Assembly: GCF_000003815.2 (NCBI RefSeq)
Contig: NC_049994.1
Location: 5,995,552-6,059,551, forward strand
DNA length: 64,000 nt
From: Branchiostoma floridae
Lineage: Eukaryota; Chordata; Leptocardii; Amphioxiformes; Branchiostomatidae
Direction of reading: 5' to 3'
Shown: positions 1 to 64,000 of the stretch, piece after piece
How the letters are laid out: each line of letters opens with the position of its first letter
Numbering within the stretch: the stretch's first letter is position 1
The notes under the pieces: model-generated
What the model saw: the letters and a program-made list of their open reading frames with translations, nothing else
Databases searched by the model: none
Told to the model about the DNA's origin: nothing
Translations under genes and position numbers: made by a program

Positions 1-178
1 TCACTGTGGCTCAACTGGTAGCAGCTCCACAGTTGAGCTCCTGGTTCCAGTTAATTGGTTAGGGCTAGCAACCCCGGAATACACCCTAGCTGTTACTGAA
101 ACAGCAAGGAAGCTTACTGCCCTATTTGAAACTAGGCACTACAAGGGCTCAACAAACAAACAAACGAACGAACGAATG
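1..178 (+). mobile_element. tRNA-derived SINE fragment (cut by window edge)
   Basis: The sequence begins with an A-box-like TGGCTCAACTGG, has a degenerate B-box region (GGTTCCAGTT), and ends in a (CAAA)n/(CGAA)n tail at about 149-178. A related copy lies in the opposite orientation at 5225-5345. The shared head and simple tail indicate a Pol III SINE rather than a tRNA gene. The 5' end is outside the window. Confidence 0.6.
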
Positions 179-431
179 AAATCATCTGCAACACTATCGA
201 ACCTGGTGTGTCCATTAACGATGGCCGAAAAAAGTTGATTAATAGAATTTTCTCAAGAAACAACTTTGACTGAAATGTTTGGTAATTTTCTTAATGACAA
301 TTTTTTAAATGGCTGTTCCTGCTTTACCAATATGTCTAGCGTTTGAAGGTTTCCAAAATCATTAGCTTAGTGTTGAAATAAAATTTTAGCGGTTGGAAAG
401 GTAAGGCAGGTATTCAATGACAGAGTACTAC

Positions 432-3400
432 CTTAAGACGCTCCATGTGTCTTTTGAGATTCTTGAGCTCTTCGGACAAAAACTCCCGAACTGAATCCTT
501 GGTGAGCGTCTTCAGATACTCCCTCGCATACTCAGACATGTAGATAACAGGGTCGGCACTAAGGGAAAGAAAACAGTTCATTTACCCCCGTAAATCGTTT
601 CATCGTGTCGGTAGATTCCTGGTACATTCAGTCGGCTCTACGCACCACGTGCAGGAGGACGAATGAGTGAGTGAGGTTGGTAGATCAATTGAACAAAGTC
701 TTTATCGTTCGACAAAATTCCATTAGTTCTTCAGTAAACGTTTCGACGACCATCTGTCGCCTTCATCAGTACAAAATGAAACAAATACAATCGGTGCTAT
801 ATGAACAAGACAGAGTCAGTGCAATCCGAACATTACAATGTCATGTAATTACAATAGGTAAAGTTCGGATTGCATTGACTCTGATTAGTTCATATAGCAC
901 CGATAGTGTTTGTTTCATTTTGTACTGATGAAGGCGACAGATGGTCGTTGAAACGTTTACTGAAGAATTAAAGGAAGGTTGTGTAACGAAAAAGACTTTG
1001 TTCAGTTTCTTTACCCGTTTAAGGAAATTAAGACCTGGTGGCTGATGAACGCAACGAAAGAAAAGGAAATGAAGAATTTTGACAGTCAACAATGAAACAC
1101 AAATCACTTCACTGTATAATAGCAACTTTTGGCGCAACAGTATTCACTGTATTCTACTCACTTGAACCGACGGACGAGTCGCCTCTGCTCTATACTGGTC
1201 TGGGCAGCGATGAGACCCATTACTGGTAAAGAGATCACAGCTGGAAAATGTAAAAAATGCGTAAAAACATTGCACCAAAAGGTCTTCGTTTTCCTAAAAA
1301 ATGTACCCTGTATTGCTAGGAAGCGTGTTAGCTTTGCAGGTAGGTTTATAATATGCTGTCACATCACGTTTTTTTGCAGGAATCTACGTGATTGCCTTGT
1401 CACGCTGTTTTTTCTCTATTCATATTTCAGCCATACATAGTATGGTGAAATATATTGTATTCGTAATGTTTCTTTCTTTCTTTCTCCTGTCAAATCTTCA
1501 AAGTGATTCATCTCCGCCGTTCCTGGACCGAATGACCTGAAATTTGGCACAAGGGTAAAATGGACCAATACCTTGATGCCTTTTTCTCAGTTTTTTCATA
1601 TCTGCCTCTAAAATGATTTTATTGAGTTTTTTTGGTCAATTTTAGACCAAAACTGTATATTTTGGCCCCTGTACCCTGGTATTACAACCAAATGAGCTGA
1701 AATTTGACAGAGATGTGCCTTGATAATGCCCCCATATAAATTCGATAACACTTTTGGTGTACAGTACAACAAAATGCTTATTTTTGCGATTTTTTTTACC
1801 AATTTTTGACCAAAAAAGGACACTTTTGGCCCCTGTACCCTGGTATTACAACCAAATGAGCTGAAATTTGACAGAGATGTGCCTTGATAATGTCCCCATA
1901 TAAATTCAATAACACTTTTGGTGTACAGTACAACAAAATGCTTATTTTTGCAATTTTTTGACCAATTTTTGACCAAAAAAGGACACTTTTGGCTCCTGTA
2001 CCTTGGTATTGCAACCAAATGAGCTGAAATTTGACAGAAATGTGCCTTGATAATGCCCCCATATAAATTCGATAACACTTTTGGTGTACAGTACAACAAA
2101 ATGCTTATTTTTGCGATTTTTTTTACCAATTTTTGACCAAAAAAGGACACTTTTGGCCCCTGTACCCTGGTATTACAACCAAATGAGCTGAAATTTGACA
2201 CAGATGTGCCTTGATAATCCCTTCATATAAATTCAATAACAATTTTGGTGTACAGTGCAACAAAAGGCTTATTTTTGCGATTTTTGGCCAATTTTTGACC
2301 AAAAAAGGACACTTTTGGCTCCTGTACCCTGGTATTACAATTAAATGACCTGAAATTTGGTATAGATAGGCATTAGATACTTGGTAACAAGATTCAAGTA
2401 AAATTTTTGACATAAACAACTTTAAAATGATTAATTTTGGCACTTTTCTGAGGGGAAATTTGTTTTCTTTTGGCCTCCTGACGTGACCTTCCGTGACCCC
2501 GCACTGAGCCACACCTGTGCGCGTCAGCCGGAGACTTAATTGAATCAAAGACCTAGCCAATCAGCGAAGAGGAGGCCAAAGGCTAATTAATATTCATAAG
2601 CGGGGCCTCGTGATCCCGTATATAGCAGTGTTCCCGCCAGGGGGAGCGAAGCCCGCCTAAGGCTCTCGCATTTTAGACTATTCAGAAGGCTTTATATTGT
2701 ATCAGTTCTTAGGGGCATATCTATGATAATCGCAGCAGTCACTTAACTTCTCTTCAGGAGTTTAGCGTAACACTTTTTCAGGTCAAACCGTCAAAGACAA
2801 CTAAAAACAAACTTTAACGTTACTGAGTTCAACAGTACTTCTAACTTGTTATCCGAAGTTGAAACGCTAGCGATGGTATTTTCGCTGCGCTGTTAGCTCC
2901 GTGCGACTGTTGTTGACGGTCTTATAACGGTATATTTTTCACCCCGAGTAACATTTGGTATAGATAGGCATAAGATAGTTGGTAAAATGATCCAAGTAAA
3001 TTTTTTGGCATAAAGTACTGTAAAAGGCTTAATTACAGCAGTTTTTTAGGGGAAGTTGGTTTTCTTTCGTTCTCCATGCCATGACCTTTCGGACGTTCAC
3101 CCCACAGAGCCGACATCTGCACCTGCGTCTAGCCGGCAGGAAGAGTTAATTCAATTAATGGTTCAGCCAATCAGCGAAGAGGAAAGCGAAGGCTAATTAA
3201 TATTCATAAGCGGGACCACACAATACGTTAACTTGAAGACTCAGGCCGTACAGACTTCTCGCCAGGATTTTTTCAAAGCGTCGGACAGGGGTCCGGGGGC
3301 CGCCGAATGTCCCTGGCGGGGTCCAGGGGCAGGGCCACTGTGGGGGGGACCCAGGTGGGCGAAGCCTCCCGGAAGCTCTTGCATTTTAGACTATTGAGAA

Positions 3401-6400
3401 GGCTTCCTTTATCAGTTTTTTTAGGGCCATATCTACGATAATCGTAGCAGTCACTTACTTCTCTTCAGCAGTTTGACTTTAAAATATTTCGGGTCAAAGC
3501 TTCAAAGACAACTAAAACCTCATAAACAACAAACTTTACTTAGCTTAACAGTATACAAAAATATTGTACGGGTTGCCATCCTTAGTTGAAGCGCTTATTT
3601 ATAGCGCTAGTATCTTCGCTGCGCCGTTAGCCGCCGTGCGACTTTTGTTGACGGTCTGATATCCCTAAGTCGCCGCCTCGCTGATATTCCCACGGACATA
3701 TTTCAAGAAAAATACCCAGCAAAAAACGCTGTTATGCGTCAAATTCTATTTTATAAAACATGTGGGACTCGGTGTTACAGTCTAAATATTTTGTAGAAGC
3801 ACCGCTGTAGGAAAGAAGGTCCAAGCAATGTAAAACATCACGTAGCATGAAGTTCGCTGTCAACTGGCACACAGCACATGACTGTTTGAAACTCTAAGTC
3901 TAATCAACAGCCGTGTTTGATTGATAGCCGGCGGTCCTTTGATGAAGTCGGCGAAAGGTGCATTAGTTAGAAAATCTGCGTTTAGTTTTGATACGTAATT
4001 ATAAGTTAGACAGTGGCGAGAACGATTATTTTCTCATCAATATTTCTCTTCAGAATTATTTGAACTTAATTGTACATCTAAACAATTGGCTTACCTGTGC
4101 AATGTTTATATGATTAATTATCAGTGTACTGAAATCATGTGTAACGTATGGCTCCTAGTCAATAGATCAGCATTTTCTCTATAGTGACCACCTGTCTATA
4201 GTGGCCACATTTCCTAGTGCTGTTGTTGTTTGACATAAACTTTGAACATTTAAATTGTAAGTAACTTTAAACTGCCAGAGTTTCAGCCCAATAAAACACT
4301 CTCAGCGCCAGGGTATGAACAGACTGACCAGACAGACGAAAATAAATCCTCGAACAAGGTTCAATCGTATCTTCCGGGTCTGGCAGGAAGTTGTTAAACT
4401 AAAATAAGAATAGGCTCGATGGCTGATTGCATACAAAGTAAAACAGTTTAACAGTTTTACAGCTTGAAGAAAACAAACGCTCCTACAGTACCTGCACCTG
4501 CTTGATAATTATTAAATCGTATGCCCTACTTGAATAAAAAAAGTTCACTGCAATAATAAATGTACCCACATCACAAGGAGCTTATACTTTTTTAAACTTA
4601 CACCTAGTTATCGTACTGAAAATTGTTAATGACATTACATGAAGTCATTCAACAATTTTCAGTCATGATGAAAATTTTCTGAATGGAAGGTGTGATTATT
4701 GTCATTTTCTGAAAAATAGAAGCAAGCTCTGTTTTTACCTGGAATCAATTCACAATACCAGTCCACTTTGGGGGACAATGTACTGTTAAGAGGATGTTCC
4801 ATTTTTGCGCAGGGGTGATTTGGAACAGTCGAATGTTGCGTGGGAAGGGGTATGGCTGAAATATGCTGTATTTGCTCTTAAGCAAATGTCGGCCTTTCTA
4901 GTTATATTTTACTTCATGTCACACGTGTTGGTGAAATATTACAGTCGTCATGTTTCTTCTTCTTCTTCACCGGTTAAATCTTCAAAGGGATTCATATCCG
5001 TTCCTAAAATTTTTCACAGGGGTAGAGTGAGCCAATACCCCAGGAGTTTTCCCTCTTTTTAAATGATTTATTTAAGTTTTGGGTCATTTTCAGGCCCAAA
5101 CTGTATATTTTGGCCTCCTGTATCCTAGTATTACGATTGAATGACATGGAACTTTGTTATAGGTGAGCATTGCATATTTTCTATAAGCACACAAGTATAA
5201 TTCTTGGTACAGACCAAAATGAAAGACAGGTACAGCCCCAACTGAGGTGCCCTACCCAGGACTGAGCCGGGGTCTGCCAGTTACCAACTAATTGGAATCA
5301 GGAGCTCAACTGTGAGGCTACTACCAGTTGAGCTACAGGGACATCCCTAGATGCTCGAAGTACACACCTGCAGCTACTGTGAGAACCACCCAAACTGGAA
5401 CTGTCAGCAGGCCCAGCACTGCAGTCTTCTTTCTGAACAGTGGTCTTTCTCCATCCAAAGTCTCAGGCAGAGGCCTGTCCTCTGCTGATTCATTTACCAG
5501 TGGTGCATCAGCAACGATTGTCAGGATGCTCTCTTCAACTTGTCTTATGTCCTCCTCCAAAATCCCCAGCCTTTCGGTTTGCAGTGTGGTCATTTCCCCA
5601 TACGCTCTAAAATGGTCAACAAAAGGGCAATGTTGTACTATATGGTAATGTTTGATTCGGTGCAAAATATAAGTAATAAAATTCTTTAAACGAGTGCAGC
5701 TGTTTCTAAAACAACACACATTGCATTGTTGATATTTATGTATATGAAAATAAGACAACCATCTGCAGATCGGTCAAAAATATGTATCGATTTTGGTCAG
5801 ATTTGATTCCTGGCAGATGTAAATCTGTACCATAGCCATGTACCTTTGAACAACCTCGCTGTCTGTTATCCACTCTGACACAACGTCTGATATACGTTCT
5901 TTCACATGCTCGACGATCGTAGACTCCAGATCCTGTATGCTACTAACATCAGCGATGGTTGTCGTGTCCCAGATTGCCAGCTCATTCTCCAAGGTCTCCG
6001 ATTTTAAATGGTCATATAGCTCTCGAACAATAGTTTCGGAACATCTTTCTGTTTCCAGCTCTAGTATCCGAAGACTGTCTTTTAGTCTGAATGAAGAAAG
6101 TCAAACCGGGAGTGAATGCGTGATGACCATGAACTAAATGCATCGGTATCTAGAACCTAGCCTGGGTACCATCAGATTTCTACCGGGGCTCCTTACACTT
6201 AGGGTAGCGAGTGTAAGAGCCCCGGTAGAAATCGGCTAGTACCAAGGCTAGCTAGAACCCTACAACTTTGTGCAATATTGGATAACAAGGTTCATTGTAC
6301 ATAACCAAGTCTTCTATTCAAACTGAAGTTTTGGTGACCGTCTGTCACCTTCCTCAGACAATACTGACAAGTTCTAGTACACACTGCAGGTAGGTGTCGC

Positions 6401-9400
6401 TGCTAACGGATGTGGTTCTAAACGTTTTTACATATACATATTAGGTAGTCCATGCGGTGTTTGCAATGCGGCCCTATACGTAAACGCAAGGAAGTTGCAT
6501 ATACGCACGTAAATAGATAGTTCATGGCATGTTGCATCAATGCGGTTCCAAACGTTAAGTGTTTGCATGTGTTCTACATTACGTCGGTCATGCCATGTTC
6601 ACTATGCGGTTCCAAAGGTAAGTCTGTCGAAGGTCCGTACAAATATATTGCAGTGACTACCTTTGTGATATTATTTAATAGTTGATTCCTCCTTTGCTAA
6701 CATTAAGAACGATGTACCTTTTCCTGAACTTATCAAGGCGTTGTCGTACGCTTTGGATATGTGACGTCTTCTCGTCTACGTTTTCCTCAGCCGCTACTAG
6801 CCGCGCCCGTAGGTAGTAGTACGTCCGCCTTAGCAGGTAGTCCAGGAATCTGGTCAAGGTTAAAATGAAATTTTTAAAAAGGTAAAGGTAGATGTCAGGG
6901 TAGTCCCTTGGCCTTTTTGAGGCCGTAGGGGCAGTGGGTTGTCTGACACTGTCTAAGGCATGGTATTGGGAGGCTTGGCTCATCCCTCTCCTTCTTTGCT
7001 TTTTAATTTTACCACCTATATAGCTACCCGAAGTCAGGTACTCATTTGTTTGCCTGTGTGGAGAGGAAAGTCGTAAAAAGTGCCATTTTCAACGAAACGA
7101 CGTCTAGCCTAAAACGGCAGTAATCGAGCAGGTGACCTGCCGGCCTCGTGTCAGTTAGCTAAGCTTGTATCCACCCTCGTTCATCAAAAGCGCCACCTAC
7201 AACGGCTACATATAGCGGTGAGAAGCAGAACTCCAGTTAGAAGCTCTGACGAAGGTGTCTGAGAGACATCAAAACATAAACAATGTAAGTAGCTGCTGGT
7301 TGTGTAAAAAGAATTCTTCTATATACTATATTCTACCAACCTGATGAAAATATTTCGGAAGAATATGCATGTTCGCGAATCTAACAGCGCATGCGCAGTT
7401 CAAAGGTGAAGACCCCTGACGTGTAAACAGTTCTTGTCTCGACCTTGCTTTAAACATGTTCAGATGTCCTCCATAGGTTTGCCGTAGTAACTATGTATAA
7501 CAGTGTCTGAGACGTGTTTTGTTTATGTCTAAGGGGCCTTCAACTTTGACATATTCCCCACAATTCCTGTCGCTGCACATACGTACTCGGCTATCGGAAG
7601 TGTGAAAGATATATTGACATTTACACCAACCTCCTGTACCGACAGGTAGAACACTTGGGAAGTAGGGTCTAGTTCAGGCCAGCTTTTCTGAAGTCTCTTG
7701 ATCATCTGTTCTTTGACCTCCTCTTCTTCCCACTCTGGTACCTGGTCCCACTTGTTAAAGACGAAAATGGCGGACTTCGGGTGAAATCCGGCCTTGGGAA
7801 TTTGAGTCACAAACTGCCGGAGGATTCGGAGGACCTGCCGACGTGATTAGATAAGATTATGTAAATGATTATTCATTAGCGCTATAGCATAATCATTAAG
7901 AAAATACAACTGACTACAAACCTATAGTGGTTAATGGCGGGGATTTTATAATTGCGGTATTAGGAACCTAAGTAGAGATGAACATGCTTGGACATAAATC
8001 ATGCAAATCACGGCCGCATTTACATAATTTATGACGAAATACTTATCAACATGTCTTATCAACTTATTTCCATAGAGAAGATGGTCAACTAAAATGATTT
8101 ATGAAACTAAGGAAAGTCTTCGCATAATCATGGAGAAACCTTAATAATACGTCACTCGAGAAGCTAGGTTGATATCATTTGGAGAAAGTATGATGTCGTG
8201 GAACTCTAGTTTCCATTTGAGGCACACTTAATGTAAGGTAAGGTAAGGTGGTATCTCACTGCATTTGGGGCACCGGTGCGTCACTGCGGGGTTCGTTCAC
8301 TGCGGCACTGTTGTGCTTTTTTCGCCTATTTGTTTAATAATGTAGACATTGTGTAATACGTAAAAGTATGACTTAGAAGAATAACTAAAGGTTAGAAAAT
8401 GTGTTATTTGTCTCTGAAAATTGTTGAGTATCTTTCGAACCCCGCAGTGCCGCACCGGTGCCCCAAGTGCAGTGAGATACCACCCTTACCCTGTCAGGCT
8501 GCACCCCGCCAGCATTAGCTGTGTTGATGACATAGATGAAGGCACACGCTTGTGACAGATAATCCAACGTGATGCTGTCCAGCTGTGAGTCATCTCCTAC
8601 TCCTGGACTGTCCACCAGGAAAATTCTATCCTGGATTTGTATGAAAACATATCCTCAGGTAAAATGATACTTTTTCATATTTAAGTGATTTCAATAATAA
8701 TACAGGTATGTCTTATCATAATCATATTTCAGCCATACATAGTATGGTGAAATATATTGTATTCGTAATGTTTCTTTCTTTCTTTCTTCTTTCTCCTGTC
8801 AAATCTTCAAAGTGATTCATCTCCGCCGTTCCTGGACCGAATGACCTGAAATTTGGCACAGGGGTAGAATGGGCCAATACCTTGATGCTTTTTTCTCAGT
8901 TCTTTCATATCTGCCTCTAAAATGATTTTATTGAGATTTTTTTGGTCAATTTTAGATCAAAACTGTATATTTTGGCCCCTGTACCCTGGTATTACAACCA
9001 AATGAGCTGAAATTTGACAGAGATGTGCCTTGATAATGCCCCCATATAATTTCGATAACACTTTTGGTGTACAGGACAACAAAATGCTTATTTTTGCGAT
9101 TTTTTTTACCAATTTTTGACCAAAAAAGGACACTTTTGGCTCCTGTACCTTGGTATTGCAACCGAATGAGCTGAAATTTGACACAGATGTGCCTTGATAA
9201 TACCTTCATATAAATTCAATAGCACTTTTGGTGTACAGTGCAACAAAAGGCTTATTTTTTGCGATTTTGGGCCAATTTTTGACCAAAAAAGGACACTTTT
9301 GGCTCCTGTACCCTGGTATTACAATTAAATGACCTGAAAGTTGGTATAGATAGGCATTAGATACTTGGTAACAAGATTCAAGTCAAATTTTTGACATAAA

Positions 9401-12400
9401 CAACTTTAAAATGATTAATTTTGGCACTTTTCTGAGGGGAAATTTGTTTTCTTTTGGCCTCCTGACGTGACCTTCCGTGACCCCGCACAGAGCCACACCT
9501 GTGCGCGTCAGCCGGAGAGTTGATTGAATCAAAGACCTAGCCAATCAGCGAAGAGGAGGCCAAAGGCTAATTAATATTCATAAGCGGGGCCTCGTGATCC
9601 CGTATATAGCAGTGTTCCCGCCAGGGGGAGCGAAGCCCGCCTAAGGCTCTCGCATTTTACACTATTCAGAAGGCTTTATATTGTATCAGTTCTTAGGGGC
9701 ATATCTATGATAATCGCAGCAGTCACTTAACTTCTCTTCAGGAGTTTAGCGTAACACTATTTCAGGTCAAACCGTCAAAGGCAACTAAAAACAAACTTTA
9801 ACGTTACTGAGTTCAACAGTACTTATAACTTGTTATCCGAAGTTGAAACGCTAGCGATGGTATTTTCGCTGCGCTGTTAGCTCCGTGCGACTGTTGTTGA
9901 CGGTCTTATAACGGTATATTTTGCACCCCTGTACCCTGGTATGAGTAACATTTGGTATAGATAGGCATAAGATAGTTGGTAAAATGATCCAAGTAAAATT
10001 TTTGGCTTAAAGTACTGTAAAAGGCTTAATTACAGCTCTTTTTTTAGGGGAAATTGTTACCTATTCTTTCTGCGCAGTGATTGACTCATCCATATGAAGC
10101 TATGGGGTGGTGCCTGGAGTCGCGCGAAGATGTGATACATATAACATTCCCCAGACTGAGTGGGTGGGTGGGTGGGCGGGCGAAAAAGAAAAACTGCGCT
10201 CCATCGTGCCTACCTCTTTTCCCTTGCCCACTCCTTCTATCCCATGTTCACGTCTTCGACGGATTCCAGGCTGTGCGGATGAGTCCGTCAAACTGCATGT
10301 GAATAGTCTATCCTGCCTTTATATGGGATTGGGTCTTCGCCTAATATAGGCATCGCCAATCACAGCGCAGGAAAGATAGTTACCTATTCTTTCTGCGCAG
10401 TGATTGACTCATCCATATGAAGCTATGGGGTGGTGCCTTCCGTCGCGCCTCTTCTTTTTAGTATCATTACCTGAGTTGCGTGGCATGCAAGCTTCTTGGT
10501 GCGTGTGTGGGTTCTAGGAGACCAACCGCTGACTCCACGCTAATAGGGAACGCGCGCGGTGTATACTCAAGGACGACAGTGGACGCATAGTCAACATACT
10601 CAACATAGTCTATTGACAACTTCTTATGGAACCGTTCCATGATGGTAAACAACCAGCACCACACAGTGCGTGACGTAACCACTAGCGGACTCTATCACTT
10701 ATATGGGTGGTGGTCCAGACCTACCATAACAATCACTATACAAAATTGGCGCTACTATTCTTCCTTCTTACATATGCATACCTCCTACTATTCCTAATCT
10801 CATCCTAACTTTCCTTCACTCCATCGTTCATAAATATCCATACCTCCTACTATCCCCAATCTCATCTTAACCTTCCTTGACTCTATCGTTCTCTCCCACT
10901 CTCATCCTTACTTCTCCCACTCTCATCCGCCAAGTTCTTCACACCATCATTCTCTATTCCTTTCTATCCCAACCTCCATTCATTATTCTTTTATTCGTGT
11001 CCTGCTTATCGGAAGTGAATCAACTACAATAAACTAATGTGCAGTCTAAAACTTTTTATTTCTTGCATCGCCGGCGGTCCTCTTCTAAAAACTACTAGAA
11101 GTGTCCTCTGTCAGATGTTGCAAACTCCAAATATACTTCCAACCCCATAAATAGAATAGACACGGTACGTAACAATGGTCTATTATCGCAGCAGATGTAA
11201 CTTTCGTATAACGGATCTCTCCAAATTCGACGTACACAAATGGCCCAGACATATTGCAAGAATAAATACCCAATATAATCCCATTTCTCCCTATCAGAAC
11301 TCGGGTATAAACAAAAAAATGTCGACATTCGGTTTCAAATATTTGTTTCAACTGCCGTTTAGCAAACCAAGCTACGTCACATACATTGGGATAATTGTAT
11401 CTAAACAAAAAAATCTGTATTGAAGTGTTAGAGTCCTCCTCACTACTGTTCTAGCTTTTCACTGATAACAACCTCTCTGGAAAATCCACTAACCCTTGAA
11501 TTGATACATACTTGACGAAACCAGTTTTGGCCAATGCCGTTTTGCGCTGGGTAGCCAACCCTATATTACTAGGTCTAGGTTGGAAAGCATATGTGATAAA
11601 TTGAAGACATTCTATTTTATGTGCAGCAAAACCTTCATGTCTTCTATAAATAAGCCTTAACCCTGTGTGTGCCAATAAAGGCTGACAGTTAGAAAGTAAG
11701 CAGTGATCTTTTAATACTGGCTATATTAAACCTGAAACTTTTATAGCGTCATCTTTGGACTCATTACAGCTAAACATGTCAGATCTACCTACGAAACAAA
11801 ATTAGACTTTGGCCTAAATGTTTCGATAAAACGACAAAAATAACTGCTGCCTTTTAACTTTCGTGCCTCGTCAAGTTATCAACAAATTACTACCCAAGAT
11901 ACACGAACCTGTATTTATCCATGGCACTTTATATTAAACATGCTCCTTTTCAAATTACTTATAAACCATAAGCGCTGGAACGTACTACCAAGTAAAGAAA
12001 ATGGAGACAGACGAAAACAGCAAACCGATTTAATAACTAGTTGTTTCTCAACATTACAACGAAAAACATGTCACTTCCTGGACAACTTCTGACGTTGATG
12101 TGTTCTAATTAAAAACAAGCAAATACAGTGGTCATCCCTACAGTGAACTCTAAGACAGTATAGATGTTCTTTTTTTTTACGAAGAAAGCGTTTAACAGAC
12201 GCCCTCTAACATACTCTGTTACTTTAAGGCAAAATGGAAATTCAGGTCACAATTCGAACGTACGAGAGAGTAAAAAATTCTGGGGCTGTTGTCTCTCTGT
12301 TTCTGAATTTTAAGTCTGGTTTTAAACTTCTTGATCCCTTTGCTTGGCCACCATCCCTGCCTGTACGCCGTCCTCCCATATGGTTTGCTGCGTGTACTTC

Positions 12401-15400
12401 TCAGCTGGCTGGTGGGTCTAAGTTGCTGAACTTGAGGTGGTATTTTCAGACGTCCTCGCATCACACCCACGCGCGTTGTACTGAATGCTTCCTGTAACAT
12501 ATTTATCATATTGCATGTCCTTCGGGATGAAGCTATCCTTTCTCTTGAAAACCTGTACCACCTAACGAATACGTCGTTGGTTACGAATGTTCTACGACAA
12601 TGTTGCTCTGTGTCTTGTACTTCAAAGAAAACGTACGTGTACCAAGAATCATAGCGATACAATAGCGTGTTGAAAAACGAACGAATGATACTCGTAATTA
12701 GTTCAAACTCCTTGCAGTTATACGTATATAAGTGCCAACTTTTAATCTTGTGCTGTCCGTCCTAAAACTATCCACGACGTACTATTCTCTACATTGCACA
12801 CCGTAATCTTCACAATTGTCGGCCTCGACTTCAGTGCTTCTGTAGATATTTTCTCAATCGCGTTAAAAACTGCTTGCCGTTCTCGTTATCTACACGGGGT
12901 CCATCAACAATCTGCAATGCCACAAATCTCACCAAAGTATCGGACAGTCTCGGTATGTACCATCACGAAGTTAACCAAAACCTGTCGTAGTCAGCCAGCC
13001 AAACTGTACTATTCTCATTTCCTACATGTGGCTGCCCTGTCGCACGACCAACTATATCAGCCTAGAGTTGTCCCTCGACTTGTCAAGTAACAAACCGAAC
13101 GAAAACCAAGTCCTGTTATCAGCCTGAAGCTGTCCAATAACTAATAGTACGGCTCCATAGCACACAAAAATTGTCCTTCAGTCTTAAACTCCACCTGTGG
13201 TTGTCCCACAACTTGTCGCATAACAAACAAAATAAAAAACTGTCCGCCAGCCATGTTACTTACCTAGGCTTGTCTAACAACCTGTCGTGCGACCAACCAC
13301 TAACACCTGGGTAACAAATTTGTAACAACGTATCGTGCGATAACAGAAAACTGTCTAACAGTCTCTTTACTTCTCTAGTCCAAAAACTTTCCAACAGTCT
13401 TGCTGCTTACCTGGGGTTACTCAACAATCTGTCGTACAACAACACACAAAACTATCTAACAGCCTTTTTAATTCTCTGAGGTTGTCTAACAACCTGTCAC
13501 ACGACAACAACAAACAAAAATGTCCAACAGTTTTGCTGCTTACCTGGGGTTGCTAAACAATCTATCGTACGGCAACCCACAAAACTGTCTAACAGCCTTT
13601 TTACTTCTCTGGGGTTGTCTAACAGCCTGTCGCACGACAACAACAAAACAAAAAATGTCCAACAGTCTTGTTGGCTTCCTGGAGTTGCTCAACAATCTGT
13701 CGTACGACAGCACAGCGTCACAAAACTGTCGAGCAGCCTTTTTACTTCTCTGGGGTTATCTAACCAACCTGTCGCACGACAACAACAAACAAAACTGTCC
13801 AACAGTCTTGTTACCTACCCGGGGTTGTCCAACAACCTGTCATACGACAACAGCAAACAAAAAACTGTCGTACACTGTTGTTACTCTACCTGGCGTTGTC
13901 TCACTGCCTGTCGCACGACAACAAACCAAACTGTCCAACAGTCCTGTTACCTGCCTGGTGCTGTCCCACAGCCTGTCGCACGACAACAAACCAAACTGTG
14001 CAACAGTCTTGTTACTTGCCTGGTGTTGTCTCACTGCCTGTCGCACGACAACAAACCAAACTGTCCAACAGTCCTGTTACCTGCCTGGTGCTGTCCCACA
14101 GCCTGTCGCACGACAACAAACCAAACTGTCCAACAGTCTTGTTACTTGCCTGGTGCTGTCCCACAGCCTGTCGTACATCAACCAACCAAACTGTCCAACA
14201 GTCTTGTTACCTGGTTGGTGTTGTCCCACAACCCGCCGTACATCAACAAACCAAACTGTTCAATAACCTTGTTACCTGCCTAGTGCTGTCCCACAGCCTA
14301 TCGTACATCAACGAACCAAACTGTCCAACAGTCCTGTTACTTGCCTGGTGTTGTCCCACAACCTGTCGTACATCAACAAACAAAACTGTCCAACAGTCTT
14401 GTTACTTGCCTGGTGCTGTCCCACAGCCTATCGTATACATCAACAAACCAAACTGTCCAACAGTCCTGTTACTTGCCTGGTGCCGTCCCACAGCCTGTCG
14501 TACATCAACAAATCAAACTGTCCAACAGTCTTGTTACTTGCCTGGTGTTGTCCCACAACCTGTCGTACATCAACAAACAAAACTGTCCAACAGTCCTGTT
14601 ACCTGCCTGGTGCTATCCCACAACCAGTCGTCCATCCACAAATAAAACTATCCAAAAGTCTTGTACACTTACCTGGGGTTGTCCAACAACCTGTCGCATG
14701 ACAACTACAAACAAAACTGTCCAACAGTCTTGTTACTTACCTGGGGTTGTCCAACAACCTGTCGCATGACAACAACAACAAAACTTTCCAGCAGTCTTGT
14801 TATCTCCCTGGGGTTGTTTACAGCATGTCGTACGACAACAGCAAACAAAAACTGTCCAACAGTTCAATTGTCCAACAAACTATTGCATGACACCAACCAG
14901 ACAAAAAACTGCAAACACTTTTTTTTTCTACCTAGGGTTATCCAAGAACCTGTCAAGCGAGAAACCCAACGAAAAGCAAATCGGCTCATAAACAAAAATC
15001 AAATCACCTGAAATCTCGCTACAAACTCGAGGTTGTCTGCCGACCTGACGAGCAACAAGATAACAACCTCTAGCTGAGATATAGGACACACCTTAGGAGA
15101 ACTGCCGCAGTGGTTGACAGCTGTCCGAGCGTCTTGAGGCCTGGTCCCTCAGCTTTTCGGGTTGCTGAATGCTGGCTGGTCCACAAAATGCAATGCCCAG
15201 AATCGCCGAGCCTAACTTCAAAATTAAACAAAGCAAATATACAGAAAAAAAACAAAGGAAAATACGTAAAATAAGGCAATACGTTCGAGTCCTTCCACAA
15301 CAACAACAACAAACGTGATAGGCAGACAAAAAACTATACCAAATACTGTCTAAAGCCTTTCAAACAACGTAACTCACCCATAGAGCTACCAGTGATAAGT

Positions 15401-18400
15401 TGAAGCCTCCGACTCTTTCTTGATAAAAAAAGGTCGGGCTCTGCTCCGAGCGTGCGGAAACTGGAACAACGTTGTACCGCTTCATAAAGGCTCCTATGGC
15501 GAAAAGACGGGGTAAACGGCAGCCCTAGCGGTGGCTCAGTTGTATCAACATACCTAACTCAAATGAGACAACACAAAATTAATTATACCAAGCCTATTTT
15601 ACCAAATAGAATCACTCACACCTGCGCACGCGAAACATGTGCGATGCGCAAACATATGCAAATTACGAGTCGCTAAACGAAATGAACGACAGAATAGTTG
15701 CTGACCAACAAAACACACCATAATCATACAAAAGGGGAAAACAGGAAAATAAAATCATGAAGGAACAAGAAAGAAAACAGCCGAGGGATCCACTAGAAAA
15801 AACAGCCAACGTAGGAAGACAAATCAAAATGGAAAATTCCACAAGACGCCAAAAATGGCCGCGAGCTCAAAACCTTGCGTACCTGCTTGGCTTGTAAATC
15901 CTACGCCCGTAGGAAACTACTCTATCTTCTCTGTTGTCGGCAATTTTCCCTACCCGTTCCCAGAAGGTCGTAGATATCGCAGACTTGTCCTGGTGAGTCT
16001 CACTGTCAAAAACAGTGTTACTGGTGCTCTGCTATGGAACGTCCGGCTCATTCACAAGGCTGCTGCGTCAGTCATGCTGGGGTCGGCCGTGCCGGCGGTG
16101 TCACTTGCCTTCTCCGTCGACGTCCTTTCAGACAGTACTGCATATACCTGTGATGTCTAACAAACGCCCAAAATAAGCGTCTATTCTCGCAGTGAGGCAT
16201 GCTTTCTTCCATAACCCATACACAATGCCCGGCACGCCAGTGTCTGCGAGAAGAACGGACCTCAGCATGACAAAGAGCGATACACGTGCAAAACGCAGAC
16301 AACTCACATTCGTCCCTACGCAGCAACAACTTCTCGCAGTTTCACAAAGCAAAATAAAATACGAAATCTTCATGACACTAAAAGGGCAATCTTTGAATTC
16401 TATACTCCCTGTAAACGCAAACGAGGTAAATACTCGGTCTCTCTTCTACACCCCGAAAACCTGCTGGCGGTCTTTCTGTGGATCTTCTGTGTTTCCGTAG
16501 CCATGGCGTCGACGAACCGGCTGTGGGGAGGAGTCCGTCAAACTGCATGTGAATAGTCTATCCTGCCTTTATATGGGATTGGGTCTTCGCCTAATATAGG
16601 CATCGCCAATCACAGCGCAGGAAAGATAGGTTTTCTTTCGTTCTCCATGCCATGATCTTTCGGACGTTCACCCCACAGAGCCGACATCTGCACCTGCGTC
16701 TAGCCGGCAGGAAGAGTTAATTCAATTAATGGTTCAGCCAATCAGCGAAGAGGAAAGCGAAGGCTAATTAATATTCATAAGCGGGACCACACAATACGTT
16801 AACTTGAAGACTCAGGCCGTACAGACTTCTCGCCAGGATTTTTTCAAAGCGTCGGACAGGGGTCCGGGGGCCGCCGAATGTCCCTGGCGGGGTCCAGGGG
16901 CAGGGCCACTGTGGGGGGTGGGGGGTGGGGTGGGGGTGGAGGGTTTGGGGGACCCAGCTGGGCGAAGCCCCCCCGGAAGCTCTTGCATTTTAGACTATTG
17001 AGAAGGCTTCTTTTATCAGTTTTTTTAGGGCCATATCTACGATAATCGTAGCAGTCACTTACTTCTCTTCAGCAGTTTGACTTTAAAATATTTCGGGTCA
17101 AAGCTTCAAAGACAACTAAAACCTCATAAACAACAAACTTTACTTATCTCAACAGTATACAAAAATATTGTACGGGTTGCCATCCTTAGTTGAAGCGCTT
17201 ATTTATAGCGCTAGTATCTTCGATGCGCCGTTAGCCGCCGTGCGACTTTTGTTGACGGTCTGATATCCCTACGTCGCCGCCTCGCTGATATTCCCACGAA
17301 CATGTTTCAAGAAAAATACCCAGCAAAAAACGCTGTTCTGCGTCAAATTCTATTCTATAAAACATGTGGGACTCAGTGTTATAGTCTAAATATTTTGTAG
17401 AAGCACCGCTGTAGGAAAGAAGGTCCAAGCAATGTAAAACATCACGTAGCATGAAGTTCGCTGTCAACTGGCACACAGCACATGGCTGTTTGAAACTCTA
17501 AGTCTAATCAACAGCCGTGTTTGATTGATAGCCGGCGGTCCTTTGACGAAGTCGGCGAAAGGTGCGTTAGTTAGAAAATCTGCGTTTAGTTTTGATACGT
17601 AATTATAAGTTAGTGGCGAGAATGATTATTTTCTCATCAATATTTCTCTTCAGAATTATTTGAACTTAATTGTACATCTAAACAATTGGCTTACCTGTGC
17701 AATGTTTATATGATTAATGATCATGTGTAACGTATGGCTCATAGTCAATAGATCAGCATTTTCTCTATAGTGACCACCTGTCTATAGTGGCCACATTTCC
17801 CAGTGCTGTTGTTGTTTGACATAAAGTTTGAACATTTAAATTGTAAGTAACTTTAAACTGCCAGAGTTTCAGCCCAATAAAACACTCTCAGCGCCAGCCT
17901 CGAGGGTATGAACAGACTGACCAGACAGACGAAAATAAATCCTCGAACAAGGTTCAATCGTATCTTCCGGGTCTGGCAGGAAGTTGTTAAACTAAAATAA
18001 TAATAGGCTCGATGGCTGATTGCATACAAAGTAAAACAGTTTAACAGTTTTACAGCTTGAAGAAAACAAACGCTCCTACAGTACCTGCACCTGCTTGATA
18101 ATTATTAAATCGTATGCCCTACTTGAATAAAAAAAAATTCACTGCAATAATGAATGTACCCACATCACAAGGAGCTTATACTTTTTTAAAACTTACACCT
18201 AGTTATCGTACTGAAAATTGTTAATGACATTACATGAAGTCATTCAACAATTTTCAGTCATGATTAAATTTTCTGAATGGAAAGTGTGATTATTGTCATT
18301 TTCTGAAAAATAGAAGCAAGCTCTGTTTTTACCTGGAATCAATTCACAATACCAGTCCACTTTGGGGGATAATGTACTGTTAAGAGGATGTTCCATTTTT

Positions 18401-19643
18401 GCGCAGGGGTGATTTGGAACAGTCCAATGTTGCGTGGGAAGGGGTATGGCTGAAATATGCTGTATTTGCTCTTAAGCAAATGTCGGCCTTTCTAGTGTTC
18501 TGTTATCTCTGTGCTGCAGTGTAAACAATTTAGAGTGGTATGGTTGCGGCTCTCCTAGTAACACCAGCTTTGTGCAACTTTTTAAAAACTTGCAAAGTTC
18601 TGCATATTCAAACCTGAAGGGGAACGATTTCAAACGTGTTGATTCTCCGTCCACATCACCTACAGGTTCTTGAAAAGTCACAAATTGTCCAGATTGTTTC
18701 AGAGATGAGCTACTAGTAAATCTAGCAATGATTTACCAATTGTTTTTTTTCTTATTCTATACGACCAAGAACGGAGAGTTTTGAACTTACGTGTAAGATT
18801 GGGCTTGGCCAGAAGATTTCCACTTTCTTATACTTAGGAACCTTTTCTTTACTGTATATGTATCTTGAGAGCTGCCTTTTCTGGTTCTCTACGCTGCCGA
18901 CTAGATCGAACTCGGTATCGCAGTCACCATCCCTGGAATGGACGACAACGTGCTTCCTGGTGTCCCGCTTCAGCTCACAGATGACATGCGTGGTGCTGAG
19001 CAGGGACTGGGGGAGGACATCTTCTCCGAGGAGGAGGTTTAGGAGGCTGCTTTTCCCAGCTGAAGTTTCACCTGAGGTGAAGAGTGTAGGGATGGGAACG
19101 AGTGTGTGTTGCAGTCTAAAGCTAAGGGCACAACCCACCGTACGTGCAAAGTACGTGCTGTCTACGTGCCCAAACGTCGACTATGCAATCTTGTGGGATC
19201 CGTAAGTGGTAAGTACCGCCTCCGTACGAACTCGTAGGGAATCCGACTGATTTTGTAGCACGCAGACACGCCGTAGAACTTAACGTGCAGGCAAAACTTT
19301 TTGTGCCATCGGGCTGCGGATTCGCCACGGCGGCCGCAGGTTGTGCCCTGAGCTTTATAAGTGGATTAGCTGCGCCAACATTGATCAGGAAGACGAAAAT
19401 ATTACCTGCTAGGCAGATAATTCTGGAATCCTCACCTGCTACAAGTATGGGACAGTCTCCGGACTCCAGCTTCTGACAAAAGTTGCTCAGCTCCGACTGA
19501 AACCCAGGGACATTTTTCTCAATCTCACTTTTCACGTCATCGTCAAGACGTTGAAGAAACAGGTCAGCCTCTCTCAAGACAGGTAAAAGGTCTCTTTGCA
19601 GTTTCCTGTTCTTGTCAGATATCTCCTTCACCACGAATGCAGC
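432..19643 (-). CDS. Dynamin-superfamily (dynamin_N) membrane-anchored GTPase, multi-exon, partial
   Basis: Minus-strand exons I could join by GT-AG sites and phase: 19436-19643, 18791-19071, 8490-8630, about 7631-7834 (low end could be 7640), 6718-6849, 5844-6086, 5368-5606, 1162-1222 and 432-558. The gene continues past the left edge. The P-loop (G1) GETSAGKSS is made by joining exons 1 and 2. STTHV follows as a G2 candidate. G3 is DSPG in LVDSPGVGDD, and G4 is NKWD. Downstream exons are helical and charged. Then a C-terminal hydrophobic hairpin (LGLLTVPVWVVLTVAAV, MGLIAAQ) suggests membrane insertion, followed by a helical tail (YMSEYAREYLKTL). The plan matches mitofusin- or bacterial-DLP-like membrane-remodelling GTPases; a related family is expanded in marine invertebrates (knowledge). 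All listed junctions are in phase except 7631/6849, where an exon appears to be missing. No start codon exon was found. The gene could be decayed. Confidence 0.8.
690..1004. repeat. Foldback element with ~142-bp inverted arms
   Basis: Left arm 690-831 and right arm 863-1004 are nearly perfect reverse complements around a 31-bp loop. Each arm contains a CTGATGA...GAAACG module (minus at 739-769, plus at 925-955) resembling a hammerhead ribozyme core. The element lies in an intron of the GTPase gene. The short open frames here are by-products of the repeat. Confidence 0.75.
1427..4900. mobile_element. ~3.5 kb repeat, copy A (intact relative to copy B)
   Basis: It starts near the palindromic CAGCCATAC...GTATGGTG and ends near CGGCCTTTCTAG. 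Inside are a CT-rich microsatellite, a ~164-bp tandem array (1663-2340), and two diverged direct copies of a promoter-like module with AGCCAATCAGCG and ATTAATATTCATAAGCGG. The same sequence recurs, interrupted, at 8726-18498. No transposase was found, so it is non-autonomous or unclassified. Boundaries are approximate. Confidence 0.6.
1663..2340. repeat. Tandem array, ~164-bp unit, about four copies
   Basis: Units begin GGCYCCTGTACC at 1663, 1828, 1991, 2155 and 2317. Each has the same order of blocks (ATGAGCTGAAATTTGACA, TTGGTGTACAGTACAACAAA). Shorter arrays of the family occur at about 8973-9320 in the same orientation and at 40820-41290 inverted. The long minus-strand frames across it are repeat artefacts. 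Confidence 0.85.
5225..5345 (-). mobile_element. tRNA-derived SINE head, inverted copy
   Basis: The reverse complement reads GTCCCTGTAGCTCAACTGG then TAGTAGCCTCACAGTTGAGC, matching the SINE at the window start. The 5' end of the SINE abuts the GTPase exon 5368-5606 just beyond its donor site. Confidence 0.55.
6155..6247. repeat. Short foldback MITE (~93 bp)
   Basis: Arms of about 38 bp (TAGCCTGGGTACCATCAGAT ... GTACCAAGGCTAG) surround a short loop. The CTACCGGGGCTC / GAGCCCCGGTAG core pairs perfectly. The same TAGCCTGG terminus is seen at 21739 and 53347. Confidence 0.6.
10162..10180 (+). other. G-quadruplex-capable run
   Basis: GGGTGGGTGGGTGGGCGGG has five G-triplets separated by single bases, matching the standard G4 pattern. 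It lies inside the short TIR element. Confidence 0.7.
13000..14890. repeat. 66-bp minisatellite, ~25-29 units, degenerate at the left
   Basis: Units of the form CTGTCCAACAGTCYTGTTAC ... GTCGYACRWCAACAAACCAA repeat every 66 bp (for example 13929, 13995, 14061). They are most homogeneous from 13900 to 14600 and decay to the left. Because 66 is a multiple of three and the unit lacks stops, several plus frames stay open for over 200 codons with a 22-residue periodicity. I read these as artefacts, not a gene. Confidence 0.85.
18791..19071 (-). CDS. GTPase exon carrying most of G1 and the G2 region
   Basis: The exon is preceded by ...CTCAG and followed by GTAAGT. It starts with two bases (phase 1) that complete the glycine of the P-loop and reads ETSAGKSSLLNLLLGEDVLP, then a conserved Ser-Thr-Thr (G2 candidate) and a CELKRD strand. 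The intron before it (19072-19435) splits the P-loop codon for Gly and is mostly filled by a small inverted-repeat element. Confidence 0.85.
19115..19365. repeat. MITE in a GTPase intron
   Basis: AAAGCTAAGGGCACAACC at the left and GGTTGTGCCCTGAGCTTT at the right are inverted repeats about 245 bp apart. It fills most of the 364-bp intron that interrupts the P-loop. Confidence 0.55.
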
Positions 19644-20451
19644 CTAGAAGACGATATCATCATAAACAGTTTTCATGTGGAAGATTGTTTTACTTGTGCG
19701 AGAGAATTTCATCTCCCATTGTAGAGCCATGGTAGTACAAAGGGCATTGTTTACAATGTGTAAATGTTCACCCCATGTATAAAGATTGCCCTTTAATTCT
19801 CATTTTTCAAGAGGAACCTTTTCTAAATTTGTATGAATGATATTCCCATGGCTACACCAACAGTCAATAGCTATATATAATAGTAATACAAAACGTCATT
19901 GAAGTCTCAGTCGACAGAAATCGCGATCAGTATCTATGCTAGTACAATTGGCGATTCTACCTGTACTGTAGAGAATGCGACTAGGGTCTGTAAAATTTTC
20001 TGCGCATATTCACTTAAATGATAGTTTCAAATTTCAAAGACAAATTTCAAATAGTTCTACCGGAGAATTACACGCAATACGTCTTATTCTAAATGTGTCT
20101 ACCAAATTAGTTAACAAGCAAAGTTCTCATGACTCCATGAACAATCCTTTATCGATCAATTGACCCGAGGGATGGAGGTCAGAACTTAAGCATACAAGTA
20201 CACAGTGAGTCGGCACCTGTGATGTTTGTGCTCAAATAGCCTCAGCTAATCAATGTCATGAAGGTGACACACAAATACAGGTAGGTACATAGTACACACA
20301 CAAAATACAAACAACTGTGTCGTTGGTTTAAAATTCCAGTTGTAAGCATAACCTGCGACTATACTAATGCTCACTTCCAGACAGTGTGCTACTAAATAAC
20401 ACTTTTCGACTTGGGATATGACTGTGTGCTACGTTTCTGCTCAGCTCTGCT

Positions 20452-20735
20452 TTGCTCTACTCTGCTCTACTCTACTCTACTCTACTCTACTCTACTCTAC
20501 TCTACTCTACTCTACTCTACTCTACTCTACTCTACTCTACTCTACTTCACCCTGCTCTCTCTGCCCTAATCTACATGACGTTGCACTCTTTGCTCTACTC
20601 TACGTATACGTTACTCATCTCTACTCTACACTACACTACTCTACAATACACCACACTACTCTACTCTACTCTACTCTACTATTCTGGGCTACTCTACTCT
20701 GCTCTAGCTACTCTACATATACTCTACTCTTGATC
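20452..20735 (+). repeat. (TCTAC)n pentanucleotide microsatellite
   Basis: Near-perfect CTCTA/TCTAC iterations span about 20457-20545. Interrupted iterations continue to about 20735. Confidence 0.95.
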
Positions 20736-21738
20736 AGATTGCTAGACTCTACAACTAGACAAAAAAAACCAAACTAACCATTTTCATGTCTGACGGCAGT
20801 CAATAAAGTCCATCTGGTTTGTTCTCAGGTGTGTTCACTCTTACTGCCATTGTACCTTTGTCTGCAACAAGCTCCACAAACAAATACCAACATGCTCTTT
20901 GAACTGTGTTATAGCGAGCAGGTTTCCATGCATTTAATGTTATAGACGTGTTCCAGGTCCCTCCGGGTCGGAGTTCGAATGTCGTCGGGGTTTTTAAGGG
21001 CGTTATGATATGCCAGAGGTAAGGTGAGGTGATAATATGCCGGAAGTGCGTGGTTGTCATCCCTACCTTTGCGTTTCATTTTTAGGTGATTATTATAACA
21101 GCAGTTGTGTTATTATAACGGCAGTTAACGGCCTAGACTGACTGACGATATCATAAATGTGTATAAGTTCTTGAATTTCCTGAAAAGCTTTGAGCTGTAG
21201 TACTTTTGAGATTGGAGAAATTGGTGGACCAGCGAAGCCTTTTTGTATTAGCCCGCTGCAAGGCGAAGCGCTTTTTTTGCATGATGGCCCCATTTCTGTG
21301 TCCATTGCAAGGAATTTGCAACATCAAAGATTACGAAAAATTATCACATGGGCTCTTATCTTTATTTTCATTGTTTTTTTTTTGTCAACGACTGAAAGCA
21401 CGGCGCTTTTTCTGCATATTGAGCTTTGGTGTGACCCCTTGATCTCTCCTAGGCCTAGTCCGTGTAAGGCCTACGTCACATTTCCAATCCGGGGCCCGGC
21501 CGCACTGTTTGCGCAAAGAAAAAAAATGGAAGTCTATGCCAATAAATATGCGCACAAGGTATGCTGCTGAATTATCTTTGGTCCATTTTGTGTTTTTGTT
21601 GTATGTCCTTTATATCCTACTTTCCCCCAAACAGCCTGGCCGGGTTCCTTTGTGGAAATGTGACGTTAGCCTAACACAATTTCCGCTTTCTGGAGCGATA
21701 TAAACTGACCCCTCCCTGCAGAGGGGCATGGGGAGATG

Positions 21739-22150
21739 TAGCCTGGATACCATACCCCAACCTCAAAAATATCTTTTGTGTTGGGGTCTGGCAGGATGGC
21801 TGTAGAAATGTTCTCGAAGGCCCTTGCTCAGAGGGAGGAGAACCTAGGATTTATGACCACTCACACCACAGGTAGCCAGCTACAACACACCACAGTTGGT
21901 CAGCAGGCTATCACAGTAGCGAATCAGGTATTTGGTGGCCACTGTTATGGATTCAAAAAATACAGTTGGGGGTCATTAACCAATCATGGTAGGGGTGTAG
22001 TACCTCCTGCTGATCTTGCTGCTGTTCTATTGGTGGAGTTTTTTGCCCACTATAAGGTTCAAAATTGAGAACCCGGCCTATGCCATCCGGCCAGACCCCT
22101 GCACGATAGATACTTGAGATCGGGCTGGGGTTTGGTAACCAGGCTAGGGT
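21739..22150. mobile_element. TIR element (MITE), ~410 bp
   Basis: The left end GTAGCCTGGATACCATACCC and right end GGGTTTGGTAACCAGGCTA are imperfect inverted repeats. The interior is non-coding. The ends resemble the 6155-6247 foldback, so they may be one family. Confidence 0.55.
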
Positions 22151-22704
22151 AGATGTTGGCGGGCCACTATAAGTGCGATCTAATCAGGCTATCGTAGGCC
22201 TAGGTCTGTACAATGTAGAATACGTTTGACAGACCTGCCTGATTGCCTACTATCAATGAAGTTGGCAAAGTGCTGTGTTGTTCAGAGTCAATATTTACCA
22301 GAGATATCAGAAGATTGGAATCAAATGATGTACATGTAAACGTCCCCGCTGAAATATTTCGGGTCCGTGACATAAAAAACAGTTCAACTTGCATGTTTTT
22401 TTTTTACGAATGAAGGATAGTGTAGGATACAGACATACCTAATTGGTGCTTATGTTAGTTATATACCAATCTTCATAACAGTTGTATCAGACAAACATTA
22501 TCCATAATGCGCCAAGTATCAAACATTCTTTTATCACTGCAAATCTCTCTTTGATGCATTTTTAATCATTGTTACATTATTATTTTTAATTCAATAGCAA
22601 CACTGCGATTTCCAATAACTTGCTCATCTGGGATTCAAACGCAAAAGTGAGCAAGTACAAAAGGATTTGAATGTCTAAGTTTACAATGTCTATGCATGTT
22701 TATA

Positions 22705-22758
22705 TGTTGAGTATTGCAGAGAAGAGCACCTGAAGTACAGTGGCGATGGTGGACGCAT
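22705..22758 (-). pseudogene. Decayed duplicate of the cyclase gene's C-terminal coding end
   Basis: The minus strand reads STIATVLQVLFSAILNI then stop. This closely parallels STIVTVFLAFFSVILNMM at the end of the cyclase gene 350 bp upstream. The adjacent noncoding sequence (ATATGTTGAGTAT) is also shared. The rest of the exon was not found, so this looks like a tandem-duplication relic or an alternative terminal exon. Confidence 0.5.
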
Positions 22759-23067
22759 AAAATAAAGGCATAAAATCAGCCGTCTATGATCGGAGTTTCT
22801 CTTTCTCACTACAGATATACATTAATCATAGCTACCACACAGACAAACGGTACATAGGTTATTGTTCGGACACGTTTTATAACTAATAAACATTAGTGCA
22901 AGTTCATGCCCGTGGACTAATTGCAAACAAAGTAAAGCAGTGGTAGACATATTCGCATACTTTCGAAATTGTAATGTCAACATTGACATATAAAATGTAG
23001 TTCTTCTTCCACTGCTCTCCCTTAACAGTGTTTACACGTTCTCTCGTCAATAGGCAGTTATATATGT

Positions 23068-26000
23068 CTACATCATGTTGAGTATGACAGAAAAGAATGC
23101 CAGAAATACAGTAACGATGGTCGACGTCGTCACGCTACAGGCACTGGTTCGGTCGTCTACGATGGCGAAGACCCGGGCGGGCCCTCCGCTTCCCTGCCCG
23201 ATCATGATGGGCATGGCGTACACGGTGGAGCCGGTCACGGGCAGCTGGTCCAGGTGACCCACGTTCTCTATGAACACCACTCTCTTCGGCAGAAGTATGC
23301 GATGGCTCATTTTTTGCTACGGAAAAGAAGTACATGGATTTCTATTGTTATTCAAAACAAGACAACACACCGAAGACACCATACCTCCGTGAATTCTTGA
23401 AAAAATTTTGCGAATTTATTTTCAACAAAATATAACAGGGCCATGACCATTTCACACATTACATATCACACTCTCTGGCAAATGTCATATTCGAGTTCCT
23501 GACTTTGGGCTAACGCTCACTTCCGGTCAGTCTGCCAAAAACTTTGGACGCAGACCAGCTCAACCTTAACATCCTACCAGTCACTGGTTACAACTTGAAC
23601 AACTTACAACTCCCTCATAACCTCAATGAAAAGCGGCCTGCAGGCTGACTTGAGCTTTCATGAATAAACAAATGTTCAAACAAACAAACAAACAAACAAA
23701 CAAAAAAACAAAAAAACAACAAATAAACCTTAACCCGGGCCACACCCACACCAAGACAAATAGATTGAAAACAATGCCTCCGTTTTGACGGAGGTAATGA
23801 CTTAAGAAAGACAGAAATATTTACTTTAGGTAAGAAGATACTGATCATGAGGAAAATGGAACTCACCACAGATTGTCCGTTATCCATGGACCCTGTGTCG
23901 ATTCCGATGACGTGCATTTTGCGGTTGTCTGCCAGCCACTGAGCGCCCTCTGGTTTGAGCCCGGGGAAGTGCAGCAGGGAGGTGACCCCAGTGTCTGTAC
24001 CGAGATAGGCGGTCTCGCCCTGGTCCCAGTACCACTCTCCCCATCCCGTACGGACTGTAGACGTGCCAGGCACATATGATAGATGATATACAAGATGAGG
24101 GAAAAGTGTCTATGTACAACAAAAGTATTAGCCTCTACCAGGCTTCGTGCATCGCTGGTCAAAAAGTAGAAATTGGACAAATTGCAATTAAGATCTTTTA
24201 AAAGATATGTTCCACTACAAAGTACGTATGTTTTCAATATTATCATTTCCTTATAAAGTGCAATATACTATATACGATTTCAAAAAAGACATGTCTCTCT
24301 TCAACACAAAATGCATGTAATTCTATCCCTGGGCGGTTGCAAGTGCATAATTATACGATCTTTTTGACAGTGTTTTTGACAATGTATAGAATTCCATCGT
24401 TACAAATGCTGCCCGGGTTAAACTGAACCTTCTTGCGTTGTCGTATTTTCTCTAACCGCCAGGTGAATCACTTACGCATGAGCACACTGCCGTCAGGGAT
24501 GCGCCCGTGTTCTCGTTCCCAGTCCTGGAAGTCTTCTGGACCAATCTCGTAATCAGGGTTGTCTCTTGTCTTGTCCCTGACGTCAACCACCACGCCCGGT
24601 CCTACCAAATTCTTCAGGGGGACCTGGTCCACTAAATGTATGTACACAGTTAATAGAATCTTCATCAAACAGTGACTACTATTCAAAGGTAAAACACACG
24701 CATCTTCAAATTTTCGTTGGCTATCAGTTCATCTTGCTCACGGAGTGACCTAGTTCTCGCGAGAGTTGCGAGAACTAGGTCGAGACTAGTGTGGATCTTT
24801 AACCCATCACCCCGCCTCCTTGCGGAGGAGGGGTAAGTAGGACTTGGGCAGCTCCCAGCCATCATTGCGGTTAATTTGGAGGTGTGTGTACCTTTGAATA
24901 GTAGTCATTGCTTGATGAAAATTCTATTAACAAACAAAATTGTTATATTTACCTTCACGGAAGGGAAGCGTATTGCTTTTGCTCCGTACTTCCTCTCTTC
25001 TTACTCCGTTCCAAACAAATATTAAAGGTCAATGACCTGGACCAGATAGCTGTCACCATGGTTACTGGTAAATTTGCAGACACCCTTTTGGTGTTTATTT
25101 TTGATTACAGTATTTAGCAAGTAGTAGGTTAGACATGGAGGCGCTGGTCACTATATGTCATTGTATGAATGTGTTTAAGTAAACAGAGCAGTAGTGTGTT
25201 AGACTATAGACCATGTGAAGGAAAGCATTATGTATTTGCTTGAAAATGTCATGTTTCTATGTTGTTTTCGAATTTCTGTCAAGTAAAGTTTCACTCACAA
25301 CGCCATTCTCCCTGGATGAAATGTGCGGGTGCGTCCAGATGTGTCCCAGTGTGCTCTGCGAGGTAGATGTTGTTGAGCTCCAGGTAGAAACCGTCAGGAA
25401 TCATGCCCCTTGACGTCATCAAGAAAAATAGAGACAAATTCATTCTAGCTATTTATATAATAGTAATATATATATATATATATAACGTTAATATTATTAA
25501 TAGTAATCACACTGGGTAAAATAAGACCCATTCTTAGTTTCCTTGTTAAGACAAAAATAGACTGACGGCACATTTACCTATTACCAAAACATCAAACATT
25601 GGGCTGTTCCAAAAAATAAATGTGGAGGGGATGGAAGAGGCAAAACAACAGCTTTTGGCCCCACCCTAGTTCCAATCTTTAAATTACTCACACCCTACCC
25701 TAGATCCAATCTGAAATTGCCCAGACCCTCCCTAGTTCCTAATCTAAATTGTTCAAAATCCTACCCTAGTTTCAGTCCAGACGCTTGAACACTATACTAG
25801 AGCTACCCCCTCCAACCCACCCTCTTCCACCCCCTCTGCCGTTGTTTTTTGGAACGGTCCATTATCAATGCAAATCCAGACAGAGATCGCCATTTAAACT
25901 TTTCCCGCGCTAACCCAAGGACATGCAAATGACTGCGTGTGACCTTCAACTCTGATTGACATGTAAACGGTACATTTAGTGCCAGTATCTCAGTTAACAG

Positions 26001-26369
26001 TCTTTTCATCTGTGAAATATCCGTTGCTGAATTGTCAAAAATTACGTCATATTTAGCAATGATTACCAGAGTCTAATAATACACATCGATGTCTTTACTA
26101 TACGATACGTACAATTTCCCTCATTTCACATATGTTCAATTCTCGTTGCCTCTTTGATATGGCCAGTGTGACTTTACACTATCCGGAGTAATGCTATACC
26201 ACGGTGGAATGTAAGGTGGAGCTCTTAGTCACCTGTCCACTATAGTGAAGTTGTACGGGACCATGCCGGGCCAATGGGCCATGCCATTCTCTAACCGCCA
26301 AGTCAGTTCGATCATACGAGGGTCGCCAGGCAACGAGCCACTGGAATATCCAAACAGTCCCAAAAGTGC
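23068..26369 (-). CDS. Cyclase-family (isatin hydrolase / kynurenine formamidase-like) metallohydrolase, five exons, first exon missing
   Basis: Minus exons 26233-26369, 25299-25408, 24476-24631, 23867-24054 and 23068-23316 join in phase with GT-AG sites. The protein has IELTWRLENGMAHWPGM, the metal-site signature HTGTHLDAPAHF, VGPGVVVDVRDK, RTGWGEWYW, LLHFPGLKPEGAQWL, IGIDTGSMD, and ENVGHLDQLPVTGSTVYAMP. This set is typical of the PF04199 cyclase family, which hydrolyses cyclic amides using a divalent metal (isatin to isatinate; formylkynurenine in relatives). The first exon recovered starts ALLGLFGYSSG, which looks like the end of a signal peptide encoded upstream. The C-terminus ends in a hydrophobic stretch (STIVTVFLAFFSVILNMM), compatible with a GPI-anchor signal. 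So it is probably a secreted or cell-surface enzyme; the substrate is not determined. Confidence 0.85.
24745..24781. repeat. Perfect hairpin in a cyclase intron
   Basis: ACCTAGTTCTCGC and GCGAGAACTAGGT are 13-bp perfect inverted repeats around a short loop, within the intron between 24631 and 25299. Confidence 0.7.
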
Positions 26370-27300
26370 CTAGTGACAAAAATAGTAAAAGAAATAGCTA
26401 AACATTAAGATTACATTACAATGCAATGCAATGCAACATAATACTTGATTGAGATTAACCATAATAAACCCACATAGAACAAAACGTATTTGATAAGTTG
26501 ATTATGATCGGAATGTAAGGTTAACGGATGAATTGTCGCAACCTTCAGGCTTAAGTAATGCTGGATGACAGATCTACATTCAAAAAACGCCCGCCGTCCA
26601 AAGTTCGTACTAAGAGGGTGTGTGTGGTAAATATGTGCTTTGTAGCGTGTCTTTACCTTAGTCGTAGCAACTAGGTCATGTTAAAGAATTTGAGCTAAGG
26701 ATACGTATATCTATCCATTTATCAATTCCTAACAGTCGATCATTTAACCATAATAAATTTATAAGAGTACATAAACGTCTGCGTATCTAACTAATGATAC
26801 GTCATGTAAATTGAGGTTGCTAAACGTGAAAGATGTTTTGCGAGTCATGAAATAGCACAGTCATCCGAGTACACAGTGAACAAGTGAATGCATCGCAAAA
26901 TCCCGTGCTACCTATAAAATAAATGAAACCCATGCCCCCCCCCCCAAAGACTTAAAACAGCGCCCACATGACACCCATATGGTAGTAACAGTAACCTCTG
27001 TTAAAAGGAAGGCTTCATGTTGAAAGCTAACGTATCCTAAAACTGTTGTTTGCCTCTGTTGTAAAGACCTCCGTAAACAGTTTGTATGAATAAAAGGCCG
27101 CTTTACGAAAGTAAATTGCATAACTTATATCTGAGAACAAACAGGACGATAGTCCCCTTCGTAACCCTTCTAACTTCATGCGAAACGAAATAGATACGAA
27201 TTTCAAAAGAATTCAGATGCAGTCAAAGCTACATAAGTATTCATATTTCATAGGCCCGACTACTAGCTAGCCCAGGTTGACTCTTACAGGACTCGTAGGA
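26370..27300. other. No gene recognised (upstream of cyclase exon)
   Basis: The signal-peptide exon and promoter of the cyclase gene are expected here or further up. No convincing minus-strand exon with a matching phase-0 donor was seen. There is an ATGCA-type simple run near 26415-26440 and a C-run at 26935-26945. Confidence 0.4.
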
Positions 27301-27315
27301 CGAGTGAAGCTTGGT

Positions 27316-30300
27316 AAACAACGTTATTGCGTTCAACTGTCAAAATATTTCTGCAGAGTCATCTTGCTACAACTTAGTTTTCCACCCCCACAGTCAGTCT
27401 TACAATGTTTCAAAACCTGCAACACAGCACGAAATCTGGTATTTAAGCAAGCTTAAACTCAACGTAAACGCGACGTTTCTGCACCCTTTCCGCAACTTAA
27501 CGACATCTATCCGCGAACGTAAAGATCCCCTTTAATGTTACCTTTACGTTGGCACTTATATGTACTTATATGCACTCCTCACGTGCCTTTCCGCAACTAT
27601 TAGACGCTTAAAGGCGTCGTTAATGACAGTTTTTCGTAACCTATACGGGAGGAAAGTATGCGTTTATTAAGACCTTTCTGCACCCTTTCCGCAACTTAAC
27701 GACATCTATCCGTGAACGTAAAGATTCCCTTTAATGCACTTATATGTACGTTTCGGCACTCCTCACGTGCCTTTCCGCAACTATTAGACGCTTAAAGGCG
27801 TCGTTAATGACAGTTTTTCGTAACCTATACGGGCGGAAAGCACGCGTTTCTTAAGACCTTTCCGTGATCTTTTGACCACATTTACAGTCGATTTCCGTCA
27901 CGATTTCCCCACGTTTATGTGTCGTTTACACACCCTGAAAGGCACGCGAAGAAGTGCAGAAACGTACTTATCCGAACGCTTTCCGTGATCTTTCCTTGGA
28001 CTATAGTTGTCATTTATTTTTAGTAAAGGCGGCGTAAGTTTAAACCTTTCCGCATCTTTAGGTAGGCTTTATGTGTTTTGTGTGGCTTAAATTGGAACTT
28101 TTGCATCGGGTATGCGTGTCTTATTTGGTGTGAATCATACCTACACCGGTATCTATGGCTTTGCCGTCTAAACTATCTTGTGAGTCCAATTGTGGACTTG
28201 GATTGGTCGACCGAGGGAACAATCGGTGTACAATATCCATGCACGAATTTCCGCTACATTTAAGTCCACAATTTGGAGTCCAGTGTCGGGCGATACGCCT
28301 GGAAAGACATCATTTCAAGCAGCATAGTTCCATCTGGCCATCACATTAGGAAAAATCCGCTGAGATTCCCGAAGACGGGTACTGTTTTGTGATGAACAGG
28401 CCGTGCTCTCCATATCTCCGCCAACTTATGCTGGTCAAGATGACACAGTCTTGAATTCACCCTGAGTTGTGCCCCTTTGAAGACTCTCCAACATACTCCG
28501 TTTCTGGCAAGCCTTGAGTGTCCTATGGTTATGTCCGTTCCGTCCTGTAGTTCCGTTCGAATCCATTTGCGGCAAAGCCACGCCGATAATCCGTGTGTTG
28601 AAACGGATCCAAGGCTCCTTCTTGACTTGTCCCGAAACAGACGCCCTGCAAACTGGTTTCTTCTATAAATTATGGTATATTCGTTAGGTTTAAAAAACCC
28701 ACATTTGTCTGTCATTGGATAACGCCCTATCACATGACTGGCCTCTTCTGGGAGCTGCTAATTAGAAATTCAATGCCGCGTTGTTCGTTATTCATAGTTG
28801 ACGGCGAATAAATTTGAATTTGAAAAACACCATCCCCTTTGTACGCTGTTTAGCCAATGTTAAGCTAAACACAACTGTTACCACACTAGAAAATACCAGC
28901 CTTTCTGGGAGAACGTGATTATTGCTTGTAGATAATAAATGTTCTTCCAGATGATAAGAAAGTTTTTTTGTACAATTATATAAACAGCAAACCCGCTATA
29001 TTCCCATGATACGTTACCGCGTAGTGAGGACGCTATGTCGTCGGGATGCCAAGCTGCAAGGCACAGCCACCCGCGAGCGACATACTGCACAGGCCGCCCA
29101 GTACTAGTCCTCTTACCCTGAACGGGAACATGCCGTAATTATGACCACCAATCTTCGGGGGCATGTACCCAGTCCTCCCGGCGACTGTTATTTCCTTTCA
29201 ACAAGGAGGTTAAATATTTAATTTCCTTGCTTTCAACGCTACCTCTCCAACATCTTTTTCTGTAACTATCAATCTCCACCTCTGTAAAGAAAGTTCAGAG
29301 AGTTTTCTGAAAAGTAAGCTCAAAGGCAAAGGTAACGGAACGATATCGGTAACATACGATACTACTGGAAAATGTAAACGCTACCTTTCCGACATCTTTC
29401 TTGCACCTGTACATAGCATCTTTTTGTGTAAAGTGAGCTCAATGGTAACGTAAAGACATTGGAAAGATACCATATGTTCCATGAGGATATTTTGATTTTC
29501 CTGGTTTCGTCAAACACGCTAACACAGAATGAGTTATTCAGGCGAGGTCGCTACTTTAGTGAGAGGCGCATGTGGTATATTGAGTGGAAAATACTCGTAA
29601 TTTGGTAAAAGCAATGCCTCTTTTAAGAATAATAATTAACGCTACCTTTCCGTTTGCACCTATACATTCCAAAAATTGTATCTGCTATATGTAAGTTTTA
29701 ACCAGGAGCAAATGTTGCTTATCTTGGTTAAACTCAACACGTTAACACAGCAGGGGCTATTCAGGCGAAGCTGCTGCGTTAGTGAGGGCGCATGTGGTAT
29801 ATTGAGCGGAAAATAATGCCTCTTCTTCAAATAATGATTAACGCTACCTTTCCGACATCTTTTTTCCACCTATACATAAAAGGGGGGAGGTTTGCTTAAA
29901 CCTCCCCCTTTTATGTAAAGTCAGCTCAAATGTAACGGAAAGACATCGGAAAGATTGTATCTGTTATATGTAGCTTTCACAAAGGAGATTTACTTTTCTT
30001 GGTTAAACTTAACACGCAAACGCTATTCATTTAAAGCCGCTGCTTTAGTGAACGGCGCATGTGGTATATTGAGCGGAAAATACTCTTAATTTGGTAAAAG
30101 CAATGCCTCTTCTTCAAATAATAAATAACGCTACCTTTCCGACATCTTTTTTCCACCTATACATAAAAGGGGGGAGGTTTGCTTAAACCTCCCCCCTTTT
30201 ATGTAAAGTCAGCTCAAATGTAACGGAAAGACATCGGAAAGATTGTATCTTTTATATGTAGCTTTCACACAGGACGAGATTTGCTTTTCTTTGTTAAACT

Positions 30301-31600
30301 TAACACGCAAACACAGCAGGAGCTATTCATTTGAAGCCGCTGCTTTAGTAAGCGACGCATGTGGTATATTGAGCGGAAAATACTCTTAATTTGGTAAAAG
30401 TAATGCCTCTTCTTCAAGTAATGATTAACGCTACTTTTCCGACACCTTTTTTCCACCTATACATAAAAGGGGGGAGGTTTGCTTAAACCTCCCCCCTTTT
30501 ATGTAAAGTCAGCTCAAATGTAACGGAAAGACATCGGAAAGATTGTATCTGTTATATGTAACTTTCACAAAGGAGATTTGCTTTTCTTGGTTAAACTTAA
30601 CACGCAAACACTATTCATTTGAAGCCGCTGCTTAAGTGAACGGCGCATGTGGTATATTGAGCGGAAAATACTCTTAATTTGGTAAAAGCAATGCCTCTTC
30701 TTCAAGTAATGATTAACGCTACCTTTCCGACATCTTTTTTCCGCCTATACATAAAAGGGGGGAGGTTTGCTTAAACCTCCCCCCTTTTATGTAAAGTCAG
30801 CTCAAATGTAACGGAAAGATATCGGAAAGATTGTATCTGTTATATGTAGCTTTCACACAGGATATTTACTTTTCTTGGTTAAACTAAACACGCAAACACA
30901 GCAGGAGCTATTCATTTGAAGCCGCTGCTTTATTGAACGGCGCATGTGGTATATTGAGCGGAAAATACTCTTAATTTGGTAAAAGCAATGCCTCTTCTTA
31001 GAAATAAACGCTACCATACCTATACATAAAAGGGGGAGGTCTCCATAGACCTATACTGATAAGAGTATGTAAAATGAGATCAATTGTAACGGAAGGGCAA
31101 TGAAAATATATCATCTCCTATTGGTAATTTCCACCTTAGAGAACCACGAAAAAAAGGCGAAGGTTAACTGATTGTATGTGAACGTATGGTCGGTTCAAAG
31201 CCTGTAGATGTTTTCTGTACATAAGCAATACCCGTTTCATATACGGCGCATATAAGGATGCTTAAAGGTTATGTAAAGATATTACATGTATTTAATCTGC
31301 CTTAACGAATACGGAAAGGTTACGGAAATGTAAAACCATGGTTTCCGTGGTCTTTACGATACCGTAAACTCTGCGGAAATATTTTCCCACCTTTAGGCTA
31401 CATTTAAGTATCTCGGAAAGTATGCTTAAATATTCGTTTTCGTGCTGTGCAACTCAAAAGCTTTCACCAACGCTATTGCGTTCAACTGTCAAAAGTTCTG
31501 CAGAGTCACCTTGCCACAACTTACTTTGCCACCTCCACAGTCAGTCTTACAATTTTTTAAAACCTGTACCTCAATTCAAAAGAAGTTACTTCTCGAAGAC
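27316..31600. mobile_element. CTTTCCG-rich non-coding repeat complex bounded by direct repeats
   Basis: A ~105-bp block (ATTGCGTTCAACTGTCAAAA ... ACAGTCAGTCTTACAAT) occurs near both ends (about 27322-27430 and 31468-31590) in the same orientation. Between them, CTTTCCG and its complement CGGAAAG recur throughout. There is a two-copy ~190-bp direct repeat (27476-27653 and 27671-27834) and a tandem hairpin array (29640-31060). No open frame of known function was seen. It could be an LTR-like or composite non-autonomous element, or a satellite-like locus. Confidence 0.5.
29640..31060. repeat. ~290-300 bp tandem repeat with a perfect hairpin in each unit
   Basis: Units carry a CTACCTTTCCGACATC block, a palindrome, then GGAAAGACATCGGAAAGATT. 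The palindrome is ATAAAAGGGGGGAGGTTT, loop GCTT, and the reverse complement. Palindromes lie at about 29875-29917, 30163-30205, 30464-30506 and 30749-30791, with a degenerate one near 31025. Unit spacing is about 285-301 bp. Confidence 0.85.
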
Positions 31601-33420
31601 TTACCGCGATTAGAAGGAGGGAAGACATCCTGGCGATGAACCAGTCTACACGGATCCGTTGAAAATCTGAAGGTTGCTTCCCGTGGTAGAAGGGCCACGC
31701 ACGACCGTTACTGGTGCTACGGTTGTTTTGAAGCTATGTTTGCGTAACCAGGCTGTGACCTTTCAACTTTTCATCTACATAATCGTTAACACTTTATACT
31801 CAAAAGAACGTGTCTATGTTTGCATAAACTTTCTATCCTGGTGTGACCTTTGTCTCTACACAATTGTAAACATCATCCTTGAGATAACAAATAAGTAAAG
31901 TTAAGGAGCCAATAGGGTACGTGTGTGCCGGTGCGGTCTACCGGTACAAAACCGTTTTCTTGTTGGATCAGTCCGGAAAATACGGACCTGAAAAAAAGGT
32001 GGACAGGACTGATTACATGCTTGAAAAAAGCATGTACTGTTTCTGGTAGGGATCTTTGTGATTCCGGACCGATATCTCTAGAACCTCTGGATGGATTGCG
32101 ATTTCCTTTGCTATGGGGATAGAGTGTGTGACCTATTGTGCTATTAAGTAGATTAGAAGTTTGCTGTTGTTTTGTGGTTCGTTTTTAAAAAAATATTTAC
32201 ACCCCTTTTCCTGATATGGAGTGATCTGGCCTCATTCCCTCTGTCTCAACCTCCTTGGGGACAGCTAGCAGCTGTAACATGTGTTTTGAGTTTTCAGTAG
32301 CATGGGAGTGTGTGGAAGGGTCGTTTCCAGTGCTATATCTCCAGAACAGAACGTGTGATTTACCTCCATGAAAAATGGAGGTATAGTTTTTGGTGTGTCT
32401 GTGTGTGTGTCTGTTTGTGTTTCCACATATTTGTGGTCAGCATAACTTTAGAACCTGTTGATGGATTGTAATGATATTTGGTATTTGGGTAGGTGTTTGG
32501 AAGACGAAGGTCAAAGTCAATTTTGGATCCCCTGGTGTGTGACCTTGGTACTGCAACAGAACTTGGATTTTTGTATCTTTTGACATGGATATGCTATGGT
32601 CTTGATTTTTGGTGGCACATAGCTTGTGGTGTAAGGAAGAAGTGTTGTATGTTTGGGCCCTCTAGCAGCTTGCTCTAGAACTGCTGGGGCATTCTGGTCA
32701 AAATCTTCCAAGGAGCAAAAAAGAGCAACTGTGACCATCGCTGTCACCTCTGTATGGTGTGAACCATTATATACACATTGAGATACAATGTATGGGCCAG
32801 GTGCAGGTGTAACAATAGGAAATAAAAATGAAATGGTGAGGACACCAGAAAGGTGTAGTTTTTGATCTCACTGTTTACCAAAGGTAGATATATAACTTAA
32901 GAACAATGATGGAATAATTTTGCCAAACGTCAAACCATATCAACCCCCACAACACACCATACGCACCATCACAAAACAAAATATTTCAAGCAGGTTTGAG
33001 TTTTCAGACTCTTGTTAGAAAATTAACAAATTATACCGACAGGCGTGTTATTGGGCTTTCCGGCCCAAGAAAATTATAAGAGCAAAGTAGTTGAGAGTTG
33101 ATAGTCATTTACCAAGTTTCTACTTTACGTGGTCTGAGTTAACAGAGGCATTAGTGTTGTTTACATGAGGATGGGATTTTAAAATGCCATAAGAAGTCGG
33201 ATACTCTGTCAAACAGATTCCTTTGTAGCGAAATGGACCGTTGTTTTGAGTTTTGCGTATGCTGATTCACAGGTTTTCACGGACAATTTGTCCAGGTTCA
33301 GGTCTGGTGCCTATCTAAGGGTAGCCGTGGTAGTGCAATGTGGTACATGTAACTGTTATAACAGGAGACATGGATATAACTGACTGATTACAAAATTGCA
33401 TTCCCTTTTTTTTACAACAT
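31600..33420. other. Repeat-derived intergenic sequence
   Basis: 32360-32720 is one copy of a dispersed family (CTCCATGAA..., TTGTGGTCAGCATAAC, TGACCTTGGTACTGCA) also present at 48400-48640 and 51940-52560. 31920-33330 shares sequence with the GGTACCGG-type TIR family seen at 36061-36476 and 56108-57680. No gene is supported. Confidence 0.5.
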
Positions 33421-33421
33421 A

Positions 33422-35097
33422 ATGTTGAGAACCAACATTCTAAATAAACCTGCTGCCAAGAAACTCGTCAAAAAGACTCCGACAAAAAAGACCACCAAGA
33501 AGACCACGCCCGCCAAGAAGGCTTCTAAGCCTAAAGGTGGGGTCACACTTGCGTATATCTTCTAGCCGCATGAGTTCCGTTTTGACATTTTTCGACATTT
33601 TGACTAATTTCTTCAATACGCGGCCGCACGCACAAGTCGCACCTCAAACGCATCTGAATCGTTTTTAGAAAGTTTCACGTACGCAGGCAAACGAAAATAT
33701 ACGCCCAGTTCGCCTGATAGTTTTGGACAGATAGTTTTGGACGTGCACAAAACTATCATTCGTACGCAGTTTGGTGGCCAAAACGTTATGGATGCGCAAT
33801 ACAGTGGTCCCACGTCGGTCGATTGCGCTACGAACACGCTACATGTTTGCGCTTTATACGCAGTAATACGCGGATATCGCGGTATTGCGAGTACATAGCG
33901 TTCTTACAGCGCAGACACAACGCACCATGAGCGACAGTATAACGAATGCACACATAGATCACGATTTAGTACCGTGCGTCCTGCGATCGGGTTGCGCATA
34001 CTACGCGTACTGATAGCGTGATCGACGCACACTCCAGATTTGGAACAAATAAGAAGGTGCATCTGAGTCCAGACAAAAAAAAAATTATATCAAGATGGCA
34101 GATCCAGGCCAGGACCGACGAATTTGTACCGGGGGCATGCAGAGATGGTCACAACTTGCAGGACACCATGAATGAGACTGGTCCCAACAGAGCCTCCAGG
34201 GAAGGAAAGATGTAGAGGAACCTGCTGAAGCACTGGGTCAATTTGTGTGACACACGTGCCATTTTGTGTAACAGATATTTGACTTTTATTTGCGGATAAT
34301 AGTACTTTTTTTTGTGTAGAACCACATGATATAAAGGTGCAATATAGAGTCTTATTACAACTTTGAAAGAGGGCGAAAGGTTTCATAATTGTTTAATTGA
34401 CGTGTTTGATAAAGATCTTGAATACGTTTTGTGGTGTGTATGAGTGTGATTTTTATAGTAGTTGAAATACTAAGATGATAGGGGAAATCATTAAAGACAA
34501 ATTGAAAACAAACACAATATTAACAGTGCACATAATTTCGTAAGGTAAATGATGGCCCACATTACTGTAAAAGCACAGTGTCACTGCTTCGTAAATGAAT
34601 TAAAAAAACCTCTTCACTGTTTACTTGTCAATGTTCTACTTGCACTGCATGTAAACAAAAGTATACGTAGTACAAAGTGTTCCTCTAACAAAAATACTCT
34701 ATTGGTAATGCTCTCAAACAAAAGTATATGTAACAGAAACTGTTCCTCTGACACACCTGAAATGCGTTTGGAATGCAGTTAGCACCAGGTGCGTCAGACA
34801 TGCGGTCGGTAGACGTTGTGTGCGTCCGGAATACGCCCAACATACGTACCCCATACGAATCTATTCGCAGTACGGAAAATTCTGTTGCGCATTTCAGATG
34901 CAATCATACGCATCTCATGCGAAATGAAAACGCTGAAGTCGTAATTCAAACGCCAGATGGGCTCGACGTACAATTTAATTTATTCCAAAAAAATTCCAAA
35001 TGTAGGGCATTCGGCCGCGTATTGACAAAATTTCATGCGGAAATCATGTGCACTTGAAAATATACGCAGGTGTGACCCCACCTTTAAGAAAGAGTGA
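33422..35097 (+). pseudogene. Histone H1 C-terminal tail, 5'-truncated and interrupted by a transposable element
   Basis: From about 33443 the plus strand encodes a Lys/Ala/Pro/Thr-rich tail (KPAAKKLVKKTPTKKTTKK, then TPAKKASKPK) typical of linker histone H1. An in-frame ATG at 33422 precedes it, but no globular domain or promoter is seen upstream. The frame is entered at 33534 by a 1551-bp TIR element. Removing the element plus one TA continues the frame as KKE and a TGA at 35095-35097, with a canonical histone stem-loop 33 bases later. The agreement of frame, stop and stem-loop makes H1 ancestry convincing. As it stands the gene is broken at both ends. Confidence 0.8.
33534..35084. mobile_element. 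1551-bp non-autonomous TIR element with TA target duplication
   Basis: The ends AAGGTGGGGTCACACTTGCG and CGCAGGTGTGACCCCACCTT are inverted repeats flanked by TA on both sides (33532-33533, 35085-35086). Sub-terminal similarity extends further in (ATACGCGGCCG). No transposase is present. TA duplication fits Tc1/mariner-type or similar mobilisation. Confidence 0.8.
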
Positions 35098-35129
35098 AGA
35101 TCTGACCGTCGTTTTTTTCTGCAAACCCC

Positions 35130-35145
35130 GGCCCTTTTCAGAGCC
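35130..35145 (+). promoter_or_regulatory. Histone mRNA 3'-end stem-loop
   Basis: GGCCCTTTTCAGAGCC matches the metazoan replication-dependent histone stem-loop consensus (6-bp stem, 4-base loop, one G-U pair in RNA). It is followed by an A-rich stretch (ACAAAAGAACC), as expected for the U7-binding downstream element. It lies 33 bases after the reconstructed H1 stop. Confidence 0.9.
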
Positions 35146-35299
35146 AACCACATCCTTACAAAAGAACCATCTCGATCACATATCCGTAAGAATACATACT
35201 ACCCCTTGAAAGATAGAACACATGAAATAAAGAAGCAACACCACCCATATTGGAAGGTGAACGATAATGAACACGCACGCAGTCACGCAGTCACGCACG

Positions 35300-35301
35300 C
35301 A

Positions 35302-35352
<51 letters not shown>
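35300..35352 (+). repeat. (AC)n microsatellite
   Basis: A CGCACGCACG lead-in is followed by about 22 AC dinucleotides. Confidence 0.95.
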
Positions 35353-35846
35353 GCACGCACGCAAGCATGCACAACGTTTATGGTGTTTAGGTTGAAAATA
35401 TAGCCATCTTTTTTTAACTCTTCTTGTATCTAGCGCTATCTCATTATTTTTTGCACTCTACATAACATGTCATCCCTAAAATTTACTTGCTGTTGCCTGA
35501 CTACGATTGTTTGTTTCTTTCTTTGTTACTATTGGTCTGTTTTTTATTTTGACTACCACTATTTGATTTCCTGGCATTAATACGTCATATAATTTAGTTT
35601 ACAATAGTCTTATTTTTTGCGGATCAATCCGGAGAGGAGCAAGCTATGTCTCTAATGAAGGCACAACAAATAAAGACAACCACATGAAAACGAATGTCGC
35701 CAACAAGCTGAACAATTTTATTTGCCTCTCATTATATTTTTTCCACGACCAGAAGCAATTGCTTCTGATTGAGACTAATGGCTACTTTTTCTTGGTTAAC
35801 TTTGAATCTTCAAAGTCTTCATAGGCCACAGCTTTCGGCGCTTGAC

Positions 35847-37217
35847 TCAGTTTTTCGGAAGGTCTGAAGACTCGGGGAGAGGGACCAATTCATCCTCGGT
35901 GATCTTCCCGTCCCCTAGAAGAGAACCAGTCACATGTTAAACTTAGCTAGTATGCGCATCATGGTGCATGTGCAAATAAAAGAAACAGGCACACTCTTTA
36001 TCTATCTATCTGTATCTATATCTATATATAAGTAAGTCATCTGGGAAGGACATAAAATCTGCTCCATACTAGAGGTGGCTACGATGTACTGATACAAATT
36101 CGGCTTTTTCGTGTTAATTTCGGTCTGAACAAAACGGACCTAAAAAAAGTCAGTGGGCTGGATTTTGGACCTGGTAGAACATGATCATGACTGAATTGTA
36201 TTGGAGGGGTTTACACGTTTTGGCGCATATCGGTTCAAGAAAATAACAAGAGCGAAATAGAGTTCATTTCTACTAAGTTTCTGCAGTCAAACTTCGGAGT
36301 TTACATGACAGGATTTCAAATTGCCAGTGGGAGTCGGATGCATAGCCAAATTTTTAATATCGACCATTCTCAAGTCTTCACAAACAATTATTAAAAGGTT
36401 CAAGTCCGGACCTGGACCTGATCCTCTGGACCTGCCTGTACCTAAATTTCCTGTACCGGCACCCACCCCTAGTTCACAAAGACAACATACAGCACAATCG
36501 AACGTCTTAACGCTGATCCTGAAGAGGCGGTCCAAACTCTATATTTTCTTTCTTATCGAAGTGAATGTCCATACTGTCAATTTCTGTCCAGTTTGTAAAT
36601 AGACAGAAAGCGTAACGTTACTATTTTTTAAAACACATTTAAAGAATACCGATTATAGCATGCGACCTACGTATCAACCTACTGTTGGAATTATTTAAAT
36701 GCTTTCTACCATTGAGGTCGAAGCTATTGAAGGCTTGACGAACGGCTTCTTTGCCAGTTGCGGGCAGTGCCAGCTGCACCTCGGTCATCGTCACAACCTA
36801 ACAGAGGGAAAATAGGTCAGCTGATAACAGCACACTAAGCAAGTTATACCTCGGGCACAAGAAGGAATAGATACATAGTACAAAAATTAGCAAGCAACTG
36901 CACCTTGTTGTTGTCAAGGTCGCAGATTTCGAACATGTTCTGCACATCCATGAGCTGATGGAGCTTGCGATTGCAACAGCTTTCCCAGCCTATGGTAACA
37001 TACAACACAAGGGGTCAAAAGAAGGCACCCTATGTACCTGTAGTTTTAACATTTCAAAAGTGACTCGTTAAACATCATACTTTTCTACTTTTTTCGGATG
37101 TCCAAGTGTGTGTACAACTTGTCAACCTACCCTTGACCATCCTCGTCAGAGGAAATTAGGTATCTATGCTAATCTACGTCATAGGATCCAGTGTAGACGT
37201 ATATAAACGTCTACAAG

Positions 37218-37260
<43 letters not shown>

Positions 37261-37395
37261 TGTCTGTGGGTGGGTGAATGTGCATAAATATAATTATATA
37301 TATCACTGACAGATACAGCCGGAGGAACGATCCAACACTGCAGACAACAGGAACAGCATCAGCAGCCCCGCCACGAGTTTTCCACAGGTCGCCAT
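35847..37395 (-). CDS. Small secreted EF-hand protein, copy 1
   Basis: Coding exons (minus): 37317-37395 (an alternative donor extends it to 37311), 36904-36989, 36710-36797 and 35847-35914, all in phase. The protein is about 106-108 residues. It starts with a signal peptide (MATCGKLVAGLLMLFLLSAV), then a short Cys-rich part (ESCCNRKLHQL). A first EF-hand-like loop DLDNNKVVTMTE spans exons 2-3, and a canonical loop DLNGDGKITEDE spans exons 3-4, ending LPKN. It probably binds calcium outside the cell or in the secretory pathway. The specific family is not recognised. A TATA box (37816-37824) and a probable non-coding first exon lie upstream, and AATAAA (35717-35722) lies downstream. Confidence 0.8.
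36061..36476. mobile_element. GGTACC-type TIR element in intron 3 of EF-hand copy 1
   Basis: Left CTAGAGGTGGCTACGATGTAC-like and right GTACCGGCACCCACCCCTAG ends are imperfect inverted repeats. The interior has GGACCTGGACCTGATCC. I saw no counterpart in intron 3 of the right copy, so it probably inserted after the duplication. Relatives: 31920-33330 and 56108-57680. Confidence 0.5.
37219..37257. repeat. (AT)n microsatellite in EF-hand copy 1 intron 1
   Basis: An uninterrupted TATATA run just downstream of coding exon 1. The mirrored copy has its own run at 45341-45380. Confidence 0.9.
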
Positions 37396-37815
37396 AATTT
37401 ACGTCACCAAAGTTTCTGCACAAAGTAACAGATGAATTAGATGTTTGTCCAGAGCCAAAATAATACCAGTGCCATTTGTTAACAATTTGTGATTTCTTTG
37501 TACCTTTAGAGAGTGAAATCCGCATCCGAAAAGTCTTGACTGCTCTTTACATCAAACAATAAACTACTACGATACACCGATTACCCGTTCAAACCAAGAC
37601 ATCGTGAGAATCAAGGAGGACAAAATACGCGATTTGAGAGAAGTCATTTTTGTCATTTTTGCACCTATGTTTAAACATGAGTCAAAGAAAAAAGCTAAGA
37701 ATCAAAGTAGAATGACTCACAGACTTAGGTTGAGTTGGAAGAATCGTCGAAGTCTCTGTCGTACCCAGTGAAGGTCTTGATGAGAACAATGAACGCTCGC
37801 TAACTGAGCAGAGGG

Positions 37816-37824
37816 ATTTATATA
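37816..37824 (-). promoter_or_regulatory. TATA box of EF-hand copy 1
   Basis: The reverse complement reads TATATAAAT, identical in sequence and context to the box at 44830-44838 upstream of copy 2. It lies about 430 bp before the start codon, consistent with a non-coding first exon. Confidence 0.55.
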
Positions 37825-39999
37825 CACGCAGGGACAAGGATGTAACACTTACTGATATGGAACGTCCTTCCTGTGAACTTATAGCTCTCAAGTGCTATGT
37901 AAACCCGGAAATGTTGCGTAAAATTCTACAAATTAGGGTTCCCCGTATAGGGTAAAACGACACAAGTACAGGGTATGAAGGGACATTAAACCAAAATGCC
38001 ATATGGTAAGTTTAGTATTTTTCTCTTCACATATCAACTTTCCAGAAAGAACATTCAACGTTAAAACAGCCTGATAGCCATGAATATGGCTAGATGTATA
38101 TACACGCGCGCATGTCGGTACTTATTCGATGGAAACTATGTGCTTAAGTTGAGCCTGTCGACCACGGCATGAGAAAACTTTTTTTCATTTCCAAAAAAAT
38201 GCTTCAATACCCGTATTTTATAAGCCATAGAAATTTTCAATATTTTCTAATTCTGAAGAACGTGGTCAACAAACTACGATTGCTATAAAGGAATGTCCAT
38301 ATGATAAATTGAAATTCAACTGTCTTCACAAATACACGGCCATCTGGAAGGAAAGAACCTGTTTGATTTATTGGCAACTTTTAATGTATTTGTCATCTAA
38401 AAGGGCAAAGTGCCTGTTCCTTGTATGTACAAAGTACTCATCTGTAGGTATGATTGTTATGAAACAGGCTGTCAACGTATTGAGGTCCAACAAGCACAGC
38501 GGTCTCTATGTACATTGCATTACACTAAGAACATCACGGTGTCTACAAACTTGAAACTTGAGGAAACTTCCCACTGCCATATTCTGAAAAAGCAAAGAAA
38601 CAGTCACTGGCATAGCTGCCGTTAGGAATGATTTACATGTCCGATCAATATAGTACTAATCTATTTTGGATATTTCTTATGTTTGAAATACATGAAATAA
38701 ACACAGCCGGATGTTGTCACATTCAAGATTTTGCATCATTGATGCTCTGTAAGTAATCATATACCCTAGGGACATGGTAGCACACGATGCTTACTCAGCT
38801 CAATTACAGAAATTGATGATTCGTTCATTAAAGATTGAAAGGTAAACACGGTACTGTTGCACCGTCTACACATGAGGTGAGCACTCGACTCTCAAATATG
38901 TAATACAGGCACAATTTTCTCTTATTCTCTTGGAATTATGGATTGCCAATGGTTGAGAGCGCATGATACATTTGGTCGGTCGAAAACATTTCTTTATCCT
39001 CATATACTCTTAAACATAATCTTGCTGATAAAGCAATCAGCCCATGTGCCAGCCCAAATAGCTCCTTGCCAGACTACATTGTTATCAGCTACTGTCTTGA
39101 CATCTTCTAATGCACGTCCAGTTCCAGGATTTATGCATTTTGACAAGAAACTTAACATTCATCGGGTCGGTGTGTTTGTAAACAGCATAACACGAGCTAC
39201 GTCGATGTAGGTTAGACATCCAGGTAATAAGATACGCCAAAAATAGTTACTCAAGCAACTGGATATGGTTTTGAAACGGTCAGACGTCTCGGATAGAATC
39301 CACTATCCTTCGTCAGTGACACTGAAGAGATCTTGAAGAAACAGGTCTTTTATACTCTAACTATGAATGAAGACAATTTCAGATGTCCAATAGGAAAGGT
39401 TGTAAGACAATTCAGACTGAAAACAATTTGGATTCCAAAGAAAACAAAGCTAAGCCAAAGTCAAGCTGAAGACAATTTGGATTTCAAAGGATATCAAGGC
39501 TAAGACACAGTTAATGCAAATGAGTCAATTAGCTTCTGTTGTTTTAGTTACAGGAGCTAAAAGTTTTGTTGGTGGGGGGGGGGATACACACGAGAACTTG
39601 TGTATTGATCTATATGATATTTTCTAAGTTGATAGGTGTTGGTAGTTGATAGGTGTTGTTAAAAGGAAAGAACCAACTTGACATAAAATATCTAATACCT
39701 GCGTGTACTTTCTATTGATTCCATCGGTTAAAAAAAAAGTAAGGAAAATCGGACCTCTGTTTTTTGAAATTTGAATTTCTTCGGAAACTTGAAGGGCCGT
39801 TGTAAGAGTGGCAGTTGTTGGCAAAAGTAAGAAGAGACTAGAAAGGCCGACATTTGCTTGAGAGCAAATACAGCATATTTCAGCCATCTCCCTCCCCATG
39901 CAACAATAGGCTATTTCAAAATCACCCATTTGAAAAATCACTTTTACTAATGACGGTTTAACCCAAAAATGGGTCTTACAAAATTCCCCCGTTCAAGAA

Positions 40000-40640
40000 T
40001 GGACTCCAGTGCACCATATGTGAATTTGCACAATAGACCAGTCCAGAAATACTCCCACTGAAACCTTGGCCTTTTGAATAAGAAACCAAATCCAAAATTG
40101 AATTTAGCAAAAAAGGTCCCAGTGCATAAAAAGGTATGATAGACCAGTCTAAAAACACTTCCACTAAAATTGAATTTTGAATCATCACCCGTTCAAAACT
40201 GAATTTGAAAAAATCCCCCTTCCGTGGGCAAAAAATGGACTCTTCCATGTAAAGTAGAGCAGTCCAAAAATACATCCGCTAAAATAGGACTTTGACATAA
40301 TCACTGAAGTCCAAAACATGGATTTTAAGAAAAGCCCCCTCTATGCAAGAATGGACTCTTCCAGAACACCCATGTAAAATTGCAAATTAGACCAGTCCAA
40401 AAATAACCCTACTGAAAGACTTTGACAAACTAGAAGTCACCAAAGTCCAAAATATGAATTTTGAAAAATCCCCCCTCCGTGCGAGAATAGACTCTTCCAG
40501 CACACATTCTGTAAAATTTCAAAATAGACCTGTCCAAAAATGCATCCACTGAAAGACTTCACCAGTCCAATGATGAATTTAAAAAAAAAAATGAACCCCT
40601 CAGTGTAAGAATGGACTCTTCCAGATAACACCGGGCTCGC
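40000..40640. repeat. Degenerate ~122-136 bp tandem array
   Basis: ATGGACTCTTCCA-like motifs recur at about 40002, 40229, 40351, 40487 and 40609. Each is followed by AGTCCAAAAATRCATCC and GAATTTTGAAAAATCCCCC. Confidence 0.7.
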
Positions 40641-40789
40641 TGATTGGCTGCCACCCTCTCTCTTTAGGATATAGATTCAGGCTAAGTGATTGGTTACCTA
40701 TCTAATTAGATTAAATAGACATATATGCCAGTAGGTGCAATCTGCAGCTGGGGTCAACGACCTTAAGGTCATTGACCCCTCTGGCTATT

Positions 40790-41500
40790 GGAAAATGACA
40801 AAAAATCCCCAAATATATCATTTTGACGTAGTCTATGACAAAAATTATACATGTGTCATTTGAATAAATATCTAGTGCACCCTTTTACCAAAATTTAGGT
40901 CATTTGGTTTTAAAACCAGAGCACAAGAGCCAAAAGTGTAATTTTTGGTCATAAAATGGCCAAATAATCGCAAAATTGAGCATTTTATTGTACCGTATGC
41001 CTCAAGTGTTATTGAATCCATGTGCGCATATATCTAGGGCACTCCTATACCAAATTGCAGGCCATCCGGTTCTAAAACCAAGGTACAGGAGCCAAAAGTG
41101 TCCTTTTTTGGTAAAAAAATGACCAAAAAATCGCAAAAATAAGTATTTCGTTATACTGTACACCAAAACTGATATTGAATCTATATGGGGGACTTATCAA
41201 GGCACATCTGTACCAAATTTCAGCTCATTCGGTTATAATACCAGGGTACAGGCGGCCCAAATATACAGTTTTGGTCTTAAGATGACCAAAAAACCTTGAT
41301 AAAATCATTTAAGAGACAGATATCGAAAAAATGAAAAAAAGTCCGAGGGTATTGGCCCACTCTACCCTTGTGCCAAATTTCAAGTCATTCGGTTGAGGAA
41401 CAACGGAGATACCGTGTTCTGAAGATTTGACAGGAGAAAGAAAGAAAGAAAGAAAGAAACATTACGAATACAATATATTTCACCATACCTGTGGTATGGC
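40790..41500. repeat. Inverted copy of the 164-bp repeat family with terminal hairpin
   Basis: It contains GACCAAAAAATCGCAAAAAT and GGTACAGGAGCCAAAAGTG blocks, the reverse complement of those at 1663-2340. It ends in (GAAA)n and CACCATACCTGTGGTATGGCTG, a palindromic terminus. A partial second end lies at 41508-41690. Confidence 0.7.
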
Positions 41501-42754
41501 TGATAAAACCTTGATAAAATCATTTAAGAGACAGATATCGAAAAAATGAAAAAAAGTCCGAGGGTATTGGCCCACTCTACCCTTGTGCCAAATTTCAAGT
41601 CATTCGGTTGAGGAACAAGGGAGATACCGTGTTCTGAAGATTTGACAGGAGAAAGAAAGAAAGAAAGAAACATTACGAATACTAGAGTTCCTCGAACACA
41701 CATCTTCGCCAAATAAACATTCTTTATCGAAGGTCGTTGTTTTTGAATGATTAATGTATGTAATTATGGCTATAATGGGCCGGATAAGCACCAAATACAG
41801 CTTAATACGAGATGTTAATATAGCAAAGCTGGATATAAGGTCTTTAGTTAGGCTAGGTTAGGCTAGGTCTTTAGTTTTATGTATGATTTCACTCTACAAA
41901 ATGTACATTGCAGTCTTTTCGTAAAAAAAAGAAATAATAAACAAACTTTGAGTGACTGGCCTATATATTAGATAATAGGTCATCTAAGGGTTACCTAAGG
42001 GTCATACGTAAGGATTGTTACGGCCCCGCCTTGGTGAATGTTTGTGTCCATCTCATGAAAATAGTAAGTAAAGTTTTGCAATCGCGAGTTAAGTCAGAGG
42101 TATTTTACACAGTCTACCTGGCCTGGCTATCACGTCAGGCTACTCAGATCCCCCCATTCATAGCCCCGCAAAGACAAAATAGCTGATTGACAGGCATAGT
42201 AATTGCTAATCTCCAAGTATTAGTATATTCATAAGCCTTACTTAGATCCTCCTCTACAACCTAGCACAAACCGAGACAAGATACGATACCACCCGCGTTC
42301 TATGACCGCACTCGTACAACCCGGAAGTATATGATATTGTCGTAATCGGTTGCACGGAAACCCCCATGCAGTGTGAAATCGAGGCCAAAATCAGGCAAAA
42401 AGAGCCAGTTTGAAGGCCAACTTTGACTCTTCAAATCTCATCCCGAAATAGTATTTGAATCATTAAGCGTACTGTATGCGATCGAACAACTCATGAGGAT
42501 TACGTTGGCACCTTTGACAGCCTGATTTGGCCCACCGCGATGTTTTAATCTTTTTTTACGTGACCATGTCTTATGCCTCAAACGGGCAGGGGTGTAACAC
42601 CCTGCCATGGCATGACGATTAGTTCTGCTCCACCTTTGATTTGTCTGTGCTAAGACCCGGAGACTGAGGGCAGGGGGTTAATTTGGTGTGACTGGCCCTT
42701 GTCAGGGAAAGGAGATCAGGCTTCTGCTTCTGTCTGAAGGGCTTGAATGATAAA

Positions 42755-42854
42755 NNNNNNNNNNNNNNNNNNNNNNNNNNNNNNNNNNNNNNNNNNNNNN
42801 NNNNNNNNNNNNNNNNNNNNNNNNNNNNNNNNNNNNNNNNNNNNNNNNNNNNNN
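42755..42854. other. Assembly gap (100 N)
   Basis: Exactly 100 N, a conventional size for a gap of unknown length, in the spacer of the inverted duplication. Confidence 1.
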
Positions 42855-44829
42855 TGACAATGGTGCCAGTGTCATGTTGCACTGCACACCACTTTTGTAA
42901 GGGATGTGGTTCTCTCCATGATAAGAATCCCAAAGTAATTATATTAAGTAGATCGCAATTTACATAATTAGCATCTCATTATGTTGATAATCACCCTAAG
43001 TACCTACCTACCAAAAGCAAAGAATATCCATCAATCCCCTCTGCAGTTATCCTTTTTAAAAGTTACAAACTATAAGACCCACTGCAGTTCCAAACAAGCT
43101 GCTAGGGGGCCCAAAATTACACCATTTACTCCTAGTCCCAACAGCTATCCACCACTTAAAAATCATGAACATGGCACTTCTGGAAAATTTAGGCGCAAGC
43201 TTTGACGCTCACTTGCAGTACCAAAACAAGTCGCTAGGAGGCCCATTATCGAACTTGACCTTCCTTTCTGTGTCCCCTACCTATCAACAAAATATCATTA
43301 GCATCCATGTAGAACATCTCGAGTTATCGTGTTAACAGACAAACGCAATTACATACAAAGCCAGCTACAGCACCATAGGTAAAAGCTAGCTAAACCATTC
43401 TCGAACATGACAATCCTTTACACAACCGCTACACACCTGCCAAATATCGTAGAAATTGCCCAGCTGCATTTTGAGTTATGCTTCTCGAAACAAACCTCGA
43501 AAAAATACAAAGGTCGCTGCTGTACCGTAGGAAAACGCCAGGTAAACCATTTTCAAACTAGGCATGCCTTTCGACAACCGCTACACACCTACAAAAAATC
43601 AAAAAGTTCCATCCACAATTTCTCGACTTATATGCTGTTGACCTACATACAGACCCAAGTAAGCAATCTTATAATCTTCGCTGGCGAAGATAACAATATA
43701 TTTCGCCATACCTGTGGTATGGCTGAAATATAAAAATTGTGCCTGTATTGCATATTTGAGAGTCGAGTGCTCACCTCATGTGTAGACGGTGCAACAGTAC
43801 CGTGTTTACCTTTCAATCTTTAATGAACGAATCATCAATTTCTGTAATTGAGCTGAGTAAGCATCGTGTGCTACCATGTCCCTAGGGTATATGATTACTT
43901 ACAGAGCATCAATGATGCAAAATCTTGAATGTGACAACATCCGGCTGTGTTTATTTCATGTATTTCAAACATAAGAAATATCCAAAATAGATTAGTACTA
44001 TATTGATCGGACATGTAAATCATTCCTAACGGCAGCTATGCCAGTGACTGTTTCTTTGCTTTTTCAGAATATGGCAGTGGGAAGTTTCCTCAAGTTTCAA
44101 GTTTGTAGACACCGTGATGTTCTTAGTGTAATGCAATGTACATAGAGACCGCTGTGCTTGTTGGACCTCAATACGTTGACAGCCTGTTTCATAACAATCA
44201 TACCTACAGATGAGTACTTTGTACATACAAGGAACAGGCACTTTGCCCTTTTAGATGACAAATACATTAAAAGTTGCCAATAAATCAAACAGGTTCTTTC
44301 CTTCCAGATGGCCGTGTATTTGTGAAGACAGTTGAATTTCAATTTATCATATGGACATTCCTTTATAGCAATCGTAGTTTGTTGACCACGTTCTTCAGAA
44401 TTAGAAAATATTGAAAATTTCTATGGCTTATAAGATACGGGTATTGAAGCATTTTTTTGGAAATGAAAAAAAAAGTTTTCTCATGCCGTGGTCGACAGGC
44501 TCAACTTAAGCACATAGTTGCCATCGAATAAGTACTGGCATGCGCGCGCGTATGATACATCTAGCCATATTCATGGCTATCAGGCTGTTTTAACGTTGAA
44601 TGTTCTTTCTGGAAAGTTGATATGTGAAGAGAAAAATACTAAACTTACCATATGGCATTTTGCTTTAATGTCGCTTCATACCCTGTACTTGTGTCGTTTT
44701 ACCCTATACGGGGAACCCTAATTTGTAGAATTTTACGCAACATTTCCGGGTTTACATAGCACTTGAGAGCTATAAGTTCACAGGAAGGACGTTCCATATC
44801 AGTAAGTGTTACATCCTTGTCCCTGCGTG

Positions 44830-44838
44830 TATATAAAT
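44830..44838 (+). promoter_or_regulatory. TATA box of EF-hand copy 2
   Basis: TATATAAAT is followed about 30 bases later by a likely start region and a short non-coding exon ending near 44933 at GTGAGT. The next exon begins at 45228 after TTTGTGCAG and contains the start codon at 45248. Confidence 0.55.
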
Positions 44839-45247
44839 CCCTCTGCTCAGTTAGCGAGCGTTCATTGTTCTCATCAAGACCTTCACTGGGTACGACAGAG
44901 ACTTCGACGATTCTTCCAACTCAACCTAAGTCTGTGAGTCATTCTACTTTGATTCTTAGCTTTTTTTTGTGACTCATGTTTAAACATAGGTGCAAAAATG
45001 ACAAAAATGACTTCTCTCAAATCGCGTATTTTGTCCTTGATGCTCACGATGTCTTGGTTTGAACGGGTAATTGGTGTATCGTAGTAGTTTATTGTTTGAT
45101 GTAAAGATCAGTCAAGACTTTCCCTTTCACTCTCTAAAGGTACAAAGAAATCACAAATTGTTAACAAATGGCACTGGTATTATTTTGGCTCTGGACAAAC
45201 ATCTAATTCATCTGTTACTTTGTGCAGAAACTTTGGTGACGTAAATT

Positions 45248-45336
45248 ATGGCGACCTGTGGAAAACTCGTGGCGGGGCTGCTGATGCTGTTCCTGTTGTC
45301 TGCAGTGTTGGATCGTTCCTCCGGCTGTATCTGTCA

Positions 45337-45381
<45 letters not shown>

Positions 45382-46036
45382 AATTAATGATCATATTTAG
45401 AATAACAGTTTTATTCGACCGATTCTGATTGCAAATACGTAAAGCACGCATTAACGTAGGAAAATGACTAAAGGATTGTGATTTAAGGAAGAGACTACCA
45501 CAACATATATCCATATCAAACTATTAATGTTTCTCTTTTTAGTGTTGTAGTTAGAGGGAGTTGTCATGTTTTACGGTTTTATCATTACCGGAAATGCTCG
45601 TCTAATTGTCTATCGCACGGCTACAGATACTGAAAATAGTTACAGAAAAAAAACGACAATGCATTTTTACGATACTCGTACCCCACATGTCTGCATTGGA
45701 TCCTATGACGTAGACTAGCATAGAAACTTTTAATTTCCTCAGATGAGGATGGTCAAGAAGGTACGTCGAAAAGCTCTTGGATATCAAACCAATTAGTAGA
45801 AAAGTATGTATAATATTTACTTTATGCAATGTTTTAACTACATGTACTAAGACTAATCCTGTGCACGTGACCACTTATGTTGTATCTTGTTATAGGCATG
45901 GGCACCTGTTGCAATCGCAAGCTCCATCAGCTCATGGATGTGCCGAATATGTTCGAAATCTGCGACCTTGACAACAACAAGGTGCAGTTGATTATACATT
46001 TAACACGCACACACACACACTTATATACATGATATG

Positions 46037-46078
<42 letters not shown>

Positions 46079-46756
46079 CTTCTTGTGCTGCCAGATCCTA
46101 TCTTCTTGCTACCAGGTTCTCCTTTGGGCTATGATTTGTGCTATTATAATACGTGTACAATAATGGTCTTTCATTAATTCATTATCAGCTAACTTTCTAT
46201 TTTCACACTTATCAGGTTGTGACGATGACCGAAGCTCAGCTGGCTATGCCCGCAACTAGCAAGGAAGCCGTTCGTCAAGCCTTCGTAAGCTTCGATATCA
46301 ATGGTAGGAAACAATACTTTGATCCGTAGGATACACTCTTGCACTAAATTAGCATTCTTAAGCTTGAAATGTATCATGTTATTTTTTGCGCAGAGTATGT
46401 TCTCTCGATTACTCCAAAGAGAACTACGTTTTCTGTCTATTCACAGTCTGGACAAAAAACGAGACCGGATGAACGCGCTCATCACCACAGGAGTAGATAA
46501 GATTGTCCCTTTGATACAGACGTGAAGTCTGTAGCTTGCACTGTAGTCTATGTGAAGCGTTTCTCTTAACATGACCTTCCCATATGATTTACCTTTTCAT
46601 AAGATGTTTCTGATAACATATTGCCAATGCATGTGAGCTGATCTATTCCGGTCTTACTAGTATATCTGTTCAGTGATAGAATCATGATAAGTTCCTGGCC
46701 TCAACAATCACATGCGCAGTCTATAATTGAACACGTGCTAAACCGACAACTGAAAC

Positions 46757-46829
<73 letters not shown>

Positions 46830-46976
46830 TTACTCTTATTTGTCATTTGGACACATGCACCATGATGCGCATACTAGCTAAGTTTAACATGTGATGATTC
46901 TCTTCTAGGGGACGGGAAGATCACCGAGGATGAACTGGTCCCTCTCCCGGAGTCTTCAGACCTACCAAAAAACTGA
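45248..46976 (+). CDS. Small secreted EF-hand protein, copy 2
   Basis: Coding exons 45248-45326 (alternative donor at 45332), 45896-45981, 46216-46303 and 46909-46976, all in phase. It has the same signal peptide as copy 1 and a Cys-rich segment MGTCCNRKLHQLMDVPNMF. EF-hand-like loop 1 is DLDNNKVVTMTE and canonical loop 2 is DINGDGKITEDE, before the end DLPKN. The differences from copy 1 are few and mostly conservative (for example WES to MGT before CCNRK, and VQLALPATG to AQLAMPATS), and both frames are intact, so both copies may be functional. The genes diverge from the palindrome centre. AATAAA lies near 47099. Confidence 0.8.
46040..46075. repeat. (AT)n microsatellite
   Basis: An uninterrupted AT run in intron 2 of EF-hand copy 2, next to a short AC run. 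Confidence 0.9.
46764..46830 (+). repeat. (AC)n(AT)n compound microsatellite
   Basis: About 24 AC dinucleotides pass directly into an AT run, within intron 3 of EF-hand copy 2. Confidence 0.95.
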
Positions 46977-47129
46977 GTCAAGCGCCGAAAGTCGTGGCAT
47001 ATGAAGACTTTGAAGATTCAAAGTTGACCAAGAGAAAGTAGCCTTTAGTCTCAATCAGAAGCAATCGCTTCTGGTCGTGGAAGAATATGGTGCAGAGAAA
47101 ATAAAATTCCCAACGTTGTTGGTGACGTG

Positions 47130-49500
47130 TCTATTTGTTTCCGTGTAACTGTCTTTATTCATCTTACTTTTTAAAAACTTTTCAGTGATGTTCAATGTAA
47201 GACTATCTTAAAGAAATTGGATATCGTAGCTGATTTTCAAGACGTGATGTTAAGATATTTAAACCAAATAGAACAACGGTGATAATGAAACAGACAGACA
47301 CAAAAGGCAAACAGAGAACTAAAAAGATTAATTCAAACACAAGTAAACGAGGTGATATCTACAAATGAAGTAGTGTGGTCTGTTAGGCTTGTCTTGCGTT
47401 TTTCACCTACCATCTGCAATATGTGTTTTCTCGTCCAAACACAAAATAATGACATGAAAAGACAACTGTAAAATGCAAAAAGTTACATTTTGATGAATGG
47501 AGGCTCAGGATTTCATTTTGCTTCTTAGGAGTCGAAACAGAATTAATGAATTCTCGAGAGTTAACTTTGATGTTAGAAGGGAGACCTAAAATATTAACCT
47601 GCATGCGGCTTCTCTACTGCGCTTGGAATTGTACAGTTCCACGGGCGGTAAAGAAGCTACACGTAGGTTGATATTGTGCTTCATTCAGTGGGGCCGTAGT
47701 GACAAGACAACAATTTACAAGTGATTTTAACTAGGTTGGCTTTATTTTAATCTTAGAAAATATGTATTTATTTAATTCAATAACACATGACAAAGACAAT
47801 GTGGCGCTGTACTCAAGTTATAACAACTTATTTGAACAGCTCCACATAACAAAATACAAATAAATAAATAAATGTACTTAGTTAATCAACATATCAGTGC
47901 GCCAAGCCCACCACCCAAAGACGTACCACAGTAGTACCATTGTTAGCTTAATTAAGTACATATGAAAAAGAAAATTAACGACAGTATAGCTGGGACTTTT
48001 ATAATGTTTTAACCATCAGCTGGCTGACGTTAGACTGACCCTACCGATGTTCTATGTGCGTTGAGTGTACACGTCAACATAATGTCGCCACGTACCCTAA
48101 AACAGACATATTGAAAAAAAATCACAGCAAATTTAAAATCACATCGAAAAAATCACTCTCCTCTGATAGAGATTAAACTTGTGCCGTAGTATCGTCAAAC
48201 TGGTCTTCTTGAATTAAAGCACTATACTGCCATAATGAATATGAATTTAAGGCATTGATTGACCCTGCAAACAAGTCTAGGAGAACCATTTGCATAGAAT
48301 TCAAATAACAGTATTTTCATGTTGAAAACTCAGTTGTAACGTTTTCAAATTCCTATAGAAATGAGAAATTTGAGTTGAGAAATCTTATCGTATGAGCATA
48401 AATTAAGAACCTCTAACTGAACTGGATTGTGATGACATTTGGCATGTGTGCGGGCGATGTGTCTATCCCCCACCCCCAACCTTGAAATTGCGGTAGAGAT
48501 TCTGATTTGTGTATCATTGTGCCCTGGTAAACTATGATCTTATTTTTGTTGTTGCGGATGTACTAAAGATGTAAGGAAGAAGTACTATTAGCAGTGTATG
48601 TTTAGGTCCCGTGGCAGCCTGTTTTTTTTAAAGTTACGTTACAGTTCAAACCTGACACGTATAATCACGTAAGTATCATGCATATTCAACGACCACCTCC
48701 CAGCCAAATTAAGGTACTTTGAAAGCTTTATTCACAGAATTTAGCTGAACCGCTCCTTATTTGGGTATAGTCCTTTGGCCGGGTTTCTTTGATAATAGTT
48801 TGAGTGATATCATAGTATGGGCGTGGGTGCACATTCATTTCATACGCATGCGCTTTTAAGGCAATATAGACCTTTTCCAAAGCCCTTGCTGTGAAAGTTT
48901 ATAGCAGCAAAACACACGTACATTTCGGGGTGTTCGTCTGTGCAAGCATCGTCTGTCGACAAACTGAGGTATTTCTAGTTTTTAGATTCCCTTTCCTTAG
49001 ATTTCTTTCCTTTGATTTTTCTTTGAGCCTTTTTCATCTCTGACACAATCACCAAAACACTCCCAAAGCTGCAGTACTGCTAATCTCAGGCTAATATTAC
49101 CGGGTGGTGCAGTTACGCAGGCGGGGGAGAAGACTGTAGTGACCGAGCAAACCAAAAGCTTATATATAGCCGTAGGAGCGACTGGTGAATTACACGGCAT
49201 GCACATGCATTGTACCTTGTGCGATTGTTTAGCAATAAAATTCGATCATTCATACAAGTTAACGTTACATGTACTTCTTGCTCTATTCCTTTGACTGAGC
49301 ATCATTCCAAAAGTCACTAAAATTTTTATGCCAGATGACGCCAATTCGATACGGAATGGCGGAATCAATTTTTTACATCTAAAATATTTTTTTGTAAATA
49401 TATGGCTTGTGTAAAATAGCATTCAACGACGTCAAAAGAAGTACGTAGCTTATCGCAAAGGGCAAGTCTGATTTACTGCTTTTCTTTTTTTCAACACAGG
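47130..49500. other. Intergenic sequence upstream of the lectin gene
   Basis: This stretch includes a diverged copy of the dispersed family at 48400-48640 and a possible TATA element (TTATATATAG, about 49160-49169). The lectin gene's non-coding first exon probably lies between about 48900 and 49250 but could not be fixed. No other gene was recognised. Confidence 0.4.
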
Positions 49501-49501
49501 A

Positions 49502-52500
49502 ATGGCGACAACAGAGACAACGCCGCTGCCGGAACAAGAGCACACAAAAAAGAAAGATGTGGGTGTGACAAAACCGAGCTCAAAGCTTCAGCGGGCGCTG
49601 CGTGAGGAAGATGCTAAAGAGGAAGATGTGGACGTCCCAAAGATCGGCTCAGCACATCAACCCTCAGTGCCTAACATATACACACCCGCTCCAACACGCG
49701 GGAAACAAACCCATAAAGTAAAAGAAGAGATGTCCTGTTCTATCGATGGGAAAGATCCCAAAATACGAAACAAGGATACCGATCGTGAGAAACATCTATA
49801 TGAACACAACATTGTCGGAGAACAGACCGAAGCATGCCCCTGCGGTTCCACCGCCGACAAACAACCTGCCGCGGCCGGGCCTCGATACCTTCACGTCGGA
49901 GATCACGTAATGGTGTGTTCGGGACATGAATCAGAAAACACCTACGCGTACCAAAAGGCCGAAGAAGTCAGCGAGGGGTACGAAGAAGATCATTGCTCTC
50001 ACTATTACAAAACCCCAGAGGAATGTTACGGCTACAAAGTGCCTGAGGAAATAAACAAGGCGTATGAGGAAGGGTCTTCCTTCCTCACACGACTACGACA
50101 AACCAGAGGGTGCCTACCGGTACAAAGTGCCTGAGGAAGTAAACAACGAGTTTGAGGAGCAATCTTCTTTCCAAGACTACGACAAACCAGAGGATGCTTA
50201 CCGGTACAAAGTGCCTGAGGAAGTAAACAAGACGTGTGAGGAGGTGCCTTCTTCACACGACTACGACAAACCAGAGGATGCTTACCAGTACAAAGTGCCT
50301 GAGGAAGTAAACAAGACGTGTGAGGAGGTGCCTTCTTCACACGACTACGACAAACCAGAGGATGCTTACCGGTACAAAGTGCCTGAGGAAGTAAACAAGA
50401 CGTGTGAGGAGGTGCCTTCTTCACACGACTACGACAAACCAGAGGATGCTTACCGGTACAAAGTGCCTGAGGAAGAAAACAACGCGTATGAAAAGGAGCC
50501 TTCCTCACACGACTACGACAAACCAGAGGATGCTTACCGGTACAAAGTGCCTGAAGAAGTACACAAGACGTTTGAGGAAAAGTCTTCTTCACACGACTAC
50601 GACAAACCAGAGGATGCTTACGGGTACAAAGATCCTAAGAAAGTCAGCTTTGCATACAGGGCTAAAGGTACGTTACAGCATTGAATACAACATTTACACC
50701 GTTTTGATGCAATTCACTATTATAGCTATATTATTTATAATTTCCATAGCACATTGTTGACAGAAACACTGTAACTACATTGTATGTTTCTAGTTTGAGA
50801 ATTTTGAGAAAGGAATTGGTTTTTCATTATCTTCCTCGACAAAGACTACTAGTAGATACCTGGAGAGACAATTAATCAGCCATCAAACGACAACAAAGGT
50901 CTACATCTGATAAAAAGTTGTGTAAGAAAACATTTCATTTGGGCGATTAAAAAAAAAACCTCATTTCTTCTTTTGGCTTTTGCATAAATATTTGTTGTAT
51001 TAGTCTGTTATAATTTTGCCTTCAAAAGATGGTCATGAAGAGGAACACACCTGCAGCTGTGATGGAAAAGCATAATAAATGAATTCATAAAATTGAATTG
51101 ACAGACAGAGTATCTATAAATAAACAAAAAAACTACGCTGCAAGAAAAACAATACCTTCACCATTTGCGAGCATGCATTTCACCGATAACACATAGGAGA
51201 AAAGAAGAATATATTGCCAATATCCACATTCTTTAGATGCAAAAATCGAGGAAAATGGCTCTCAAACTTGCTTGGCCTGTTGCCATGGCGACAAAAACAG
51301 TTAAGCAGAATGAAAACTTTTTGATGTATGTGTATAAGCTTTTTGATGTTTGTATGTTGTGTTAAATGTTCTTATGTTTAGGTTTGTGCAAGCCTAATGC
51401 TATATTCTTAAGCATTGCAAGTTCGGGTGTTTTCGTGAGTTTGTTAGTGCTAAGATAGTGGTTTCTTTAGGTTATATTTGATTTGTGTATATTTGAGATG
51501 TCTCGTTTTGTATTCTTAAATCTTCTGATTTTGTTGCAAATGGAAATGTTGATGATGATGGGAATGTTTGAGTAGTATCTATGCACATTTGTGACATGTG
51601 TAAAATTGAAACAAGAAAAGGAAAACCCTGCACAGAAACCCAGGGATGACAACCCTGCACAGAAGTCCTAGGGAAGAAATCCTAGCACAGAAAATCCAAG
51701 GGGATAAATCACCCCTGTAAAAAGTCCTATGGAGTAAACCCTAGTCAAAAAAGTCAATGAGAATGGCCCATGCAACAATATATAAACATGTTATAGTATA
51801 TAGTATTGCATATGCCTAGATGATTGGGTAAAAGTAATCTAGTGTGTAAAGTGGTAAGGAAATACTTGTGTAAACATTTTATAGTGATTGTTTTTAGTAA
51901 TTGTGTATGTTACATGGTGATACAAGTGAGTAGGTGAGCTTTGAGTGTTATGCAATTATCTCCATGAAGAAATGGAGATATAATTGTGTGTGTTCACGTG
52001 TGTGTCTATGTGTCTGTCTGTGTGTGTGTGTGTGTGTGTGAGTGTGTGTGTGTGTGTGTGTGTTTGTTTGTTTGTTTGTTTGTGTTTTGGATATTTGTGG
52101 TCAGCATAACTCATAGATTACAATGATATTTGGCATGTAGGTGTTGGCAAGACGACGGTCAAGGTCTATTTTGGGCCCCCTGGTATGTGACCTTGGTACT
52201 GCAGCAGAAATTCCGTTTTATGTATCTTTTGACCTAGATGTGCTATGGTTTTGATTTTTTTGTGGCGGATAGCTTGTGACGTAAGGAATAGGTGGTGTTT
52301 GTTTGGGTCCCCTATAGCTAGGAGGTTGTTCTGGAAGTGCATGGGCGTTTTTTCTCAAAATCTTCTAAGGAGAATAACTGGACAAGGGAACGACAAATTT
52401 AGATGATATTTGGTATGTAGATAGTTTTGACAGAGATGTACAAAATCAAGTGCAAATTATGCAAACGTGTACTTAATTTGCATAATAAATGAGGGAAATC

Positions 52501-55500
52501 TATGTTTGTAGTGTTTGCCATTGTAGGACTCAAATACCTGTCATATATGTAGTTTGTGGCTGGTGGAACATTAACAGATATCAATTATGCAAATACGTCC
52601 CTTATTTTCAAAATTACTGTAAAAGTGCTATAATTCTTCTAAATTGAAAATGATTGCACAATCAACATTGTGACCATTGGAAGTTATCTAAATGTGTACA
52701 TAACCAAGCATAGATTATGTAAATGTGAACTCATATACATCAGACTATTTCATGGTGGAGATCTCAGAACTCTTGTTTATGACTCAGAGGGGTGGGAAAA
52801 ACGATGTTTCGGATCGGCGCAACCGTTATTTACCGTTATTACAGACGTTTGTTCAGAATGCATTTTTCTACTCCTCTTTCATCTCAGAACGTGTCGTGGA
52901 AATAGGGAGTGCGTGGAAATCTAGTAAAGTCTGCTGGCTTGCAATGGGTTGTGGACTTCTGGCCGTAGCATCAGTTGTCATCGCTGGCATCCTGGCAACT
53001 CACTTCTTCGTCACTTCCGATGGGAGGGTAAGTCTGGAAGTCTTGTTTACAGGGGCTGAGTGGCCATACGTACTTAAGCATTCTAATTTGATATAGGAGA
53101 ATTCTTTTTACACAACCAGCAGGTACTTACATTGCTTACGTTTCGATGTCTCTCAGACACCTTTGTCAGAGCTTCTAACTGGAGTTCTGCTTCTCACCGC
53201 TATATGTAGCCTATGTATGTGGCGCTTTTGCGATGAGAAAACAATCCCAAACGTGGCTAAGCCTGTACCCCCCCCCCCCCCCCCTCGTCCCGGTTAATCA
53301 CTGGGGTTGACTTTCTTATCCGGATCGGCTCATTCTTATTTGCTTCGGCTAGCCTGGGTACCATGCTCCACAGTAGCCACGCTGGCTCAATCTCACTTGC
53401 TTACCAGGTGGCACGTGGCTGGCTAGGCTAAACGTTGGTAGGTGTTTTTTTTTCAACCCAGGTCAAGGCAGAACAACCATAAATCATCCAGCCATCGGAA
53501 AATTGCGCGTTAAAGAATTGCCTGTATAGTGTATAGTCTNNNNNNNNNNNNNNNNNNNNNNNNNNNNNNNNNNNNNNNNNNNNNNNNNNNNNNNNNNNNN
53601 NNNNNNNNNNNNNNNNNNNNNNNNNNNNNNNNNNNNNNNAGGCAACAAAACACACAAAACGTATTATGGTTGCAATGGGATCGAAGTGGAATGGAAGTGG
53701 AATGGAAGTGGAATCGAATGGAAGTGGAATGGAAGTGGAATGGAAGTGGAAGGGAAGTGGAAGGGAAGTGGAAGGGAAGTGGAAGGGAAGTGGAATGGAA
53801 GTGGAATGGAAGTGGAATGGAAGATATATTTCAACGCTGTGCTCTTGTATCTAGGTGGCTTATGGTTCAAAACTACAACAAAATGGCACGATGATCCTGA
53901 AATCCAGTACTCCATGGAAGACGGCATTCTGTGAAGAAAACAATTCGGCTTTTGACGAGTTGATAGTCATGGACAGCAGTTTGACCGCCGATGCTTTACC
54001 AGGAACTACCCAATTCCTGTTAACCACTGGTAAGTAATTGGAATGGTGTTTATTTTATCATGAATTTCCATAGCTAGCTATTGTTCATGGTGCTCTTTTT
54101 CATGACAATGGCATTTTATGACAATAATACTTTTTTTTTCTTTATAACGTTCTCGTGTAGTTATTCGCTAAAAAATTTTGCATTTTCGGTGGAAAATTGT
54201 ATGTAACAAATAATCTATCAGTTCTTTTTTTGCCCAAAGCACTTAGCTAAATTTTGCAAACTCTAACCTCTACCAGTAATCTTATCACATACTATAACGC
54301 TGGATCTAAAACATTCTTGTAAAAAGGTAGCAGTTTTATGAAAAGCCTAAGGTGAGATTTAACAGAATACTCACCGCCGCCCTTCTTGCGCTGAATCCAC
54401 AATAGATTTGAGCTTCAAAACAAAATACGCCGGGTTTGGTCCTTGTTTACCGGCTAATGTAATCCATTATATTGTGCCCAAGCGACTTTCCTTGTGTGAG
54501 AAACATACCTCAGACCATTACAAGCTTAGGAGACCTTATATTGACAACTGTAGCTCTTTACCTCTTTTTAAAACAAAATCGACCCATGCAATTTAAAAAA
54601 AGAGCAGCTACCCGATTTACTCCCCCAAGAGCTGTTGGACACTTAACCCATGGCCATAAAATGTACATAACACGAAGTTCCACTGCAGTATCAAAGAAGG
54701 TCGCTGTAGGACCCAAAGTTTATTTTTTTTGGTCTCATCAAAACGAACCAAACAAACAAAAAAACAAGTAGGAAGATAGTTTATCCCGGCATTCACACAC
54801 ACTAACATACACGAATGCTGCGGAAAACATAACCTTCATGGCGAAGATAGTAACAATAACGACGTATAATTACAGGATCGCGATAGCGAAGCCTGTTCTG
54901 GTTTCGTTGGCATCCATGGGCGCCGCCATGTTGAATTTTGACATGGTCATCAGTCCTTTTCCAACACAATTGTTGACGTCGCGTGTCCGTCAAGTCACCT
55001 GACACGACAATTTGTGACTTGAATTTTGAAGAGGAATCATCAAAGCTTGTGTATGTCTGTAGCAAATTCGATACTATCAATTATTGTAATGGACAGATGT
55101 TAAGCTCTGCATTATAGTAGTACTAGCTAGTACAGATCAACTGTCAATCTAGTGAAGAAAACTCATTCCTAATAAAAATTACCACCGAGCATTGTGGTTA
55201 TCCAACATATAGAGCTAGTGAATGCAAGATATATGTCCAACCTTCTGTAAAATTTCAAATATTATCACAGCTCTGCAGTGTCCGAGAGAGTGGAGGAAAT
55301 ACAACAACCACTGCTACAAACTGATGACAGACAGGCGCAAATGGTTTGCAGCGAGCTCACGATGCATGCAACACGGCGCTATGCTTATCTCTATCAACGA
55401 CGAGGCCGAGAACTACTTTGTCAAAAATCTCATCTCGAACTGTGGGTAACATGTACTATACGAAAATGTCATAGTAAACAAGTGACCACTAGGGACCATT

Positions 55501-58479
55501 CTCCTACGCAGAGATATCCAAAGGCGCCAGCAAACCGTCTCTTGTCTGTACTCTGCTCTCAACCGTCACCATCAGTTCCTGACCGCCCTGTTTATGATAT
55601 TAATGAGCTTACCCTTATATATGCGAGATCCCTTTAGAAAACTAAAGGCATATTCTCTGATTGGCTGACAGCTGGTTTGTGGCGACGCCCACAGGAACTG
55701 ATGGCGACGGTTAAGATAGCAGAGTACAGACAAGAGGCAGTTTGCTGGCGCCGTTGGATGTCTCTGCGTAGAAGAATGCTAGGGACAAGATTCTTAATAG
55801 TTGGGTCAAGTAAAAAATGATCTAAGCCAGGACCACGGATAGTATCTTTGCTTTTTTCTTGTTAAAAATTGCCATATCACTTTGTTTTAGAAATGAGAAA
55901 CATCACGGTGATATATTCATCCCTTCAAAGAATGACAATTACTCCACTGTATTAAAAATATGGTTAGCATGTGTTATCCAGCATATAGTCTTTCCTTAGA
56001 CCTTGTATTAGCATTCAATTGCCAACATTCACTATGGCTTTAAAAATTAGCCATTTATGTGCAATGATGGAAAACAAACAAAGACAACAGCGCCCATCCC
56101 CATAACTAGGGGTGGGTACCGGTACAGACAATTTAGGTCCAGGTTCGATTTGGGTCCAGAAGATTAGGTCCAGGTCCTGACCTGAACCTGATTTAGTATG
56201 TGAAAATATGTGAATGGACGATGCTCAAAACAATGGTCCATTTTGCTACAAAGAAATCTATTTTGTGCAGTATTCAACTCCCACTCCGGGCGTTTTGAAA
56301 GCCTACAGGGCTAACTGACTTTGTACGATTGATTGTAAAACTTGGTACAAATGACTACAGACTCTACTTCGCTCTTGTTACTTTCCTCAATAGGTAAGCC
56401 CCCCAAACGTGTGAATTAAGGGTTAATTCACCGCCCCGAGGTGTATATGGTGTCATAACGCCTGGTCCTTTGCTAAATAAAACCACCGAGTGAGCGAACG
56501 AGGTGGTTTTATTCGGTGGTTGTAGCAAAGGACCAGGCGTTATGACACCANNNNNNNNNNNNNNNNNNNNNNNNNNNNNNNNNNNNNNNNNNNNNNNNNN
56601 NNNNNNNNNNNNNNNNNNNNNNNNNNNNNNNNNNNNNNNNNNNNNNNNNNTACCCAAACTTGCAACTCGTGTATGACGCATAGATCCCTTGGTACTATAC
56701 GTGTGAATGCCTTTGTCGAATTTCTGAAAAGTAACATTTGTTCTATGGTACACACATTTGTGAGGTGATAACAGATTGCATTTTGAAACCAAAATTTCTA
56801 CAGAAAATATTCACAACATTGCAGTCTATGGCTTACTAGAACGACGAAACTCATTATCAATCTGAACAGAAGCAGCCATTCTCCCCTTGCAGTTACGTAT
56901 TCCCTCTGCTCTGGCATACTGTTTTGATCCTTTATATTGGCCAATGCCTGCATATCCCTTACTTTCTTGTGTGTATCGCTCCTTCTGATTGGTCAGAATG
57001 AATCGACACCAGCACCTATAGTGGTGCGTACCGAAAGCCCGGACTTGGAATTGGACCTAAAAATGTTTCGGTCCAAGTCCAAAGAAAGACCTAAATGTCC
57101 GGAGCCAAGTCCGGACTTGCAAAAAGCAATCTGTCACTTATATTCCCTTTTTTTTGTTCTAAACCGTCTAAAATCTTTCATAGACAGTGAAATTTGCACT
57201 GGAAAAAGAAAAAAAAAAACAGTTCGTGTTTACACTGGCTGTCTATCATTTTCATATATTTTTCACATTGCATTTCAATTCATGCTAACATGCAATTTTA
57301 TATGCACCATCCCCCCTCCCCCTAAAAAAAATGCACATGATATGCGATGATGGGTTCAGGTCCGGACTTTAAGTCCAGACCTGAACCTGAACTGCTGGAC
57401 CTGAATCCGGACCTGAACCTGAAGTTGAGTTTAGGTACGCACCACTACCAGCACCGGTGTCGATTCATTCTGACCAATCAGAAGGGGGATACACACCGGC
57501 CTGGCCGGAATCTTTGTGTTACGGCGTCATAACCAACGTGGAACTGGGCCTTCTGGTTGATCCGCGCCGCAATATCTGATCATATAGTCTGTTTGAATAG
57601 GTCCAGCAGCCGAATTTTTTTCAGGTTCGGTTTTTCTGGACCGGTTCAAGAGGAAAAACTGGTTTTGTACCCACCCCTACCCGTAACTAAAGAGTCGACG
57701 GAGGTTACAAATAGCTTATTAAGACTATGATTCTTGGATTTTCGTTTCAGATAAGAGGAAGGTTCCAGCCATCTGGATGGGTCTACATAAAAAGTCTGGA
57801 CAGTGGAAGTGGACAGATGGGTCACGTTTACTCTACAAAAACTGGGTTCCGGGGGAGCCGAATAACAATAAATGGTACTCGAATTTTAAGGGAGAGAACT
57901 GTGCCGTCGTGTATTCCAAGGTGTGTGCCTCTTTCATTTTTCGAGTACGATAACCGAGTTCTTAGTGTTTGCGCTATTCTTTATCAATATCAGTTTATAA
58001 TCCCGGTTAAACATGTCAAAGTCACTAACTCACAAGTGAGTAAAGTCACGATTTTCATCCAGTTGTAGTGATAGAGTTACCTTTCAATCTAGGATTTAGA
58101 CTCTTGAAATAAATAAGTCTGAATCGTGTAAGATTCTTAAATATTATTTCGTGCAAGGATATTCATTTCTTAAGTTTGAAACAATAATTACCATCAAATA
58201 AATTGAGATACTGACATAATTAATGGACTATAGAGTAGTTATAGTTGCTATGATGCATAATTTGCATAAAAACGGCAATGTTTTTTTGCCTTGATGGTGT
58301 TTCAATGAGTGCCTTTGCGGAAAATGCAGTCCTCTTCATGTAATATGTTTGCGTTTTCCTCTTTTTGACAGAACTACAAATTTTCAAGATTTGGAAAGAA
58401 AATGCACCCTGGGCAGTGGAACGACTTCCGATGCGGCGCTGCCTATGCCTACATTTGTGAGAAACAATCTAACAACTAG
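49502..58479 (+). CDS. Type II transmembrane C-type lectin receptor with cytoplasmic YxxP repeat array (frame broken by a 4-bp duplication)
   Basis: Coding exons 49502-50667, 52888-53027, 53855-54029, 55271-55441, 57751-57920 and 58372-58479 join in phase once the 4-bp duplication at 50077-50084 is allowed for. The ATG lies two bases after a TTTTCAACACAG acceptor. In order: a ~390-residue acidic N-terminal cytoplasmic region with 28-residue repeats; a TM helix (CWLAMGCGLLAVASVVIAG) preceded by Trp-Lys-Ser-Ser-Lys, so positive-inside; a ~58-residue stalk with two N-glycosylation sequons (NGT, NNS); and a long-form CTLD. CTLD landmarks are CPREWRKYNNHCYKL, WMGLH, a calcium-site EPN (GEPNNN), and WND before FRCGAAYAYICE. 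EPN plus WND predicts calcium-dependent mannose-type binding. As assembled, translation stops at 50132-50134, before the TM segment. The donor after Asn at 55441 (GTGGGT) is inferred from phase. Confidence 0.85.
49980..50660 (+). repeat. 84-bp (28-residue) coding repeats with paired YxxP motifs
   Basis: Seven full units read HDYDKPEDAYRYKVPEEV with variants, each followed by NKTCEEVPSS-like residues. They are preceded by a degenerate unit (YYKTPEECYGYKVPEE). Each unit has a YDKP and a YKVP, about 16 YxxP in total. The central units are almost identical at the DNA level, so unit number is likely to vary between alleles. Confidence 0.9.
50077..50084 (+). other. 4-bp tandem duplication causing a frameshift
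   Basis: TTCC is present twice here (TCTTCCTTCCTCACAC), whereas the repeat consensus has TCTTCCTCACAC or an equivalent. With one copy removed, the 28-residue spacing between YKVP and the next YDKP is exactly kept. With both, the frame ends at 50134. It could be a real null allele, a slippage polymorphism, or an assembly error. Confidence 0.8.
50668..52887 (+). other. Lectin intron 1, with a dispersed-repeat copy
   Basis: It contains short imperfect AACCCTGCACAGAAGTCCTAG-like iterations (51620-51760), a (GT)n tract (52017-52085), and a copy of the dispersed family (about 51940-52560) sharing TTGTGGTCAGCATAAC and TGTGACCTTGGTACTGCA with 32360-32720. No coding exon was seen. Confidence 0.6.
53540..53639. 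other. Assembly gap (100 N)
   Basis: 100 N in lectin intron 2, close to the GGAATGGAAGT microsatellite that probably hindered assembly. Confidence 1.
53675..53826 (+). repeat. 12-bp GGAATGGAAGTG minisatellite
   Basis: Tandem GGAATGGAAGTG / GGAAGGGAAGTG units lie directly after the gap, 28 bases before the lectin stalk exon. Gly/Glu/Trp/Lys-rich open frames across it are artefacts. Confidence 0.95.
55497..55778. mobile_element. Foldback MITE with 8-bp target duplication (hAT-type)
   Basis: Long inverted arms begin CATTCTCCTACGCAGAGA and end TCTCTGCGTAGAAGAATG. The element is flanked on both sides by CTAGGGAC (55489-55496 and 55779-55786). An 8-bp duplication is characteristic of hAT-superfamily (or P-type) mobilisation. 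It lies in a lectin intron and has no coding capacity. Confidence 0.8.
56448..56550. repeat. Nested perfect palindrome abutting the gap
   Basis: Arms 56448-56475 and 56523-56550 (TGGTGTCATAACGCCTGGTC...) are 28-bp perfect inverted repeats. Between them AATAAAACCACC and GGTGGTTTTATT form an inner hairpin. The N gap starts at the last base of the right arm. Confidence 0.9.
56551..56650. other. Assembly gap (100 N)
   Basis: 100 N placed directly after the palindrome, in a lectin intron. Confidence 1.
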
Positions 58480-58639
58480 AGTTCCACAACTTCAGACCTA
58501 AAAATAGCCTAATGATGTTAACCTTTTGGGTGACTTATCATAAGCTTTTCTCATTGACTATGCAGCAAATAAGCTCTCATTTCCATAAATCATATTCGTT
58601 GATCATTGTGAAGAAATGTATAGACATATGTTATATAGT

Positions 58640-59163
58640 GGGACGGCGTAGCATAGTGGTAGTGTGTTCGCCTCGGAACCGAGAGGTTGTGGGTTCGAAT
58701 CCGGCTGCCGTGTTACCGATCTTGTGCCCTTGGGAAAGGCACTTTAAGCTTTACACGGCTTTCCTCACTTTACTCAGGTGAAAATGAGTACCTAGCTTCA
58801 GCTAGGGCCGTCCCTCGGATAGGACGTTAAATGGAGGTCCCGTGTATGGGGAGAGCCACACCCCATGCACGTTAAAGAACCCCCACACGTGCGATGGTGC
58901 GGTGTGCGTTGGTGCAAATCCTTCTGTTGAGTTGGTGATTCACTTCAAATCACCCGGATGGAGGCCTGGCGAACTTGTGTCTCGTATCAGCCACATGGTG
59001 ATTTACATCATTCACCTGGACGGGAGCCCTGGCGCATCCCCGTCTTAAGCTTGTAATTATCCAGCGAAAGGTATGTCACCCCGTAAGGGGCGGTATAACC
59101 CCGTCTTGTGTAAACACGTGCGAACATGTGCGATCACGTCGACCGATGATGATGATGATGATG
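58640..59163 (+). mobile_element. tRNA-derived SINE, ~524 bp
   Basis: The head has an A box (TAGCATAGTGG, about 58650) and a perfect B box (GGTTCGAATCC, 58692-58702). A long conserved body follows (CCTTGGGAAAGGCACTTT, GAACCCCCACACGTGCGATG), ending in a (GATGAT)n tail. The head folds like part of a tRNA, but the body and tail show it is a SINE. It lies 160 bases beyond the lectin stop codon. Confidence 0.85.
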
Positions 59164-61380
59164 TTAGAATCAAAGAAAAGGTTATTGTTTCATTTCCTGG
59201 TCCTCATTTGCATGATATATGTCTAATAGTGTCCACATTTACTTTATTTCCAAACGCAGGAAGAATGGAACTCCCATTATTTACAACTATGAAATTAAAG
59301 TATTTGACTCTATATCATAAATTATGGAAATTAAGTCTTCATTTGCAAAACTATATTTATATTTTTCTCTTACCAGTTACAATTTGTGCTTCGTAATCCT
59401 ATCGTTGAATGCAGTGGAAGTTTCCTCATAAATTATGAAACTCAGAGCCACATTAGGATGTAAATTTTCACTCAAGTTCTCTGTATACCATACTATACTA
59501 TATATACTATTTTTTCAGAGTTTGAAATCGTAATCAACAAAAGGTGCTATCAGACTAACCCTCCCTTTCAAGAGTTATCTACCACTTCAAAATCATAACC
59601 ATCACACGCCCAGAACAAGAAATAGTAAAAAAAGAAAGTCGGTGGGGGGGGGGGGGCAAAGTCTTATACTTTCGAGGTCTCATCAACAATTTTTATTACA
59701 ATGTAGTAGGTTGCAAGTACTAGTACTAGTAGTGTGACAAATTTGAGACATCCTAAGATTGGAAAAGCTGTAGAAAAACTGTTTTATCTGAGTAAAATGT
59801 TTCTTTCGGTTTTAATTGGAGGACTTTGACGAATGAAATATATTCTATATCTGCTTGATGTTCTGATGAAGAAAATATCTGTGCATGTCAAATATGTAAA
59901 TGATGTCAAATAAGTAAACAGTACCCAAGCATATATATTTTTACCACCCTGTATTTTGGGGTTGGGGGCTGTATACTCGTATCGGCATATGAGCGGCATC
60001 TCCAGCTGACCATGAAGGATAAGATGAGGTAGGTCATCTTTGTGCTTTAACTCTATCTGCACCGGGTGTGTGTGGCGGGGTGCCTGGGTTGAGGCCTACG
60101 CCAACTTTAATGTCGCATTACGCCAGAACGGCTTAGGCTAGAGCCACCAAATATGATGAGTTTTCCTAGAATTTAGTTGGCAATAATTTCACAGAGTTTG
60201 GAAAATTCTCCAATTTCTTGACAGACATCAAGAATAACTAGCTTATTATCATTAAAATTTGTAAAATTTTATATGAACAATGTTTAAAGGAAGTTTTCAA
60301 TTTATTTTCATTGTCGTTTGGGATTATTTGCTGAAAAAATGTATTTTTGAAAATTCAAGATGACGGAGCCGAACTGGTAACTTAGATATGCATTACGTCA
60401 TTTTGACGTCATTGATGTTGCTATTGGCAACACAAGTCGTAACAAACCTTATCATTCTGTTATCTGCACTTGTTACATTTTTGTAGCATACTTTGAAATT
60501 TTCTGGGAATACCTGTTTTGATGGTTCCAGCCAGTAGACAAATTGATGACGTCATAATTACGTCACATTATGCCATGATAGCGTCAAATTTCCTAAAATC
60601 TTTAGACATCAATTTCTGAAAATTTGGTGGCGTTAAAGTGTTACAGTAGTTATAGGGTTGGGCCTCAAAAGCTGGAAAAGCCCTGTCTGAATAGGGTTAA
60701 ACTCCACAATGTCATTTATCTTTGAAAAATTATGTATAAAATCAATGCACATTGTTAGTAATGTAAGTGGATACCTGTGCCGTCCTTCCTAAAAGTTTAC
60801 AATTATATCATACAATTACAGGCAGAAAAATATCTTGTGAATGTCAAAACACTGTCAGACTCTATATTCCATGTGTACACTAAGTAGCATTCTATTCCTG
60901 TATATTTTGCTCTACTATATATTTAAACCAGAATAAGGAGGTTTGTATTGTGATGTAAGCAAAATAGTGAAAGGGCAAGAAACTCAAACTCAGGCAATTA
61001 AGCTGCCGCTAGACTTACTTTGCTGAACACCTTGACTGCATTTCCATGTAAATGCAACATAGGAACAGACGATGTTATGTTGAAAAAAAGATGGCGGCGG
61101 ATGCACGTGCGTGTGATTACCATTTAACACACAAAGGAAACCATTTAAACTATGCATCGGGCATGCTGTGAGTCGATACTCTCCTAACCGACCACCTGAC
61201 CAAATTGACCGGTTTTGACCCCGGGTGATTGTCTTGGGCAGGTCTGACAGTATGTTGGATCTGGCATACCACTATAAGCACAGAACTCTGCTCCTAGAAT
61301 ACCAAATGGTAATAAACTATCACGACAAAAATGTTTGACCAAAGCTAGTATCCGGTTTCTGTTAATTTAATTTACTATAA
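59164..61380. other. AT-rich sequence, no gene recognised
   Basis: It includes a G-run at about 59643-59656 and a block of TE-like sequence at 60060-60700 (GCCAGAACGGCTTAGGCTAG...). No coding exon with splice support was seen. Confidence 0.4.
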
Positions 61381-61383
61381 TTA

Positions 61384-61715
61384 GCCACTTAATTTACTAA
61401 AGATGAAGTGCACCATTCTACCATTAACTTCATATAGAGAGTAGTAAGCTGATACTGAATAATGAAAAAAATGAATCGCAAGTCTTTTTCAATAAATTTA
61501 ATTATTTACCATCAAGTTCACAAAATGTTGTACTTTTATTCATAACAATGCCACTTAATTTACTTAAGATGAAGTGCACCATTCTACCATTAACTTCATA
61601 TAGAGAGTAGTAAGCTGATACTGAATAATGAAAAAAATTTAAGAAGTCTTTTTCAATAAATTTAATTATTTACCATCAAGTTCACAAAATGTTGTACTTT
61701 TATTCATAACAATGA
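61384..61715. repeat. Two-copy ~167-bp tandem duplication
   Basis: The block GCCACTTAATTTACT...GTTGTACTTTTATTCATAAC occurs twice head-to-tail (about 61384-61550 and 61551-61715) with few differences. Confidence 0.85.
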
Positions 61716-62100
61716 ATATGCAATATTTTTCTAATACATTACTGATTGAACAGATTGAATCCATTATTAGACACAATTGAAGAATATCAATTGCGCGTTG
61801 TGTAAAGGGAGAGAGATCACTAGACAAACTCTATTTAAATCCAGGAAAAATAAATCTAATGATGAAGTTCTCAACCAGTTTCAACTTAATTGACTAAATT
61901 CCTTGCTCTAGAGTCCTTGCTCTCTTCTTTCCCTTTACCTCCTGATCCAGGTGAGCAGATTCTACAGATTTGTTCCATTATCAGACAAAAGGCTGCTTCA
62001 TCATCTCAGGTGGCATTCTCTTTGAGTGAGGTATATCCAAGGACCGTGGATCGGTAGAAGGATGATGAACTCCACAGCTGTGGATTTCATCGATATGTAG

Positions 62101-62815
62101 TGATGAAATCCACGGGCATTCCGCCGCTAATACTAACATTTAGCTGTGGACTTCATCAGTATGTAGTGATGAAATCCACGGGCATTCCGTCGCTAATACT
62201 GACATTTGGCTGTGGACTTCATCAGTATGTAGTGATGAAATCCACGGGCATTCCGCCGCTAATACTGACATTTGGCTGTGGACTTCATCAGTATGTAGTG
62301 ATGAAATCCACGGGCATTCTGTCGCTAATACTGACATTTGGTTGTGGACTTCATCAGTATGCAGTGATGAAATCCACGGGCAATCCGTCGCTAATAGTGA
62401 CATTTGGCTGTGGACTTCATCAGTATGTAGTGATGAAATCCACGGGCATTCCGTCGCTAATACTGACATTTGGCTGTAGACTTCATCAGTATGTAGTGAT
62501 GAAATCCACGGGCATTCCGCCGCTAATACTGACATTTGGCTGTGGACTTCATCAGTATGTAGTGATGAAATTCACGGGCATTCCGTCGCTAATACTGACA
62601 TTTGGCTGTGGACTTCATCAGTATGTAGTGATGAAATCCACGGGCATTCTGTCGCTAATACTGACATTTGGTTGTGGACTTCATCAGTATGTAGTGATGA
62701 AATCCACGGACATTCTGCCGCTAATATTGACATTTGGTTGGCTGTGGATTTCATCAATATGTAGGGGTGAAATCCACGGGCATTCCGTCGCTAATACTGA
62801 CGTTTAGCTGTGGAT
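62101..62815. repeat. 66-bp hairpin minisatellite, ~11 units
   Basis: Units start TGATGAAATCCACGGGCATT at 62101, 62167, 62233, 62299 and every 66 bp to about 62763. Each unit pairs TGATGAAATCCAC with GTGGACTTCATCA, so every unit can form a hairpin. The array has long stop-free frames on both strands (22-residue period). This is better explained by the unit sequence than by a gene. Confidence 0.9.
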
Positions 62816-64000
62816 AGTAAAACGCCCTTTCTCTAATACTTTTACACAGAGTAATCTATTTTAGCTGATTTATGTCAATCGATTGTGTGGAATGAATGAA
62901 TGAATGGACGGATGCCTACTGCTACTACTATGTCAATCGATTGTGTGATACAATATTAATACAGATACCATTTGTAACAATTTGAATTGATTGACTATAC
63001 AGTGCTAGAAGTACGAAAATGTTACTTTGAAAGTGATTTGCACAAAGCTAGAATGGCTTTATTGGATCGTGGAGTATATTATTTGACAATACTAGTAAAC
63101 ACAACAGACAGAGCCTCCAACAGACTCTAACCAGAACAGCACAATGTCATGTAAAATATTTCTGGTACATTTCTAAGTTAAGCTGGATTCAAAAGACAAA
63201 CACCTTTACTTTGTGCATCATATATTTTAGTCGCATGTTTGTGACTAGTGACCTTCTGTTTAATGATCGACGTGCAGTCTAATAACTGTTATCAGACTGC
63301 ACGTCGATTAGCAAATGAAATGCAACCCCTTTATTCTCTTGTAGACAATTAGAACCTGGGCCAAAATACAATTGTAAGTCATAATCGTAAACCCTTACCA
63401 CCCAAGCCACAAAGCACAACATTGGGAAGCAGTGCAGTTCTGATGTATACAGTCTGTTGGTTTAGTATTGTTTGTGATTGATTGAAGAACAAAAGAGCAT
63501 AATAAGCAATTGGCCTTCTCTGGCTGGGAAAGTTGTCTTGCTAAGCAAGAAGCTTTTATCAATCTTGATAAAAGCCCCTTATGCTAAGGGACCAAGAACC
63601 CGATTTGCACCTTCCTGATCATACAAGGCACACATTCGTAACTTCTTTTCATTTGTAGATGAAACACAATTAGAACAAACAAGTAGCGTAAGAGGAAAGT
63701 TACATGGCTGGAATAAATGTGTAAACATTACAAAGTTTGGACATGACTTTACAGGCGGTCTCACAGCGCCACCTATCTACACTGGTTGGTATTGCAACAT
63801 GTCATTCAAGTCGTACACAGTGTGATACTGTGCTGGCCGGATGTTTGCGGGCATTTTTAGCATCTTTCTTGAGAGAGTCAATACACTCCAAGCAACTCTG
63901 ATTTGCAGGGAGTAAGTGCGTCTTTATTCATTAGAATATTTCTTTATATGCCTTTCTTTTCTGTTGAATCAAAGACGAATTTTGTACATAAAGATGTAAT
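62816..64000. other. Intergenic end of window with hairpins
   Basis: No gene was recognised. Contains the 63261-63310 palindrome and a hairpin GCTTTTATCA / TGATAAAAGC near 63551-63575. Confidence 0.45.
63261..63310. repeat. Near-perfect palindrome
   Basis: ATCGACGTGCAGTCT and AGACTGCACGTCGAT are 15-bp perfect arms. Pairing extends inwards through ATAAC/GTTAT and outwards through TAAT/ATTA. Confidence 0.85.

What the first reader, a model, noticed from the sequence alone, without database searches (positions are those of the whole stretch)
49502..58479. C-type lectin receptor with a Cas-like YxxP docking array in its cytoplasmic domain
Seen: 28-residue repeats each with YDKP and YKVP, about 16 YxxP in all, on the N-terminal side of a TM helix whose flanks predict inside orientation, joined in phase to a CTLD with EPN and WND. 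Known: pYxxP is the preferred ligand of Crk-family SH2 domains, and the Cas substrate domain is a repeat array of such sites. Inference: this is a receptor that couples calcium-dependent glycan binding directly to multivalent Crk/Nck recruitment. I do not know of a described lectin with this arrangement.
Basis: partly seen in the sequence, partly recalled or inferred. Interest (0 to 1): 0.88.

Follow-up and report, generated by a model that had tools for sequence, protein, structure and literature searches.

The report
Lancelet lectin receptor with YxxP array
This lancelet gene joins a sugar-binding lectin head to an inside-the-cell tail carrying many copies of a tyrosine motif that adaptor proteins grip in other animals, and it belongs to a lancelet receptor family that pairs the same kind of tail with different heads, although the copy in this window carries a reading-frame break.

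Summary
The sequence elements are real: a 7-unit, 84-bp coding repeat (YDKP plus YKVP per 28 residues), 16 YxxP in all, then a TM helix, stalk and C-type lectin domain with EPN and WND. All five introns from array to stop are GT-AG and in phase. Correction: exon 49502-50667 is not one frame; the ATG frame stops at 50134 and the array frame opens at 50055, so this copy is a broken allele, a pseudogene or an assembly error.

It is one of a family: 29 homologues were found, all Branchiostoma, sharing the tail but bearing CTLD, EGF, both, or F5/8 plus kringle heads. In the 21 with a clear TM, 135 YxxP precede it and 3 follow. In units chosen without scoring the YxxP positions, both YxxP are mostly kept and neither tyrosine becomes phenylalanine, while a third tyrosine drifts to histidine.

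Best reading: type II clustering receptors whose phosphorylated tails dock Crk-type SH2 adaptors. No phosphorylation, adaptor or transcript evidence was available. YxxP-array receptors are known (DCBLD1/2, choanoflagellate proteins), so this is a new variant of a known kind; lectin coupling, tandem array and exchangeable heads were not described in the papers searched.

The parts
49502..50134 (+). Exon A, ATG frame: N-terminal cytoplasmic part with the conserved RYLHVGDHV-like block (here RYLHVGDHVMV) and the first YxxP pair (50006 YKTP, 50033 YKVP); this frame ends in a stop at 50132-50134. Acceptor AG just upstream at 49498-49499.
   Evidence: homologous to the N termini of P0004, P0021, P0022
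50055..50667 (+). Exon A, array frame: seven YDKP/YKVP units from 50091, donor GT at 50668; out of frame with the ATG
50039..50090 (+). Place of the frame break: junction of 52 nt where the six other junctions have 48 nt
52888..53027 (+). TM exon: basic juxtamembrane segment and one helix (about 52929-52991)
   Evidence: matches 10 of the 20 homologues searched
53855..54029 (+). Stalk exon, Ser/Thr-rich, with N-glycosylation sequons
   Evidence: matches 11 of the 20 homologues searched
55271..55441 (+). CTLD exon 1 (long-form start, CPREW)
57751..57920 (+). CTLD exon 2 with EPN (57855-57863)
58372..58479 (+). CTLD exon 3 with WND (58417-58425) and TAG stop

Best explanation
The locus is one copy of a lancelet multigene family of type II membrane receptors. 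Outside is an exchangeable head (here a long-form C-type lectin domain with EPN and WND) on a stalk with N-glycosylation sequons; inside is a probably disordered tail ending in a tandem array of paired YxxP sites. Most likely working: a multivalent ligand clusters the receptors, Src- or Abl-family kinases phosphorylate the YxxP tyrosines, and Crk-type SH2 adaptors (possibly also Nck- or Vav-type) dock in many copies and drive actin remodelling or uptake of the bound particle. Shown: sequence, splice signals, family, topology signals, retention of YxxP. Inferred: ligand binding, phosphorylation, adaptor identity, outcome. The window's own copy has a frame break between start codon and array, so whether this copy makes the full receptor is open.
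For: Array, TM, stalk and CTLD exons splice in phase. 29 homologues, all Branchiostoma, share the tail region or its units; gene models of B. lanceolatum, B. belcheri, B. floridae and two hybrids join the tail to the TM block (16 of 29 aligned). P0021 is 78.5% identical over window residues 15-297 and has 10 YxxP in one uninterrupted protein. In 21 of 29 homologues with a TM-like segment (mean hydropathy above 2), 135 YxxP are before it and 3 after; the N flank is the more positive in 17 of 21. In 59 distinct homologue units picked without scoring the YxxP columns: Y1 51, P1 54, Y2 45, P2 46, no F at either Y; the third tyrosine of the unit is Y in 27 and H in 16. Between seven arrays the YxxP columns are 0.86 identical, the rest of the core 0.44, the spacer 0.27 (Y1 anchors were chosen by motif). 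B. floridae transcribes two crk genes (PMC5043372, passages).
Against: Frame break in this copy. No transcript, phosphosite or binding data. Homologues are database gene models; 8 of 29 show no clear TM segment and P0021's model ends just after the TM. Several members have only 1-3 YxxP. Other unit columns (K, E, D after the first Y) are as strongly kept as the YxxP, though those were scored for inclusion. The tail model has 3 N-glycosylation sequons against 2 in the ectodomain, so sequon count gives no support to the topology. The AlphaFold model of a homologue is poor outside the TM.
Confidence: 0.6

Rival explanations
1. The window's copy is a decaying pseudogene or null allele of an otherwise working family; the array here has no function of its own.
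For: Frame break between ATG and array. Lectin C-type genes are over-represented among dispensable genes in two lancelet species (PMC12373286, passages).
Against: The other exons are open, all splice sites are canonical and the CTLD motifs are intact. A single indel in a tandem repeat is also what a local assembly error would give; the own-genome searches did not complete.
Confidence: 0.4
2. Same receptor family, but the paired sites serve mainly other SH2 proteins (Nck, Abl, Vav, RasGAP), not Crk. The first site (mostly YDKP) and the second (mostly YKEP, YKDP or YKVP) may be read by different adaptors.
For: Two distinct consensus sites per unit are kept across the family. Overlap of YxxP preferences between these SH2 domains is recalled.
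Against: Crk-type SH2 binding to cytosolic YxxP arrays has direct precedents (PMC6029619, PMC5043372), and two crk genes are transcribed in B. floridae.
Confidence: 0.25
3. The array is a structural or spacer repeat conserved by recent duplication and gene conversion, not a phosphotyrosine dock.
For: Within the window the core codons are identical between units, a sign of recent copying; acidic residues around the sites are also kept.
Against: Arrays with different spacers and periods in other genes and species keep the YxxP more than the rest; the non-YxxP tyrosine drifts, the YxxP tyrosines do not go to F.
Confidence: 0.12
4. Exon A and the TM/CTLD exons belong to different transcripts, so no lectin carries the array.
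For: A 2.2-kb intron separates them and the frame break cuts ATG from array; no transcript was available.
Against: Phases match; independent homologue models make the tail-TM join, and P0001, P0002 and P0003 run from array through TM to CTLD.
Confidence: 0.06

Closest known systems
DCBLD1/DCBLD2 (vertebrate scaffolding receptors)
   Same: Transmembrane proteins with 7-8 intracellular YxxP that bind the CRKL SH2 domain; Src-family kinases and Abl promote it (PMC6029619: abstract, introduction and section 15 read)
   [quoted passage not shown] no lectin domain; no DCBLD protein appeared among the homologues
Choanoflagellate transmembrane proteins with YxxP repeats (PTSG_05573 and others)
   Same: Predicted TM proteins with several cytosolic YxxP (10 in PTSG_05573); two pYDVP peptides of it bind a choanoflagellate Crk SH2 in ITC (PMC5043372 section 10 read)
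   Different: DUF5011, thrombospondin or growth-factor-receptor-like heads; three of five carry SH2-like domains; the word lectin does not occur in that paper's main text
p130Cas/BCAR1 substrate domain
   Same: About 15 YxxP, phosphorylated by Src, read by Crk/CrkL SH2 (PMC5043372, passages)
   Different: Has SH3 and FAT-like domains; no TM and no extracellular head (recalled)
Type II C-type lectin receptors (DC-SIGN, ASGR groups)
   Same: C-terminal CTLD; the CTLD matches CD209 and ASGR1 chains in the PDB by sequence
   Different: Short tails without a YxxP array (recalled)

Membership tests
C-type lectin domain proteins | CTLD above the Pfam cut-off | tested here: met
   PF00059 59.8 bits against 22.6; 237 distinct PDB sequences at E up to 0.001
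C-type lectin domain proteins | calcium/sugar motifs EPN and WND | tested here: met
   both present in the sequence; binding itself not tested
Type II membrane receptor | no N-terminal signal peptide, one internal TM, more positive N flank | tested here: met
   TM-like segment from model residue 402, N flank +2, C flank 0, N terminus not hydrophobic; hydropathy and charge only, no dedicated predictor
Lancelet YxxP-tail family (defined here) | shared N-terminal block, YxxP units and TM block | tested here: met
   but the window's copy has a frame break between block and array
Cas (BCAR1) family | N-terminal SH3 and C-terminal FAT-like domain | tested here: not met
   no such Pfam match at E up to 1 in the two window pieces
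Cas (BCAR1) family | multiple YxxP | tested here: met
   16
DCBLD family | CUB, LCCL and discoidin (F5/8) ectodomain | tested here: not met
   no such Pfam match in the window pieces; one family member, P0020, has PF00754 with kringle
Crk-SH2 docking receptor (as a function) | phosphorylation-dependent Crk SH2 binding | not testable with these tools
   needs an experiment

The most novel reading that the evidence does not exclude
Lancelets have built a diversified recognition-receptor family in which many different heads (EPN- and QPD-type lectins, EGF chains, F5/8 plus kringle) plug into one common Cas-like docking tail, with array length (1 to 22 YxxP) setting signal gain: a Crk-based counterpart of ITAM-based immune receptors.
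Probability: 0.35. Interest if true: 0.82.

Novelty: new variant of a known kind. Interest (0 to 1): 0.62.

Why it matters
It would show glycan recognition wired directly to a multivalent Crk-type scaffold, without a separate Cas protein or ITAM adaptor, in a basal chordate. Natural variation in array length across paralogues (1 to 22 YxxP) would make the question of how SH2-site number sets signalling output testable in one family. It also gives a family-level identity to lancelet models now named after versican or neurocan (names).

Tried and rejected
Extracellular repeats: disfavoured by position and flank charge. Separate genes for array and lectin: disfavoured by homologue models. Chance YxxP: rejected. 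Other family members or EGF exons in this window: tblastn of the first 20 homologues (of 29), low-complexity filter on, matched only this locus.

Replaced analyses: the first unit-alignment script failed; a scan at a loose threshold gave 131 hits but 26 chance windows in the shuffled set and was replaced; a between-array comparison with off-register anchors was replaced. The within-array codon comparison (pS 0.213, pN 0.152) is uninformative, since the units are young and 12 bases past the exon end were included in the last unit.

AlphaFold model of homologue P0002 with 16 sequences: mean pLDDT 45; 10-residue blocks from 131 to 510, which hold the array, all below 50; TM blocks 75-89; CTLD partly modelled. 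Consistent with a disordered tail but weak; no fold search was made. The array's match to Pfam PF21705 p55_CTD (31.8 bits, above the cut-off of 27, but no single stretch passing E 1, positions 2-23 of 80; also 27.7 bits in P0021) was judged repeat-composition similarity and not followed up.

Literature, judged from listings (titles and abstract starts) unless said otherwise: YxxP with amphioxus 1 paper, YxxP with 'lectin domain' 0, Crk/SH2/C-type lectin receptor/cytoplasmic tail 5, amphioxus and lectin searches papers, of which 18, 14, 11 and 20 were listed, and a broad search with 1,043 papers of which 20 were listed. None of the listed titles or abstract starts describes this family. Only open-licence PMC papers were searched.

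Full report
What is in the sequence. Exon A begins after an acceptor AG at 49498-49499, has an ATG at 49502 and ends at 50667 before a GT. Tandem Repeats Finder reports period 84, 7.3 copies, 89% matches, 50015-50631. Seven units start at 50091, 50175, 50259, 50343, 50427, 50511 and 50595. Exons 52888-53027, 53855-54029, 55271-55441, 57751-57920 and 58372-58479 follow with AG/GT boundaries and agreeing phases, giving array, TM, stalk and CTLD up to TAG. The first CTLD exon uses a GTGGGT donor; that choice is mine and makes the phase fit.

The frame break. It is two: the ATG frame runs 49502-50134 including its stop, the array frame is open from 50055. From one YKVP to the next unit there are 52 nt at the first junction and 48 nt at the six others. 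The homologue P0021 is a single protein across the corresponding place. The other exons are open. The window's own genome could not be reached, so assembly error, allele and pseudogene stay open. An ATG at 50064 lies in the array frame (read); its context looks weak by eye.

Motif count. With an X at the break the model has 641 residues and 16 YxxP, all in the 397 residues before the TM and none in the 218 after it; shuffles average 2.7, maximum 10 in 10,000.

Relatives. Three protein searches gave 20, 21 and 17 proteins, 29 distinct, 29 of 29 named Branchiostoma. In some searches only the candidates sharing most words were scored, and the method needs shared 5-residue words, so distant relatives elsewhere are not excluded. 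By the precomputed Pfam columns of those tables: PF00059 without EGF 9, EGF without PF00059 11, both 4, F5/8 plus kringle 1 (P0020), neither 4 (P0012, P0014, P0021, P0022). Among the first 20, YxxP counts run from 1 (P0008, P0010) to 22 (P0002). In 16 proteins aligned (of 29) the residues DHVV of the N-terminal block are invariant. The sugar motif varies by member: EPN in the window, P0003, P0005, P0010, P0011, P0013; QPD in P0002, P0023, P0026; EPG in P0001, P0015, P0025; EPS or DPS in P0027-P0029 (read). That EPN favours mannose-type and QPD galactose-type sugars is recalled.

Topology. Of 29 homologues, 21 have a segment with mean hydropathy above 2; in these 135 YxxP precede it and 3 follow (P0005, P0006, P0025). 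In P0026 the segment used is the second of two TM-like stretches of a long model. The N flank is more positive than the C flank in 17, less in 3 (P0007, P0008, P0021), equal in 1 (P0009). The other 8 (P0013 to P0020) show no clear TM in their models and were left out of this count. Some of these may be models with a shortened or skipped TM exon; a soluble isoform is not excluded. Sequons do not help: 3 in the tail, 2 in the ectodomain of the window model.

Are the YxxP kept for themselves? Units were picked in the 29 homologues (window left out) by a score that ignored both Y, both P and the third tyrosine. At threshold 30, shuffled sets give 0.95 hits on average; the real set gives 66 units, 59 distinct, in 28 proteins: Y1 51, P1 54, Y2 45, P2 46 of 59; the first full YxxP in 47, the second in 39, at least one in 55; no F at either Y. 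The third tyrosine, not in a YxxP, is Y in 27 and H in 16. K, E and D after the first Y (0.81, 0.98, 0.83) are kept as strongly, but these columns were scored for inclusion. At threshold 26 (4.55 chance hits) the four counts are 57, 60, 53 and 52 of 72. Seven long arrays (window, one hybrid, B. lanceolatum, four of B. belcheri) have mostly 28-residue periods (30 in P0002; single exceptions of 27, 29, 30, 37 and 53) and different spacers. Mean between-array identity is 0.86 at the YxxP columns, 0.44 in the rest of the core and 0.27 in the spacer. The first site was used for anchoring, so the second is the fairer test: 41 of 48 units keep it.

Mechanism. Crk-type SH2 domains read pYxxP, and B. 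floridae transcribes two crk genes (PMC5043372, passages). DCBLD1/2 show that a receptor with several cytosolic YxxP binds CRKL SH2 once Src-family or Abl kinases act (PMC6029619, abstract and sections 3 and 15). Choanoflagellate membrane proteins with YxxP repeats have peptides that bind a Crk SH2 (PMC5043372 section 10). By analogy, clustering of the lancelet receptors by a multivalent ligand would create a membrane-bound Crk platform. The step from Crk to Rac- or Rap-driven actin change is recalled general knowledge; for lancelets it is inference. The two sites of each unit differ in consensus (YDKP-like and YKEP/YKDP/YKVP-like), so two adaptors may be served; that too is inference.

Comparison and novelty. 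It works like DCBLD and the Cas substrate domain, if the inference is right, and is a member of neither: SH3/FAT-like and CUB/LCCL features were not found. It belongs to the C-type lectin domain group and to a lancelet family not described in the listings I saw. What looks new is the type II layout, the tandem array, the lectin coupling and the exchangeable heads. Lectin C-type genes are over-represented among dispensable genes of B. floridae and B. belcheri (PMC12373286, passages), which would fit family turnover and a broken copy here.

Noticed in passing
window 37284-38918 and 43733-45359: Near-perfect inverted repeat in three segments (740, 483 and 235 nt, 99-100% complementary), 4.8 kb between the inner arms: mobile element, recent palindromic duplication or assembly artefact.
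   Followed up: partly
window 5336-8654 and 18755-19643, minus strand: Likely exons of dynamin-like GTPases: Dynamin_N 4.2e-11 at 18755-19180; 6.7e-4, below the cut-off, at 8388-8654. One stretch, 5777-6100, instead matched PF02112 at 4.7e-6.
   Followed up: partly
window 23618-24728, minus strand: Exons of a putative cyclase (PF04199, 4e-08 and 1.8e-12).
   Followed up: partly
window 62077-62814: 66-bp tandem array, 11 copies, open in several frames (249 codons in one); probably a minisatellite.
   Followed up: no
window 13383-14863 and 29815-31007: Further satellite-like arrays: period 65 (22 copies) and period 288 (4 copies).
   Followed up: no
window 58641-58714: tRNA-Pro (cgg) called about 160 bp downstream of the lectin stop codon; may be part of a tRNA-derived repeat.
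   Followed up: no
homologues P0023 and P0026: Their tails hold a different repeated tyrosine block (NYTDLKP, YCHP) before the common YDKP units, which may mean other docking codes in the family.
   Followed up: no
homologue P0025: The gene model includes a reverse-transcriptase domain (PF00078): perhaps a retroelement in an intron taken into the model.
   Followed up: no
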